Positions 1 to 64,000 of a DNA stretch of 64,000 nucleotides are shown here, in pieces. This DNA comes from Ephemerocybe angulata (taxonomy: Eukaryota > Basidiomycota > Agaricomycetes > Agaricales > Psathyrellaceae). Location of the stretch: assembly GCA_013368325.1 (NCBI GenBank), contig JAACJK010000229.1:186001-250000 (forward strand), in the 5' to 3' direction. The translations under genes were made by a program, and so were the position numbers. How positions within the stretch are numbered: position 1 is the stretch's first letter; each line of letters opens with the position of its first letter. Under the pieces are notes generated by a model. It did no database searches and was not told the DNA's origin. It saw only the letters and a program-made list of their open reading frames with translations.

Positions 1-302
1 TTGGGGCACGTGTATCAACAACAACGGCAAATAGCCCACCCGATGATGAGAGACCATATTCGGGCCACAGGGAAAGTACCTGTGCAGCTGAAGCGGAGAA
101 AGCTTCGAGAACCCTGCCCTAGTTTCAATACGACCAGATACGGGGAATAATCGGATTCTTGTGTGGTGAGCGTACTCCGCGTCAAACTCGGGGATCATTG
201 TCGTTAGAATGCTACAGATGCAAATTGAGTACGTGCACTGTGTCAGCGTCCCTGCGGCCTGCCAGGAGCGTCTTTCACCTTCATCGCCATTCACGCACAC
301 AC
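1..302. other. intergenic, no gene seen
   Basis: No convincing reading frame or element. This is presumably upstream sequence of the F-box gene that starts at 303; no clear TATA box was found. Confidence 0.5.
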
Positions 303-2257
303 ATGGCTCCAACTATCGAAGAGCGAGGTCGAGCAGCAATGATCGATCTCCCCTTCGAGCTTCACATATCTATCGCACGGTATTTGGCCAACTCACCTCG
401 GGATCTATTCTCTCTTCTCAAGGTAAGACCTAGTCAGCCCCAATGCGAATTTGAATGCCCACACCCAGTTCTCCAAAGATATCCCGCTCTCTTCACGAGC
501 TATACACCTCCAAGACTGTGTGGACCATAACCCTGCGCGAAATATGTATTCGAGATGCACTCTTCTTCCCCTCATACCCCGTAGAAGAGATGAGTGTCAA
601 GCAGCTCATGCGCGCTTGTCTGGCACCTGACCTTTGGAACGAGAGGATAAGGACTGGACCTGGCCTAAAGGACTCCGGAGTACAGACTCTCAGCTCAGAG
701 CCACTGGAGTCTGATCCGCTCGAGGGGGCGCAGAGAGACAGCTACAATCGCGTGTACTTCGTCCCCGGAGGGCGTTATCTCATCGACCATGCCGGTGGGA
801 GACTGAGGCTGTGGGACCTTGGGCTTCCCTCAATCTTCCGAGAAGAGGAAGCCAACGCTCAAGAGCCGAGGATAGTGACGTCTATTCTGATCACGGATCC
901 AAGCCAGGTGTCGGATGATGAGGGAGGCATGGAGTTGGACACAGACGGCGGTGGACAGGCAACGATTGAGTTTGTGGTGTGTCCGTCGCGCGATGGAATG
1001 CGATTACGGGTCTGGGTGGTGCCTGGGCCGTCAACGGTAAAAGGGGGAGTCTCCATGAGTTGCACCTCCTCGGTATACGAGATCGACCTTGGGTCCCATC
1101 AGCCTGATTTCACACTGATGTCCTCGTTGACGGTCCTAACCCCTGTCTGGAGTGTCTTATGGGGTGACCTTTCGATGCGCGATGACACTGCAATATTCCA
1201 CTCACTCGACTACATCATTGTGTGGGACTTCTGTGACTCGAAAGCGAAGGCATGGAGAGTACGGTCCCGGACGGACAACACCGATATGGTGAGCCTTCAA
1301 TCCGTTGTGGCAACCACGGGACGCATGAAATATACTAACGAAAGATAGCTCTTCCTCTCCCAAGCCTCGATTTATCTGGTGAAATCAACGGGCGTACTTG
1401 TTTGGTCAATCCCGCTTCGCTCAGAGCTCAAACCCATCCAAAACGACCAGCTTGACCTCCGGGTCCCGAGCGCCATGCCTGCACCCGAGCCCCGACACTC
1501 ATACTTCTACCGCCAGCCTGAGGAAGGCTCGAATGTGGAGGCCGCCTCTCCGTATTATCCTCCACTCGGGCGAACGCTGAGCCACTGGTATAGCGGGAAC
1601 GACGGATTTCCCGCATTATGGGATGCATTGGAGGACTGGGGAATGGGAAAGGTCGGGAGGTACACGCTTCAGCAGACGAATGCCTCGACGGGTGGAGAGG
1701 TGTCTAGGCACAATGGAGCTGCCGGCGATGCGCTGCAAGCGAGGGCCAATAAGGAAGATAGTCCAACGCGGGTGCCATCACTGCAACATTTGGAACAGGC
1801 GCATCTCAGGCAGACAAACAGCTTTACGCTCCCAGGTCTCCGCCCGAATGCGTATTGTCTCCACCGGATATCCTCCGACATGCTGTCCACGCTCTATAAC
1901 GGAACCACGCCAGGGTGGGATTTCGGTCTCGTATATACGCCCTTCGACCGGGGCGACTCGGATCTGACTCCATCCCCACGCCGTACTTCGAGCGCCGGTG
2001 CGAGTGGTGGAGGCCTGGAGGAGGGGATAACGAATCCCAGTGCGAACATCAACGAAGCTGCGAATAGGTGCATCACTGGTATCAATCTAGATAAAGGATT
2101 CACGGGGGAGTTTTGCTCGTTCACCTTTTGTCCTGCGAGTGGGAGAATTGCCTATTCATATGTGGAGGATCCGGATGAGAGGGGCAGGGGAAAGGGGCGC
2201 GTGAAGGTGCTGGACTTCTGGGAGGGGGTTACATATAAGCCCAGATGCGAATTGTAG
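303..2257 (+). CDS. F-box-type protein, three exons
   Basis: Proposed exons are 303-422, 479-1288 and 1349-2257, giving 612 aa. The second intron has a TACTAAC branch site just before its acceptor; the first needs the acceptor at 478 to keep frame. The N-terminus (about residues 14-60) reads IDLPFELHISIARYL followed by SLLK and LYTSKTVW, the usual F-box layout of agaricomycete proteins, where an F-box would recruit substrates to an SCF ubiquitin ligase. The rest has WD/beta-propeller-like strands (RLRLWDLG near residue 135, IIVWDF, KVLDFWEG near the end) but no regular repeat I can count. The substrate is unknown. The start at 303 is chosen because the F-box follows directly; an upstream in-frame start at 159 would add an unrelated stretch. 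The function is inferred only from the F-box-like N-terminus. Confidence 0.75.
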
Positions 2258-3681
2258 AGCACGAATCGGAGCATTTGACAAGAGGCAAGTCGCGTCAAAG
2301 GCCACGTCGCCCGAGTATCGTCTGCCCAGCGCCGAGGCGCAGAAGAGATGTCAAGTTCGAAAGCCGCTTCCTAGAGATTAGAGAACAAGGTCGGCAGCAT
2401 CGCATTCGTAGATATGCAAGGCGACACCTCGCACAGCAGGGAGAAATAGGCTTTCATTGTCTCCACAGCACGAGCCGCGACAGATGCAATGAAGGCGACT
2501 ACTAAGTAGACCAGAGACTGCCCAGTAGGCTGGATGGAGTCGACAGTCCGGTTGTCGTCGACCTGTACTTCGAAAACAAGGCTCGCCACTCCAGAGAGGA
2601 AGGTCGAAGTACTAGTAGACGAGCATTCATCAGTGATTCAGTCCGAAGTTGGTGGCAGGTGCTGGCAACTTTTACCCAGCTTGGTGCTGTTTGGCAAGGT
2701 CTTCTGCAAGCCGGCCGGCCAGGTACCATCAATCACTTCGTTGATTGTGAAATAGGCGCCCATCGAATTCATAGGATTCCTACAGAGGAGGCTATCGCAT
2801 AATCTGAGTGGCTGATACCACTGAGTGAGGGTACTCCTGTCTTAGATCTTGTGCTCTGCAATCCCTTCAAGCGAAAACGAGCATTCCATCACGCAGCGCG
2901 TTAGAGATCTGACACATAAACTTGAACCAAGATTCAGAAAACACCACCTGGGGGGGTCGTATTCCCGCCCTCCACGCAGATACCCTGAAGTTACTCCGCT
3001 TGTAGTGTATTCATCTCTTTGAAAGTGCGAGCCATCCCAAAGCCCGCCAGCTTGAGGCTTGCTGGAGGACCGAGGACCGTTTTTTCGTAACGGTCTTTAC
3101 TCATCTTTAGCCATGAACACTTTGCGAGTTGCCCGAGGTCTGTTTTGGGCGAGGCAGTACGTGTATGAGTGACAATATTCGAACGCTGTTCTCGTCATTT
3201 ACATGGTAAGCACACTCTATCTCCCTCCTTAAAGAGGTGCGGTCCTCAGAATCAGGAAACCCGGCGAGAAAACCAGGTAAAACAAGAATGGTGAGACGGT
3301 GCAGACCTTGATAAGCGCCGAGTCTTGACGCTGGCATCAGAATGGAAAGAAAGGTCAAAGGGAGTCAAGACAGGCTGAGTCTGGTCTAGATAATGGAAAG
3401 ATGTCAGGAGCGACTGCGAGGAACCTCACGCACTGTGCGCAACCAATTGTCGACCAGGACACACTGAGATATTAGGCGCTCTGTGGTGGTTTCCAGGGTC
3501 GGCCACTTCGTCATGTCACATAAGTTATAACATTCTGTCAAACACGACTCGCGCTGCGGAGATCAGTCCGGCTATAATACCCCGAGGGACACAGTCATCG
3601 TAGTGTGTCGGCAAATTCGCCGCGTATTATTTTCTTCTTAGTGTTTCGAGGCTGCATGGACTGCGGGAGGTCTTGATTCTC
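2258..3681. other. intergenic, no gene seen
   Basis: About 1.4 kb between the F-box gene and the first RTA1-like gene. Only short unsupported frames on both strands. A TAAGCGCCG motif lies at 3312-3320. Confidence 0.5.
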
Positions 3682-3687
3682 TATAAG
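3682..3687 (+). promoter_or_regulatory. candidate TATA box of first RTA1-like gene
   Basis: TATAAG lies 93 nt before the ATG at 3775. TATA-like boxes sit 94 nt upstream of both RTA1 paralogues at 53,517 and 56,065, so the spacing is conserved. Confidence 0.45.
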
Positions 3688-3774
3688 TACTCCATGGGAC
3701 ATGCTTGGGATATTTCACCACTCAATCATAATTTCTCTTTTCGTTCACACTTCCCTACCTCGCAGACACGAATC

Positions 3775-5189
3775 ATGGCTCCCTCCATCGCAGGACTAAC
3801 TCGTCCGCCTTCCTATATTTCATTTCTCTGGACTACCCGCTAACGCACATTCACTAGAGGACGAGATCGCACGTCTGAGTCCATATCACTATATTCCTTC
3901 CCAAGGAGCCGCCCTCGCCATGATAATCTTGTGGGGCCTTTCTACTCGTACGTGCTACACCACTCTCAGCATGCATAGCAGATGCCATATAAATGCCAGT
4001 ACTACACACTGGTCAGGCCATAAGATACAAGACATGGTTTATGCTACCCACGGTTGTCCTCTGCGGGGTTATGGAGACCTTTGGGTGGAGTGGTCGCCTA
4101 TGGTCCTTCTATGACCCCGTCATCGAACTTCCTTACCAGATTCAGTGAGTGGCCCCGTAGTAGCCCATCGACGCACACAACGAGGTCGCGGTACTAGCTG
4201 ACGATCCATACGCAGGATAACGATGACAATCCTGGCCCCGACTCCCCTCATCGCCGCAACATTTGTTTTGTTTGGACGAATTATTGGCCGGCTGGGACCG
4301 GTCTACAGTCGCTTATCCCCCAGGCTATGTGAGATCCCTCTCTAAATCTTCAATACCTTGCTGACCAGTAAATGCCTTGTAGACGCCATTATATTCTGCT
4401 CGTGCGACGTCATCTCCCTTGTCGTTCAGGGACTCGGAGGTGGTCTGGCAGCGTCTGCCAACGAGAAGGATGGCCGTGGTCCTGAGCTTGTAAGTTTCTG
4501 AGCCAACTCTATACTATGAAACGTACATCGCAGTAGCGTATTGTTGACAACCTCTTACTAGGGTGGAAACCTCATGCTTGGCGGAATCATTTTCCAACTT
4601 CGTGCGTCCAGCACACTATACCCGTGTTAGTCGCTTGTGCTTACTGTAGCCAACTCGACAGTCGTCATTATCACGTTCTCTGCTTGCTCTGGAGAGTTCA
4701 TATACCGATATATGACGCGGCGTCCTCTAGGCCGCCGCGCGGCACATTCATCTTTGGCTAATATTGAGGATGGGAACTCTGGCCGCGGGGTCTTGACGTC
4801 GAAGCTAAAGCTCATGTTGGGTGCCTTGTCACTAAGCACCCTCCTGCTTTTCATCAGGTGAGCCTAAATCATAAATTGTTCTATTCGGTTATACTGAGCG
4901 GTGATTGCTTGCAGGGCAATTTACCGAACCATTGAGCTCTTCGATGGTTGGAATGGACGCATTATCAGTACCGAGGTCTACTTCAGTAAGTCTCATGCGC
5001 ATCTCTGTAACATCCATTTTCTAAAATTATCTGACAGATGTTCTTGACGGCGCCATGGTAATCGTGGCTATCTGGTTGCTCAACTTCGTCCACCCTGGAG
5101 TCTTCCTTTTTGGAGAGGGGAGCTCGAGCGAATGTCCGAGAAGCTGCACAGCAGGGATGGCAGCAGGGTCTGAGTCTGCCTGGACATGA
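3775..5189 (+). CDS. RTA1-like seven-transmembrane protein, copy 1
   Basis: Nine exons: 3775-3802, 3858-3947, 4000-4144, 4216-4328, 4383-4489, 4562-4601, 4662-4857, 4915-4985 and 5038-5189, 313 aa. Exon lengths 90/145/113/107/40/71 are identical to the paralogue at 56,065, which fixes the model. The protein has alternating hydrophobic segments with RTA1-family landmarks: LLHTGQAIRYKTWF, GWSGRLWS, TILAPTPLIAATF, CDVISLVVQGLGGGLA, LGGIIFQL and the last segment LLNFVHPGVF. Family members are fungal plasma- or vacuolar-membrane proteins linked to lipid translocation and drug resistance (RTA1, RSB1); the substrate here is unknown. The first intron has a weak donor (GTCCGC). The C-terminal ~20 residues are out of frame with the paralogues, whose tails read SEKLQSRSNSV; a frame giving SEKLHSRDG exists one step away, so a small indel has changed the tail. 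Confidence 0.85.
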
Positions 5190-6459
5190 CTGCCTATCAC
5201 CGCTCAAGGCAACAAATTCCATTATATTTCCCCGCTTTCTAGCCTAATATATTCAGCCCCAATTTCACGACACGGACACGCTTATTATACTATCACCACT
5301 ATCTATGCTTTCGTACAGGACACTCGTACAGTCTTCTCAATGTTGTGGACCATTTGTAGCTTGATCGAGCGCTTACTCGTTTTGGACGTACTATAGGCCA
5401 TTAGCATATAATAATTAGTCTCATCCAGTGAAAATGACGGAGTCTCTCTAAGCTAGATCAGGGGCTGTCGCAGCAGCGGGGATGTCTACGAGAACTTTGT
5501 GTTTTGGGGCTAGATGAGACTTTCGAAGGTTCTTCCATCTTTAGGAACGGCCTGGTTCGGATGCAAGACGACAGTGCCCATCGGCTCACGTTCAGCGCCG
5601 ACCGCTCCAACGCGTCAGGCCACATGTCCAGGCTGTCCTCCTCGACGCCCTTGAAGAGCATGAAGATCCGCGCTACTACACCGGGGATCGGCTCGACGGT
5701 GAGAGACGCAGCGCGCTCATAGGCTGATTGAGGGAGAAAGCGAAGCGCGACATACTCGTGCTTGAGCAACAACGGCAGCCAGTGTCTAATGTCGATGCGG
5801 CGTTAGCATACCAGGCCAGGTAATGACTGGGGAGAACGTACGTAATGAAAGAGGTGCGGGCTTCGACATGAAGACCCAACGCTTTGAGCGAGCGGTCGAG
5901 ATACGGAGTCACCTTCGCGACCTCGAGCACGACAGAGTTGGACTCGTCGATCGAGAGAGTGGCGCGGGTGGGAATGAAGGTCTCAGTGTCGCCGGGCTGA
6001 GGTGACGGGGGTGGCGACGCGGCCTGCTCAAATACCTCATAAGTCGTCTTTGCGTCCCAATAGAGGTACGATGTCTCGATCCCGCTACTGACTTCCTTCA
6101 AGACGCCATTTGGCGACGCGTCGACGACCCACTCGAGCTTATTCCTTGTGTCTTCGAGCTCATCCCCTGTGTCCTCGGGCTCATCCCCTCTGTCTTCGAA
6201 CTCATCCCCTGTGTCTGTCTCCGTCGCTGAAACTACGGGGTATGTGGCCGAGAAGTCCCACTCCGGAACGAGTGCGAGCTTGGCGGAGACACGCGTCGCG
6301 GTCGGGAGGTGGAGGTAAATCATCCCACTCTTCAGCCACAACATTTTTTTCCCCGCTCCTAATCCCTACTGCGCCAGAGTATATCCGTGGACCGTCCTGG
6401 AGCGACTGCCTCGAAATGTCAGCCGTTGCTGGTCAGCAGCGACAGTGTCCAAGTCACGA

Positions 6460-6731
6460 GTGAAGATGCGAGGCTGTGACGAGCGAGATCGAGCTCGGTG
6501 CGAACCTGTGGTTTACATTCAGTGCATGTAAGCAAGTGTAGTAAGGAAGAGGATAGGATGGTATTCACTCAGATGATAGAATGATCTGAGATGTGAGGAC
6601 GTCCAGGTTATATGTGAAGAATAGGAGATAGGGAATAGGGTGACAGAGAAACATAGGCTAGGAGGCAACATAGAAATATGATAATAGTCGATAGGAGACA
6701 AACGACGTCATCGAGCGCTTGTATGGGCGCT
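6460..6731. other. unassigned insert next to the MITE
   Basis: This stretch interrupts the decayed ubiquitin-like domain, has no match to the intact paralogues and no clear termini of its own. It is purine-rich on the + strand (repeated GGATAGG/GGAGATAGGG-like words). Its right end, TGGGCGCT, is the target duplication of the adjoining MITE. Confidence 0.4.
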
Positions 6732-7251
6732 TAGTGAATTACAGGCTTGGGCCTGAAGCCCTAAGCCAGGCCAAGCCAGGCCCCAAAAGCCCAAGCCAAG
6801 CCAAGCCTTTGTTATTTTTCACCAAAGCTTGGCCAGGGCTTAGGCCTGGCTTGGGGTTTGGGGAAGCCTGAGCCTGGGGCTTCTCAAGGCTTCTATATTA
6901 AAAAATAAAAATAGCAGAATAGTGCACCGGAATTCATGTTAAGTAGTGTCTATGAGGTCCCCGGTTCAATTCCAGCATGTTTCACCATAGTTTTACTCAA
7001 TTTGACTCCCACCTGAAGCATTCTCTAACTCTCTGGATCAGTCTATATGATTTCAATACAAATATTTGTGACCCTATGTTGTATTCATTACAAATTAATT
7101 GTATTGAAAAGCCTGGGCCTGGGCCCGAGCCAGGCCAAGCCAAGCCCAAGCCTTCTAGGCAGGCTGGGCTTATGTTTTGAGTGAGCCTGGGCCCCTCCAA
7201 GCCAGGCCCAAGCCAGGGCTTTCAGGCCAAGCCCGGGCCCGTAAATCACTA
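6732..7251. mobile_element. hAT-type MITE, 520 bp
   Basis: Bounded by perfect 8-bp direct repeats TGGGCGCT at 6724-6731 and 7252-7259, the target duplication length of hAT elements. Termini are imperfect inverted repeats: the left begins TAGTGAATTACAGGC and the right, reverse-complemented, begins TAGTGATTTACGGGC. Subterminal arms are rich in GGCCTGGC / AAGCCCAAGCC words in opposite orientation. There is no transposase frame, so it is non-autonomous. An internal GGTTCAATTCC (about 6962-6972) resembles a tRNA B box. Confidence 0.85.
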
Positions 7252-7687
7252 TGGGCGCTCAACAGATAGTGTCATAAAACTGGCATGAGATGGCGATTCG
7301 CTTGCCCGTCTTGATGAGGAACAAAATGTAGTTGCCCTCGGGAGCCAAGGCAGGCCCAGCAGAGGGCGGTTTGACGCGAGGAAGAAGTTCCCTTCAAAAT
7401 ATATCTGGTTAAAAATCAGTTTTCGAAGGGGCAATGGAGGTCGTTTGATGTTTGTTCCAAAAGGTAATCGGATTTGATTGAATCACCGGGCTTGATTCCA
7501 CGTTGGATGTGGGATAGTCTTACCATGGAGCTTGAGAGTCAAACATGACTGAAGCTGAGACCTTGGGAGGGGATTCTTAATCAAATTTAGATTTCACTTT
7601 TGGGTTCCTCTATCTCTTTTACAACTATCATCGACTCCATCAGTTTTTCGACAATAACAAATTCATCGCTCTGCTCATCTCAAGCTT

Positions 7688-10600
7688 ATGGACGATCGTA
7701 ATGGAAGCTCTTCAACTTCCAAACTCCCTCTTGGACCGACTCGAAAACGGCCGGATGATCCAGCAGGACTTAAAGGGTCAGCTGAGGAAATCGGTCGAGA
7801 GAAAGAAAGGAGAGAGTTTGAGAGAGAGAAATCGCTTGAGGAAGAGGAGTCGCTCGGCTTCCCCAGAGCTAGGCATCAATCTCGGTTTGACTTCAACGGA
7901 GAGGTTGTCGAAAAGGCGGAGGGAATACTCGAACGATTCAGACATCGAGCGTGTACCAAGGAGCAAGCTGTCGGACAATTATACCAAGTCTTCGAGCTCT
8001 CTAACGGACACGAAGATGAACCAGAACGACAACGAGGATTCGATGAATTCTGCTCTCAGATTGAGCAAGAAGAAGAGTTATATCGGAAAGCAAAGGGAGC
8101 GGGAAAGCGAGTTGCAAATGCAGGAAAGTCCAGAGTATCCGAGAATCGGAGATCACATCGTCTCGACGATAGAAGCTCCGAAACTTTTGACGAGAATGAC
8201 TTCGTTGAAGACTCAGGAGAATTTGATTCCGGTGGATCCGATGGAGATAACCCGGAACCATCAACGGAGGCAAACGACGAAAGTTGGAACGATCTGATCT
8301 TCCCTGGGCGGATGACGAGGACAAGCACGTCTCGTTCTCGCTCAATCCAACCTGCGTCGAAACACGAAACCTCTTACAGCGATTCACCAGAGATACAGAC
8401 TTCGTTATCCGACAGGCCAAGATTTCAGCAATCGCACCCCCATTCCCAGATTCCGAGTGGACCAACGTCATCAAAGGCTTACCAGTCAATCTCGACACCG
8501 TGCTCTCGGGATTGTGGTTCAAGCGTCCTCCTCAAACGAAGTATGGACGCTTGGGGGATACTTCGTTCGAATATTCCTCAGCTGAACCAGCCAAAAAGGT
8601 CTCAAATGCCGCGCAATGGACTGCAGCATGGAACCGAACGAAACGAGCGTACCGGTTTGTATTCAAACATCGTGCTGAAGAATTGGAACAGTACGGCGAC
8701 TACATCGAAAGGCAATTCTCCTCGAGAGTCCCGGAGTCTGCAGGAAAGGTCATCTTGCTCGACCAATCCATCCGGGAATTCATTAAGGGAGGACAAGCCA
8801 ATCTCCTCACCGACCGAGAGGCGCGAGATGGGCTGTACGAAGCCATCATGTGCGCCGACGGGGTTGAAGCCTCGTCGATTGGAGGCTTCGGAGGATCGAG
8901 GGTTGGAAAAGGGAAAGGAAAGGGTCCACGACAGCAGTGCGATAAATTCAACGAGAAAAGAGGATGTGAAAGGAAGGATGGAAGTTGCCGATACGCCCAC
9001 TCTTGCAAGAAATGCGGGAAGGGAGGGCATGGAGAGTATGCATGTGAAGCTAAAGGAGGCGGAGAATCGTAACTTCGTCTCCAGATACCTTCGCTATAAC
9101 GACTGGGGATTCAGCACACCAATCAAGATGTCCGAATGGTCTCTTACTGCACGTCCACTTCCTGATCCCCCACAGCACGTACTCGATGATCGAGACGTGA
9201 CTGCAACCCTTGCTTCGCATCCACATCTCTTCAAAATCGTCACTCCTGTCAACGTCTATCGACTCCAAGACCTTACTTCAACTCATCCAAACCGACCATT
9301 CGTTTATTCTATCCTAAAAGGTCTACGACACGGCTTCTGGCCTTGGGCAACCTATCCATCAGACCATCCATCCACCTACGAAACAGAATGTCCACCTCCC
9401 TCGACTGAAGAACAACGAACCTTTCTCTTGGCTCAAAGAGACACCGAGCTCGCTAAAGACCGCTATTCTGAAGGCTTCGACAAACTTCTTCCTGGCATGA
9501 GAAACACACCGACGTTCGCAGTTCCGAAGGATGGAGGGTTGGATCTTAGGATGGTGACAAACCACTCAAAGGAACCGTATTCTCAAAACTCGATGGTGGA
9601 TAAGACCGCTATGGGAAAGGTCCCTTTGGATGGTATGAAGGTCTTAGGAGAGGAGATGATATCTATGCGGATGAAGTATCCAGACGAGGAGTTGATTGTG
9701 TTCAAGGTAGACGTCGCTGAGGCGTATCGAATCCTTTGCATGGCTTTACGTTGGCAGATCAAACAGGTTGACACTGTCGACGGTTTGCATTATGTCAACA
9801 GATGCAATGTATTTGGAAATACGGCGTCTCAGGCCGTGTTCATCGCGTTCATGGCGCTCATCACTTGGATTGTGGTGAATGTACGACGAATTAATGGTCT
9901 TTGCGCTTATAGCGATGATCATTTCGGGATCGCGAGGAAGGACGATATGGAATGGTACCAACCTTACGGGAAGCTCTTACCAACTAGCATGGCTAAACTT
10001 CTCGTGCTTTGGGATGAACTAGGGATCCCACACAAGGAGAAGAAGCAAGTTTGGGGAGCACCCCTCACTGTTATTGGTATCTCGGTCGATCCAAACCTCA
10101 TGTCCCTCACCTTGCCTCAAGAAGGTATCAAACTCCTACTTCACGAGCTCGACAGGTGGACGTCCAAGTCTGCTTATCCGGCAAAAAATGGTTGTCGACT
10201 TCAGCAATGGCAGCAACTTACGGGTTGGCTGAATTGGGGGTTCAATGTATTCCCCCTACTTCGTCCATGCCTTTCAAACGTCTACGCCAAAATGAAAGGG
10301 AAGTTCTGGACTCAAGCACCATTTCGTCCAAACAACGCCATTCGAAACGATCTTTCTTGGGCTCGAAATCATATTTCTCAGTCTACAGGCGTCCAACTCT
10401 TGGAATCTCTGCACTGGCACCCGTCCGAGGCCGAATATGTCATTTACTGCGATGCCTCTCTACGTGGGATGGGCTTCTACGTAACCGGCCTCTCTCTCGG
10501 GTTCTATTCCGCCACAGTTCCCATTCAACCAATTGACGACGAGTTCATCTTCTGGCATGAAGCTTTGTGCGTTTTGTCCGCCTTACAATGGGTTGACGAC

Positions 10601-10888
10601 CGCGAAGGTCTTCCACAACGAATCGTCGTCTACACAGACAATACCAACACAGTCGACATATTCAACACGATGAATGCAAGTCCTAGATTGAATCCAATTC
10701 TACGACACGCCGTCGACCTTATGTTGGAAACACACCATCGTCTTAAAGTCCTCTACGTCCCTGGAAAGGACAACGTCATCGCCGACGCTCTCTCTCGCTT
10801 CGATTTCACTCGAGCTCGCACTCTTCGTCCTTGCATTGGTTTGGCTACATTTCAGCCCCCGCGTTTAGCGACGGGGGTAGCAGCCTAA
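7688..10888 (+). CDS. Gag N-terminus and reverse transcriptase-RNase H frame of DIRS-like element
   Basis: A 1,066-codon open frame. Residues 1-205 are Gag-like (charged, with ILERFRHRACTKEQAVGQL and an acidic stretch). Residues about 206-450 are merely open while the true Gag continues in another frame (8251-9072). From about residue 455 the frame encodes Pol: reverse transcriptase with FKVDVAEAYR and the catalytic YSDD at about residue 741 (nt 9908-9919), then DIRS-type RNase H (YCDASLRGMG, HEALCVLSALQW, VVYTDNTNTV, VPGKDNVIADALSR). Pol may be made independently from ATGs near 9029-9041, overlapping the Gag stop at 9070-9072, or by frameshifting. The product would copy element RNA to DNA. 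It ends in TAA directly joined to the ATG of the recombinase. Confidence 0.85.
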   Translation: MDDRNGSSSTSKLPLGPTRKRPDDPAGLKGSAEEIGREKERREFEREKSLEEEESLGFPRARHQSRFDFNGEVVEKAEGILERFRHRACTKEQAVGQLYQVFELSNGHEDEPERQRGFDEFCSQIEQEEELYRKAKGAGKRVANAGKSRVSENRRSHRLDDRSSETFDENDFVEDSGEFDSGGSDGDNPEPSTEANDESWNDLIFPGRMTRTSTSRSRSIQPASKHETSYSDSPEIQTSLSDRPRFQQSHPHSQIPSGPTSSKAYQSISTPCSRDCGSSVLLKRSMDAWGILRSNIPQLNQPKRSQMPRNGLQHGTERNERTGLYSNIVLKNWNSTATTSKGNSPRESRSLQERSSCSTNPSGNSLREDKPISSPTERREMGCTKPSCAPTGLKPRRLEASEDRGLEKGKERVHDSSAINSTRKEDVKGRMEVADTPTLARNAGREGMESMHVKLKEAENRNFVSRYLRYNDWGFSTPIKMSEWSLTARPLPDPPQHVLDDRDVTATLASHPHLFKIVTPVNVYRLQDLTSTHPNRPFVYSILKGLRHGFWPWATYPSDHPSTYETECPPPSTEEQRTFLLAQRDTELAKDRYSEGFDKLLPGMRNTPTFAVPKDGGLDLRMVTNHSKEPYSQNSMVDKTAMGKVPLDGMKVLGEEMISMRMKYPDEELIVFKVDVAEAYRILCMALRWQIKQVDTVDGLHYVNRCNVFGNTASQAVFIAFMALITWIVVNVRRINGLCAYSDDHFGIARKDDMEWYQPYGKLLPTSMAKLLVLWDELGIPHKEKKQVWGAPLTVIGISVDPNLMSLTLPQEGIKLLLHELDRWTSKSAYPAKNGCRLQQWQQLTGWLNWGFNVFPLLRPCLSNVYAKMKGKFWTQAPFRPNNAIRNDLSWARNHISQSTGVQLLESLHWHPSEAEYVIYCDASLRGMGFYVTGLSLGFYSATVPIQPIDDEFIFWHEALCVLSALQWVDDREGLPQRIVVYTDNTNTVDIFNTMNASPRLNPILRHAVDLMLETHHRLKVLYVPGKDNVIADALSRFDFTRARTLRPCIGLATFQPPRLATGVAA
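8251..9072 (+). CDS. Gag-like C-terminal part with CCCH and CCHC zinc motifs
   Basis: Open in frame +1 from after a stop at 8248-8250; there is no ATG at the front. It carries PPFPDSEWTNVIKGLPVNLD, typical of Gag-like proteins of basidiomycete DIRS elements, then a CCCH finger (C-x8-C-x6-C-x3-H, starting QCDKFNEKRGC) followed at once by a CCHC knuckle, CKKCGKGGHGEYAC. The N-terminal half of Gag is in the 7688 frame: a one-base backward shift at about 8300-8305 (C TTC CCT) would join the two as ...IFPWADDED. This is either a one-base deletion in this copy or a -1 translational frameshift. Likely role: RNA packaging in a cytoplasmic particle. Confidence 0.75.
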   Translation, partial: PGTINGGKRRKLERSDLPWADDEDKHVSFSLNPTCVETRNLLQRFTRDTDFVIRQAKISAIAPPFPDSEWTNVIKGLPVNLDTVLSGLWFKRPPQTKYGRLGDTSFEYSSAEPAKKVSNAAQWTAAWNRTKRAYRFVFKHRAEELEQYGDYIERQFSSRVPESAGKVILLDQSIREFIKGGQANLLTDREARDGLYEAIMCADGVEASSIGGFGGSRVGKGKGKGPRQQCDKFNEKRGCERKDGSCRYAHSCKKCGKGGHGEYACEAKGGGES

Positions 10889-10891
10889 ATG
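10856..10891 (+). promoter_or_regulatory. RNA hairpin before TAAATG stop-start junction
   Basis: CCCCCG (10856-10861) pairs with CGGGGG (10872-10877) around a 10-nt loop. Eight nucleotides later the Pol stop TAA (10886-10888) is followed without a gap by the recombinase ATG (10889-10891). The arrangement suggests coupled termination and re-initiation on one mRNA; this is inference from layout. Confidence 0.5.
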
Positions 10892-11902
10892 CCACATGTA
10901 CCATCTCCTCGTTCACGGCAGCCTGCCCGAACTCCATGGACGAAGGAGATGTTTGACGAGAGGCGTATTCTCGTCCTCGGGATGCGACTCGATCATTCAA
11001 CCAGGGCCACGTATAATTCAGCTTTCAACTCCTGGAAGGCTTTCACCAATCTTCATAACCTCGATCTCGAACCAACTTCTCAATCCTTCTCCGACTATAT
11101 CATGTTCATGTTGGACCACCTCAAAATGTCTACCGTGCACTCTTACTTATCAGGAATCGTTCAATACCTCGAACCCTTTTATCCGAACGCCCGCTCCGTT
11201 CGAAACTCACCTCTCGTCCGTGACACCATCATCGGGTCGAAACGTCTCCGCGGTCGCCCTACCGTACGCAAGGCACCTCTCACCACTACGATGATACAAC
11301 ACATCCAAAGCTTCATTCCACACTCTTATAATCATCTCCTCTTCAATACCATCATCGTCGTCGGCTTCCACGGCCTCTTACGTCTTGGCGATCTTTGTGA
11401 TCCGGGTCGAGCGGACCTTCGCAACCCCGCTAAGCACGCAAAACGATCCTCCGTCGTTGTTTCATCATCCTCCGTCGCCTTCCAGCACAAAGCCGACGCA
11501 TTCTTCGAGGGAAGCACTGTCCTTCTCAAGAACGTCTGGGAAGGCCTCGACGTCGTTCACATCTTCAAGCAATATCTTCAACAACGGGATCACCTCTTCC
11601 CCTTCTCGTCTCCGTTATGGATCACTGCAGCCGGATTCCCTCCATCACGCGCCTGGTTCATGCAGCGTCTTCACGCGTTACATTTCCCATCATCCATCTC
11701 AGGACAATCCATGCGTGCTGGAGGAGCTACTTCGATGGCAGAAATCGGCGTCCCTTCTCATATCATTCAAGGCATCGGACGGTGGTCTTCCGAAGCGTGG
11801 AAGATTTACGTCCGAAAACACCCAATCCTCCTTCACCACTTCGTAACCTATAAAACTCCCTCTACTCCTCATCATCACGGTAACCGTTCATCATCTCTCT
11901 AA
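10889..11902 (+). CDS. tyrosine recombinase of DIRS-like element
   Basis: 337 aa. The N-terminal half is a SAM-like core-binding region (STRATYNSAFNSWKAF, HSYLSGIVQYL). The catalytic half has the first arginine in HGLLRLGDL (R165), the second in SMRAGGATSMA (R276), W299 in GIGRWS and the nucleophile Y307 in WKIYV. The position three before R276, usually histidine in the HxxR box, is glutamine (QSMR), a possible weakening change or lineage feature. The enzyme would integrate the circular cDNA by strand exchange, so no target duplication is expected. The start codon abuts the Pol stop. Confidence 0.88.
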   Translation: MPHVPSPRSRQPARTPWTKEMFDERRILVLGMRLDHSTRATYNSAFNSWKAFTNLHNLDLEPTSQSFSDYIMFMLDHLKMSTVHSYLSGIVQYLEPFYPNARSVRNSPLVRDTIIGSKRLRGRPTVRKAPLTTTMIQHIQSFIPHSYNHLLFNTIIVVGFHGLLRLGDLCDPGRADLRNPAKHAKRSSVVVSSSSVAFQHKADAFFEGSTVLLKNVWEGLDVVHIFKQYLQQRDHLFPFSSPLWITAAGFPPSRAWFMQRLHALHFPSSISGQSMRAGGATSMAEIGVPSHIIQGIGRWSSEAWKIYVRKHPILLHHFVTYKTPSTPHHHGNRSSSL

Positions 11903-11992
11903 ATTTCTTTTTTCTTTGTCTTCTGATAGGAGTAGGAGGACCGTAGAGGTCGCCTCCCTTTTATGTATTCTAGATTATTCAGAATTTGATTT

Positions 11993-12025
11993 GCCCGGGG
12001 AGGACGAATTGTTGTCACCCCGGGC
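11993..12025 (+). terminator. GC-rich 3' hairpin after recombinase
   Basis: GCCCGGGG (11993-12000) is the exact reverse complement of CCCCGGGC (12018-12025), with a 17-nt loop. It lies about 90 nt past the recombinase stop, probably in the 3' untranslated or terminal region of the retroelement. A role in transcript ending or template switching is speculation. Confidence 0.4.
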
Positions 12026-12060
12026 TCCTTGCTATTTTCATCCCCGTGAACTTAACTGAC

Positions 12061-12482
12061 ATTGGTGGGAGAACCCAGTGCGGAGTCATGGGCGGACCTT
12101 AAATGGCGTCACGTGAACGGCCCGTGCGCAAGACGTGGCCATATAACCCTGGGACGCGACGCGTCGCACATCCCTCACTCTTCCTTCCTTCCCCCCACTT
12201 CCTCCCACTCACTTCGTCCCTTCCGCTGTATCCTCCAGCCTCACGCCTTGCTACAGCCTCTCGGCGCTGCCCACGACCTCGACGCATGCGAGCTCAACGA
12301 TCCCGAGCGAACTCGGACGTCCCTGCCCAGCGATTTCCCAGCGAAGTTCGACCCCCCACAGGCAAGTCGGTGATTCAATATCTCGTTTCGACGAAATCAC
12401 GACCCCGCCCAGCGAGAATCAACGCCAGAGACCAATTCGACCCACAGGCGACGACCCCATATCGCTACGGCGATATCGCCCC
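12061..12482. other. gene-free; GC-rich promoter-like block
   Basis: Contains GGCCCGTGCGCA (12119-12130), a CATATAA box and ACGCGTCG followed by pyrimidine-rich sequence (TTCCTTCCTTCC). The same order of words recurs at about 57,840-57,940. No coding frame is recognised. Confidence 0.4.
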
Positions 12483-12957
12483 CAGCGCACACTGCGCAGG
12501 GAGTTTTGTCATCCCCTGCGTCACCTCAGCTCGGTGCCATCTACTAAGAAAACTTGTTTCTAACTGTGAGACTCTCGACACCTCCAATTCGGTTGTGCTC
12601 GAGGTCGCGAAGATGACTCCATATCTCGGCAGCTCCCTCAAGGCGCTAGGTCTCCACGTCGGAGCCCGTATTTCATTTATTACGTACGCCCCCATCCCCC
12701 TTCTCCTGCGACCTTATAGTCTAACATTACGACGCTAGATATTGGTTCCCCAATCAGCATCCGGACGCCTGCGCCTCTCACCGTGGAGCCGACCCCCTTC
12801 ATACTTTTCAAGGGGATCAAGGAGACCGAGCTGGGCATGTGGTCTGACGCTTTGGAGCGGTCGTCAGGCGTTGGGTAGAGGTGGTTGATGTGGACTCGGA
12901 GAGGAATGACCCGGGGCTGTTCAGGGTCATTGAATGGGGCGGAATGGAGGTTGTGTA
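12483..12957 (+). pseudogene. C-terminal fragment of UBL-IYLYP gene
   Basis: Nucleotide similarity to the intact gene at 36,111 begins near ACTGCGCAGGGA (compare 37,036) and runs through [15 protein letters not shown], an intron, LTVEPTP and the tail [14 protein letters not shown] to the stop, then some 80 nt into the 3' UTR. The last exon has deletions (the YVALRF stretch is lost) and an internal frame break around 12,877. It is a dead, fairly recent partial duplicate. Confidence 0.8.
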
Positions 12958-13273
12958 GGGATCGCACGCGGCACGATGACCATCTGGGAATATCTAAAGT
13001 GTATGTTTATCAATGTACTTTTCTTCTGTCTCACTAAGCTGCCCAATTGACATCTCGCGATTCACGGGCTTATATTAACATGCTTGCCAGGATCCTCCGC
13101 GTCGCCCTGAGTCATATCCAACTGCGGGCCCAGACGCTGGGAGCCACTATAAGCACCAAGATCCCAAAAGGTGGGGTACGTCTATCGCGTCTGGATTATC
13201 TTTTCGATTTCAATATCCGATGTCTTGTGAGATCGTAGATGCTGACGCCTATCTCGACTTGATCTCGATGTTC
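12958..13273. other. gene-free stretch
   Basis: The first ~90 bases resemble the 3' UTR of the UBL-IYLYP gene. Nothing further is recognised. Confidence 0.4.
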
Positions 13274-13467
13274 TCAGGTATATGGCTGAAAGGAAGAGGT
13301 CAACGGGTTCGTCTTCGCTTCGTCAGCCGGTATTTTCACCACCGGCAGGCGTATGCCGTCGTAAAGTAACCCTCGCAGACCCTCGGGCAAGACCTCAACC
13401 TCCAAGACCTCAACATCTTCTCCTTCGAACTCGGTCGACTCTGAACTTTGAAGAACAGAGTGTGATT
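13274..13467 (-). pseudogene. possible N-terminal-exon remnant of UBL-IYLYP family, cut by outer Helitron
   Basis: Minus-strand reading gives VLQSSESTEFEGEDVEV followed by LPEGL..DGIRLPVVKIP. This resembles the second exon of paralogues (FWSSELPGCEGEEIEI ... HKLIVKL; and LPEILDDGIRKLVVKV). The fragment ends exactly where the outer Helitron-like element begins; a partner on its far side (from 35,887) could not be recognised with confidence. Confidence 0.4.
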
Positions 13468-13480
13468 TACGAGTCTTTAC
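13468..13480 (+). repeat. left terminal inverted repeat, outer Helitron-like element
   Basis: TACGAGTCTTTAC; exact reverse complement of 35874-35886. It shares the TACGAGTC core with the inner element's terminus. Confidence 0.85.
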
Positions 13481-13732
13481 GTAAGGAAAGCTCGTTTTTC
13501 TCGACCTCTTAGCGACCAGCAACTCATAACCGATGCCCATTAGGAAGGAGCCCAGACCGGTCGCTTCCCTTTTTGGACATTTGCCTGTGCTTGGCTCATA
13601 ATTACTTTGTTTGGTTCTAAGCATGTAGCCGTCCCTCGCGGGCCAACTTCGCGCTCATTCCAAATCTAAGCCTATTTCACTGCGCTGAAAGCAGAGGTTC
13701 TGTGCTGTCTAAGTCAATCATATGCATGCAAA

Positions 13733-16510
13733 GTGCTTTCAGTCCCTTTTCTGCGTCGACATTATCCAACCCAATGGGCGGATGATGAACCATTTATCTT
13801 TCTATGCACTCAGCCTCTTACGGATACCTGGAACTTTTTAGCTAACCAACCTAATCATCTTGCAGTTCAGTTACCTCTCGACGCCTTGATGCCTGTTATG
13901 ACAATTCCTACACTCAAGCTCTTAGCTTGTCAGTATAACCTCAATGTATATAGCAATGAGCGTAAAAAGAAATTAATGGAAGATCAGATTAGAAAGGCTA
14001 TAGCTGAGCGAGGAATTATGATCTGGTCAATATTCCAAAAAACAGCCGTACTTCAGAAGTTACCCCCCGTTCGTCGACGTCGCGTGAATAAGAAATTCAC
14101 TCAAAATGACATGGCTGCAAATGCCTCAGACCAGGCCAGAGCTCTGGATGAAACCCGCAACAAAGGTCCAGTTCCTGGTAGCTTCCCTCCGCCTCCTGCA
14201 TCTGAGGAGTTACAGCGGAGAATAATTCAGAGGTTTTGTAGCGACTTGGACCCAGCAAATTTCGAAGAGGGTGGCTGCGGCGTGTGTGGACAACTTGTTC
14301 CTCTCAAGGACTTACACCTATTCAGTAAGCGCCAACTTGACATAACGTGCCTCTCTGTTCCTGATGTCACCCGCAAGGAGCGCTACAGAATAGACGCACC
14401 GATTGAAAGCATAGAAGGGCCAGCGATTCTACCGCAGTGTCCATATATATGCGTGCCATGTGAACTTGAATTGGGCAAGGGAAAAGTGCCGCAATACTCT
14501 CTAGCTAATGGGCTCTGGCTTGGTGAAGTTCCAAAGGTGCTACAGGAGCTCACATTTGCGGAGAAGATGCTAGTCGCCAGAGTTCGTCATAACAGAACTG
14601 TTGTACGCGTAGCATCTGGTCGTGCCAAAATGATCGCAAATGCAATTATGTTTGCAAATCCCACTGTTAAAGTTTATCAGAGCCTTCCGCCACCGAAAGA
14701 AGAGGTCGAGGAGATGCTAGCCTTCATCTTTATTGGAAGTGTCAAGCCAACGGAGCTGGAGTTCAAGCGAAGCCCGATGCTAGTGAGGCGAAACCATGTT
14801 GCTCGAGCCTTGGAGTGGCTTAAGCTCAACCATGCTGACTACGCGGACTTGGTCATCTCAACAAGGGATCTAGATTCATACCCTTTGAATGGAGTGCCGG
14901 TCGACCCAGAGTTCCATCAAGTGACTCACGATGCAACGGATAAAGATCCCCTTGAGATGAGCAAGCATGAAACAGACATTGAGCAAGGAACGAAAGAAGG
15001 TCCATGTCCCTTCGTTGTTCGAGGATTGACTGGCCCAGAGTATCTCAAACTTTCAATGAAGCAATTAAAGGCACAGGCTATCAAGCATCTCGAAACAGGA
15101 AAAATGCTCGGGGTGGGGCACGAGGCTACACCACAGTCAATGTATCATAATCCTCAAGCATACCCTCAAATGTTCCCATGGTTATTCCCTTATGGCTTAG
15201 GAGGAATCGGGCAAGACAGGCATGCGAAACTCATGTAAGAGAAGGAGCATAAGCGCCGGCTTCTGATGTATCACGATAAACGGTTTCAAACTGATATGTA
15301 CTTTCCAATGATTGCATTCAATCATGAGCAAATGAAGTCTAATGTTACAGGTAGTTTCCTGTTTGCAAAACGCAAGGACTTCGAGGCTATGTCCCAGCGC
15401 ATCGCAACAATGAAACCTGATGTCCTGGCTTCAGTCGCTGAGAGAATGAGTAGAGGAGGTGGATTCAAGCCACAAACTGAGCAAGAGAAGGCCTGTTACA
15501 CCCTCCTTGAGGATATCGACCATGTTGGTGCATTTTCTGATGGATTCCTTACTAGCAAAAAGCGGATGAAGAATGAGATATGGGCGCTAATTGCAGCGAA
15601 GGGGGCGCCTAACTGGTTCATTACGTTTTCTCCAACTGATAGTCGGCACCCTCTCTGCCTATACTTTGCAGATAACGATATCACATTCTCTCCTGAAATC
15701 CGAGGGTCAGAGGAGAGAGATCAGTTAATACTGAAAAATCCGGTTGCGGCAGCGAGGTTTTTCCATGTCCTTGTCCAACTAGTTATAAAACATGTACTTG
15801 GATTTGAATCCGACACTCCTGGCATTTGCGGAGACCACTCCGCACACTATGGAACCGTGGAGCAACAGGGGAGACTTACACTCCATCTACACCTGATGCT
15901 TTGGATAAAGAATTCCCTGTCTCCGCAGGAGATTAGAGACCGCCTCATGAGCGAGGATGGGGAATTTCAGAAGGAGTTGATTGCTTATCTAGAGGCCGCG
16001 CACAAGGGAGAATTCCACACAGGTTCAAAGGACCATGTCAAGGCTGAAGTAAATGCGAAAGTAGCGTCTAACCCTCTGGGCGACCCAAAAGGCTACCAAG
16101 ATCCTACGATGACGCTACCAAGAGCACCTCCTTCTCACACATGTACTCACGCCACAACTAATATTCTTGATCCTGATTGTTCACAGTGCCAGGAAATTAT
16201 TTCCTGGACCAAGGAGTTCCATGAAGAAACTGACGATATTCTTCTACGTTCAAACGTTCATTCATGCAGAGTTCAGCGAAAGTTGGGAGATAGCGACTTT
16301 AAAACGGTAGATAAATCTAAAGAGGCCTCTGATTTGACGATGCAAACGACTGCGAAAGGATGTTTGGACAAAGATGGTGTCTGCGCAGCCAGATTTCCTC
16401 GACCCATTGTTGAAAAGACATCTGTAGACAAGGAAGATGGACACATTACAATGAAGAAGGGAGAAGAGTGGACAAATACATTTACTCCTGTGCTGACCTT
16501 TCTGTTGAGA
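13733..16510 (+). pseudogene. Helitron Rep, N-terminal half, outer element
   Basis: One frame interrupted by a single TAA at 15236-15238 (after GIGQDRHAKLM); reading continues in the same frame as EKEHKRRLLMYHDKRF, matching the intact inner copy. No ATG opens it, so the start is unresolved (first codon of the open stretch is GTG). It contains the N-terminal cysteine region (CGVCGQLVPL, CPYICVPCELELGKG) of the type annotated DUF6570, then the Helitron-like N domain with the HUH motif HLHLMLW (about 15,880-15,900). Similarity to the inner element stops at ...MKKGEEWTNTFTPVLTFLLR, just before the catalytic tyrosines. Rep would nick and rejoin DNA during rolling-circle transposition; this copy cannot. 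Confidence 0.85.
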
Positions 16511-19500
16511 TTCCTTGGCCATTTATGGCAAGGGCACTTTTCCGCGGCGGTTTCGGCGCCAAGCTTTTTTTCAGATTCAGGCATCGTGACCGTGGGAGTG
16601 CCGTCAGCTGATCTCAAACGGTTACAGGGCTACACCGGCAACCGGTACCTCCTCTCTGTCAAGTCTCATACCTCTAGCTATAGTCGTCGCGTTAACCGGT
16701 ATGTACCGCCATACAATGTTATTCCGTACGTACGCCATCCACCACATGCACCGCTTATCTTGCTAATATACTAGACTACATAGATCTGAGCGTCCGCAGG
16801 AGCGCCTATTGACTGCGTACCTAGCCGCCCGTCCATCCTCCACCTCCCAGATTCGTTGTCGCGTCCAACGACGCATGTGTCCTGAAAACCTAAGCCGAGG
16901 TGAGCACGACATCCATATGTCCTAGCCACTGCTCACCACTCAATTCCAGCCCCGACCGACAACCTCTCGTCACCACGCGCATAAGCCCAACGGCTCCAAA
17001 CCACCCTGCACCGACGAGGCATGATGACGAACGCAAGCGACGCCGTCCAGAGCAGCGATAACGGTGTGTGCCCATTGCACTTCGGACCCTATCAACATGC
17101 AGTACACGCCCACGATCGGATCTACACCTCCCATCGTCAATAATGGACGGACGGGGCATGCAGAGAGGTGAGCACCCCATATTGCGCAAGGCTGGTTCTC
17201 CTACTCACCTGCCGCCCTATCCGCCTTCCAGACCTCGCTCCCCACGACGACCCGGCCGATCCTCCGCCATCTTGTCCTAATATGTGCTTACCATCAGCAA
17301 TACAAAGCAGGGAGGGTCGAAATCGAGCAAAATGGCGCGAGGCGGAACTCCAGGAACACGACGGCTCCGTGCAAGCGCCGCCAAAGGTGAGTAGCTGATC
17401 CGCAATGACGGGGAAGCGCACTGACCTCGAGCACCAGCCAATACAAGTATCCGGCACCGACACCAGCCCAGACGAGAGGGATGGAAGTGAGTGGTGGTGT
17501 GGAAGACACGAAACGGCAGGGGGAGATAGGTGGGAGGACACTGGGAAAGTGTCTCGACGCTCGCTGCGACGATTGGTGGGCCAGGATGAGTGGGTGGGTG
17601 AGATGTCCTCGTCCCAACAAGTTTCCTGTATGCGGAGGACGACAATGGGCGGATATGAACGAGCGGTTTGACTTTGGGGGGAGGATCGGGGTCAGAAGCA
17701 AGGTGGAGGCTGTGGGACAGAGGGCGAATCGAGAGGTGAGTCTATTCTCTCAATTCCTTTTCATCTTTTGGGATATTCAATCCTTTCTTTCCTCAGCTCT
17801 CTCGCGCATCCGTTCGGTCATTCATACCGACGCTAACCTCCCACGCCTTGGACACGCACCAACGTCTGGGCCCCTCGACGCGTTCAAACCCACGTCCATG
17901 ACACGGTGACTCACACGACGGAGAACGCCCCCGGGCTCAGCAACGCGATCGAATGCAAGGCGGCACGCGCTGTCTACGCGAAAAGGTGAGCCCTGCACAT
18001 TGTATAAGATCCAGTTGACTCTACCAACCTCCGCGTAGCGCCGACTCAAGCCACAACAACGGCGCAGCACGAGAGTCAAACGAGAGTAAGACGGCACACG
18101 CCCTCTACGCATACGACTTGTTTGACTGTCCTGACCTTGGCTATAGCCGACTGCGCCAAACCGACGACACTAACGATTGCTAGAGGGCCCCCTTCAATGA
18201 ACGTGAGTCCAGAACCTTATCATATCTTCCTCACGCAGCACGCTTACCTCAAACCCAGCTCCCGCGTGCACGACGTCAAGACGGCTGCACAAGACCACCC
18301 ACGAAGAGCCCACGATCAACAGCCTCGCAGAGGACAAGCTGCTCACCGACGCCGAGCATAACCGGGTCGTATCCACCGCCTCCAGTGCAACCGACGAAGC
18401 CCCACCACCTGCGAACGCCGAGAATCGGGCGTCAGACAGGTAGATCTGGTAACAGACGGGGGCCGCCTGTGCCATGACTGGAGAAGAGGAATGAAGGTAA
18501 GCAAGTCGGTTCAAGGCTTTGGATGTGGCAACTCACCGGAATTCAGCAAATCCGCCATACAACTCGCCCCGACATTTGCCACGGTCAAACAACGCCCCCA
18601 CTTTCGAGACACGCCAGACGCACACAGGCGACGACTACGATGGCGCGGTGAGCTTCGTATCATGTTCGGTCAGTTGGATGTACGTACTTTCTTAATAAAT
18701 GAACTGGTTTTCGGTTCAGAAGTCCTGGGTGGATCCTCGGATTTGAATTGACGAGTGAGTCGAGTGAATTTACTGACCAATCGTGTACTGACCTCCGTGG
18801 TGCTGCTGCGACCAAGAACGGTTAGAGAATCTTGGTGAGTCAGTCGACCTGTTTAGAATGGGTTCACAGGCCCGTCGTTCGTACGCGCGCTCGGACTTCG
18901 GCGCTGTGGCGACTATATTTGGTCAATATCCCAAGACTGCGGCGGCGGGTAGACCTTTCATGGTATCAGCAGTCAGTGTCTCGTGGGGTGCGCTAGTCAA
19001 GCTATGAATGTACCTTCTGAACAATAAACCGGTTTTTGCTTCGTGGTGGCTTGAATAGTAAACAAAGCTAACTGACGATGTACTTTCAGGCTAAGTTTTA
19101 ATGAAAGCAGGTGTATTGCTGTAGGCGGGTCAGCGTGTTGTACGTCGTGCTCTGTTCTTAAAACCGACCTTTGTCGTCGTGGTCGGTGATTCCGCCCCCA
19201 ATTCGGCGATGCACTCTGTGAGTCGTTTGGTTTTTTAGCTGTTTCGGCACCTTGCTCGCGTTTCACGCACGATGCACTGGCTCTAGGAAACGGTTTTGGG
19301 GTAGCCGCCGTCAGGTCCAGTTCTATGGTCTCGGGTGGGCGTTCTGCACGACTATGGTACATCTCAATCCACGCTTCATCTCTAGAGACATCTATGCTTG
19401 ATTTCATTTGTATAGGGAACACTCAGTATGAATATTCTCCGCAGTTCTAGCGGTCACCGGGAGAAGCGTACGGTGTGATGCGTCGTGCTCACTCCCTCGG

Positions 19501-19955
19501 CTCTCTGTGCCACACGAAACAATCTATCGGCCTTTGAGAGGACCATCCCAGTAGTATTGGTCTCTATTCTGTAGCTCACACAACTCAATAAACTCCTTAG
19601 TTTTCGGAATCACAATGCAAAATCCGATTGGCAGCACAAGGCGAGGGCTCAAAACTGGGTAAGACTCGATGCGAGGCTCGACGACGACAAGTTTTCGCCA
19701 CCTCCACCGGCGTAGACACACGACCGCGACGACGATGGCACGTGCATCGCCGATGCCCCTGCGCAAACAGGACGTCAGCAACTCCCTCAACTCCTTCACA
19801 GACGCCGGGGCCCGGCAAACGCACCATGAGCTCGCTGGCTCGATCCCACCTGGCGGTCGCTCCTCCCAACAACACCGTCAGCATGTGAATCCGGCACAAT
19901 GAACTCGTGCGCTCACCTCGCGCCCAAGACCGACGATGACTAATGAACATGACTC
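16511..19955. other. 3.4-kb foreign block replacing about 130 codons of Rep
   Basis: The two Rep halves stop and resume at about 16,510 and 19,956; the inner element has about 400 nt of coding sequence at the same place. The block is GC-rich compared with its flanks, has no recognisable long coding region, and is sprinkled with exon-edge-like words (GAGGTGAGC at several places, pyrimidine tracts ending in CAG). Short imperfect repeats occur around 18,670-19,100 (TGTAC..TTCT..AA.AATAAA). No inverted ends or target duplication were found. It may be captured genomic fragments. Confidence 0.5.
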
Positions 19956-22900
19956 TCCAGATGATGAGCCAATGCTACTTACCGTAAAAAATGGCGAACT
20001 TACTGGGAGGTCCTGTGTCGATGACTATACTTTCAGACCAGACATATATAGCGATATATGCCTATACGACTGGATTCAGTATAGCAAGAAAAGGCGGATG
20101 CGGAAAAAACGGAAGGGCGCCTCTAAAGATGCTGAAGATTACAGTGACGAGGATAGTGATCACAGCGACACTCCAGATGAAGTCCAGGTCGAACAATTGA
20201 GCGACGGAGTTTACTCAAATTTTCAACCAGGCCACTCACAGAGTAAAACCCATGATGTGAAGTGCATCCTCGAAGAGGGAGGTGGGTTGATCCCAAATTT
20301 CCTAGGTGGGACACTCCCCCGTCGCTCGGAAGGGGATCATGAGTTCTATTGCATGACTATGCTTACCTTGTTTAAACCATGGAGGTCAGGGAAAGATTTA
20401 AAAGGGATTGATGATAGCTGGAGTGATGCATTTCACTCGCATGAGTTCTCGGCTTTCTTCAAAAAGGTTATGGCAAATATCAACTTGAAGTATGAGTGTC
20501 TTGATGCCCGTGACGACTATCGAGCGCAAATGAACAAGCTACGAACTGAAGGTAAGAAAGGGAAGCATAGTATATTCCTTCCTGGTGAGAACGGTTATGC
20601 TGAGGAATACGAGGAGGATTACATAGAGTCGCTTGGACTGCACGTGGACGATTCTGGCTTGCTGGATGAAGAGTATGACCTTGGACTTAGCAGAATCAAG
20701 AAGTTGACCCAGATGCAGGAGGCTCAAAATATTATCTCTCGCACAGGATGGCTTGATGATGTCCCACTCAATTCTGGACAGCCTGCAGATGAGGTTTCAA
20801 GTGGAAATAAAGAGGAACATCCCAATTCCTGGGTACCCCCGAGCGAGTTTCAAACTTTGTTGCACCTGGTCTGTCAGCAAATCATTGGAAGTCGGTTGTC
20901 AAAGAGCAGAAAGCAGCAGTCCTAATTGACAAAAAGAAAAACTCCCAGGCGGAGCCCATCGATACGCCCACGGAAACAAATAAAGGGAAAAAAAGTAATA
21001 GAACAGGAGTTGTTCGACTCCTTGATGCTGCTTTCCTTCGCCGTGACTTCAAAGCGGAGAAAAAGGAGGCTGATGACATGATTCAGACCATCGTAAATGA
21101 GAAGTCTCTAAACAAGGAACAGGAGAGAGCATTTAGGATAGCAGCTAATCATGCTGTAAGTCCATCACCTGAACAACTGAAGATGTACCTTGGGGGGATG
21201 GGAGGGACAGGGAAGTCCCAGGTTATCAAGTCATTAATTCTCTTGCTTGAGAGGAGAAATGAGAGTCATCGATTTATTGTACTTGCGCCTACAGGAACAG
21301 CAGCAGCACTGCTAAATGGATCGACACACCACTCTATGCTCGGGATAAACATGCGAGGAAAGGATGAAGATAAAGTTCAGAGGCGAAATGAAACAGTATC
21401 TGTGAATGAGGCACGGGAACGGCTGAGGGGAGTTGACTACATATTTATAGATGAGGTTTCGATGGTCGCATGCCATAAACTCTATGGGATAAGTGCTCGA
21501 CTAGCCCAAATTGCATCAGTATACGATCAACCCTTCGGCGGTTTCAACATTATACTTGCAGGTGACTTTGCTCAACTTCCACCAACATCAGGGGCTGCTC
21601 TCTATGGACTTACTGATCAGTACGTTGCAAGTGCCTCAATGAAATTAAGATCCCAAGAGAGTGCTGTCAGTAAGCTTCTGTGGCACCAGATTACTACTGT
21701 GGTAATTCTCAAACAGAACATGAGGCAAAGGGGGAAAGGGACAGAGGACGAATCATTCCGAACAGCACTAGAGAACATGAGGTATGGTGCTTGTACGCAA
21801 GACGATCTCAAGTTTCTCCGAACCCGAGTAGCGAATCACATGTCTCCAACCACGTCTCTTGCTCTTCCACATTTCAAAAATGTGTCTGTAATCACAAGTT
21901 GGAACACATACAAAGATAGGTACAACTCTTTAGGTGCTGTCAAGTTTGCTAAGGAGACGGGGAATGAGCTACATCATTTCTACTCCAAGGATATTCTTGG
22001 GGTTATGGAACCAGCAATGACCAAAGCTGGAGCTAGAGTGATGAGAAGAAAATATGGGCAGACAAAACTATCAAAGAGTGTGCAGTGGCTGCTCTGGAAT
22101 ATGGAGCCACATACAAGTGAGCATATTCCCGGTAAGCTCTCGCTTTGCGAAGGAATGCCTGTCATGCTTAGACATAATGATGCAACAGAGTTATGTATTA
22201 CCAAGGGTCAGGAAGGAATTGTCGTGGGCTGGGAGTCCCACGAAGGAGATTTTCAGACACAAACCCTAGATACTGTCTTTGTCCAGCTGGTCAATCCCCC
22301 AAGGACTGTTCAATTCCCTAACCTACCAGAGAATGTTGTACCGATTACGAAGTCAAAGAATAAAATGAAGTGCTTTCTTCCAGATGATACAGTTTTGAAT
22401 ATAGAGCGAGAACAAGTCAACGTCCTCCTGAACTTTTCTATGACCGATTATGCATCACAGGGAAAAACAAGAGAGTACAACGTTGTCGACCCCAGCTGCT
22501 GCAAGACAAATCAGAATATCTATACTTGCTTATCAAGAAGTTCGGACGCCAAGAAGACTGTTATCCTACAGCACTTTGACACGGAGAAGATAACGAAGGG
22601 AATTTCTGGAAGACTTCGCCAGGAATTCCGGGAACATATGATCCTCGATCTCATTACTACCATGCGCTATGAGGGACTACTTCCGCCAGCTGTGGAAGGT
22701 AGGCTCAGACTACCCATGATACGTGCGTTCAACAAATGGGATGGGGGAATCAAAGCAAAAAGCGAGATGTGGCACTCGTATCTACGGTACAATGACACTG
22801 AAGCAATCATCGAGAGACAGAGTCAGGCATCTGACCCAGTCCTGTGGAAAGAGGACATGGTCATCAGCCACGAACAAAATGGGAAAAAGCCCAAAACTAA

Positions 22901-23474
22901 GGTCGCACCTGCACGTCCGCCAGTGAAAGGGAAGAGAAATGGAGAAAGTGTTCAGGAGCAAGAGCGTAAGAAAGCACGCACTGCACATACAGTGACCGAG
23001 GATCCTGACGATGCTCCAATCAGAGTCCAGTGGGATGGTCTCAACTACAGCTGCCCTTATGACGCAGTCATAGTCATCCTATATGAAATTTGGAAATCGA
23101 ATCCCCTTGTCTGGCAGCCGGTATATCACTCTATGAGCACGTACCTTGCTAAAGCAGGACTCCAATTTCCAACTGTAGCGCGAGGTGATTGTACCCTTGA
23201 TGCGGTACGCGATGATGTTAGGCACCTCCTCCACAGTGACCATCCCACCATCTTCCCTAATGGTCGGGAGTACGCAGCAGTCAATCCCTTGCTGTCGTGT
23301 CTCCTGGGCACAGCTCCTCGCGCATTATCCTGGTTAGAATGTCAAAATCAGTACTGTGACTACTCGGAGCATGAACAGAATTACGACTTAGCAGGATTGA
23401 CACAGGCTGATGATAGACTTTCAGGGATGCGCATTCCATCTGGTACCCCAATCCAACTCTCGACTGTCCTGAAT
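19956..23474 (+). pseudogene. Helitron Rep C-terminal part, PIF1-type helicase and protease N-part, outer element
   Basis: Two frames. 19,956-about 20,870 (frame of 19,936) resumes Rep with LLTVKNGELTGRSCVDDY and contains NINLKYECLDARDDYRAQM. A frameshift near 20,870-20,890 moves reading to the next frame (HWKSVVKEQKAAVLID), which runs to the stop at 23,487-23,489. The helicase has Walker A GGMGGTGKSQ (about 21,196), Walker B FIDEVSM, GDFAQLPP, QNMRQ and a C-terminal SQGKTR motif. After a charged linker comes a protease-like Cys box, NYSCPYDAV (Cys codon 23,052-23,054). The true frame ends at 23,474, where the nested element begins; the last five codons and stop belong to that element's terminus. 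Confidence 0.85.
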
Positions 23475-23488
23475 GTTACGAGTCCGTA
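23475..23488 (+). repeat. left terminal inverted repeat, inner element
   Basis: GTTACGAGTCCGTA; exact reverse complement of 35411-35424. Confidence 0.9.
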
Positions 23489-26400
23489 GTAAAACGAAGG
23501 AATCGTTCTGTTCCTCTCGATTTTTGCGAGACGCGCATCACTGACTTTAGGAAGTGTCACGTGACATGCTGAGTCATCAGCTGAGTCAGCTCTCCCCTGC
23601 CCTTGCGCGAGACGCTCAAAACCGACATTGGGATGTTGGTCACAGCCACTGATCCGCGAGCGATGGCATCAATGATGCCATTACGGGCTAGCAACTTTCG
23701 ACGCTCGTGGATGCTCTCTTGTCCTTACTTACTCCTGTGCTGTACGCTCCTTTCTGATGTCAAGTGTGAAAGGCAATATATTGAAAACGGCTTCTATGTA
23801 TCAAAAATACCCTTCCAGCTTCCATCTACGGGTGCACCTTGTCCTGCAAACATCGGACGGCGTCTTTTGGCGAGGAGAGGGGTGGATGATGACTGCGAAT
23901 CGCGCGAAGCGAAGTCGGTTGAAGAGGGAATCGACATCGTACCGACGCGAAGCTTGTCGTCATCCTTGGCTCGCACTCTTCTGGCAGCTAACACCTTAAC
24001 ACGCACGTAGGCCAATACAACAATCTGGGAGTGGCAAATAACACTGTCAGCACAACATACAGCGAAGACGACGACGACGTACTGGTCCAGGGCACATCTG
24101 ACTTAAGGCGCCGCTCACGATGCACATGTGCATAGGCGAATCCCCTAAGCGACACAGAGGGTGGGTGAGTGTTGGCTAGATGGGAGACACCCGACGACGG
24201 CGACTTACCCTCTCCCACGACGACCACACGCATGCCCACGCCGTCTCACTGTTGCGCGGGACTGCTCCAGCTTCGAGGTCAGTGTGTTGAATGGCGAGCA
24301 CACAATATGACAATGAAAACGGCAGTGACGAGGTGGAGAGAGGGAATCTGGGAATGTCGATGAGCAGTCGCCTCTCACAACATCGGAAGGGACTGACGTC
24401 TCCTGCCCCACCATCATAGCATCGGCCATGGACTTTACTGCCCGAAACTCCTCCAACCGTGGAGCTGCACTTCAATAGCGTTGAGGCGCACTCCCCCTTG
24501 CACCTGGACATCTGCAGCATGAAGGTAAGTACCTCTCGCCTTATGGGCACTGGACTCACTTATGATTCACAGTCTCGACTTGCCGGCCGCATTCTCCACC
24601 GCGCCATCTGCAACGCCGAACTGAGCGACGGCATTATCCATAGACCCCCATGGTGACACCCACAGACTGTTGTTGTCGCCTTTGTTGGTGTGCTTGTGCT
24701 CGGGGTGCCACTGGGGACATGAAGTCGACGATCAACTTGCAGATTTCCGACGTTGGAAATCGGCAATAGATCACATGACTGATCGGAAGCGGATCGGACC
24801 CCTTGTCCTTCCTGCTCCTGCCAGACTTCTGTAAAACCATTTCGAGCCTTGTCAGCGTCCTCACCCCAGGGGCCAGCCACGTTTGTGAACACGGGTCTGT
24901 TCGTCGCCTCACCCGTGTCGCCGTGCCCAAAGCCACCCCGTTCGACGACACAAGGTAAGCCGGACGTGTGTTGACTGTTGTCCCATTCACGCTGACCTTG
25001 GACACCGAGCAGCCTTCACTCGCCCTCGCCGCCCTCGCTCCAGTTCAAGGAAGCGAGGATTCGACCATCGCACTCCAGCACCTTCGCCTCTCGTTTAACG
25101 ACACCGGGAAGCCTCTCCTTGTCCACCCTTGTCTCCAGGTGGGGTCCAACGACGCTGAACTTTCGTATCTTCTGCCTGTTGCCTACAACTCGAGTCTCAC
25201 GACGCCGAGGAGTCTGTGTTCGCCACCGCCACCTCCAACTCGCATACAACGACGTTGAGCCTCTTGTCCTCTCCGTCCAACGGCACCGAGCAGTCCCTAC
25301 CCGCCGCCACCGCCTGAGGACGGGAGCGCATGCAGGATTCGGGGCGCGTCACCAGCAGCAAGTCCACCCAGTCCATCCACGGCACCACAACAACCACCAC
25401 GTCACCACCGGCGCCATCCTCCATACCTTCAGATTCTTGGTTCTTCACCACTGAGTCTCCGCCCACCACCACCATTGCTGTGCACTCGATGACCCAGCCA
25501 AGTCGAACGACATCAACACCACCGCACCACCGCATCCCCTACATCACATCCCCACCTTGCACCATTGAACGCCCTCTGTATCACCACCACTGGATCGCCA
25601 CGTCCGCATCGAACGGCGCCTCCAACGCAGCAACCAAAACCAGAACATCCCTCGCATCGAACTTCGCATGCAATGTGTCGCAGCCAACAGTACATTCCTA
25701 CCTCGAGTCGAATGAAAGTCGTATCCATCCTCGCAGTCATCCCCCACGGCCGCGTCGCAGTGCTGACTCCAGTTTACATCGTACGCAATACAGGTGAGCT
25801 ACTCCCTCTTTGTAGACTGATCGGCTTGTTGACACACTGCAAGATTCTGCGCCATTGGACCCTCATTCACCGGGCGCCATCGCTCCATCGATGCCCCAAG
25901 GCCTGCCGTGTCCAAGAACCGTGCGGTAAAGATCCTTGCAGTAGCCCACCCCTTTCTGCGGTCCAGGCATTCACCTTCCTTCGCTCGACACCACCTCTCG
26001 GTTTGTGATCGACGCGCGCCGAGGGCTCCCTCAAGCATGGCGCCGCCAGCACATCACTATCAGCAGTGGCGGCGCTGCCCTCCTCACCATCTACCACCGC
26101 ATGTCGTTGCGCTGAAAGTGACGTCGGCTTCCAGCCCCACGCTCTCCTCGCCACCACCATCCTCCGCTCGCCTTCGTCCGTCGGTATGCAAGACTTTTCC
26201 GGCCACCCATGGGCCGTCTACAACTACCCTCTCCTTTCTCCTTCAACCGCCGCCCCATCCTCCGTTCGCCGCCGTCGCTTCAAGCGGAACTGCTTGAGCA
26301 GGTCTCCTTCCACTACCGCCCTCCTCCCCTCACAGCGCGCCGGTGCGCTTCTCTCGGTATTGCCGTTTAGCGCACGGTTCCTGGAAGGGACGATGAGGAA

Positions 26401-26913
26401 GGCGCGAGGGGCGATAATGACGCTGGCCCCTGAGGTGACAATATGATGGTGGAGAAAAGTGGCGAGCGAGGGGTTGCAGGAGGAGGGTGGACGGCAAGGG
26501 AAGGACGACGCTAGGACAGCGGAGGGGGAGGTACGATGATGGGCCGCGTCGATGGCAGGAGGGGGAGGAGGGAGAATGGGCGGACGGGAGGAAGAGGGGT
26601 GAGGGTGTGAGGTCAGCGATGAGCGAGCTGCGAGTACAGTGGTAGGACGGACCCACGATACTCAACGGCGGCAGCAAGAGATATTTGCTATCATCTGCCT
26701 CATCCCACTTGTAGTAGTCCTTCCTTGTCTCTTCTTCGCACTACATTGTCAATCGTCTGTGTCACGGAAACATTGTGTCTATTGTATGAACTCTGAATCA
26801 ATTCTAAATTACGAGGGCTCAATCTCAACAACAAGGACAAGGAGGATAAGATTCTGAGGAACCGCGATTGACGGACATCACCCGACACGGCCGGAGTGCC
26901 GACCGGCGCCGGA
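23489..26913. other. 5' region of inner Helitron-like element, no recognised gene
   Basis: GC-rich with marked strand asymmetry: 25,300-26,300 is C-rich with CCACCA runs, and 26,450-26,640 is G-rich. Several open frames exist but encode only low-complexity Thr/Ser/Pro/His-rich or Arg-rich sequence. Splice-like words (GAAGGTAAGT at 24,519; CACAG) occur. It may be captured host fragments or regulatory sequence. Its size and texture resemble the 3.4-kb block in the outer element. Confidence 0.45.
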
Positions 26914-29900
26914 ATGCTTCGTCATCGCCATTTCACGGCTTGCTTCTCCCCACCATCGTCGCAAACCATCGTCTCCGCAACTTGGCCGCCTCTTACAGCA
27001 CGTCCCACAGACATGATCTTTGCTTTATCTCGTTCGCTTTCCGGCCTTTTTCTCCACTCTCATGGCGGAGATCCGTTGGCAATTGGGGCCCCCGCCCACT
27101 GCAGCTTATCCTCCGGCCTCATCAGCAGTCCCCCGTTCTCCTTTTCTTCAAGAGATACTCTACTGCACTCTCCGGTACGACCTCAAATCATATCATCATT
27201 AATGTTAACAACCCCTCACGCAATTACACAGTCTTCTCCTCGCCCGTGTACTTTGGTTCCGTTTTGTTCATCCAAACCAACAGCCCCTGTCGATGCTCAC
27301 CCGTCCACCCTCAAGAAGTTCTCAACGTGCCCCTCCCCTCCCCCTTCGACTCTGGCCCCCAACGTTCGCCCCCTGTGTCTGCTTCACGATTCTTGTCCAC
27401 CAGCTCTGCCCGCTGACACCAGCACTTCAACACCACCCGCATATGCTTGCTCAACGGATCTTCTCTGCAGCGCTCGCTTGCCAGGCTTATCCTCAAGTGC
27501 ACGCTCCTCGTGCTCTGACTCTCGTATTTCGGCCCTACCAACCCCGGATGCTTGCTCGTGCTCTAGTACTCGCTTGTCGGATCTACCATGCTCGTTAACT
27601 TCGTGGTCTGACGCTCGGTCATGCTCTGACTCTCGCTCGGTCTCTCCACTGCTCTCCAATGCTCGCTTACCGGATCTATACTCCAATACTTGCTCACTGG
27701 ACCTGCTCTCCAGTACTTGCGCATCTGATACTCGCTTGGCAGCTCAACTGCTTGCCACAGCTCATTCTCCAGGTGCGCTCTCCAATGTTTGCTCACCAGA
27801 CATACTCTCTAATGTTTTCTCTCACTCATCGGATTTACTCCCCGGCACGTGCTCAACATCTCTGCCATCCTGTCCTTGTTTGCCACACCGAGTGGGATCT
27901 ATCACTGCGCCGCGAGCAGGGTTTGACTCTGTTACCGAGTGTGACGTGCCCCGAGCGGGGTCTGGCTCGATTGCTGAGTGTGACATGCCCCGAGTGGGGT
28001 CTGACTCCGTTGCCGAGTGCAACGAGCCCCGTGTGGGGTCTATCACTGTGCCCCGAGTGGGGTCTGATCCCGTTGCTGAGTGCGACGTGCCCCGAGCGGG
28101 GTCTGGCTCGATTGCTGAGCGTGACATGCCCCAAGCGGGGTCTGGCTCGATTGCTGAGCGTGACGTGCCCCAAGTGGGGTCTGGCTCGATTGCTGAGCAT
28201 GACGTGCCCCAAGTGGGGTCTGGCTCGATTGCTGAGCGCGACGTGCCCCGAGCGGGGTCTAATTCTATCGCCGAGTGTGATTCGCCCCGCGTGGGGTCTA
28301 ATTCTATTGCTGAGTGTGCCGTGCCCCAATTGGGGTCTAATTCTACTGCTGTATGTGAAGTACCCCGAGCAGGGTCTGGCTTAAGTGCTGAGTGTGAAGT
28401 GCCCCAAGCAGGGATTGGCTTGATGTGTGAGTGCCATGTGCCCCGAGTGGGGCCTAAGTCTATCGCTGAGTGTGGTGTGCCCCGAGCGGGGACTAATGCT
28501 ATGGCCAGCAAGACACCCCGTGGTACACTTAGTCCTGTTGGTGGTGCCCTTTCAAAGGCTATACCATTTGCGCCTGGGCTTGATCAATATATTATTACTC
28601 TGCATCGCTCTGCTGATTTTCCTGGGTACTTGTTGAAGTTTGTATCATATGGCCCTGTGGCTGTTAAAAAGACTCACTTTGATAGTGTGCAGAACATCAT
28701 GCATGCAAGGTTACCACTAGGGATACTTGCCCAACTTCTAAGTATTACTACTGCTAGGGATGTTTTGTTACATCATGGTGTAGTACTTCCTGCACGTGCC
28801 AAGAGAGCAGACGTTGATGCTGCTCTTAGCACTCATCAATGTAATATGTGTGTTGATTGCGCAGCAGAGTTAGAAATTGTACAGGGAAAGCAGATGCAGT
28901 CAAATGCGCGTAACAGAAGTCACCGTGCACAAAACAAATTGAAAGCTTTTGAACCTACATCAGAGAAGAAATCGTTAGAATTCTTGCATGAAGATATTGG
29001 AAATACATCCTTCCCCCCGCCACCACTTACACCTGATGTTGAAATGGAAATCATTGCCCGAGCCTGCACTAAATTTGATCCATCCCAGTTTGAAGAAGCA
29101 GGGTGTGCGGTTTGCGGAATGTTGGTTCCGCTGAAGCAACTAAGCAAGCTAAAGGCTATCCAAGGTCATTTGAATGTTTTAATCCGTGATGGCTGTGCTA
29201 AAAGAGAAAGAAAGTCTGAAAAGGATACTGCGAAAGAGTATAACGCTCCTGTGATTGATGATACCTGTGATAAAGTATGTGATGACTGCCGAGCTTCCCT
29301 TCGCAAAGGCGATATTCCAAAGTATGCGTTGGCTAATGGCCTGTGGCTTGGTAATATTCCTAGGGAATTGTCCGAGTTACGATATGTTGAAAGACTCCTA
29401 AGACTCCTTATTGCTAAAGTTCGCCATACAGTTTGCTGGGCAAAAGTATCAACAGGCATGCGAAAAATGAAGGCTAACTTTGTTGCCTTTGAGTCACCTA
29501 TGCCCCAGATATATGAAAGACTTCCACCTCCGAGAGAGGATATTGAGGAAGTTTTGGCAATTCTATTTACAGGGCCAACCAAGCCTGATCATGCGACTTA
29601 TAAGCGAACACCTTTTCTTGTGAGAAGAAACCATGTTGCTCAGGCATTGAAATGGTTGAAGCTCAATCATTCTGATTATGCAAATATTGACATTTCACAG
29701 AAAAATCTTGACTCTTATCCTGAAGATGTGCCTCCTGTAACTGTTGAGTATATTCAGAAAATTGGGAACAAGCTTGCAGAGAGTACAAGTATACATGACA
29801 TGGATGATGAAGATGGTACTGAAGAAGGAGAATGTCCATTTACAGTACATGGCATTACAGCACAGGATATTGAAACTGTCTCTGTTAGAAAGCTGAAAGC

Positions 29901-32900
29901 AAGGGCTGTTCACCATTTGAATAACGAAGGAAGATTTCTCAATGTTGGGCGCCTTGACTTGGTTTCGATCTGGAGTAACCCCCAACTTTATCCCCAAATG
30001 TTTCCCTGGCTATTCCCGTATGGCCTTGGAGGCGTAGGATCTGTTGAAGGGTTGTCAAGTAAAATGCATAAGCGTCGTCTTCTCATGTACCATGACAAAC
30101 GCTTTCAAGTCGATCCCAACTTTCCTTTCATTGCCTTCAGCCATGAACAGATGGGGGCTGTTTCAACATCTGGAAGGATTGCGACCAACCGAGCAAACTT
30201 TGATGAAATAACCAGTCGCTTACTCTCTGTAGATATGACTGTTCTTCAATCCCTGGCAACACGTATGGCTAATGGTGAAATTGTCAAAGCTGAAACCGAT
30301 ATGGAAAAGCAATGCAAGAAGGTCGTTTCCGATCTTGACTGCATAATGTCAAACGTGAAGGGTTCTATAACTACTAAAAAAGGAATGCGCAATGAGGCTT
30401 GGTCTTTAGTGGCTAGTCATGGTAGTCCATCTTGGTATTTTACTATGGCACCTGTTGATACTAAACATCCTTTGTGTATCTATTTTGCCTCTGATAATAT
30501 CAAATTCACTCCAGACATTGGTCCAGAAAAAGAGAGATTGCTAAAAGTCTGCAAAAATCCGGTCGCTGCTGCACGATTCTTTCATTATATGGTTTTGATA
30601 TTTATCCAGGATCTTATGGGGGTCAATATAGATGGCCGAGGCATATTTGGAGACGTTTCTGCATACTACGGCACTGTTGAGCAACAGGGGCGATTGACAT
30701 TGCACTTGCATATGCTTATTTGGCTCAAAGGCAACCTAAGCCCGCAGAAAATGAGAGATAAAATTATGAACGATTTGGCCTGGCAAAAAGCGGTTGTTGA
30801 ATGGCTCGAGTCGACGCACTGTGGAGAGTTTGCAACTGGTTCACAATCTGAGGTTACTGCACGTGCTGATACAGCAGAACAAAGCGCACCATATGATGAA
30901 GTTGAAACCCTTCCAATTGCTCCACCTTCTGGAAAATGTGACAGTACCATGCCTGACCAAGATGATGTATGCGACTGTAAATTCTGTAAATCAAAGCGAG
31001 GATGGTGGTCGTATTTTCTATACAGATTTGATACAGTGTTTCTAAGATCAAATCTGCATTCATGTCAGCGGTACATCAACCTAGATGGAACTACAAGCAA
31101 GAAAATGGTGTATCGAGCCTGTACTGATAACATATTTAAAAGATGTAGAGCGCGCTTTCCTAGACCTCTACATGCAGAGACCAAAGTTGATCCAACAACA
31201 GGAGCACTCATTATGAAGAAAGGTGAAGCCTGGGTCAATTATGTTAATCGAGTAGTCACATTTGTGTTGGGGTGCAATACCGATGTAACTAGCTTAATGT
31301 CTGGTACTGCGGTTAAGGCAGTCATTGTATATGTTACTGATTACATTACCAAGCAAGGATTGAAAACACATGTTCTATACGATGCTATTCAATCAATTAT
31401 ATCCAAAAGCTCAGATATACTAGTTGGTGACATGAAAGCAAAAGAAAAAGCGAGGCGTTTGATGACCAGAATGGTCAATTCAATTTCTGCAAAGATGGAG
31501 CTAGGTGCTCCAATGATATCTCTATATTTGCTGGAGAATCCTGATCATTACACTAGCCACACATTCAAACCCATGTATTGGAAGCAGTATATGTTTGAGG
31601 CTAGAAGGGCTTTTCCGACAGAGGCAGAAGAAGATGAATTTGACAAAATCATGATCATGAAGAAAGATGGAAAATACATTGGCCTCTCATTCGTACATGA
31701 CTACATCTATCGCCCATCTGAAGCAGAGAACTTGTGTGTGTATGAATTCATTCAACGTTGTACTTCAATTGCTATACCAAAAGGTGATGAAGACAAGTTG
31801 ACTAAAAACACATATAGATTTATGAATGAACACCCTCTTTCAGAAACACATGCTCTAAGAATAAATTGCGGATTGGTCAATCACATTGTACCTAACATTT
31901 TGGGGCCACCATTACCAAGATGTGATGTTGGTGATCAAGGTGATTATGCAGTAGCTATGCTGAGCCTTTTTAAGCCCTGGAGAAGTGGTATCGATCTGCG
32001 TGCTGGATATAGTGGATGGCATGAAGCCTTCAGTAACTACAGCTTTTCTGAGCGCTACATTCAGATTATGGCAAATATCAACCTTAAATATGAGTGCTTA
32101 GATGCAAGAGATGATTACAGAGCACAGATGCATCAGTCAAGTGGAATTTACGATGGACATCTATCTGGAATTGACTTTGAGCAATGTGAAGATGGAGTAT
32201 TAGCCTCTGAATGGACAGCTGCACAAGAAGGCCTTGACCTTGATGCTATTGCAAATGGAGCACTTAGCCCTGCTGAACTTGACAGACTGAAGAAGGTACA
32301 AGATATGACTTCTGTGTTACAAGATATTGGGTGGGACCAAGCAGTTGCTAATGATAAGGCACAAATTAGAACAAACCATCCATCTAAGATGCCACCTTCG
32401 CATTGGAAAGCACTTGTACAGAATAAACGAGTAGAAATTATGGATGCTCGAGCTACGCAAATGCCTACAACTTATGAAAGTAAAAAAGACCTTCAGAAAA
32501 GGTGCAAACTAGATGGCAATGTGTTCATTGCAGATAAGTCATACTTACTGAAAAGTTTTTCACTCAATGAAGAAGAGCATCAGACATTTGTCAATGAAAG
32601 TATAAATCAATTTAGTCTCAATTATGAACAAGAGAAAGCTTTCCGCATTGTAGCTAATCATGCAGCTGATCCATATTCTGAGGTGCTACACATGTATATT
32701 GGAGGAATGGGTGGGACTGGCAAATCACAGGTTTTAAAAGCATTATCGTTCTTCTTTAGACTACGCAAAGAGTCCTATAAACTTATAGTTGTTGCACCCA
32801 CTGGGAGTGCTGCAGCTTTACTAGGTGGTATGACCTATCATACAGCATTTGGCATAAATGATAAAACTAGCAAGACCAACTTAGCATCTATCAAAGATCG

Positions 32901-34302
32901 ACTAACTGGTGTTGAGTACATATTTTTTGATGAAGTCTCTATGCTCAGTTGTCGTGATATTTACCGTATTAGTGAACGTTTATGCCACACTCTTAATAAT
33001 CCAGATGAAAGCTTTGGTGGACTTAACATGATTTTAGTTGGTGATTTTGCTCAATTGCCTCCTGTAGTAGGAGGCGAGGCAGCATCTTTGTATGGACGCA
33101 TCGAGTATTCTTCTACTAATCTGAATAAGCAAAAGGAGTTAATTGGCCAATGCATATGGCACGAGTTTACCACTGTAGTTATGCTTACAGAAAACATGCG
33201 GCAGGTAAAGCCAGGTAATGAGGCTTTTCGTACAATGTTAGAGAATATGCGGTATAAAGCATGCACCTGGGATGATATCAAGTTCTTGCGCTCACGTATT
33301 TCATCAATTTTAAGTGGTCGATCTTCAATCTGTAGTCCTGAATTTAGAAATGTCTCAGTTATCACTACTCGTAACCTTCTCAAAGATACAATGAATGATA
33401 TTGGATCAAAACGATTTGCAACTGAATCAAATCAGGAGCTTGTGTACTTCTATTCAGAAGATCATATATCTATAGAGTCTGGTGAATCAACTAGGCGTAG
33501 ACTCAAAGGCAAGAGCACTGCACATATTATCAATGAAGCTATGCAAAGAGACTTATGGTATCAGATTCCCTCTACTACTGACAAACATGTACCTGGAAGA
33601 TTGGGTATATGTATCGGCCTGCCTGTTTTGATACGTAATAATAGTGCAACTGAGCTAGGAATTACAAATGGGCAAGAAGGTTTCATTCATAGCTGGCAGT
33701 CTACAGTAGGCTCTAAAGGTCAACCTGTTCTTGAAACGGTCTTTGTAGAATTGGTCAATCCACCATCAAAAATCAATCTGAGAGGATTACCAGAAAATGT
33801 TGTTCCTATACTACCAACAACTACACACCAACTTATCTGTTCACTGCGGGGTGGCACAAAAGTTTTGATTGACCGTACCCAAGTTGATATGTTACCCAAT
33901 TTTGCAATGACTGACTTTGCTTCTCAAGGAAAGACAAGAGAATTTAATGTAGTTGATCTCCAAGCTTGCAGAACACATCACTCAATGTATACAGCATTAT
34001 CGCGTGGAACATCAGCAGAAGGAACATTATTGCTACGAGATTTTTCACCAAGTATTGTTATGAATGGGATATCAGGCAGGCAGCGCCAAGAGTTCAGAGA
34101 GTTGGCCTTACTTCATGAGATAACTGATATGCGGTATAAGGGTTTACTGCCTGTTGAGATTTTTGGCATCCACAGAAAAGAATTGATTGCATCATTCCGC
34201 AAGTGGAAAGGGGAGTGTTATGTGCCTAAAAGTATCCATAAATCTCTAAGGTGGAATAATGACAAGCCCTGGGCTGTAGATGACAACCCACACTTAGAGT
34301 AG
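26914..34302 (+). CDS. Helitron-like Rep-PIF1 helicase, inner element
   Basis: 2,462 codons from the first in-frame ATG; the real start may lie downstream, since conserved sequence begins near 28,555 (FAPGLDQYIITLH). Order: low-complexity Ser/Cys-rich N-terminus (to about 27,885), 13-residue tandem repeats (27,890-28,500), cysteine region like DUF6570 (CAVCGMLVPL, CDKVCDDCRASL), Helitron-like N domain with HUH motif HLHMLIW (about 30,700), Rep tyrosines in YVTDYITK (Tyr codons 31,330 and 31,342), NINLKYECLDARDDYRAQM, and the PIF1-family helicase with Walker A GGMGGTGKSQ (about 32,700), FFDEVSM, GDFAQLPP, ENMRQ and SQGKTR. All catalytic motifs I can check are present. It would nick, unwind and mobilise the element. 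It ends in TAG, with the same frame continuing open into a protease-like domain. The coding part is markedly more AT-rich than flanking host genes. Confidence 0.9.
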   Translation: MLRHRHFTACFSPPSSQTIVSATWPPLTARPTDMIFALSRSLSGLFLHSHGGDPLAIGAPAHCSLSSGLISSPPFSFSSRDTLLHSPVRPQIISSLMLTTPHAITQSSPRPCTLVPFCSSKPTAPVDAHPSTLKKFSTCPSPPPSTLAPNVRPLCLLHDSCPPALPADTSTSTPPAYACSTDLLCSARLPGLSSSARSSCSDSRISALPTPDACSCSSTRLSDLPCSLTSWSDARSCSDSRSVSPLLSNARLPDLYSNTCSLDLLSSTCASDTRLAAQLLATAHSPGALSNVCSPDILSNVFSHSSDLLPGTCSTSLPSCPCLPHRVGSITAPRAGFDSVTECDVPRAGSGSIAECDMPRVGSDSVAECNEPRVGSITVPRVGSDPVAECDVPRAGSGSIAERDMPQAGSGSIAERDVPQVGSGSIAEHDVPQVGSGSIAERDVPRAGSNSIAECDSPRVGSNSIAECAVPQLGSNSTAVCEVPRAGSGLSAECEVPQAGIGLMCECHVPRVGPKSIAECGVPRAGTNAMASKTPRGTLSPVGGALSKAIPFAPGLDQYIITLHRSADFPGYLLKFVSYGPVAVKKTHFDSVQNIMHARLPLGILAQLLSITTARDVLLHHGVVLPARAKRADVDAALSTHQCNMCVDCAAELEIVQGKQMQSNARNRSHRAQNKLKAFEPTSEKKSLEFLHEDIGNTSFPPPPLTPDVEMEIIARACTKFDPSQFEEAGCAVCGMLVPLKQLSKLKAIQGHLNVLIRDGCAKRERKSEKDTAKEYNAPVIDDTCDKVCDDCRASLRKGDIPKYALANGLWLGNIPRELSELRYVERLLRLLIAKVRHTVCWAKVSTGMRKMKANFVAFESPMPQIYERLPPPREDIEEVLAILFTGPTKPDHATYKRTPFLVRRNHVAQALKWLKLNHSDYANIDISQKNLDSYPEDVPPVTVEYIQKIGNKLAESTSIHDMDDEDGTEEGECPFTVHGITAQDIETVSVRKLKARAVHHLNNEGRFLNVGRLDLVSIWSNPQLYPQMFPWLFPYGLGGVGSVEGLSSKMHKRRLLMYHDKRFQVDPNFPFIAFSHEQMGAVSTSGRIATNRANFDEITSRLLSVDMTVLQSLATRMANGEIVKAETDMEKQCKKVVSDLDCIMSNVKGSITTKKGMRNEAWSLVASHGSPSWYFTMAPVDTKHPLCIYFASDNIKFTPDIGPEKERLLKVCKNPVAAARFFHYMVLIFIQDLMGVNIDGRGIFGDVSAYYGTVEQQGRLTLHLHMLIWLKGNLSPQKMRDKIMNDLAWQKAVVEWLESTHCGEFATGSQSEVTARADTAEQSAPYDEVETLPIAPPSGKCDSTMPDQDDVCDCKFCKSKRGWWSYFLYRFDTVFLRSNLHSCQRYINLDGTTSKKMVYRACTDNIFKRCRARFPRPLHAETKVDPTTGALIMKKGEAWVNYVNRVVTFVLGCNTDVTSLMSGTAVKAVIVYVTDYITKQGLKTHVLYDAIQSIISKSSDILVGDMKAKEKARRLMTRMVNSISAKMELGAPMISLYLLENPDHYTSHTFKPMYWKQYMFEARRAFPTEAEEDEFDKIMIMKKDGKYIGLSFVHDYIYRPSEAENLCVYEFIQRCTSIAIPKGDEDKLTKNTYRFMNEHPLSETHALRINCGLVNHIVPNILGPPLPRCDVGDQGDYAVAMLSLFKPWRSGIDLRAGYSGWHEAFSNYSFSERYIQIMANINLKYECLDARDDYRAQMHQSSGIYDGHLSGIDFEQCEDGVLASEWTAAQEGLDLDAIANGALSPAELDRLKKVQDMTSVLQDIGWDQAVANDKAQIRTNHPSKMPPSHWKALVQNKRVEIMDARATQMPTTYESKKDLQKRCKLDGNVFIADKSYLLKSFSLNEEEHQTFVNESINQFSLNYEQEKAFRIVANHAADPYSEVLHMYIGGMGGTGKSQVLKALSFFFRLRKESYKLIVVAPTGSAAALLGGMTYHTAFGINDKTSKTNLASIKDRLTGVEYIFFDEVSMLSCRDIYRISERLCHTLNNPDESFGGLNMILVGDFAQLPPVVGGEAASLYGRIEYSSTNLNKQKELIGQCIWHEFTTVVMLTENMRQVKPGNEAFRTMLENMRYKACTWDDIKFLRSRISSILSGRSSICSPEFRNVSVITTRNLLKDTMNDIGSKRFATESNQELVYFYSEDHISIESGESTRRRLKGKSTAHIINEAMQRDLWYQIPSTTDKHVPGRLGICIGLPVLIRNNSATELGITNGQEGFIHSWQSTVGSKGQPVLETVFVELVNPPSKINLRGLPENVVPILPTTTHQLICSLRGGTKVLIDRTQVDMLPNFAMTDFASQGKTREFNVVDLQACRTHHSMYTALSRGTSAEGTLLLRDFSPSIVMNGISGRQRQEFRELALLHEITDMRYKGLLPVEIFGIHRKELIASFRKWKGECYVPKSIHKSLRWNNDKPWAVDDNPHLE
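27890..28500 (+). repeat. coding minisatellite, 39-bp unit, about 15 copies
   Basis: The unit encodes 13 residues, consensus VPRAGSGSIAERD, with variants such as PQVGSGSIAEHD and PRVGSNSIAECD. Each unit contains a near-palindrome CCCCGAGCGGGG that can fold in DNA or RNA. All forward frames and a 229-codon reverse frame are kept open by the repeat. Unit length is occasionally altered, as where PRVGSIT adjoins PRVGSDP. Confidence 0.9.
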
Positions 34303-34416
34303 CAAATTGTAAAAGAAGATCAAAAACACACGAAAAAGGTAGCTAGCTCCAAAAATTTGGATCCTTTTAAGGCATTTGTACCTGCAGTAGGCTCAAATAG
34401 TCTTAAGCGTAAGTCT

Positions 34417-35355
34417 ATGCCCAATGATATTAGTGATGAAGATAGATTCAAAAAGCTAAAACTTGACGATACAGGTAGAGATTCTGTAAATGATGTTGAT
34501 ATGATAGACATGCAGACTCAGCCTATCACTATTCAAGATATCTCTCTTCCTGGATCACAGTGGCAAAATAATAGTTGTGCTTATGACTCAATGCTTTGCA
34601 TTTTGTATGCTATATGGATCACTAATCCTCAGCAATGGTCTGCTTATTTTGCATCGGTACAGATTCCAGAGACTACTGAGGCATTAGCAATAGGATTTGA
34701 GGAATATCGCACCAAAAGAGGTACACTTGAAGCAGCACGTGAGAATTGGAGACAGAGTATGGCGCACTTATCTCCAGATTTGTTTCATCTAGGAAACTAT
34801 ACTAGTGTTATCAATCTAATCGACTCTATGTTTGTATTTGAAAACCCAGTATACAAGATACCCCAAGTTTGTGATCATTGTGATGAACCTGATAGAAGAC
34901 GGGGTTATATGCATACAGCAAACCTTCAACTTAATGCAGATGATGAAGGTTCATCTATCCAGACATGGCTAACTCCAGATTTGTTTGCTAATGTTCAAGA
35001 AGACTTGCAGTGCCAAATTTGCAATAGACAGCTTGCATCTAGAATCAGGCTATTAAGCAATGCAAGTCACATAGTATGGGTAGCGTTTGATAGACATGAG
35101 CACATGCAAATATCAACTTTGCTCAAGATACTAACTGAAGGTGGAGAGGTACAAGAGTATATATTGGCAGGTATTATATACTATGGAGGATCACATTTTA
35201 CTTCTCGGATAATCAAAGGAGACCAAGTCTGGTACCATGATGGCATGATCAATAGTGGGCAAGCAGAGTATGAAGGTATAATATATGCACTAGGTGACCT
35301 TAAGCATAAAGGGAACAAGAATGTGCAATCAGCTATCTATATTCCTAAGCTATGA
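34417..35355 (+). CDS. cysteine-protease-like domain ORF, inner element
   Basis: In the same frame as the Rep-helicase and open from 34,303, directly after its TAG; the first ATG is at 34,417 (312 codons). It has a Cys box NNSCAYDSML (Cys codon 34,576-34,578), a zinc-binding-like pair of CxxC groups (CDHC ... CQIC), and a His box GGSHFTSR (His codon 35,194-35,196) followed by WYHDG with a candidate Asp, the layout of papain-like ubiquitin-specific or related peptidases. In the outer element the equivalent domain is fused to the helicase without a stop. So this is either a separate protein, a readthrough extension, or a product of a recent nonsense mutation. Activity and substrate are inferred only. 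Confidence 0.7.
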   Translation: MPNDISDEDRFKKLKLDDTGRDSVNDVDMIDMQTQPITIQDISLPGSQWQNNSCAYDSMLCILYAIWITNPQQWSAYFASVQIPETTEALAIGFEEYRTKRGTLEAARENWRQSMAHLSPDLFHLGNYTSVINLIDSMFVFENPVYKIPQVCDHCDEPDRRRGYMHTANLQLNADDEGSSIQTWLTPDLFANVQEDLQCQICNRQLASRIRLLSNASHIVWVAFDRHEHMQISTLLKILTEGGEVQEYILAGIIYYGGSHFTSRIIKGDQVWYHDGMINSGQAEYEGIIYALGDLKHKGNKNVQSAIYIPKL

Positions 35356-35410
35356 AATGCTTTCTACCAAAAATGAGTTAGATTGTTGTCGATTAGAGTC
35401 AAAACCTGAA

Positions 35411-35424
35411 TACGGACTCGTAAC
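35411..35424 (-). repeat. right terminal inverted repeat, inner element
   Basis: TACGGACTCGTAAC; exact reverse complement of 23475-23488. Confidence 0.9.
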
Positions 35425-35835
35425 AAGCCGCGCATTGCGACGGCCACTGCGCAAGTCGACTCCAAGCCTGCTCATATACCATGCCCTTGGTGCCATGATG
35501 GGAACTCCCTTCGCAGAAAGGCACTTGTCGATGACGGTGCTCATGTGATGGCTTTTGAAGCCACCTCTCCTGATATCCAACCTGACTTCAATATTTTCTT
35601 TCCATCTCAAGCTGGTCGGGTCATGTACCGGCTGGCTGGGATTGTCTACTTTGGGAGCAGTCACTTTACTGCTCGCATTGTGGACCGAGCGGGGCAGGTC
35701 TGGTTCCACGATGGTATCTCGACGGGGTCCCAGACCATTTACGAGAACCAAATCAACGGGCGCGCCAGCGGAGAGTGGCTCATGAGTGCGTATGGGAAGA
35801 AGAAGTCTTACCTTATATATGTCAAAGTAGTTTGA
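35425..35835 (+). pseudogene. C-terminal part of outer element's protease-like domain
   Basis: Reads KPRIATATAQVDSKPAHI then CPWCHDGNS and the His box GSSHFTAR (His codon 35,662-35,664) with VWFHDG, ending KSYLIYVKVV and a stop. It is homologous to the C-terminal part of the inner element's protease ORF but clearly diverged. It continues in phase from codon 23,472-23,474 once the inner element is removed. Confidence 0.85.
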
Positions 35836-35873
35836 GATTGACTTAATCGACATTATTAAAGAAAAAAAAAAGA

Positions 35874-35886
35874 GTAAAGACTCGTA
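35874..35886 (-). repeat. right terminal inverted repeat, outer element
   Basis: GTAAAGACTCGTA, preceded by an A-rich run. Exact reverse complement of 13468-13480. Confidence 0.85.
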
Positions 35887-36034
35887 CCGCCGTGCTCCGC
35901 AACGGCCCTCAGCACCAAGTTTCTTTGGATTTTCTTCAAGTTCGATAGCCCGGATTTGGCCCGGACCGGCAATCTATTACAGCGGTGGAGGCGGTGATCA
36001 AACCTGTCGGCATCTAGAATCATTGCTAAATGAG

Positions 36035-36040
36035 TATAAA
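36035..36040 (+). promoter_or_regulatory. candidate TATA box of UBL-IYLYP gene
   Basis: TATAAA, 76 nt before the ATG at 36,111 and about 150 nt right of the outer Helitron terminus, so the insertion left the core promoter intact. Confidence 0.5.
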
Positions 36041-36110
36041 TTGCTGTTCCTTTTTGCTGGCGAATCGCGTCCTTTCTTCCTTCCACCCAGCCTCCCCCAG
36101 CACTCACACC

Positions 36111-37579
36111 ATGTCCGCAACGCGTAGCTCGCCGACGCAGGCACGCGTAAACCCGTATCCCGAGGTCACTGTTCTTTCGTACAAGATGCATAAAGTCCTC
36201 GTCAAATTGCCCGGCGCAGTGGCCCCGGTTGCTCTCTACCAGGTAAGCATAACGTCGATGAACGATACCAATTGTGGCTGATACACTTCTAGTACATTCA
36301 AGCAGAGGCCTTTAAACGCTTTCGGGGTATCGCCTGTGACCCAAGTGAGGTTACATTGTGGACTTTGGACTGGCCGGGCTTCGGGGGCGAGGAGGTCGAG
36401 GTGACGGAGGAAGCGTTTCCAAACTTGGAGAGGTTGCGGCGACTCGTTGTGAAGGGGCCAACTGAGGACGAGTGCGTTTCTCCTATTTGACGACTGTCTC
36501 CACCGTATCTAACCTTTGCGCGAAGGGAACCTCTTGCTCGCGTCAAGGCACCCGTAGCTGAGCCTGCCGTGGCTCCCGACGGCAATCACATCTTCATCCT
36601 CACCATGACGGGCAAGCGAATCGCCATCTCATGCGAGTTCTCCGACACTATCGACAATCTCAAGGCAAAAGTGCAGGATAAGGAGGGTATTCCTCCTGAC
36701 CAGCAACGCCTGGTATACGCGGGAGGGGTGCTGCAGGACGGATGCACCCTACTGGACTACGGCATTAAGAGCGGGGAAACGATCGACTTGATGTTGAGGC
36801 TGAAGGGTGCGAAGCCCGTCATATACCTGTACCCGCCCACTGCGACCCGTATCGCCACCAAGCTCGCGCTCGTGCCGGAATGGGAGTTCTCCGCCATCTA
36901 CCCCGTCGTTCCGGCGAAGCGCACGGAGGCTGGAGAGGGGCTCGAATGGGTCGTCGACGCGGCGCCGAATGGCGTCTTGAAGGAAGTGGATACCGGGATG
37001 GAGATGTCGTATCTCTATTGGGAGGCGGAGACGACTGCGCAGGGACTTCTTTCGCCCCCAGCGTCACCTCAGCTCGGTGCCGTCGCTACTGAGGAGAGCT
37101 TTGTTCCGAACCGTCCGACCCTCGACGCGTCCAACTCTGTCGTGCTCGAGGTCGCGAAGATGACTCCGTATCTCGACAGCTCGCTCAAGGCTCTAGGCCT
37201 TCATGTCGAAGCCCGCACCTCGTTTATCACGTACGTCGCATTTCCCCTCCCCATTGATCTCGTATACTAACTCCACATTGATAGATACTGGCTCCCTTCG
37301 CTCCTCAAGCACAAACACGTCGCGCTCCGCTTCCTCCCCCAGTCAGCCTACGAACGCGCTGCGCCTCTCACCGTCGAGCCGACCCCGGATGTGGTGGCGC
37401 GGATCTTCATGCTCTTCAAGGGGATTGAGGAGACCGAGCTGGGGCTGTGGTCTGACGCGTTGGAGCGGTCGGCGGGGGACGTGGGCCGATGGGCGGGGGT
37501 GGTTGGTGTGGAGCCGGAGAGGATGAATGATGCAGGGTTGTTCAGGGTCATTGAATGGGGTGGAATGGAGGTTGTCTAG
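36111..37579 (+). CDS. ubiquitin-domain/[14 protein letters not shown] fusion protein (UBL-IYLYP), intact
   Basis: Exons 36111-36242, 36293-36471, 36526-37230 and 37285-37579; 436 aa. Introns are 48-54 nt, the last with a TACTAAC branch site. Residues 1-105 form an N-terminal domain shared with paralogues (HKVLVKLPG ... [11 protein letters not shown]). Residues about 125-198 are a close ubiquitin relative ([40 protein letters not shown]) but without the terminal diglycine, since the chain runs on. From K199 comes [53 protein letters not shown], then [13 protein letters not shown] and a [10 protein letters not shown] tail. Proteins with the [11 protein letters not shown] architecture are known from bacteria and fungi, without an assigned function to my knowledge. 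The fused ubiquitin fold suggests proteasome or ubiquitin-receptor contact; this is inference. Confidence 0.85.
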
Positions 37580-37811
37580 GGGTCGCACGATGGCCATCTG
37601 GGAATATTTTAAGTGTATATTTATCGAAGTACTTTTTTGCTGTTTTGCTGCCCCTGAGCATACATTAAATACATAGAAGGAAGGTATAGCAAGACCTCAA
37701 TCACGTTGTCCCAATTCACCCCAACGCCCAACATCCTGGTTCCTACGCTCGCGCACCTCCGACCGCGCACAATGTGCTGAAGCTCACAGCTCCCATCGGA
37801 TCTTCAAAGCT
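37580..37811. other. 3' flank between tail-to-tail family members
   Basis: No gene. Contains the presumed 3' UTR of the preceding gene. Confidence 0.4.
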
Positions 37812-38182
37812 TCACCTGAGCTTCACGATTAGTTTGTGGATAACATCTTCGAGTCCTGCCAATGCTTCCGCCGATATTTCAATTTCCTCGCCCTCACACC
37901 CTGGCAGCTCTGAAGACCAGAACCCGACTGCGGCGGGGTTGAGGCCGATGTCTGTAAAGAGCTGTATGGCCTGCGCCTGCAGCATCTAAGGACCGCACCA
38001 GTATAATAAGTTCGGTCGCGAGGCATTGTAGGTTGGATTTTACTCGCCTGATACAGCATTGCTCCCCCAGCGTCGGGAAGTTTGATGAGTACTTTGTGGT
38101 TTTTGCGCTGGAGAATGAGTCGACCGGTGTATAATGTGTTCTGACCGCTGCAGCGGGACCTTGATGTTGCTCGAACCGACAT
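37812..38182 (-). pseudogene. N-terminal-only copy of UBL-IYLYP family, GC-AG intron
   Basis: Exons 38182-38048 and 37985-37812 (minus). Encodes MSVRATSRSR.. with NHKVLIKLPDAGG, then MLQAQAIQLFTDIGLN, FWSSELPGCEGEEIEI and HKLIVKLR before TGA. The intron would start GCGAGT, a GC-AG type, at the position where paralogues use GT. The AGGTGA at the end could also be the decayed donor of the next intron; no ubiquitin-like or IYLYP exons follow. It is a truncated duplicate that could still make a ~102-residue protein. Confidence 0.65.
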
Positions 38183-38886
38183 GAAGGTTGGAGGTTCAAG
38201 CCGGAATTTGGTATGGGGGATGGTAAAAGAAAATGCTGGGGGAAGGATTGAGTAGTGAAGAAGAGACGAAAGTTGGAAGCAACCTGTTCTTAAGGCCATC
38301 GACGCCGTCACAGGATGTGGCGAGTACGTTTACCTAACACGGCTCTGCCTAAATTGCCAACCCGAGGCCGAGGCACTTCCGCCGGCAGAATCCCCACTTT
38401 ACATAAATCAGTGTTCGCAACACCTCAGAACTATACTCGAGGCCTTTTCTTAGGTTTTTGGAAATCCATCCAACGGGAAAAACGCTGCTTTCATCCCATG
38501 CGCCGCCTCGCCTGGGTACAGCCGTAGCTAGCTGAGGTGACCTTGGTGCAACCTTGGTGTCAAACGCGCCTACACCAGCAATCGGCACCTCCAACTCGTT
38601 CGTGCACGAAGCTCGGAAGGTGACGCCCCATTCCGGAAGTTATATATTGCATGACCGCTCCCTCGAAACCTAGGCTTCCTTTATTCCGCAAGTACATCGC
38701 AGGTTCGCTTCCTCGTACCTTCACAGTGCGCCACCCGTGACGGTGACGTAGATTGGCTTGAGCAGTCAAGAGGGCTCGACGACGTTAAAAACAGACCCAA
38801 TAGATAGCTTGGTAGAGCTGTACTCGAGTATATCTCGAAACCATCCCTAACCATCAGCCAGATATATTAGAAGTACATGTACGAAC
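38183..38886. other. intergenic, no gene seen
   Basis: Between the N-terminal fragment and the SUMO-type UBL-IYLYP gene. Only unsupported short frames. Confidence 0.5.
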
Positions 38887-40398
38887 CTATACCAAGACCT
38901 CCATTCCACCCCACTCAATGACCCTGAACAGTCCGGCGTCTTGAACTTTCTCCACATCCACGCCCACAATGTCCGTCCATCGCCCAACATCTTCCACCGC
39001 CCGCTCGCGCGCCTCCGACCACACCGCCAAATCACTCTTGTCGACACCTTTGAATAGCATGAAGATCCTCGAGACTACGTCTGGGATAGGGTCTACTTTG
39101 AGCGGGGCGGCATGCTCGTACGCCGACTGAGGAAGGAATCGAAGCGCGACGTATTCGTGTTTGAGCAACGTCGGCAACCAGTAGCTATATTCACGTTCAA
39201 CTCATCGACTCGTTGACCCAGAAAAGGGGTGGAGACCTACGTGGTGAAAGAGGTGCGAGCTTCGACATGGAGCCCCAACGCCTTGAGTGCACCGTCCAAG
39301 TACGGCGTAATCTTCGCGACCTCGAGTAGGACAGTGTCCTTAGAGTCAAGACTCGCCTGGTTCGGGACGAAAGGCGCTTCCACCGTGGTCGCTCCGGTAA
39401 CGGGAGACAGAGGTGGAGATAGCAGCCCCTTCCCCGTCGTTTCGGCCTCCCAATAAAGGTACGAGACTTCCATCCCCGTTGCAATTTCTGTGAGGATGCC
39501 ACTCGGCTGAGCGTCTACGACCCACTTCAGTTTCTGGCCGTTCTCGGTGCTCTTCGCTGGTACAACGGGATAGATGGCGGAGAACTCCCATTCTGGGACG
39601 AGGGAGAGGGTTGTGGAGATGCGTGTGGCAGTTGTTGGGTAGAGGTAGATGACGGGCTTGGCCCCTTTGAGGACTGGCATCATCTCCAGCTGGTCGCCAT
39701 CCTCAACGCCAAGGCTCCCCAAAGTGTCATCAGGGATCACACGCTCGCCCTCATAGTATAAGCGCTGGTCGTCGCAGGGTATACCGTAATACGCCTGTAG
39801 AACCTCCATAATCTTCTGCATCTTCAGAGACGGCTTGGCTTTCAGTTCAACAGTCTTCTCGGTAGCGGTGTTGAAGACGGATATCTTGAGCGTGTCATTC
39901 CCGGACGGTTGCGAATGAGTCGCTAGTTCGTTTGCCTTCACTTCCTGGGTGGGTTCATGCTCGGAGGAAGAGCTAGAGCATCTTGAGACGACCTTTCGTT
40001 CTCTTTCCATAGACCATGTGAGCAGGGTCGAGTTTTTTTTCGTCGAGAAACTCACTGGGTGTCAGGCCGCACTTTCACAACCAACTTGCGGATGCCATCA
40101 TCAAGGATTTCTGGCAGAGTGTCGGGCGAGATCTCGATTTCTTCGTCTTTCCACTCAGGCACCTCTGAGGTCCAGAACGCGATATTGGTGCTTTCGGTCC
40201 CCACATCAGAAAAGAGCTGCACAGCTTGTCTTTGCAGATACTATATAGAGACCAGTAAGTCGTATCGGAAGGTGTTGGAGGAGTGGGACTCACACGATGG
40301 AGTCCGCCTGGCGGAGACGCAGGAAGCTTGACGAGAACTTTGTGTTCTTTGGATTGCAGAACCAGACGACTGGGATACGGTTTGCTCTCCTGGCTCAT
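38887..40398 (-). CDS. SUMO-like-domain/[14 protein letters not shown] fusion protein, intact
   Basis: Minus-strand exons 40398-40294, 40240-40056, 39972-39241 and 39184-38887; 439 aa, with intron positions matching the paralogue at 36,111. N-terminal domain: [27 protein letters not shown]. Residues about 124-197 form a ubiquitin-like domain of SUMO/Rad60-SLD character (KISVFNTATEK, PSLKMQKIMEVLQAYYG, RLYYEGERVIPDDT, GVEDGDQLEMM), unlike the ubiquitin-type domain of the paralogue. Then [52 protein letters not shown] and a conserved tail ending EWGGMEVLV. An upstream in-frame ATG at 40,428 is also possible. TAAGCGCCC sits 47 nt upstream of the chosen start. Function unknown. Confidence 0.85.
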
Positions 40399-41083
40399 GC
40401 GAGAATGTTGTCTGTGGAACCCCCACATGAGTAAGGGGATGATTTAAGCGCCCGGGGACCTGGTTATTTCCTGTTTACACGCTTTTACACGCAGCGTCGA
40501 TCAGGATGGTGGACAGACGAAGAAAAGAAGTTGAAAAGAAGCGCGTCAACAAAGAAGACGGCGATATACCGGCTACTTATATGTTCACCGCTGGGCGCTG
40601 AGTTGCCGGCTATTGAGCTCACCCTCTGCTTCCTCTTGGATTATGGGTATCAACCGCTGGTCCTTACAAATGACAGCGCCCAAGAGCTATATCCCTGAGG
40701 TAGATGTATATGAGTATCAAGGAGTCCCATTACAAAATATAGTCCAAAGTCCAAGTCAAAATCCATCACAAAATTCGTGGAGTCGTAAACAAATCGTAGG
40801 TTCAAGAGCCCCGTCTTCTTCAAGGCCTAGATCTGCATGGGAAGGAAGTACTAGAACATATACTTCTCACTTCCTCGAGCTACTCTTGATGAACTGCCTC
40901 ATTTCAACCTCCTGGCCAGGTGCGCGCGCACTCGGAGGAGTTGGTCGCCATGGAATCATGGCGCGCCTGGCTGGAGAGACAGCACCCACAGGGTTGGGCA
41001 CACTCGCAGGGCAGATAGACAGGATACCAGGAGGTGTCGACCTAATCAGTGTTCCCGTGTCCTTAGATTGCCCAGACATCTTA
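40399..41083. other. intergenic, no supported gene
   Basis: A 159-codon + strand frame (40,613-41,092) has no recognisable motif, biased composition and a repeated AAGTCAAAATCC-like stretch. I do not call it a gene. Confidence 0.45.
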
Positions 41084-41395
41084 TCAGCATGACTGAACAT
41101 AAGGCAGAGATAGCCATCCGGTACACACCTTCTCATAAATACAGAATGCAAAATTAGGGTCCTCCGTGCTCGTTCCAATTCGACACTTGAAGTGACCGGC
41201 GCCTGGGGGGTCTCCGGTATCTGGGGTATTGGGAAAAGGCCTTGGCTCCGGCCAGACGTATTTCTGAGGGCACGGCACAGGGGATGCGCGAGGTACCAGT
41301 CGACCTTCTCGAGAGGTGACTGGGGTGCCAATTGCGTAGCCCTCAGCCAATGCAGCGAGAATGAGGCTCGCCGCTGCGATTCGAACAGCAATCAT
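41084..41395 (-). CDS. small secreted cysteine-containing protein
   Basis: About 103 codons unspliced. The N-terminus MIAVRIAAASLILAALAEG is a good signal peptide, followed by a short pro-like stretch ending LVPRAS and a body with CPQKYVWPEP, FKCRIGT, FCIYEK and a terminal Cys. A 36-nt segment starting GTGTGT and ending TTCAG right after IYEK could be spliced without changing frame, giving ...IYEKSC. I do not recognise a family. Secretion is inferred from the signal sequence; effector-like or cell-wall roles cannot be told apart. Confidence 0.55.
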   Translation of the reverse strand: MIAVRIAAASLILAALAEGYAIGTPVTSREGRLVPRASPVPCPQKYVWPEPRPFPNTPDTGDPPGAGHFKCRIGTSTEDPNFAFCIYEKVCTGWLSLPYVQSC

Positions 41396-42584
41396 TGGGC
41401 GGGGGGGATTTGACGAGCAGGAGGACGTGCAGGCTCACTGGGGCCGTCAAGGAGACAGCAGGTATGGGGGGAAGGGGATGAACAAAACACAGTCTAACCT
41501 GGATGTCGCTGACTGTTACTGTTGACAGCTCTCGCGTTTTATTTCATTGTCAATTCAAGGCCTCTACAGACTATTCTCAGGACTGCCGTCTGGTTTGAAT
41601 TGATGTTGACAGCATAGACTTGAACAGTCTTCTCATGCTGTCTTGTTCAAGTTGGGACTCATGGCTGTTCAGTTGGAGTCCCATCTTTCTTTATAATTTA
41701 TGGAAACTGGGTTTTGAGAGTTCAATCTAATGCAAGTCGCCTCTAATCAGGGATGACAGGGACTACTTCGTGCAGATTACCAGTGAGTTAGTCCCCAGTT
41801 CACGTTGTACTTGCGTTACGGGATATCGACTTTTCTTGAGATCGTTATCAAGGTAACGTTACTCGGCGCCCAAGCGGTAAAAAACAGAAGGAAAGTTGTC
41901 AAAAGACAAGATGGTTCGACACGTCTTGACATGGACACTCGGCAAAGTGATTGGGCCGGTATCACGAGCGTGCAATGAGTAAAAAGTGCTCAGCGCTCAT
42001 CTATCACCCTCAGTGTCTTATAACCGCCGATAAACTCCCGAGGTTTCCTTTAGCGCCGGCACTGTAGGGTGTCAAAAGGGATCACATCCTTGATGTCCTC
42101 GGGTGAGCCTACGACGGAAACCGTAAGCCATGATCACTTCTCCCTGTCCAAGTAGTGGTATAATGAGTGAAATCTGTGCCAACATGCTTCACAACGCCTA
42201 CGCTCTAAAAATCGGAGCACACGGCTGAACGTCGACCGCCATGAACCCCCGATGTGTGAATCCAAGTAGACTTCAACCGGTACGGGGCCAGCAACAAGTA
42301 GTATTTAAGGGGTTCACGGGCAGGGGACTCGGAATAAGCACGAGGACAAAGGGATACGTCCGTACAGTGCACATGTAGTACTCACGAGCGAAGCAGGACC
42401 ACTGTTTCTCTGTTTTTCCAATAAGCGCCGAGTAAGCGCCCGGGAAGGTCCAAGCGCACCGGCACCCTTTATGCGACAGCAGGCAGGGCTTCCTGCTTCC
42501 TGTTCTTATCTATAGTAGCTAAATAGCACATTCCCGGGGCATTGTTCGAAAAAGAGTGAAGATAGGCCCAAAACAAAAAGAGAA
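41396..42584. other. intergenic, no gene seen
   Basis: No coding frame above background. TAAGCGCC motifs occur twice within 20 bp (42,422 and 42,432), about 150 bp from the tRNA gene. Confidence 0.5.
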
Positions 42585-42656
42585 TGACCGACGTAGGGGT
42601 CGAACCTACAATCTCCTGATTCGTAGTCAGACGCGATGCCATTTCGCCAGACGGCC
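42585..42656 (-). tRNA. tRNA-Arg (anticodon ACG)
   Basis: A 72-nt cloverleaf on the minus strand. D stem GCGA/TCGC, anticodon loop CTACGAA closed by TCTGA/TCAGG, T arm GTAGG-TTCGACC-CCTAC, discriminator A. The acceptor stem has one U-U mismatch at position 6-67 and a G-U at 2-71. No intron. A TTTTT run follows, as for Pol III. Identical to the gene at 49,692. Confidence 0.92.
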
Positions 42657-42974
42657 GATACGTTCGGAGACGCCCGTGCCATCTCGTTCGCCAAACAGCT
42701 ACCCTCTGCCTCCCTCTGCCGATAGGACAAGTGCACGTAACATCAATAGACTCGAAATCATATTAAGTTAGTATTTGAATAAAGGCATAGCGAAACATCA
42801 GCCGCGATGCTATTTCGCCAGACGGCCTATACGTCCGGAGGCGCCCGTGCCAGTTCATTGACTCACCCGTCCAATTCTCTCCTAGACGACTCTTTTCGAT
42901 GGGAAATCATATTAAGTTAATCATTATTTTGGTAGGAGGATGTAGAGTAAATAGGAATAAAGGCATAGCGAAAC
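42633..42974. repeat. imperfect tandem duplication (~171-bp spacing) including half a tRNA
   Basis: Three landmarks occur twice in the same order: GCGATG(C)ATTTCGCCAGACGGCC (42,633 and 42,804), GAAATCATATTAAGTTA (42,754 and 42,903) and AATAAAGGCATAGCGAAAC (42,778 and 42,956). The second copy carries only the 5' 24 nt of the tRNA (42,804-42,827), so it is a dead tRNA fragment. Confidence 0.85.
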
Positions 42975-43144
42975 CCGTCGTAAAGTGAGGATAGTCTGTC
43001 CATGGAGCTTGGGTATGTGGTAGATGTACAAGATAGAATGATAATGCAGTCAAGCCAGAGACCATCGTAAGGGCATAAGAAAGATTCGAAATGAAGAAGG
43101 TATCGCACACGCATAGGCATATCGTATCACGGCTCTCGAGACAT

Positions 43145-44443
43145 TCACCGCCCCTTGAGCTCACGCAACTTCTGCTTCACATCGCCCATATCCTTGACAT
43201 TCCACTCCCCACTCCACTCCCTCTCCTTCCTTTTCCCCCAGTCCTCCGTGCCCTTGCGCGCATGGCCGTACACATAGTCCACCGGCGTCGGGCGCGGCAT
43301 GTCGAGCGAGGCAGCAGCGCGCGGGGCGACGGCGCCCAGGGGCAGCGGCAACTCGGTCGCACTCGCACTCGCAGCGGCGCGGTGGTGGCCTACGAGGCTC
43401 GCAAAGGCAGGTCGGTCGACCGGGCGTGCGGGGGCGACGCGCGCCATGTCCTGCGCGGCGTAGTGCCCCTGGGCGGACTGCGAGCGTGGCGCCGCGATCG
43501 GCAACACGCTATGCGAGTTGGCTTTGGGGCGGTACGGTACAGTGGGGGTACCAGCAGTGACGGTTAGAACGGGCACGGCGCACGTCTTGGGCGTGCTCTC
43601 CTCCTCCTCCGGGGTGGTGTCAATGATGACGCTCGAGAGCGCAGGCGGGCACGCGAAGGGTACGCTCAGACTGCGCGGACGGTGTTTACGCACGCTCTTG
43701 CGTGCGGGGACAGGCTGAGGCGAACGAAAGACGAGCTCGGGCGGGACGTTCTCGCCCAGGGTGCGCGTGAGCTTCGCGAGCTTCTTCCGGCGCAGCTCTC
43801 GTTCGTTGGTCTCGGGGACGATCGAGGACAAGGAGGCGCGGTCCGGGTTGAAGACCGGGGAGAGGGGTGCTCGGAGGTCCTCCGACGTGGACTTGGTGTG
43901 TGGGCGTGTGGGAGATGGGAGAGGCGAGGGTACGGAGCGCAGGCGGAAGAGGATAGGCTGGGCGAGAGCCTGTTTCGCCGACTTCGTGGGCAAGGGGGGC
44001 GCGGCGGCTGACTTGGCGGCCTTCTTCTTCGTCGTCGCCTCGCTCTTGCTGCGGTTCCTGCTCTTGGGCTTGGTGGGCAGCACGGCCTCGGGGATGCTGT
44101 GGGGTGTGTACCCAGCGTACCCGGTGGTGGTGGGAACGAGGACGTAGCTCGCCTCCGACGCCGAGTCGTCGAAGAGCGTGCGCTCGTCGTCGTCGCTCGA
44201 CTCGCTGCAGCTCGAGGTACTGCCGCCTCCGGGGAAGACCTGCCCGCGGCGGCGGTGCGCACGCGTGCGAGGTGTGATAGGGGCCCGAGGGATACTACTT
44301 TTGGGGGTGTGCTCGAGGTCGAGGAAAGACGGGCCCAGGTCGATAGAAAGGACTAGTGGGGTCGTGCCGAGCATCGCTTCGAGCTTGCGCGATGATTTGA
44401 GGAGGCGTTGGCGCTCAGAAGTGGGATAGGTTGTCGTGGACAT
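43145..44443 (-). CDS. low-complexity, probably nuclear or cytoplasmic protein, unknown function
   Basis: 432 aa, no intron. Rich in Ser, Pro, Arg and Lys with basic clusters (KPKSRNRSKSEATTKKK, HRRRGQ) and acidic Ser patches (ESSDDDERTLFDD). Ordered-looking islands are RRKKLAKLTRTLGENVPPEL in the middle and a tryptophan-rich C-terminus, WSGEWNVKDMGDV followed by KLRELKGR. These look like the conserved parts of a fungal protein of unknown function. No signal peptide or membrane segment. Strong third-position GC bias and length support a real gene. The 3' flank holds the tandem duplication. Confidence 0.75.
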   Translation of the reverse strand: MSTTTYPTSERQRLLKSSRKLEAMLGTTPLVLSIDLGPSFLDLEHTPKSSIPRAPITPRTRAHRRRGQVFPGGGSTSSCSESSDDDERTLFDDSASEASYVLVPTTTGYAGYTPHSIPEAVLPTKPKSRNRSKSEATTKKKAAKSAAAPPLPTKSAKQALAQPILFRLRSVPSPLPSPTRPHTKSTSEDLRAPLSPVFNPDRASLSSIVPETNERELRRKKLAKLTRTLGENVPPELVFRSPQPVPARKSVRKHRPRSLSVPFACPPALSSVIIDTTPEEEESTPKTCAVPVLTVTAGTPTVPYRPKANSHSVLPIAAPRSQSAQGHYAAQDMARVAPARPVDRPAFASLVGHHRAAASASATELPLPLGAVAPRAAASLDMPRPTPVDYVYGHARKGTEDWGKRKEREWSGEWNVKDMGDVKQKLRELKGR

Positions 44444-46401
44444 GGCTAGTTAATTATTGGAGATTGGGTAGGGTAGAATGCGTGCGTGGGGCGTCGATCT
44501 GAACGGTGTATGATACGTGGGTTGGTCGTGAGAAGAGAAGCGGCCGACAGTCAATGTCGATCGAGCAGTGCGATCGGTGGTGGGCAATAAAGCGAAGTGG
44601 GGGCACACAGGCAAAGAGCTGTGGGCGAAGCAAGGAGTGTTAAGTTGAGAACGATATCCAAGAACAAGAAACCGAGAACAAGAGACGAGTCGAAGGGAAG
44701 TCGGAGAAGACTGGGCGAAAGCTTAATGAAGCTGCGGAAGGCCGGGGTTAATATGCCAATAAGAGGAACAATTGTGTGTATGGAACAATGCTAGAGAAGG
44801 AGCATTATACTCTGTCAGGCGACAGAACAAAAAACAAGGGGGAAGGGGGAAGGAGCGTGGGGCTGCGCAGGAGGCTATTGTTCTCGCAGCTGATTCCAGC
44901 CGATTGCAGTACTTATAGTCTGTAGACGTGGAGCCCTCTCACCTCTCTCCCTCGGTTTCGGTGGGTTTTGCGGCAAAATTAACGGCTTCTAACTTCTAAC
45001 GTGTGTCAGATCATTCTCTGCCTGTTGGCATGGGTATGGAAAACCTGGCCCTGGCCTCCACGCGAATGATGAGGGGTGATGAGGGAACTGAGATATGTCC
45101 GACGAGGTTGGCCCTTCGAAACCGAACCTCTTGCTGAGTCGTATGTCGTAGAAGTGGGTATACCCGCAGTTTGCTGTTCATGGCGGTGACCTGGAGAATG
45201 CGGAGTATTCTGGGAAAGAAGTCGAAGAGGAGGACAAGACACGGACGTATGTCGCTTGTCCCTTAGTCGTCGTTACAACGGCGTCGTCAGGGTGCCGGCG
45301 TGGGCGTGTGTGATATGTCCGGATTGTTTGCATACCAGGATGTACAAATAAAGATTTCGACAATCCAGCAATCGCCGAGCTTCTTCACACTGGCACGCAG
45401 CCTTCTCATCCTTGAGGCTCGAAGACGTGTGTTTCAGCGGTCGAAGGGTGTCACGAAAGAGAAGAATTCCCTTGCCTCTGAAGTCGGTAAGCCCCTATCC
45501 GGCTATGATCACCGGAACAAGTGCCCAAAAAGGGTTAAGCGCCCGTTCGCCAGGCTCCTACTATCGGCGCCTTTCTTAGAACATCCTGGCCTAAATGGCC
45601 CAACAAGCGCACTTTTGAAGCATGGGAAGTCGGATTAAAATTGGGTTATAAACCTCTGAAGCACACCCAGACTCCGCAACTGCTACGTGGAATTTGAAGT
45701 GTTGTGAACCGCCCGCCAAGCCCCTATCAAGAGCGTGGGAGTGTGAACGTGGACTCGGATGCGGCCGGCGGTCGGGCGCTTATGTTCAGAGTCAAACCAT
45801 GATCGTCGTGATGACGGTAAGTACAGCCTTCTCGCTCCGTGTCGTCTACCGATCTCAACTAGCGTCCTCGATCCTACTAGGTAGGCCAAAAGTAGGCTAC
45901 GTATCAGTTGCCTCTAGGACGATCAGCGAGTTGACGAATACTCAACGAGCCCCTTGTACCCAGGACTATGCCATCGCGTGGTGATACACCCAGCAACACC
46001 GGCCTCCTCCTTGGAGGACCCAAGTATGTATGTATACCACCAGCACAACCACCACTCCGAGCCATCCTACGACCGCAGTCCGCCGGGCTCCCTGGGCTCC
46101 CTGGAAATGAATGGCTGAAACCAGTCTTGTACCAATATGGATGCAAGCTTGTTCCACGAACACTCAGGTTAGGCACCCTCTTTGTGCTTCCGCGTGCAAG
46201 ATGGGGTTTCGGCGCCACCACCAGCTTGCTCGAGCGGCGAGCCTCGAGGGACGTCGTGTGTACGTATAACAGTGGACGTCACCCCACCTTCGCCGTCGTA
46301 CAGTTCACCCCTGTGTCCTTCCACCTTCCTTTGAGCGTCAAGAACACGCCTCCGACGACTTTGGATTGGCCATCGTAGTACCTCGCAAGATCTAGCGTAC
46401 G
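44444..46401. other. intergenic, no supported gene
   Basis: About 2 kb between divergent genes. Frames at 45,300-45,638 and 45,968-46,378 lack motifs or convincing codon bias. TAAGCGCCC occurs at 45,535 and inverted at 45,773. Confidence 0.45.
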
Positions 46402-48847
46402 ATGCCTATCACCCGGCGTACTACACCATCCTCCTCGACGTCAAGCACAAAGGAAGACGACTACGCCGCCGCGCTTCTGAGCGTCCAAGACGGGCTCAAC
46501 CTCTTCGTCGACGACACCCAACTATCAGAAGACGCCTTCACCTTCTCCGCCTCCTGGAGTGTGGAGAGCGATGCCAGCTGGGCAGGCGGAACGCAGACGC
46601 TGTTCTCTCCCACCGCGGACTCAAAGGAGGAGGAGGGCAGTTTCGAGATCACGGCGTACGGTGCGTAGCGAGGATAATGTTAGGAGCCATGTCTCTGTGA
46701 GTGACGCACTGACGAGGTTTTAGGGACGCCACTCTCGATTGTGGGTTCTGCACCGTCTTCGCTGGAGGGCCATACCTTCTGGGTGACGGTGAACGAGAAG
46801 GCACCCGTGCAGGCGTCGTTCTACCCCGAATACACTAGCACCACTTCCTCCAACAGCACCACCACCACACCCATAGACAACCCTGCCTTGTACCGAGCCT
46901 GGTACACGCTCTACCTCCCGGACGTCGGCCCCCGCATCGGCCGCCTCTTCCGCATCAAGTTCAGCGGCCTCCCGCGCGGGACTGGCGTCGACTTTGCCGT
47001 CGTTGGAGCCCATGAGCAACAGGCTGTTCTTGGGAAGACTTTGGTTGTGGATGATAATGCAGGGGGTGTTTTGTATACCGGGGAGTGGCAGGCGGAGGAG
47101 GCGGGGGAGGTCAGTGTAGGAGGTGCTGCAGGTGGGGGAGGAGGAGGAGGGGCGGTGGGAGGTGGGGTACATAGAAGTGCGGCCGGAGGGGGCGAAGTGA
47201 GTATGACTTTCGTGGGGACCGGCGTGAGTGTGTTTGGAGCGTATGAGGTTGGGGCGAGTGCGAAGTATACCCTGGACGGAGGTGCAGGGGAGGAATTGAC
47301 GTATACAACACCCCCAGCCGAAATGGCTTTGACGAATTTCCTGCTCTATTCGGTGAAAGACCTCGAACCCGCGCTACATAAGCTGACTATCACCGTACCG
47401 CCCTCCTCCTCGAACACCACATCGAACGCGACATCGACATCTCTCATCCTCGATTACTTGACGTACTTCCCTGCATTCGACTCCCTCGAATGGCTCAGGC
47501 ACCAGAAAGACCTGTCGAATCTCAAAGCGCGCGTGCCTGAGAAGAAGACGATACGAGGGGGGATTCTCGCGGGCATCGTCGTCGGCGTCATATTCGGCGT
47601 GCTCGTCCTCACATGTCTGATTTGCTGCAAGAGCAAGCGGAAGTGGTGTAGGAGGAGGGTGAGGAGGTGGAAGAGGCGGAGGGCCGGGGGTGTGACTACG
47701 ACCGTCGTGAATTTGAGGGGCAGTGGGAGTGGGAGTGAGAAGGATGGGAGTCGGACGGGGTCGGATGGGAAATGTACGTCTTTCTTTCTTCCTTCTTTCA
47801 ACTAATACTGAATGCTGGTAATTGGGCTGCTTAGTGGACTCGTCGCGATCTCCACATTTTTCGTTCAAGAAAGCGCATGCATCCAAGTCGTTCACACAGA
47901 CCTTCGCATCGTCCGTCCTGCTCCCCGAGAAGGACATTAAGGACCCCGACTTCGGCTCGGATACAGAGACGCCGAAGAAGCCTGCACCTGTGTACCTCAA
48001 CGTTGTCGTACGCGTTCCCCAGGACCCCGCCTCTACACACACAAGTCCCGAGACACCAAAATCAACCAAGAACGCCGAGATTCTCGAGGAGCCCAGGACG
48101 CCCACTGCGACCACGACGCCCAGCTCGAGGGCAGCCGAGAAGCGAAGGGAGGAGGTGTCTGTAGCCTACCCCGCCCCTGTCGCTTCCCCGCCTCGCCAGC
48201 GCAGGAGTCGTAAGGAGGAATCCTCCTCCAGCGCAGGGGAAGCATACGAGATGGTGACCCCATCTGTGCCGGAGAGCTCGATGGTCCCGTTCCCCACATC
48301 TCCCTCTGCATCATCATCGGCTTCAGCCCCGAGCTCGAGTCGGAATGTAGGACATACCAACGCTGTCGCTTCTTCATCGAAACAGCCTTCACTCTATACC
48401 GCGACCTCTCCTCGGTACCGGACGCACTCTGGCGCCTCGCGGGCTGAGAGGATTGGGCAAGAACAGCGGGAGAGTTTTGATACAACGAGCATTGACACCG
48501 CTCACATTCCTCTTCCGGTTCAGGGTCGGCAGAGGAGGTTGGAATCTCTTCAGGCAGAGCTGAATGGGCTGGCTATCATTGCAACAGAGGGCGGAAACGG
48601 CGAGTCAGGACGCGCGATGGCATGGAGAGGGGAGGACACGGGTGGGAGTGATAAGGGGAGGGTAGCGCGGATGGCGGAGCTTGTGAGGGAGATTGAAGTG
48701 AGCATTCTGAGGGGTGTGGAGAGGGGCGGTCGTAGTGGAAAGGGTGTGGACGCACAAGGGAGGGCAGGGATTCAAGATGGCATTAAGGGTGGAGAAGAGG
48801 GCGAGGAGGAGGGTACACCAGTCTATCAGGTTGGCGTCGCGATATAG
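46402..48847 (+). CDS. single-pass membrane protein with glycine-rich ectodomain, copy 1
   Basis: Exons 46402-46660, 46724-47773 and 47835-48847; 773 aa. The N-terminal region (DDYAAALLSVQDG, SASWSVESDASW, ITAYGTPLS) and a beta-rich domain (FAVVGAHEQQ, VVDDNAGGVLYTGEW, TFVGTGVSVFGAYEV, YTLDGG, LILDYLTY) are followed by one transmembrane helix, GGILAGIVVGVIFGVLVLTC, a Cys-Cys and Lys/Arg-rich stop-transfer, and a long Ser/Pro-rich cytoplasmic tail ending in a coiled-coil-like segment (RLESLQAELNGL, MAELVREIEVSIL). There is a (Gly)n and Ala/Gly stretch in the ectodomain. No N-terminal signal peptide is obvious. Exon junctions match the paralogue at 52,148. The family is common in basidiomycetes; a sensing or wall-contact role is only a guess. 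Confidence 0.82.
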
Positions 48848-49691
48848 CTAAGGCTCCTTGGATGTCGTACGCTGCCAAGCTCCGTTTACTCGGCATTGAT
48901 CCAATTGTATATTACTAGTATGTAGGTATCTTGTTCGTGGGACTTTGTGTAGTTGGTCGAACTGCAGTCATCGGGAACAGAGAAGTCGTTGATGTATTCC
49001 TTCGCCTTCGCGTCCGTTCCAAGGCCCCTGCTTGCACGCCCTTCCAGAGCAGACGCTTATTGACACCCCGCTATCGGTGAAATCTGCCTGAATCCGCGCA
49101 TGCCTTGGACAACTACCAGACACAGATCTTTCGAGTCCGCGGCCTCGCGTCAGCCATACGCATAAGGATTGGAAGGATGAAAAGGTTAGAGGCATACGAT
49201 GGTAGTACCTCAAAGGTGGTCGGGAGATTGTACATAAGCCTTGAGCTCTAGACCTCTGAGTCGACGGCCAACCCTCCGCAGAACATAAGTGGAGTGTGAA
49301 TATGGGTCGCTGGACGGAACGGCAGATGTGCCGGCGACCAGGGGTCCAAGAGAGCTGCGAAGAGGACTGGTGAAAGGCGACCAGGCATCTCACTACTTCG
49401 GTTAGAAGGAACGACATCTGGGCTGCCCAGAGGGCCATGACATACCATTCCGCGCATCTACTTACGTGCCCTGGTTATAAGTGAGCATCGCCGTCCAGGC
49501 GCCCTAATGTCAAATTAGGCGCCGGCTTGAAGTTACCGATATTTCGACGTAAGAACATCGAAGATTGGTGACAGGGGCAGATCACTTTTCGTTTCGCCAA
49601 CGTTTCACCTGCAAATTCATCTGGAGGCTCTGAGCCAATGGTGGGGAGAGCAATCGGCGACCGAGAAAGCACGGGCGCTTCCGATATCATC
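48848..49691. other. intergenic between convergent paralogues
   Basis: No supported gene; a 156-codon minus frame (48,968-49,438) shows no recognisable domain. The region upstream of the tRNA shares words (GCACGGGCG, TCGGCCGTC) with the flank of the first tRNA-Arg gene. Confidence 0.45.
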
Positions 49692-49763
49692 GGCCGTCTG
49701 GCGAAATGGCATCGCGTCTGACTACGAATCAGGAGATTGTAGGTTCGACCCCTACGTCGGTCA
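49692..49763 (+). tRNA. tRNA-Arg (anticodon ACG), second copy
   Basis: Identical over all 72 nt to the minus-strand gene at 42,656-42,585, with the same cloverleaf and a downstream TTTTT. It lies between two convergent membrane-protein paralogues. Confidence 0.92.
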
Positions 49764-49919
49764 TTATTTCTTTTTCTCATATTTTACTCTCGCTTGAGCT
49801 GTACTCTTAAAACCTAAGACTTAGACTGCTCGCTGCCCACGGATAATACAAGGCGACACAGGCATCAATTAAAGTGTTTAAACGACCAGTAATACAATAC
49901 ATGCTCCAGCCAGCAGTGA

Positions 49920-52148
49920 TCACAAAGCAACCCCAACCTCATATGGCGGCAACGCCTCCCTATCACCTCCCCGATCTGCGCCTCCACCTTTCTCCAGTCC
50001 CCTCGCAAGCCTCCCAATCTCCCTTACAAGCTCCGCCATCCTCCGCACCCTCTCTCGGTCCCTGGTATCTGCGTCCCCGTCTTCAGCGGTCCCGCGCGAG
50101 GCCACGGTGCGCTCTGTCTCCAACACGAGCGCGTCGAGCTCCGCCTGTAGCAACTCCCGGCGTCGTCGTTGGGGGCGCGAAAATGATCTCGCTCTCCCGG
50201 ATGATGTGGAGCGTTGCCTGTACAAGGTGGGCGGCGGTACGGCTTTGGAAGATGTTGAGGCGTACGCATTCGCTGCTTTGCTGGAAGTCGGGGAGGGAGT
50301 TGCGGTGGGGAAGGGAGTGATAGAGTGTTCGGCCAGGCGCGCCTTGGCAGATGACGGGGAAGGCGACGGGACTGCGGAAGGAGGGAAGGGTTCGATCATA
50401 CTCTTGTTCGGCGCCTGCTTGGATTTCTCGGACGGGGTGGATGGTGAGGGTGACAGTGAGGGCGGAAATGGGGGAATCATACCCTCGAGACCGCGAGATG
50501 CGAGAGCGGCCTTCTCGGAGGAGCTGGAGGGCATAGATATCGTAGAAATGGGAGCAATCATCTCCTCCAAGGGCTTTGTGACGCTAGGCTTCATGGAGGC
50601 CGTGGGCGAGAAGTTGGTCATAGTATCGAATGGTGTAATCTCTCCCGCCCTATCCTCCTCGCCTGTCACACCCAGACTCCTTGACTCAGATCCCTGCACC
50701 ACCACATTCAAACATATCGGGCCAGGACTACGTGGGGGCTCCTCCACCTCGCCTTCTACATCCTTCTCGTCCACCGAGACCGACGAAATCGACGTCTTCG
50801 AATACGTTGCAGCTGGATGCTTGAACGCAAAATGCGGGTTGCGCGAGCTGTCCACTGTATCCATTCCATAATCAGCAGCGTTCTCGAAGTGGTTGAAAGG
50901 TAATGCTTACGCCTATCAGTACTCTTCTCGGTACCCACCCCACGGCTGCCCTTCCCCTTACTCCCCTTCCCCCATCCCCGCACTCGCCTACGCAGACATG
51001 CTCGCTTACCACGACAACAAACAAGCCCAATGAGCGCGAGTACGGCACAAAGGAGCCCGACTATGGTGCCCGCGAGCGCGCCGGGGCTCATGGCCTGCCG
51101 TGGCTTGTCGCCACCTAAGAGACCTGCCAACCCCCTGTTATGCCGCAACCAGTCAATAGAGGCGAAGGCAGGGGTGTAGGTAAGATAGTCAAGGATGAGA
51201 GAGGCGTTCACATTTGTGCTTGTTACAGAGGAGTTGGAAGACACGATGGTCACTGTGAGGGTGTGCAACGCTGGGGGGAGGTCGGCGAAGTGGTATAGCT
51301 CGATGTTGGTGGAGGGAAGGGAAGTAGAAGGCAAGGCGTATGATACCACTTCGGGGGTTCCCGCATCGATGGTGTAGGATACAGAAAGCGGCGCGGAGGC
51401 GGAGGAAGGAGTGAAGGTGCCGTATAACGATATCGAGGTCCCTAGAAACTTGACGCTCATTGCGTCCCCTGGGTTCCCACTTGTGTGTATGGTTCCGTTG
51501 AGGGCAGTTGCCATGTCGGGATTATGCACCCACTCCCCAGTGTATGACACGGAGTTTGCAGAGTCGTCAACGAACACAGTGTCCTTTGTAACCTCATGCT
51601 TCTCGTGTACGCCAGCGAGGGCAAAGTCCACCCCCGTTCCCTTTGGAACCCCTATGAACGTAACACGGGAAACTCGCGCCCCAGCTAGAGAACTGGGGAT
51701 ATCGAGGGTGTACCATGTCCCGTACGGAGTTGTACTCGGGAGGAGGAAGGTGCCTTCGAATTGGTCCCCGCCGTCGATCGAGACAAGGAAAGTACTATTT
51801 TCAGAAGACTGGGGTATGCTTCCAACGATTGAGAGTGGTGTGCCTAGTCGAGATCAAGGGCAGTTAGAAAGGAGTAGGACCAGAAGCCAAGTAACCAAGG
51901 GTTAAACCTGGGTTGAACGTACCATATGCGATGACTTCGAAATGACCTTCCCCGTCATGTGCGTCGTATGTCGTCTCGGTTCCCATCGCCCACTTGCTAT
52001 CCCTATTCACTCCCCACGAGCCAGGAAAGTAGAACGTATCCGACCTTGAGTCGTCATAGAAGGCATAAAGGCCGTCTTGGACCGTGGCAAGGGCAGCCGC
52101 GTAGTTGTCGTTTGTTACTGCCTGGCTTCGGTGTTCAAGAATGGGCAT
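49920..52148 (-). CDS. single-pass membrane protein, copy 2
   Basis: Minus-strand exons 52148-51923, 51843-50911 and 50854-49920; 697 aa. Both introns sit at the same codons as in copy 1 (YG|TP and |LDSSR.PHF). N-terminus NYAAALATVQDGLYAF, ectodomain with DFALAGVHEKHEV, VDDSANSVSYTGEW, KFLGTSISLYGTF and LILDYLTYTPAF; the transmembrane helix is GALAGTIVGLLCAVLALIGLVCC, followed by basic residues. The Ser/Pro-rich tail ends with a helical segment (RRELLQAELDALVLE, RMAELVREIGRLARGLEKGG) and YEVGVAL, close to the VYQVGVAI end of copy 1. The glycine-rich insert of copy 1 is absent. Confidence 0.82.
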
Positions 52149-53422
52149 GGTGTGAGAGCTCGAAGGATGCAACAATGATCCATTCTATAGCTCTGAGAGT
52201 ACAAAGGCTCGGACCAGAGCTTTCTGAGGTGCGCTCTGTACCCACTTCTCGTGATTGCGATGTAGGTTCGAGGACAAGCAGATGTCTGAATTCGGACAAG
52301 GACGAGCCACCGCCGTATGACTGTTGTCGGAATTCGCAGCTTAGTTAGGCGGTATATCCGCTCTTCGCCACTCACAAGGGTAACGGGTACGATACGATTT
52401 GGAGATTGAGGACTTCATCGTGGTTGAGGTCATCGGTGGTGGTGGAGGTGGAAGAGCAGGGTCAGCTCTGCGCCATGCTGGGAACATCTGTTGAAAATTG
52501 ATGGTAAATAGCCATGGGTTCAATCCCCCCAGTCGCCACTCTATGTAGTGTATATAATACTACGTACGGTCCTGAGAGAAATTGGCGTTAACATGGAAAG
52601 CCTTTGGGAAGGTGAAACGAACACACCGATCATTCGAAATCATCGTTGCAGTATCGCGCCCAAGAACCCTGATCGGGATCTCATAAGGGCGACAAAGGAA
52701 GGAGCTTCGCCAGAAAGAGATACAATGTACACAGACAGAGCACGAGTCTGTAAAACTTCTTGCTTTGACCCCTTCAGGCCCTCCAGGAACACTCGCCCGC
52801 TGGTGGTGTCACAGCGACTCGACGGCACCGATATGGAAGTGGGAGTCGGCGACTTCATATATCTGCAAGGAATTAGGCGTGTTGAAGTTCAAACTACATG
52901 CATTTTACTTGAAACGTCCAAAACATACACTACGGGGCAACACGGAGATACATGGGCTTCTTAAAAAGGCGAATTTGGCGGTGCCACACTCGGGCCATAT
53001 ATAAGCGCCCAAACTAGCGCTACAGCCGGACCCGGCAGTGCTACACCCGGGTGTCCCGGGGGCTTGTTCAAGTTCCGTTGTGCCGGTTATCCCAGCGTGC
53101 CCACTTGCTGGCAGGAGTAGCACCACTTTGCTCTAACTACGTTCTCCAATAAACTCCACGACACCATTGACACGGCCTGCTCTCGGGTGGCTCACGTATT
53201 AGGTCGGCGCGAGAAAGGCTCTAAAAGGGAGTGGAAAGTAGTAGTGCTCCACTGTATATCTGTAGGTTGCGGAAAGACGGTAACTGACAGGGACGGTTTC
53301 TTTACAGAATAGGAAACCAGATGCTGTGATGCTGTGCGCGAATAGGATCGACGGTAGTCTGAGAACTTACAAAGGTTCAAAATGAGGGAGAGGGCGAGTT
53401 GCCTCAATAACATTCCCTCTCT
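52149..53422. other. intergenic, no supported gene
   Basis: Short frames only. A GC-rich patch (53,030-53,060) contains CCCGGGTGTCCCGGG. TAAGCGCCC occurs at 53,002. Confidence 0.45.
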
Positions 53423-53429
53423 CTATTTT
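53423..53429 (+). promoter_or_regulatory. candidate TATA-like box, RTA1 copy 2
   Basis: TATTTTA, 94 nt before the ATG, the same spacing as in the two paralogues. Confidence 0.35.
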
Positions 53430-53516
53430 ATTTCCAGCCTTCGTTCCTCTCTTCAGTATCTCTTCATTTCTTCCTCAGCTCACTGTACACGAACAATTTC
53501 TGGTAACTCAGTCGGC

Positions 53517-55037
53517 ATGGGAAACCACCCAACTGAAGGCCTTACTCGTATGGGCTCTTGCAACGCACCAATTGTTCGATACATTCTGACTTTAGACTCC
53601 AGTTGATGAGATTGCCCGCATGAGTCCATATAACTACATCCCTTCCCAGCCTGTAGCCATCGCCATGATAGCCCTCTTCGCTGTCTCCACCCGTTCGTAA
53701 CCCTCCAAATACGTTGCTGTCCTAGATCCAGTGCCTACTAACGTGTTACACCCTCGTTCATTACTCGACGCTAATAGTAACGCACACCGGCCAAGCTATC
53801 TACCACAAGACATGGTTTCTCCTCCCTACCGCTGTGCTCTGCGGATGCATGGAAGTTCTTGGCTGGGGCGCTCGTCTATGGTCGCACTACCAGCCTTTAA
53901 ATTCTATCCCTTTCCAGATTCAGTGAGTAACGAATCAGACATTGAGGCGATAATACTCTATGAGTCTGCTTACTGAATTTACCCTACTACGATTCAGAAT
54001 TACGTGCACTATCATTGCCCCGACGCCCTTGCTCGCTGCCACTTTCATCATTTTCGGAAGGCTGATCGACCGCCTTGGATCCATCTACAGTCGTTTGACC
54101 CCGAAGCAATGTAAGTTGTCCAACCATTGCTTCAATGCGTCTGCTAATGCCCCCCAATTAACAGATGCTTTCCTTTTTCTTGGATGCGTAAGCCCACTGT
54201 TTTATCAAAACTTTCGCGAGACTCAGCCCATTTGTTTACAACATGGCCTTAGGATCTCATCTCGCTTTCAGTTCAAGCAGTGGGCGGTGGCCTCGCCGCC
54301 ACAGCTGATAAAGAGAAGGGAGAGAACCCCGAAGTCGTGCGTATCTCATGATTATGTCTATCCAAACAATGCTCTTACTAGCCGCAATACAGGGCGGACA
54401 CATTATGCTTGGAGGAATCGCATTCCAGCTTTGTGCGTACATGTATGGGTCGTCTATTGTGTAAGCGGACTAACAGAGAAAATAATTGATAGTCGCCATC
54501 ACTGTCTTCTGCATCTGCTCCGGGGAATACATCTGGCGATACTTGAAGAAACGGCCGTTCCACAAGACGACGGCCCCAGGACAGACTACCCGTGGCAGCC
54601 TTACCGATAAGCTCACATTTATGCTGGCCGCTTTGACGCTGAGTACTTTTGTCCTCGTTATTCGGTGCGTTTTAATCCCTCGGCGTCATTCTTCCTTTCC
54701 CTCTCTCCACGGTTCCTAATGTCGTTGTTGATTTGAACTTGGGATGTAGATCCGTTTACAGGACTATTGAGCTCGTCGATGGCTGGAACGGGACTATCAT
54801 CAGCACGGAATGGTACTTCTGTGAGTACCACCAATACTATATAGCAGATGCTGAATGGGTGCTTGTCCAAGAGATACTGAAACGATATCTTCCCCAGGCG
54901 TCTTCGACGGCAGTATGATTGTAATTGCGATATACCTTCTCAACATCGTTCACCCTGGCATCTTCCTGCTCGCGGAAGACCAGGACCATATGCCCGAGAA
55001 GTATAAGTTAATGAGCAGGAGTACACTCAGCATCTAG
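53517..55037 (+). CDS. RTA1-like seven-transmembrane protein, copy 2
   Basis: Ten exons: 53517-53547, 53603-53692, 53778-53922, 53998-54110, 54165-54187, 54253-54336, 54393-54432, 54493-54664, 54750-54820 and 54898-55037; 302 aa. Exons of 90, 145, 113, 40 and 71 nt match the other copies, and exons 5 and 6 (23 + 84 nt) together equal the single 107-nt exon of the paralogues, so this gene has one extra intron. Motifs: LTHTGQAIYHKTWF, GWGARLWSHY, IIAPTPLLAATF, SLSVQAVGGGLA, LGGIAFQL, ELVDGWNG and LLNIVHPGIFLL. The Cys-Asp pair (CDLISL) is kept across the extra intron. Likely a membrane lipid-handling or stress protein as for RTA1/RSB1; substrate unknown. Confidence 0.85.
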
Positions 55038-55970
55038 GATCAGCTTCAAACTGCCGGCCATACGTATTCGGACTTTTAGCGCACCCTTCGATAGATTATT
55101 TATGGGACTTACGCTGGTTAATATCTAGGCACGAGGCTTGAGATACGCCCCCTCAGACTGTACTATGTCTTTTCAATACTTATTTCACAGCAATTGCCAG
55201 CCCCCAGGCCTTCAGAGATACCAACGGTGGCAGAGAGTTGCATCTCGCAGCCGGAAACTCCAACGACCAGTTGTGCCAGATCGAAGGATAGACACTTCTA
55301 AGACTTCGCCAGGTGACATTCATTTTGCCATGGCTCAATCGCTGGCAATTTCGGCTTCCCCAAAGAAAGCCTCCTCCAGCACCAATTCAGCACGGTTGGT
55401 AGGTAGGTAGGTATGATGGCGTTGTGGTCCCACTCCGGAAGTCGAGGTATCAGCATCTGCGGCTGTGCTCTTGACTTAGCGCAGCCGGCGCCCTTACGCA
55501 AAGTGTTTTCGGGAAACTCAGCCCGCGTTTCTCAAACACTGCGCAATGTCTTGTGATGCTCGCCTTGTTGGGCTAAACCACGGCTATGCTTGTGCCTAGC
55601 TCAAAGGTGCGATCAAGAGGACTGTCGATCATGATAAGCGCCCAAAACGATACCTCAACTTCGCGCTATAACTGCCCAAAATTATGAGAGGTTTGCATAC
55701 GAGACTGAGAATATATTATACTGTAATGCTGAACGACCGCAATCCATGCCAGACTTCCGCGTAGGCCATCGGCAAAAACGAGCGTGCCGGTTACCCTGAA
55801 GCCGAAGTTAAAGACTTGCTTACATTATCCCCGCAGTCTCTTTGATCAAGCGCGACCTCCACTGCGGATGTGCCTGCGGTTGTGCCGATTACCCACACTG
55901 CCGATTACCTATCCAGCACAACTTGCACATCAAATTGAGCTGCGGGAGTGACATACACTCGCCTGCGAGT
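55038..55970. other. intergenic, no gene seen
   Basis: No supported frame. TAAGCGCCC at 55,634. Confidence 0.5.
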
Positions 55971-55976
55971 ATATAG
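55971..55976 (+). promoter_or_regulatory. candidate TATA box, RTA1 copy 3
   Basis: TATATA, 94 nt before the ATG at 56,065. Confidence 0.45.
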
Positions 55977-56064
55977 CCAGTGATATCACTGCTTTATGTG
56001 CCTCAGTATCAATTTTTTCTTCTCTATCTTCCGTCCTTTCCCACTTCCCGTGCACGACCTAGAC

Positions 56065-57454
56065 ATGGCACTCTCCACTGAAGGACTCACTCGTATGTCG
56101 GACCGAAGATCTATATTTTTCTGTTCTACGCTGATTCCTCTTAGATGATGAAATCATCCGTCTGACCCCGTACAACTACATACCCTCCCAGGGAGTTGCT
56201 CTGACTATGCTAGTCTTGTTTGGTCTTTCAACTCGTGAGTCTCATGTGGGTTCCCTGGCATTATCACAGCTGGCTAATCGTATATTTTGTACATCAGTGT
56301 TGCACACCGGCCAGTCTATCTACCATAAGACATGGTTTCTATTGCCCACTGTGGTTCTATGTGGCGTGATGGAGATTCTCGGCTGGAGTGGTCGTCTATG
56401 GTCGTACTATGACCCTTTGAACGATATCCCTTTTCAAATTCAGTGAGCTAACTAACCCAATTATCAAAGTGGTGTTCTGACTCTGAAATGCTCCTCAGAA
56501 TATCATTGACTATCCTTGCCCCCACCCCTCTCATTGCTGCGACGTTTGTTCTGTTTGGGAGAATCATCAATCGACTAGGTACCTCTTATAGTCGTTTGAC
56601 ACCGAGACAATGTCAGTGGCATGAATTCCAGCGCTTTGGCTTCTCGTTTCTGACATGCGATTGAAGACACCATCCTATTCTGCGCGTGTGACGTTATCTC
56701 CCTTGTGGTCCAGGCAGTGGGAGGTGGTCTCGCGGCCACTGCAAACCCAGTGAATGGACGCGATCCCGAAGTCGTAAGTTTACCTAGAGCATCCATTCAG
56801 CCAGCAGATTTTAACTGACGGGATACTATGTCCAGGGCGGAAATATCATGCTTGGGGGGATTGCGTTTCAACTGCGTACGTCAGAGTGACTATCTAGGTC
56901 TCGCGGTTCCCTTTCTCATCTCAACTCGACTGTTTGCTTTTCACTGTAGTCGTCATCACTGTCTTTTCCGCTTGTGCTGGCGAGTTTATCTACCGGTATC
57001 TGACAAAGCGTCCGCTGCGCGCCGCAACTTCAAGTTTGACCGACGTCCGCGACGGAAGCAGCGCCCGTGGTACTCTCACCCCCAAGCTCAAGATCATGCT
57101 ATGCGCATTGTCGCTCAGCACCCTCGTTCTTTTTATCCGGTAAGTATTCCTTGGCTTATGTATGTCTAATTGAAAGTGTTGAATGCGAATGGGATACAGA
57201 GCAATCTACCGGACCATTGAGCTTGTCGATGGATGGAATGGACGAATTATCAGCACCGAGGTCTACTTCAGTGGGTTTTTATTATATTTATTCCGAGCTC
57301 ATCTTAACAATGGGTGTTAGACGTCCTTGATGGTGCTATGGTGATCATAGCCATTTACACCCTCAACTTCGTCCACCCTGGGATCTTCCTATTTTCCGAG
57401 ACAGAGACCCAGCACCTGTCCGAAAAGTTGCAGAGCAGAAGCAACAGTGTTTGA
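56065..57454 (+). CDS. RTA1-like seven-transmembrane protein, copy 3
   Basis: Nine exons: 56065-56092, 56145-56234, 56298-56442, 56499-56611, 56667-56773, 56836-56875, 56950-57139, 57200-57270 and 57321-57454; 305 aa. Exon pattern as in copy 1. Motifs: LLHTGQSIYHKTWF, GWSGRLWSYY, TILAPTPLIAATF, CDVISLVVQAVGGGLA, LGGIAFQL, VITVFSACAGEFIYRYL, ELVDGWNG and LNFVHPGIFLF; the tail ends SEKLQSRSNSV. It is closest to copy 1 in sequence although it lies beside copy 2. The role is inferred from the RTA1 family only. Confidence 0.87.
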
Positions 57455-58941
57455 GAACAGGTCAATAGTACGGGTTGCCTTCTTTCAGCATAGCAAAAAC
57501 ACGGACATCAGGACTTTCTCCACTTTTTATACCTTTGCCACCTTTACGATGCGGACAGAAGTTCACAGAACATTATCTCTTCTCGGTATATCACGTCAGA
57601 CAAGTCACGGCATTCTCTCGCGAGTTTCTGCTCTGTATGCGATATCCTGATAATAATATACTTAATAGGAGGCGCATGGTCGCTCCTAGCGCGCTCCCTC
57701 TGGTGAGCGTGCACCCCAGCCGTTATTGTCAACTGCCAGGCTTTCAACTCGCCCCCACTGATCATGAAAGCTCCCCAGTTGTGGCGAAGGCCGGACGGCG
57801 CACGCCGATCGGAGTTTACGGCGGATCTTGAACCATTCACGTGGTGGCCCGTGCGCACGCCTGATGAGACGCGAGCCCTTTAAATACCGCGCACACGCGT
57901 CGATGTCTCCCCGCCTTTCTTCCTTCCTTCCCCGATCTTCCCCCTTAATTACTTGGCCGTTTTGCCGCCGATTCACCGGCCTCCTCACTGGCAGTTTAGG
58001 CGGAAGAATTATCAGTCCATCGGGTACGTATCATTTCACAGCTAATATATGCATCTATATCGATAACTATCGATAACGCTATGTTTTATCTGCGTACAGT
58101 CGTAAATTTAGCCTCGGCGGGATGAAGTCTCCTAAAACAGTCGGGAACTCGTGGTCGAGTGAGCCCGTTGTGTTATCACGCGAGCTGCAATCGACTTGCG
58201 GAACGACGTGGGTTTCACAGGGCGATTACTTGCAAAGTTAGTATCGAGGCCAAAATCTATACCCTTGCCTTAACTTTTACCCCAGAAAACATGTATCGCG
58301 AGACCGCGTCGAGATCCAACGGCGGGCTTTACTTTGAGCGCTTACTTGCAGGCTTGAGCGCCTCATCAGCCCTGAACTTACCGGCCGGACCGCGAGATCA
58401 CTGGTATCTCCCACGATTTGCTTCGGGGTCAGTTGAACATCTCTTTCCTCCCAATACCTTCAGCGCCCTTGGCACCGCCGGCGGCTCACATGGACTACAC
58501 AAGTAGGCCAAACTCAACGACTGGTTTCAAGTTACTCGTGCCAGGGATGATAGATGACGCCTGGTATGTGTGTATGTGTAGTTGCTCTTCGAACGAGCTT
58601 GGGCGTTTGTTGGGCGTTGTTCTCGATGAGGCAAGCCTTATGTGCTTGTCGTGATTCGGGTTGGTGCTTGTTTCTCTCTCCTTTAGTCTATCGAGTTTTC
58701 GCTCACCATTCAAAAAGGACCAGATGTCATTGTACTCGGTTACCATGTGCGCTTGGCGGGGTGATGGAGTTTTGGGGAAGGAAGTACGTGGTTTACGGCC
58801 ATCCTCACAAGCTAAGTACGTCCCCATGTTTTCGGGACGGCGATCCGCCTCTTACATCTTCTCTTTGTGGTAGACGCACGGCGACTACAGTTTCCCAAAG
58901 TCATACTTCGCCGCGACGCGGAAGAGTAAGCATACCCAAGC
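57455..58941. other. intergenic, no supported gene; promoter-like block
   Basis: At 57,838-57,940 the order CACGTG, GGCCCGTGCGCA, TTAAATA, CACGCGTCG and TTCCTTCCTTCCCC repeats that of about 12,108-12,200. No conserved frame follows it. Confidence 0.45.
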
Positions 58942-59999
58942 ATGTCGCCGACATCCTCATCTTCCTCCCTGCAACCATCCTCCCCCAAACCTCGTTACAT
59001 AGCCTCATCCGACACGACATTCCGGACCGTCTTCGATGAAACAGACCGTACAAGCCACTTCGATTTCGCGGAAGGCGCATGGAGGGTTTATAGGGACCCG
59101 GTGGGCGCTGCTTTAGGCGGGAGTGTGGCCAGTCACACTGGGACTTCCGACAAACAACTCAAAGGCCCAATCGAAGCTTTCAGAGTGAGAGTATTCGGTA
59201 TGTGCATATGCATATGCCGCATGGAAGAGGCGCTAACTGGCCTCTAGGAGCCGCTGTGGAAATACACGGAACAGCACCTTTGCCGAGCTCAGGCAAGACC
59301 TTCAAGATCCGCATTGGAAGTGGGGATATCGTGGAAATGGCCTTCGCATCTACCAATGGAATCGTATCCCAACCTTTTCAAGGGTCGACAGACCCCTCCG
59401 CCGTATCCACATCATCCCAATCTTCTTACCGCGCTTGGTTCAGCCTACCATCCAACTATCTCCGCGATCCCAGCGACTACCTTACTGAGCACACCGACAT
59501 TGTGTTTTATGACGTCCCAATGGGTGTCACGGTCGACTACGGTGTAGAATGGGGCACGGGAGTCCTCCTGCCTTTGCCATGGAGAGGAGGCATGGAAGGC
59601 ATTGCAGACCAGAACGACGCGGGCGTAGAGTGGGAAGGAACATGGGAGGAGGTTAAAGGTTTAGATGGCGCAGTTGGACTGCCAACCGCCGTCACAGTCG
59701 GGTCGAATCTGGATGGATCGAGCACAGAAAGGATACCGCAGGTCGTCTGGGGTGAAGCATACGGAGGGACCGTGCACGTCTCGCGCACCGTCGGTGATTC
59801 GATGGTGGTCTACTTTCCCGGTTCCGAGATTGGCGTGTACGGATTCATCCCTCGGAATATGGGTGGGGTGGTGGGGGTTAGGTTTACGGTCGATGGTGGT
59901 GACGGCGTTGTCCGAACCTTTGGGAATGCAAGTCCACCGGCAGACGACGACGGGCTTTGGCAGCAGAACTTCCGGAGTGACCCACCGGCTGGTTCTTAG
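58942..59999 (+). CDS. truncated member of the single-pass membrane protein family
   Basis: Exons 58942-59197 and 59248-59999; 335 aa. The intron position (FG|AAVE) corresponds to the YG|TP junction of the two longer copies, and the order of blocks is the same: HFDFAEGAWRVY, IHGTAPLPS, YRAWFSLPSNY, DYGVEWG, VEWEGTWEEV, YFPGSEIGVYGF and FTVDGGDG. It stops after SDPPAGS with no transmembrane helix or tail. It may be a soluble derivative or a gene that lost its 3' end; unrecognised further exons cannot be excluded. Sequence divergence from copies 1 and 2 is high. Confidence 0.7.
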
Positions 60000-61734
60000 C
60001 ATTTCCTCCTTCGGACGGGCATGACCTGTGCTGTATTTCCTTGTTGGGGAAAAAAGAGAAATTTGATAGGTGCGCATACCCACGCCCTCCTTCATTGTGC
60101 CCCGGCGAGCGACGGAACCCACCAAGGGTCCGCCGCTCACCGAGGCGTTGCGTTCAACTACGTAGACTATCTAATACATGGGTTGCTATTGCTACCAGGT
60201 TGACGGAGCCGATGTGATGTTGGGGTCAAGCGCGGCGTGTGGAGCAGGTGATGTGACGGGAGTGGGTGATCTGGCACTTGGTCAATGAAAGTTGTCCCTG
60301 CCGTAACGATGATTTACGACTCACTCAAGTGTCACTGCGTCGCCGGTGGCACATTCAGCGTGGGAGGTCGGGAGGGTGGCGGGTATTCATCCCATAAGCA
60401 CCGGCTGCGGGAAATTGGGCGCTTCGGCTGTCCTGCACACAAAGTCAGCATATCGACGCGAGACTTACGCAGCCAAATGCGGGAACGACGGCGAGTGAGA
60501 GAGGCCGCAGTCAACGAGTCAACTGAATGACTTGTTGGTGATGAGGTAGGCGAGTCGGAAGGGATAGCTTGGCACGGGATAGTGAACAGGCGCAGTGTAC
60601 TTATAACTGCTGAGTGGAGTCCGTCGAAGCTGGTGGGGGAGTCAGAAGGGACAAAGATGTTGCTGGTGCATACGGTGTGGCTAAAATAAAGCAATGTCAA
60701 TATCTGAATGGCTTAAGATGGTATGAAGGGACTTACAGAGACCGTACACTCCGTCATTACCGAAACAGGGTGGGTAGGTGGTGTCAGGGCAATGATACGA
60801 GCAGAGTGATGGTCAGGGCGAGAGAGATCGGCGTGCATGGGCAAAGCATCATGTCCACAAAAACCTAGAGTCGCGAGGCTAAGGGAAAAAGGATAAGCGC
60901 GTGGAAGGCTACAAGATATTGACAAGTACTCACGATAGGGGGAGATAAAGAGATCGTTGGCGAGCATGGGTGGTAAGAGAATGAAAGGGAGGGCAGACGG
61001 CGTCGAGGCATAGGGTCGGCGTGCAGCATAACGGGAGGATGGAGACGCTCTCCCGCGTTTCCAGCTTATATACATGCTTTCTGTGATCATCAGTTTGGTC
61101 TACTTTGGCTGTGTGGATTACCGCATGTTGTCTCGGCCCACCGTGCTAAATGTCAGTGAAGCGGACCCTGGAAACGGAAGTACGTACATCCGGTGGGAGT
61201 GCTGGAACTCGCTCCGACATTCTCTGTTCCATACACCATTGAGCATTGAATTTATGTACTTAAAGTTACAAATTTGTCCGCGCCAGAGCCAGAGGAAGGC
61301 TTGACCCACGAAGAATATCAGCTCGCATTGCCCCGAGCACGTAACTTAGCCGCTGACGGCCACGGCACTATTGGGTAGGATCCGAATAGCCGCCGTACCA
61401 AGTCTATCTTCGCATTCTGCCCTCCGCTACATTATTGGAGTCTCTTCAGTTTATATTCTAGGGTATAACTTAAGCACCCTGATAACCATTCTGACCATTC
61501 TAGCAGGAGATACGGGGAGGAACGGCGCAAACTGCAGCGAGGGACGCATCAAACGCGGGCTGATGCTATACGAATAATTCGTAAGTCATTCGATCCCAAT
61601 TCCGCAATCGATATACGACGTGGCTTGGTATCGTTACCTCACTCCCCGGAACTCCAGAACAAGAATTTTTGCCTCTTCCCAAACCCCATCTTCCCTGCTT
61701 CCCTACTCAGTGCCGCTCATCGCCCTCATCACGC
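60000..61734. other. intergenic, no gene seen
   Basis: Only short frames on both strands, none with motifs. Confidence 0.45.
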
Positions 61735-62510
61735 CTCGCTCGCCGGACGTCGATACGTTGCGTCGGCGCAATTTTGGCTTCGACGACCACCTCATCATAT
61801 CCCAGGTGTGTCCCCGTGTTTCTTTGAGCTATTCCACAAGCTCTGACACACGTCCGTCTCTCTCCGGACGATGATATGTATGTCGTCTCGGCGCAACTTT
61901 GCCAGCTCACGAGCTTCAAAGTACGTAGCACGCTTGCCTTGAGTCTTTCTACACACTCTGACACAGCTCTGTCGCTCGCAGGACGACGATACGTCGTCTC
62001 GGCGCGTTCCAGAATTTGCGACGTGGCACATCCTCAGTACGTGGTGCTTTCTACCTGTCTCCCTATTTCTGACTGTGACAGCGCCAGTATCCGGAAGAGG
62101 ATATGCCATGTCGGCGCTTGCCACTCGACTGCCCCAAGCCTCGCCGTTAGGTGTCTTTCAAATTCCCTCAGCCCGCTCGCTTCTCATCCACCATCGCTCG
62201 CGGGACGTCGATACGTCGTCTCGGAGCGTTTCCAGACATCAGCCTACCCCTCGACGCCTTCCAGCACATCCTCCAAATGCCACCTCACCGCTCTCCGGAA
62301 GCCGTTCTGTCGTCTTGGGGCGAAATTCGGTGCGTTGCACCGAATTATCACACCTCCGAGTCTCTACTGACGATATCCCTCATCTTTAGCGCCCGGGATA
62401 AATTTCAATAAATCGTACGTCTAGGTTACCTATTTTAGACCTCAGTCTCTGACTTCCAGGGACTCCAGGGCACTGGTCGCCGGGCGTCGATACGTCGTGT
62501 CTGGTCAATT
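61735..62510. repeat. degenerate tandem repeat, ~115-120-bp period
   Basis: The core TCGCTCGC.GGACGTCGATACG followed by TCGTCTCGGCGC recurs in diverged form near 61,738, 61,855, 61,972, 62,088, 62,195 and 62,478. Most copies are preceded by CTCTGACAC(A/G)-like pyrimidine-rich spacers. Overlapping + strand frames are a by-product. Confidence 0.6.
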
Positions 62511-63744
62511 GGTACGTCGTTCGTCCTTTTCTGGCTTTTGATCCGGACTTATGTTTTCTCGTTCCCTTTCGCGCATTTTCGGCTACCTTATTTTTGGTGC
62601 GTCTCCGTGGCACCCTCTTATCTCCATGTACTGACTAAAATTAAGCTTGATGCCTGTCGTCATTTCAGGGCGGGTTTTGTACATCCCGGCATGCTTGCTC
62701 GATCCCAATACGGTCCATCACTCGGAACAGTGCGTATTTCTTCTGGGCTCAATTCTTCCTCGCCTCACAAACTCTCTCACAGCCTTCCAAGTATGAAAGC
62801 ACAGACCCATCGCACAGAGTACGTACCCACAGTTCCATCGCCGAATTCCTCTGATTTGCCAAGCCGACCAGGTGTTGAGTTTCACCAGAGTCGGCGTTTT
62901 AGGGTCCTCGCCAAGTCCTCGCTCCCACCGACGCCCACAACCAACTGTGGCATAATTGACGTTGACGTCAATGGTCAACAACAAAAGATGTGTCGTGCTG
63001 TCGGCGGAGACGCCTAACGCCTAACGGGCTATGTTCCGGCGCGGGATTGACAGGAACCGTAACGGCAACAATGTTTGTCGTGCGCGGTTGGCTTTGACTT
63101 TCCGTTTTCGAGAATGAGTGGACTGTTTGAGTGAGATTGCCAGACTTTGGCCCAAGAAAATAGTATATCCGTTAGCGTAGATAGGCTGAGAGTCCCGAGG
63201 GGTACCGTCCAAGTGAATGGTGCTGTACGTTTGCTGTACGTACCGGATGTCGGACCTCGGTTCTCTCGTGCGGACTTACGCACACAATACGGCACACGGG
63301 CGAGCACAGTGCTCGCATGCCTGTGCTGCACATCACATTACGAGACACTACGGGCAATTTGCCAGCGCTAGCGCACGCTTCCATGTTACCCGCGCTTTCA
63401 CACTTCCCGTTTCGGCTTCATTTTCTATCTATTGGCTCCATATCATTACAAACATGTATTTCCTAGGCTACCACGCCAATAATATACTATACATACACTC
63501 AGAAGCTTAATTGAAAGCAAATTGACATCCCTGGAAGCGAAGCCCATTGAGAAAGTCAAGTCCAGACATAACTAGTTTCTTCAGAAAATCCTTAGACCCA
63601 CCATTTTCCGGACGCACGAATATCAAAGAAAAACTCGCAATTTGTTCCCCCTTCCCCCATGCTACGGTTCAATAGTGAGTCACTTCAAAGCCTATTCTCT
63701 ACTATATGTATGTCTATACACCACTGATATACTCACCAGTGCAG
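62511..63744. other. gene-free stretch
   Basis: No supported gene. A frame at 62,538-63,017 has no recognisable motif. Confidence 0.4.
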
Positions 63745-63830
63745 CACACGAACACAGGAACTGAACTCGAGATCTTTGATCTCGAGATTCCAGTCCCGCA
63801 ACCGCCGCGCTCATGCCTCCCCGCTCACGT
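63745..63830 (-). repeat. tRNA-like element with 9-bp perfect hairpin, possible SINE head
   Basis: On the minus strand a TGAGCGCGGCGG A-box-like word precedes GACTGGAATC (anticodon-arm-like), a perfect hairpin GAGATC-type stem (63,766-63,774 with 63,778-63,786, loop 3) where a long variable arm would be, and GTTCAGTTCC resembling a B box. T and anticodon stems do not close properly, so it is not a working tRNA. Confidence 0.4.
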
Positions 63831-64000
63831 CTATCCACCGAACACACGGAATTAGACACAGCTGTAATAAGGTGCTGTAAGTGATGGACAGACGGTGTGA
63901 GGCATAGTCTAATTGGTTGGGATGGAACTCTAACATGCCAAGTCCCAAATCCGGTCGGCGGACGCGCGCATTCAGGATAGAACTCGCCGCCGAAGCCATT

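Follow-up and report, generated by a model that had tools for sequence, protein, structure and literature searches.

A Rep/helicase transposon inserted in another such element raises a direct question: where, to the base, does the inner one begin and end, and what kind of transposon is it? In the 64,000-bp stretch of the Ephemerocybe angulata genome analysed here (the window), a sequence-only reading had recognised the nesting, and we confirm that one Rep/helicase element lies inside another and splits the protease-like region of the outer one. The same reading had described the ends as defined to the base, at 23475 and 35424. Sister copies and empty sites show that this was off by 32 bp at the right end and by one or two bases at the left. 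We conclude, with a probability of about 0.94, that the inner element, 11,980 bp long and occupying 23477-35456, is a rolling-circle transposon whose ends are of the Helitron2 type, and that it was inserted 3' of a T in another Helitron2-type element (Table 1).

Table 1. Features of the nested elements, in coordinates of the window.
Feature	Position	Strand	Remarks
Outer Helitron2-type element	13468..35920	+	10,473 bp without the inner element, which interrupts it
Outer 5' repeat TACGAGTCTTTAC	13468..13480	+	
Outer DUF6570 and Helitron_like_N frames	13733..16774	+	
Outer PIF1 helicase and N-terminal (Cys box) part of protease-like domain	21078..23476	+	
Target T	23476	+	kept once; the host's T is this one or T35456, which cannot be told apart
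Inner Helitron2-type element	23477..35456	+	11,980 bp; ends TACGAGTC...GCGCAAGT; common to 10 RepHel-bearing copies
5' asymmetric terminal inverted repeat, inner	23477..23488	+	hairpin TACG-AGTC-CGTA
5' non-coding leader, inner	23477..26100	+	divergent between copies about 98% identical in their 3' parts
Inner RepHel frame	26896..34302	+	2468 aa; DUF6570, Helitron_like_N, PIF1 helicase
Putative USP-like (C98/C19-like) cysteine protease domain, inner	34357..35355	+	in-frame stop divides it from RepHel
3' inverted-repeat arm, subterminal, inner	35411..35423	+	ends 33 nt before the 3' terminus
3' hairpin GCCG-CGC-ATT-GCG-A-CGGC, inner	35427..35444	+	7 bp, one bulged base
3' tail CACTGCGCAAGT, inner	35445..35456	+	12 nt; follows the hairpin and forms the element's true 3' end
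Outer C-terminal (His box) part of protease-like domain	35457..35835	+	continues the phase of 23476 at the corrected junction
Outer 3' repeat arm GTAAAGACTCGTA	35874..35886	+	34 nt before the outer 3' end; exact complement of TACGAGTCTTTAC
Outer 3' hairpin GCCG-TGC-TCC-GCA-A-CGGC	35889..35906	+	

The perfect 14-bp inverted repeat on which the original ends were based is present, its arms being GTTACGAGTCCGTA (23475-23488) and the reverse complement of that sequence (35411-35424), and the span from repeat to repeat is 11,950 bp as reported. The perfect pairing in fact covers 15 bp, since T23474 pairs with A35425. When the window was simulated ten times with an order-1 Markov model, each simulation contained 0-9 inverted 14-mer pairs at spacings of 2-20 kb; the real window holds 94, most of which come from one long repeat elsewhere. 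A 14-bp inverted repeat alone is therefore not beyond chance, and this one gains its significance from recurring across the genome. Against 10 matches for the reversed pattern, the 12-mer TACGAGTCCGTA has 24 exact ones in the genome, of which eight pairs face each other 10-20 kb apart. Nineteen of the 24 belong to 11 copies of the element. Two others (C147 and C149) are element-like 5' ends for which a partner was searched and none found, and the remaining three (C67, C105 and C143) are followed by no element sequence. Outside the inner element, the window also contains a 77-bp perfect inverted repeat (42583-42659 with 49689-49765), its arms lying about 7 kb apart.

Ten of these copies bear RepHel and have both ends (on C47, C117, C139, C150, which is the window, C190, C207 twice, C218 twice, and C220); the eleventh is a 2.4-kb relative on C38 with no Rep match. 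Copies elsewhere had been expected to end at the repeat, and instead they run past the right one. The common sequence extends 32-34 bases beyond it in all ten RepHel-bearing copies and 31 bases in the C38 relative, ending CAAGT in each. The order past the right repeat is the same in 11 of 11 copies: the hairpin, a tail ending CAAGT, then divergent flanks. On the left, flanks diverge before T-TACGAG. A T precedes TACGAG in every copy, and the base before that T, at the position of 23475, is A in five copies, G in five and T in one. Because this base varies between copies, G23475 belongs to the host, and the shared right extension together with the variable left base gives the inner element as 23477-35456. 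The base 3' of the target T can be any of A, C, G and T among the 11 copies. A 3' signature, GACTCGTA-N(14,22)-CGGCC-N(4,12)-AAGT, matches 18 places in the genome, and its reversed control matches none.

To look for empty sites, we fused the 120 flanking bases on either side, retaining a single T, for the ten copies other than the one in the window, and searched the genome with the result. Four of the ten matched uninterrupted sites, six in all (C218a at C98 and C47; C190 at C38 and C190; C207a and C207b at C117). At all six the junction is exact, with one T and no base gained or lost, at 82-98% identity; the site on C190 has a 4-bp gap 11 bases left of the junction. The roughly 32 extra bases expected at empty sites if the element ended at the right repeat are absent from all six, so the junction seen at these other copies' sites differs from the one that had been predicted. 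For the other six copies (C38, C47, C117, C139, C218b and C220) the search gave no uninterrupted site, only self matches and short partial matches for C38 and C220, and genome searches for the empty sites of the window's inner element and of the outer element gave self matches only. The claim that insertion neither duplicated nor removed target sequence thus holds at six empty sites of four other copies, given one ambiguous T, and by extension probably in the window. Two copies at C207:209685 and 210767 lie head to head, 1.08 kb apart, and a matching segment on C117 (2462-2463 kb) is without both.

The reading frame of the outer element had been offered as proof of the original ends. Excising 23475-35424 does keep that frame open, although the test is blind to the position of the ends, because the two junctions differ by ten codons (11,950 and 11,980 are both 1 modulo 3). 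Both junctions were scored against 99 homologous proteins that cover the interrupted region; the corrected one scores higher in 79 and not higher in 20. The differences run only from -2 to +5 bits in the 12 proteins shown of the 99, which makes this scoring weak support. With the insert removed, the window junction is predicted to read AATG-T-CGAC.

The outer element has the same layout as the inner one, and its right end, at 35879-35920, is one of the 18 genome matches to the 3' signature. The inner and outer repeats differ in sequence, and each arm matches its own partner. The 5' hairpin of the inner repeat has a z of -1.8, and 15 of 200 shuffles fold as well; at the outer 5' end, where a repeat of the Helitron2 kind is likewise present, the best fold is not the simple hairpin that this repeat would predict but a different one. 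The 3' tail hairpin forms in the same place in all seven variants folded, with energies no better than those of shuffles (z from -1.4 to +0.5 across the seven). We aligned 12 variants of the 3' hairpin, comprising 10 distinct forms among the 18 signature matches and one each on C16 and C22. In this alignment 95.1% of 81 cells pair, compared to 12.7-52.1% when slid, and one of seven pairs covaries. Shuffles reached the covarying-pair count in 380 of 500 cases, the number of pair types in all 500, and the covariation score and percentage paired in 15.

The Pfam domains of the inner RepHel frame include Helitron_like_N (E 1.1e-33) and PIF1 (E 2.4e-24). By eye, its translation contains what we take to be the HLH and YVTDY motifs. 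Each of the 10 large copies has a Helitron_like_N match, and in six of them an open frame of 2712-2819 aa could accommodate RepHel together with the putative USP-like domain. The three best-scoring RepHel homologues, among 120 listed of 605, are Coprinellus and Ephemerocybe proteins. Across the genome there are 106 Helitron_like_N matches; eight are far stronger (184-216 bits) and may be another Helitron clade.

Helitron2 elements were described by Bao and Jurka (2013). According to the excerpts of that paper (PMC3627910), these elements have a 5' T and asymmetric inverted repeats of 8-15 bp, of which the 5' repeat lies 0-2 bp from the end and forms a hairpin, while the 3' repeat lies about 20-30 bp inside, upstream of a 3' hairpin. 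The inner element likewise carries RepHel, with its Rep and PIF1 domains, a 5' T with a terminal repeat that can form a hairpin, and a subterminal 3' repeat before a hairpin. Its 3' repeat lies 33 nt inside, farther than the 20-30 bp of PMC3627910 and within the range of PMC5148889. Judged by end structure and RepHel domains, the element appears to fit the published Helitron2 definition closely. The end structure had been called unusual for a Rep/HUH-helicase transposon; it matches published Helitron2 elements, as far as the excerpts of PMC3627910 and PMC5148889 describe them.

A further comparison is with the FoHeli Helitrons of the ascomycete Fusarium oxysporum, whose 3' arm lies about 20-40 bp inside according to a figure legend and 38-51 according to the text (PMC5148889, excerpts). 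They share with the present elements asymmetric repeats, an inner 3' arm, hairpins, termini confirmed by pre-insertion sites and an ambiguity over the terminal T. They differ in their terminal sequences, in a TNAT/A target in two subgroups and in a size of about 5-11 kb. For one Fusarium subgroup, circular forms in which the two ends are joined have been reported. Canonical Helitron1 was rejected as an assignment. As had been noted from the start, TC...CTRR termini are lacking: the ends are TACGAG...CAAGT rather than 5'-TC and CTRR-3', and insertion is 3' of a T with any base next, rather than between A and T. HELPO1 and HELPO2 of Pleurotus ostreatus, which are of that canonical type, resemble the inner element in RepHel, a subterminal 3' hairpin and the lack of target duplication, and they differ in T[C/G]...CTRR ends (CTTG in HELPO2), an AT target and no terminal inverted repeats, as given in the excerpts of PMC4289320. 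A Helitron2 from Agaricus bisporus is described in PMC12730594 (excerpts), so the group was already known in mushrooms.

Three other readings have to be weighed against these data. If the element were exactly 23475-35424, with 14-bp terminal inverted repeats on both sides, the perfect repeat and the open outer frame on its removal would be accounted for, and an extra piece starting AAGCCGCG would be left at the window's empty site. We consider this very improbable in view of the 31-34 bases that 11 of 11 copies share past the right repeat, the six empty sites of other copies that are without those bases, and the variable base at 23475. Inverted repeats near the ends would also suit a DDE transposon with terminal inverted repeats. 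However, the repeats are asymmetric, the six empty sites have no target-site duplication beyond one ambiguous T, and Pfam scans of the larger frames show Rep and PIF1 domains and no transposase, so that a DDE element is hardly to be expected here.

A Helentron, that is, a Helitron2 relative with an AP endonuclease and a TT target, comes nearer in structure, having subterminal inverted repeats and a 3' hairpin (stem-loop) in common with the inner element according to the excerpts of PMC4067079 on Helentrons and DINE-1. The AP endonuclease, TT target and terminal T runs of that group are absent here. No Pfam match to an AP endonuclease was found in the frames scanned, nor does one appear among the domains given for the homologues listed (120 of 605); the C-terminus appears USP-like instead, and in the 11 copies the target T is followed by any of the four bases rather than by T. 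We therefore give the Helentron reading very little credence and retain the Helitron2-type assignment.

The C-terminal domain merits separate attention. The inner protease frame itself matches no Pfam family. The homologue P0045 matches Peptidase_C98 with E 1.5e-5 and 25.3 bits, just below the 27-bit cut-off, and a structural model matched 11 solved structures at E 0.001 or better, all of them USP enzymes; the model is of low confidence (mean pLDDT 51.7; TM-scores 0.21-0.53 for the 11 best). This homologue match and these fold matches suggest that the C-terminal domain of RepHel in both the inner and the outer element is USP-like. The domain matches 104 of the 120 RepHel homologues listed of 605, at most 55 residues from their ends. 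It goes unmentioned in the excerpts of PMC3627910, and the animal Helentrons of PMC9741609 (excerpts) carry deubiquitinase classes other than USP.

We also compared the 10 RepHel-bearing copies over their first 1,350 (5') and last 1,342 (3') bases. In the 3' comparison the window and the copies C139, C207a, C218b and C220 are 97.9-98.7% identical, and there C139 departs from the window at 4 of 332 third codon positions. Over 26.1/26.7-29.0 kb, at the start of RepHel, the same four copies are only 84-92% identical to the window, so the bodies as a whole are not nearly identical. In the leader, the first 157-461 bp of these copies align with the window at 81-87%, followed by patches. Identity between the window and C139 leaders is 58-82% over 23777-25276; C139 has nothing corresponding to 25277-25876. 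Leaders so unlike, joined to 3' parts about 98% identical, indicate that leader and 3' part differ in history. In the relatives on C104, C11 and C133, no exact TACGAGTC 5' end was present in the 6-7-kb stretches searched. Two 3' ends of this general type were observed at C11:666705-666750 and C133:314127-314172; their nearby flanks are identical, so they are perhaps one duplicated locus. Rep genes lie about 10 kb away and are encoded by the other strand, so that RepHel looks inverted with respect to the ends, an arrangement reported for some Helitron2 elements in the excerpts of PMC3627910.

By analogy with the family, the Rep (HUH) domain would nick at the 5' T, and a single strand would be peeled off as the helicase unwinds the element. 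The end of replication may be marked by the 3' hairpin together with base pairing between the repeat arms, and the strand would be joined into a target that contains a T. That both arms have changed together between the inner and outer families fits the proposal that Helitron2 arms are used together.

For annotation, the correction of the ends matters because the original call would put the right border of every copy about 32 bp out of place. With ten copies that bear RepHel and with six empty sites, both borders and the single-T target are now fixed for a family in a mushroom genome. It is possible, though on balance doubtful, that a RepHel-fused USP/C98-like deubiquitinase is what defines these mushroom elements as a Helitron2 lineage, with 5' leaders turning over by exchange. 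The stepwise fall in identity from the 3' end to the 5' leader would then be a sign of template switching late in rolling-circle copying. The fused USP-like domain deserves study of its own: if this proposal is true, it would add a third deubiquitinase class to those in rolling-circle transposons, the other two being the OTU and herpes-tegument-like domains found in animal Helentrons.
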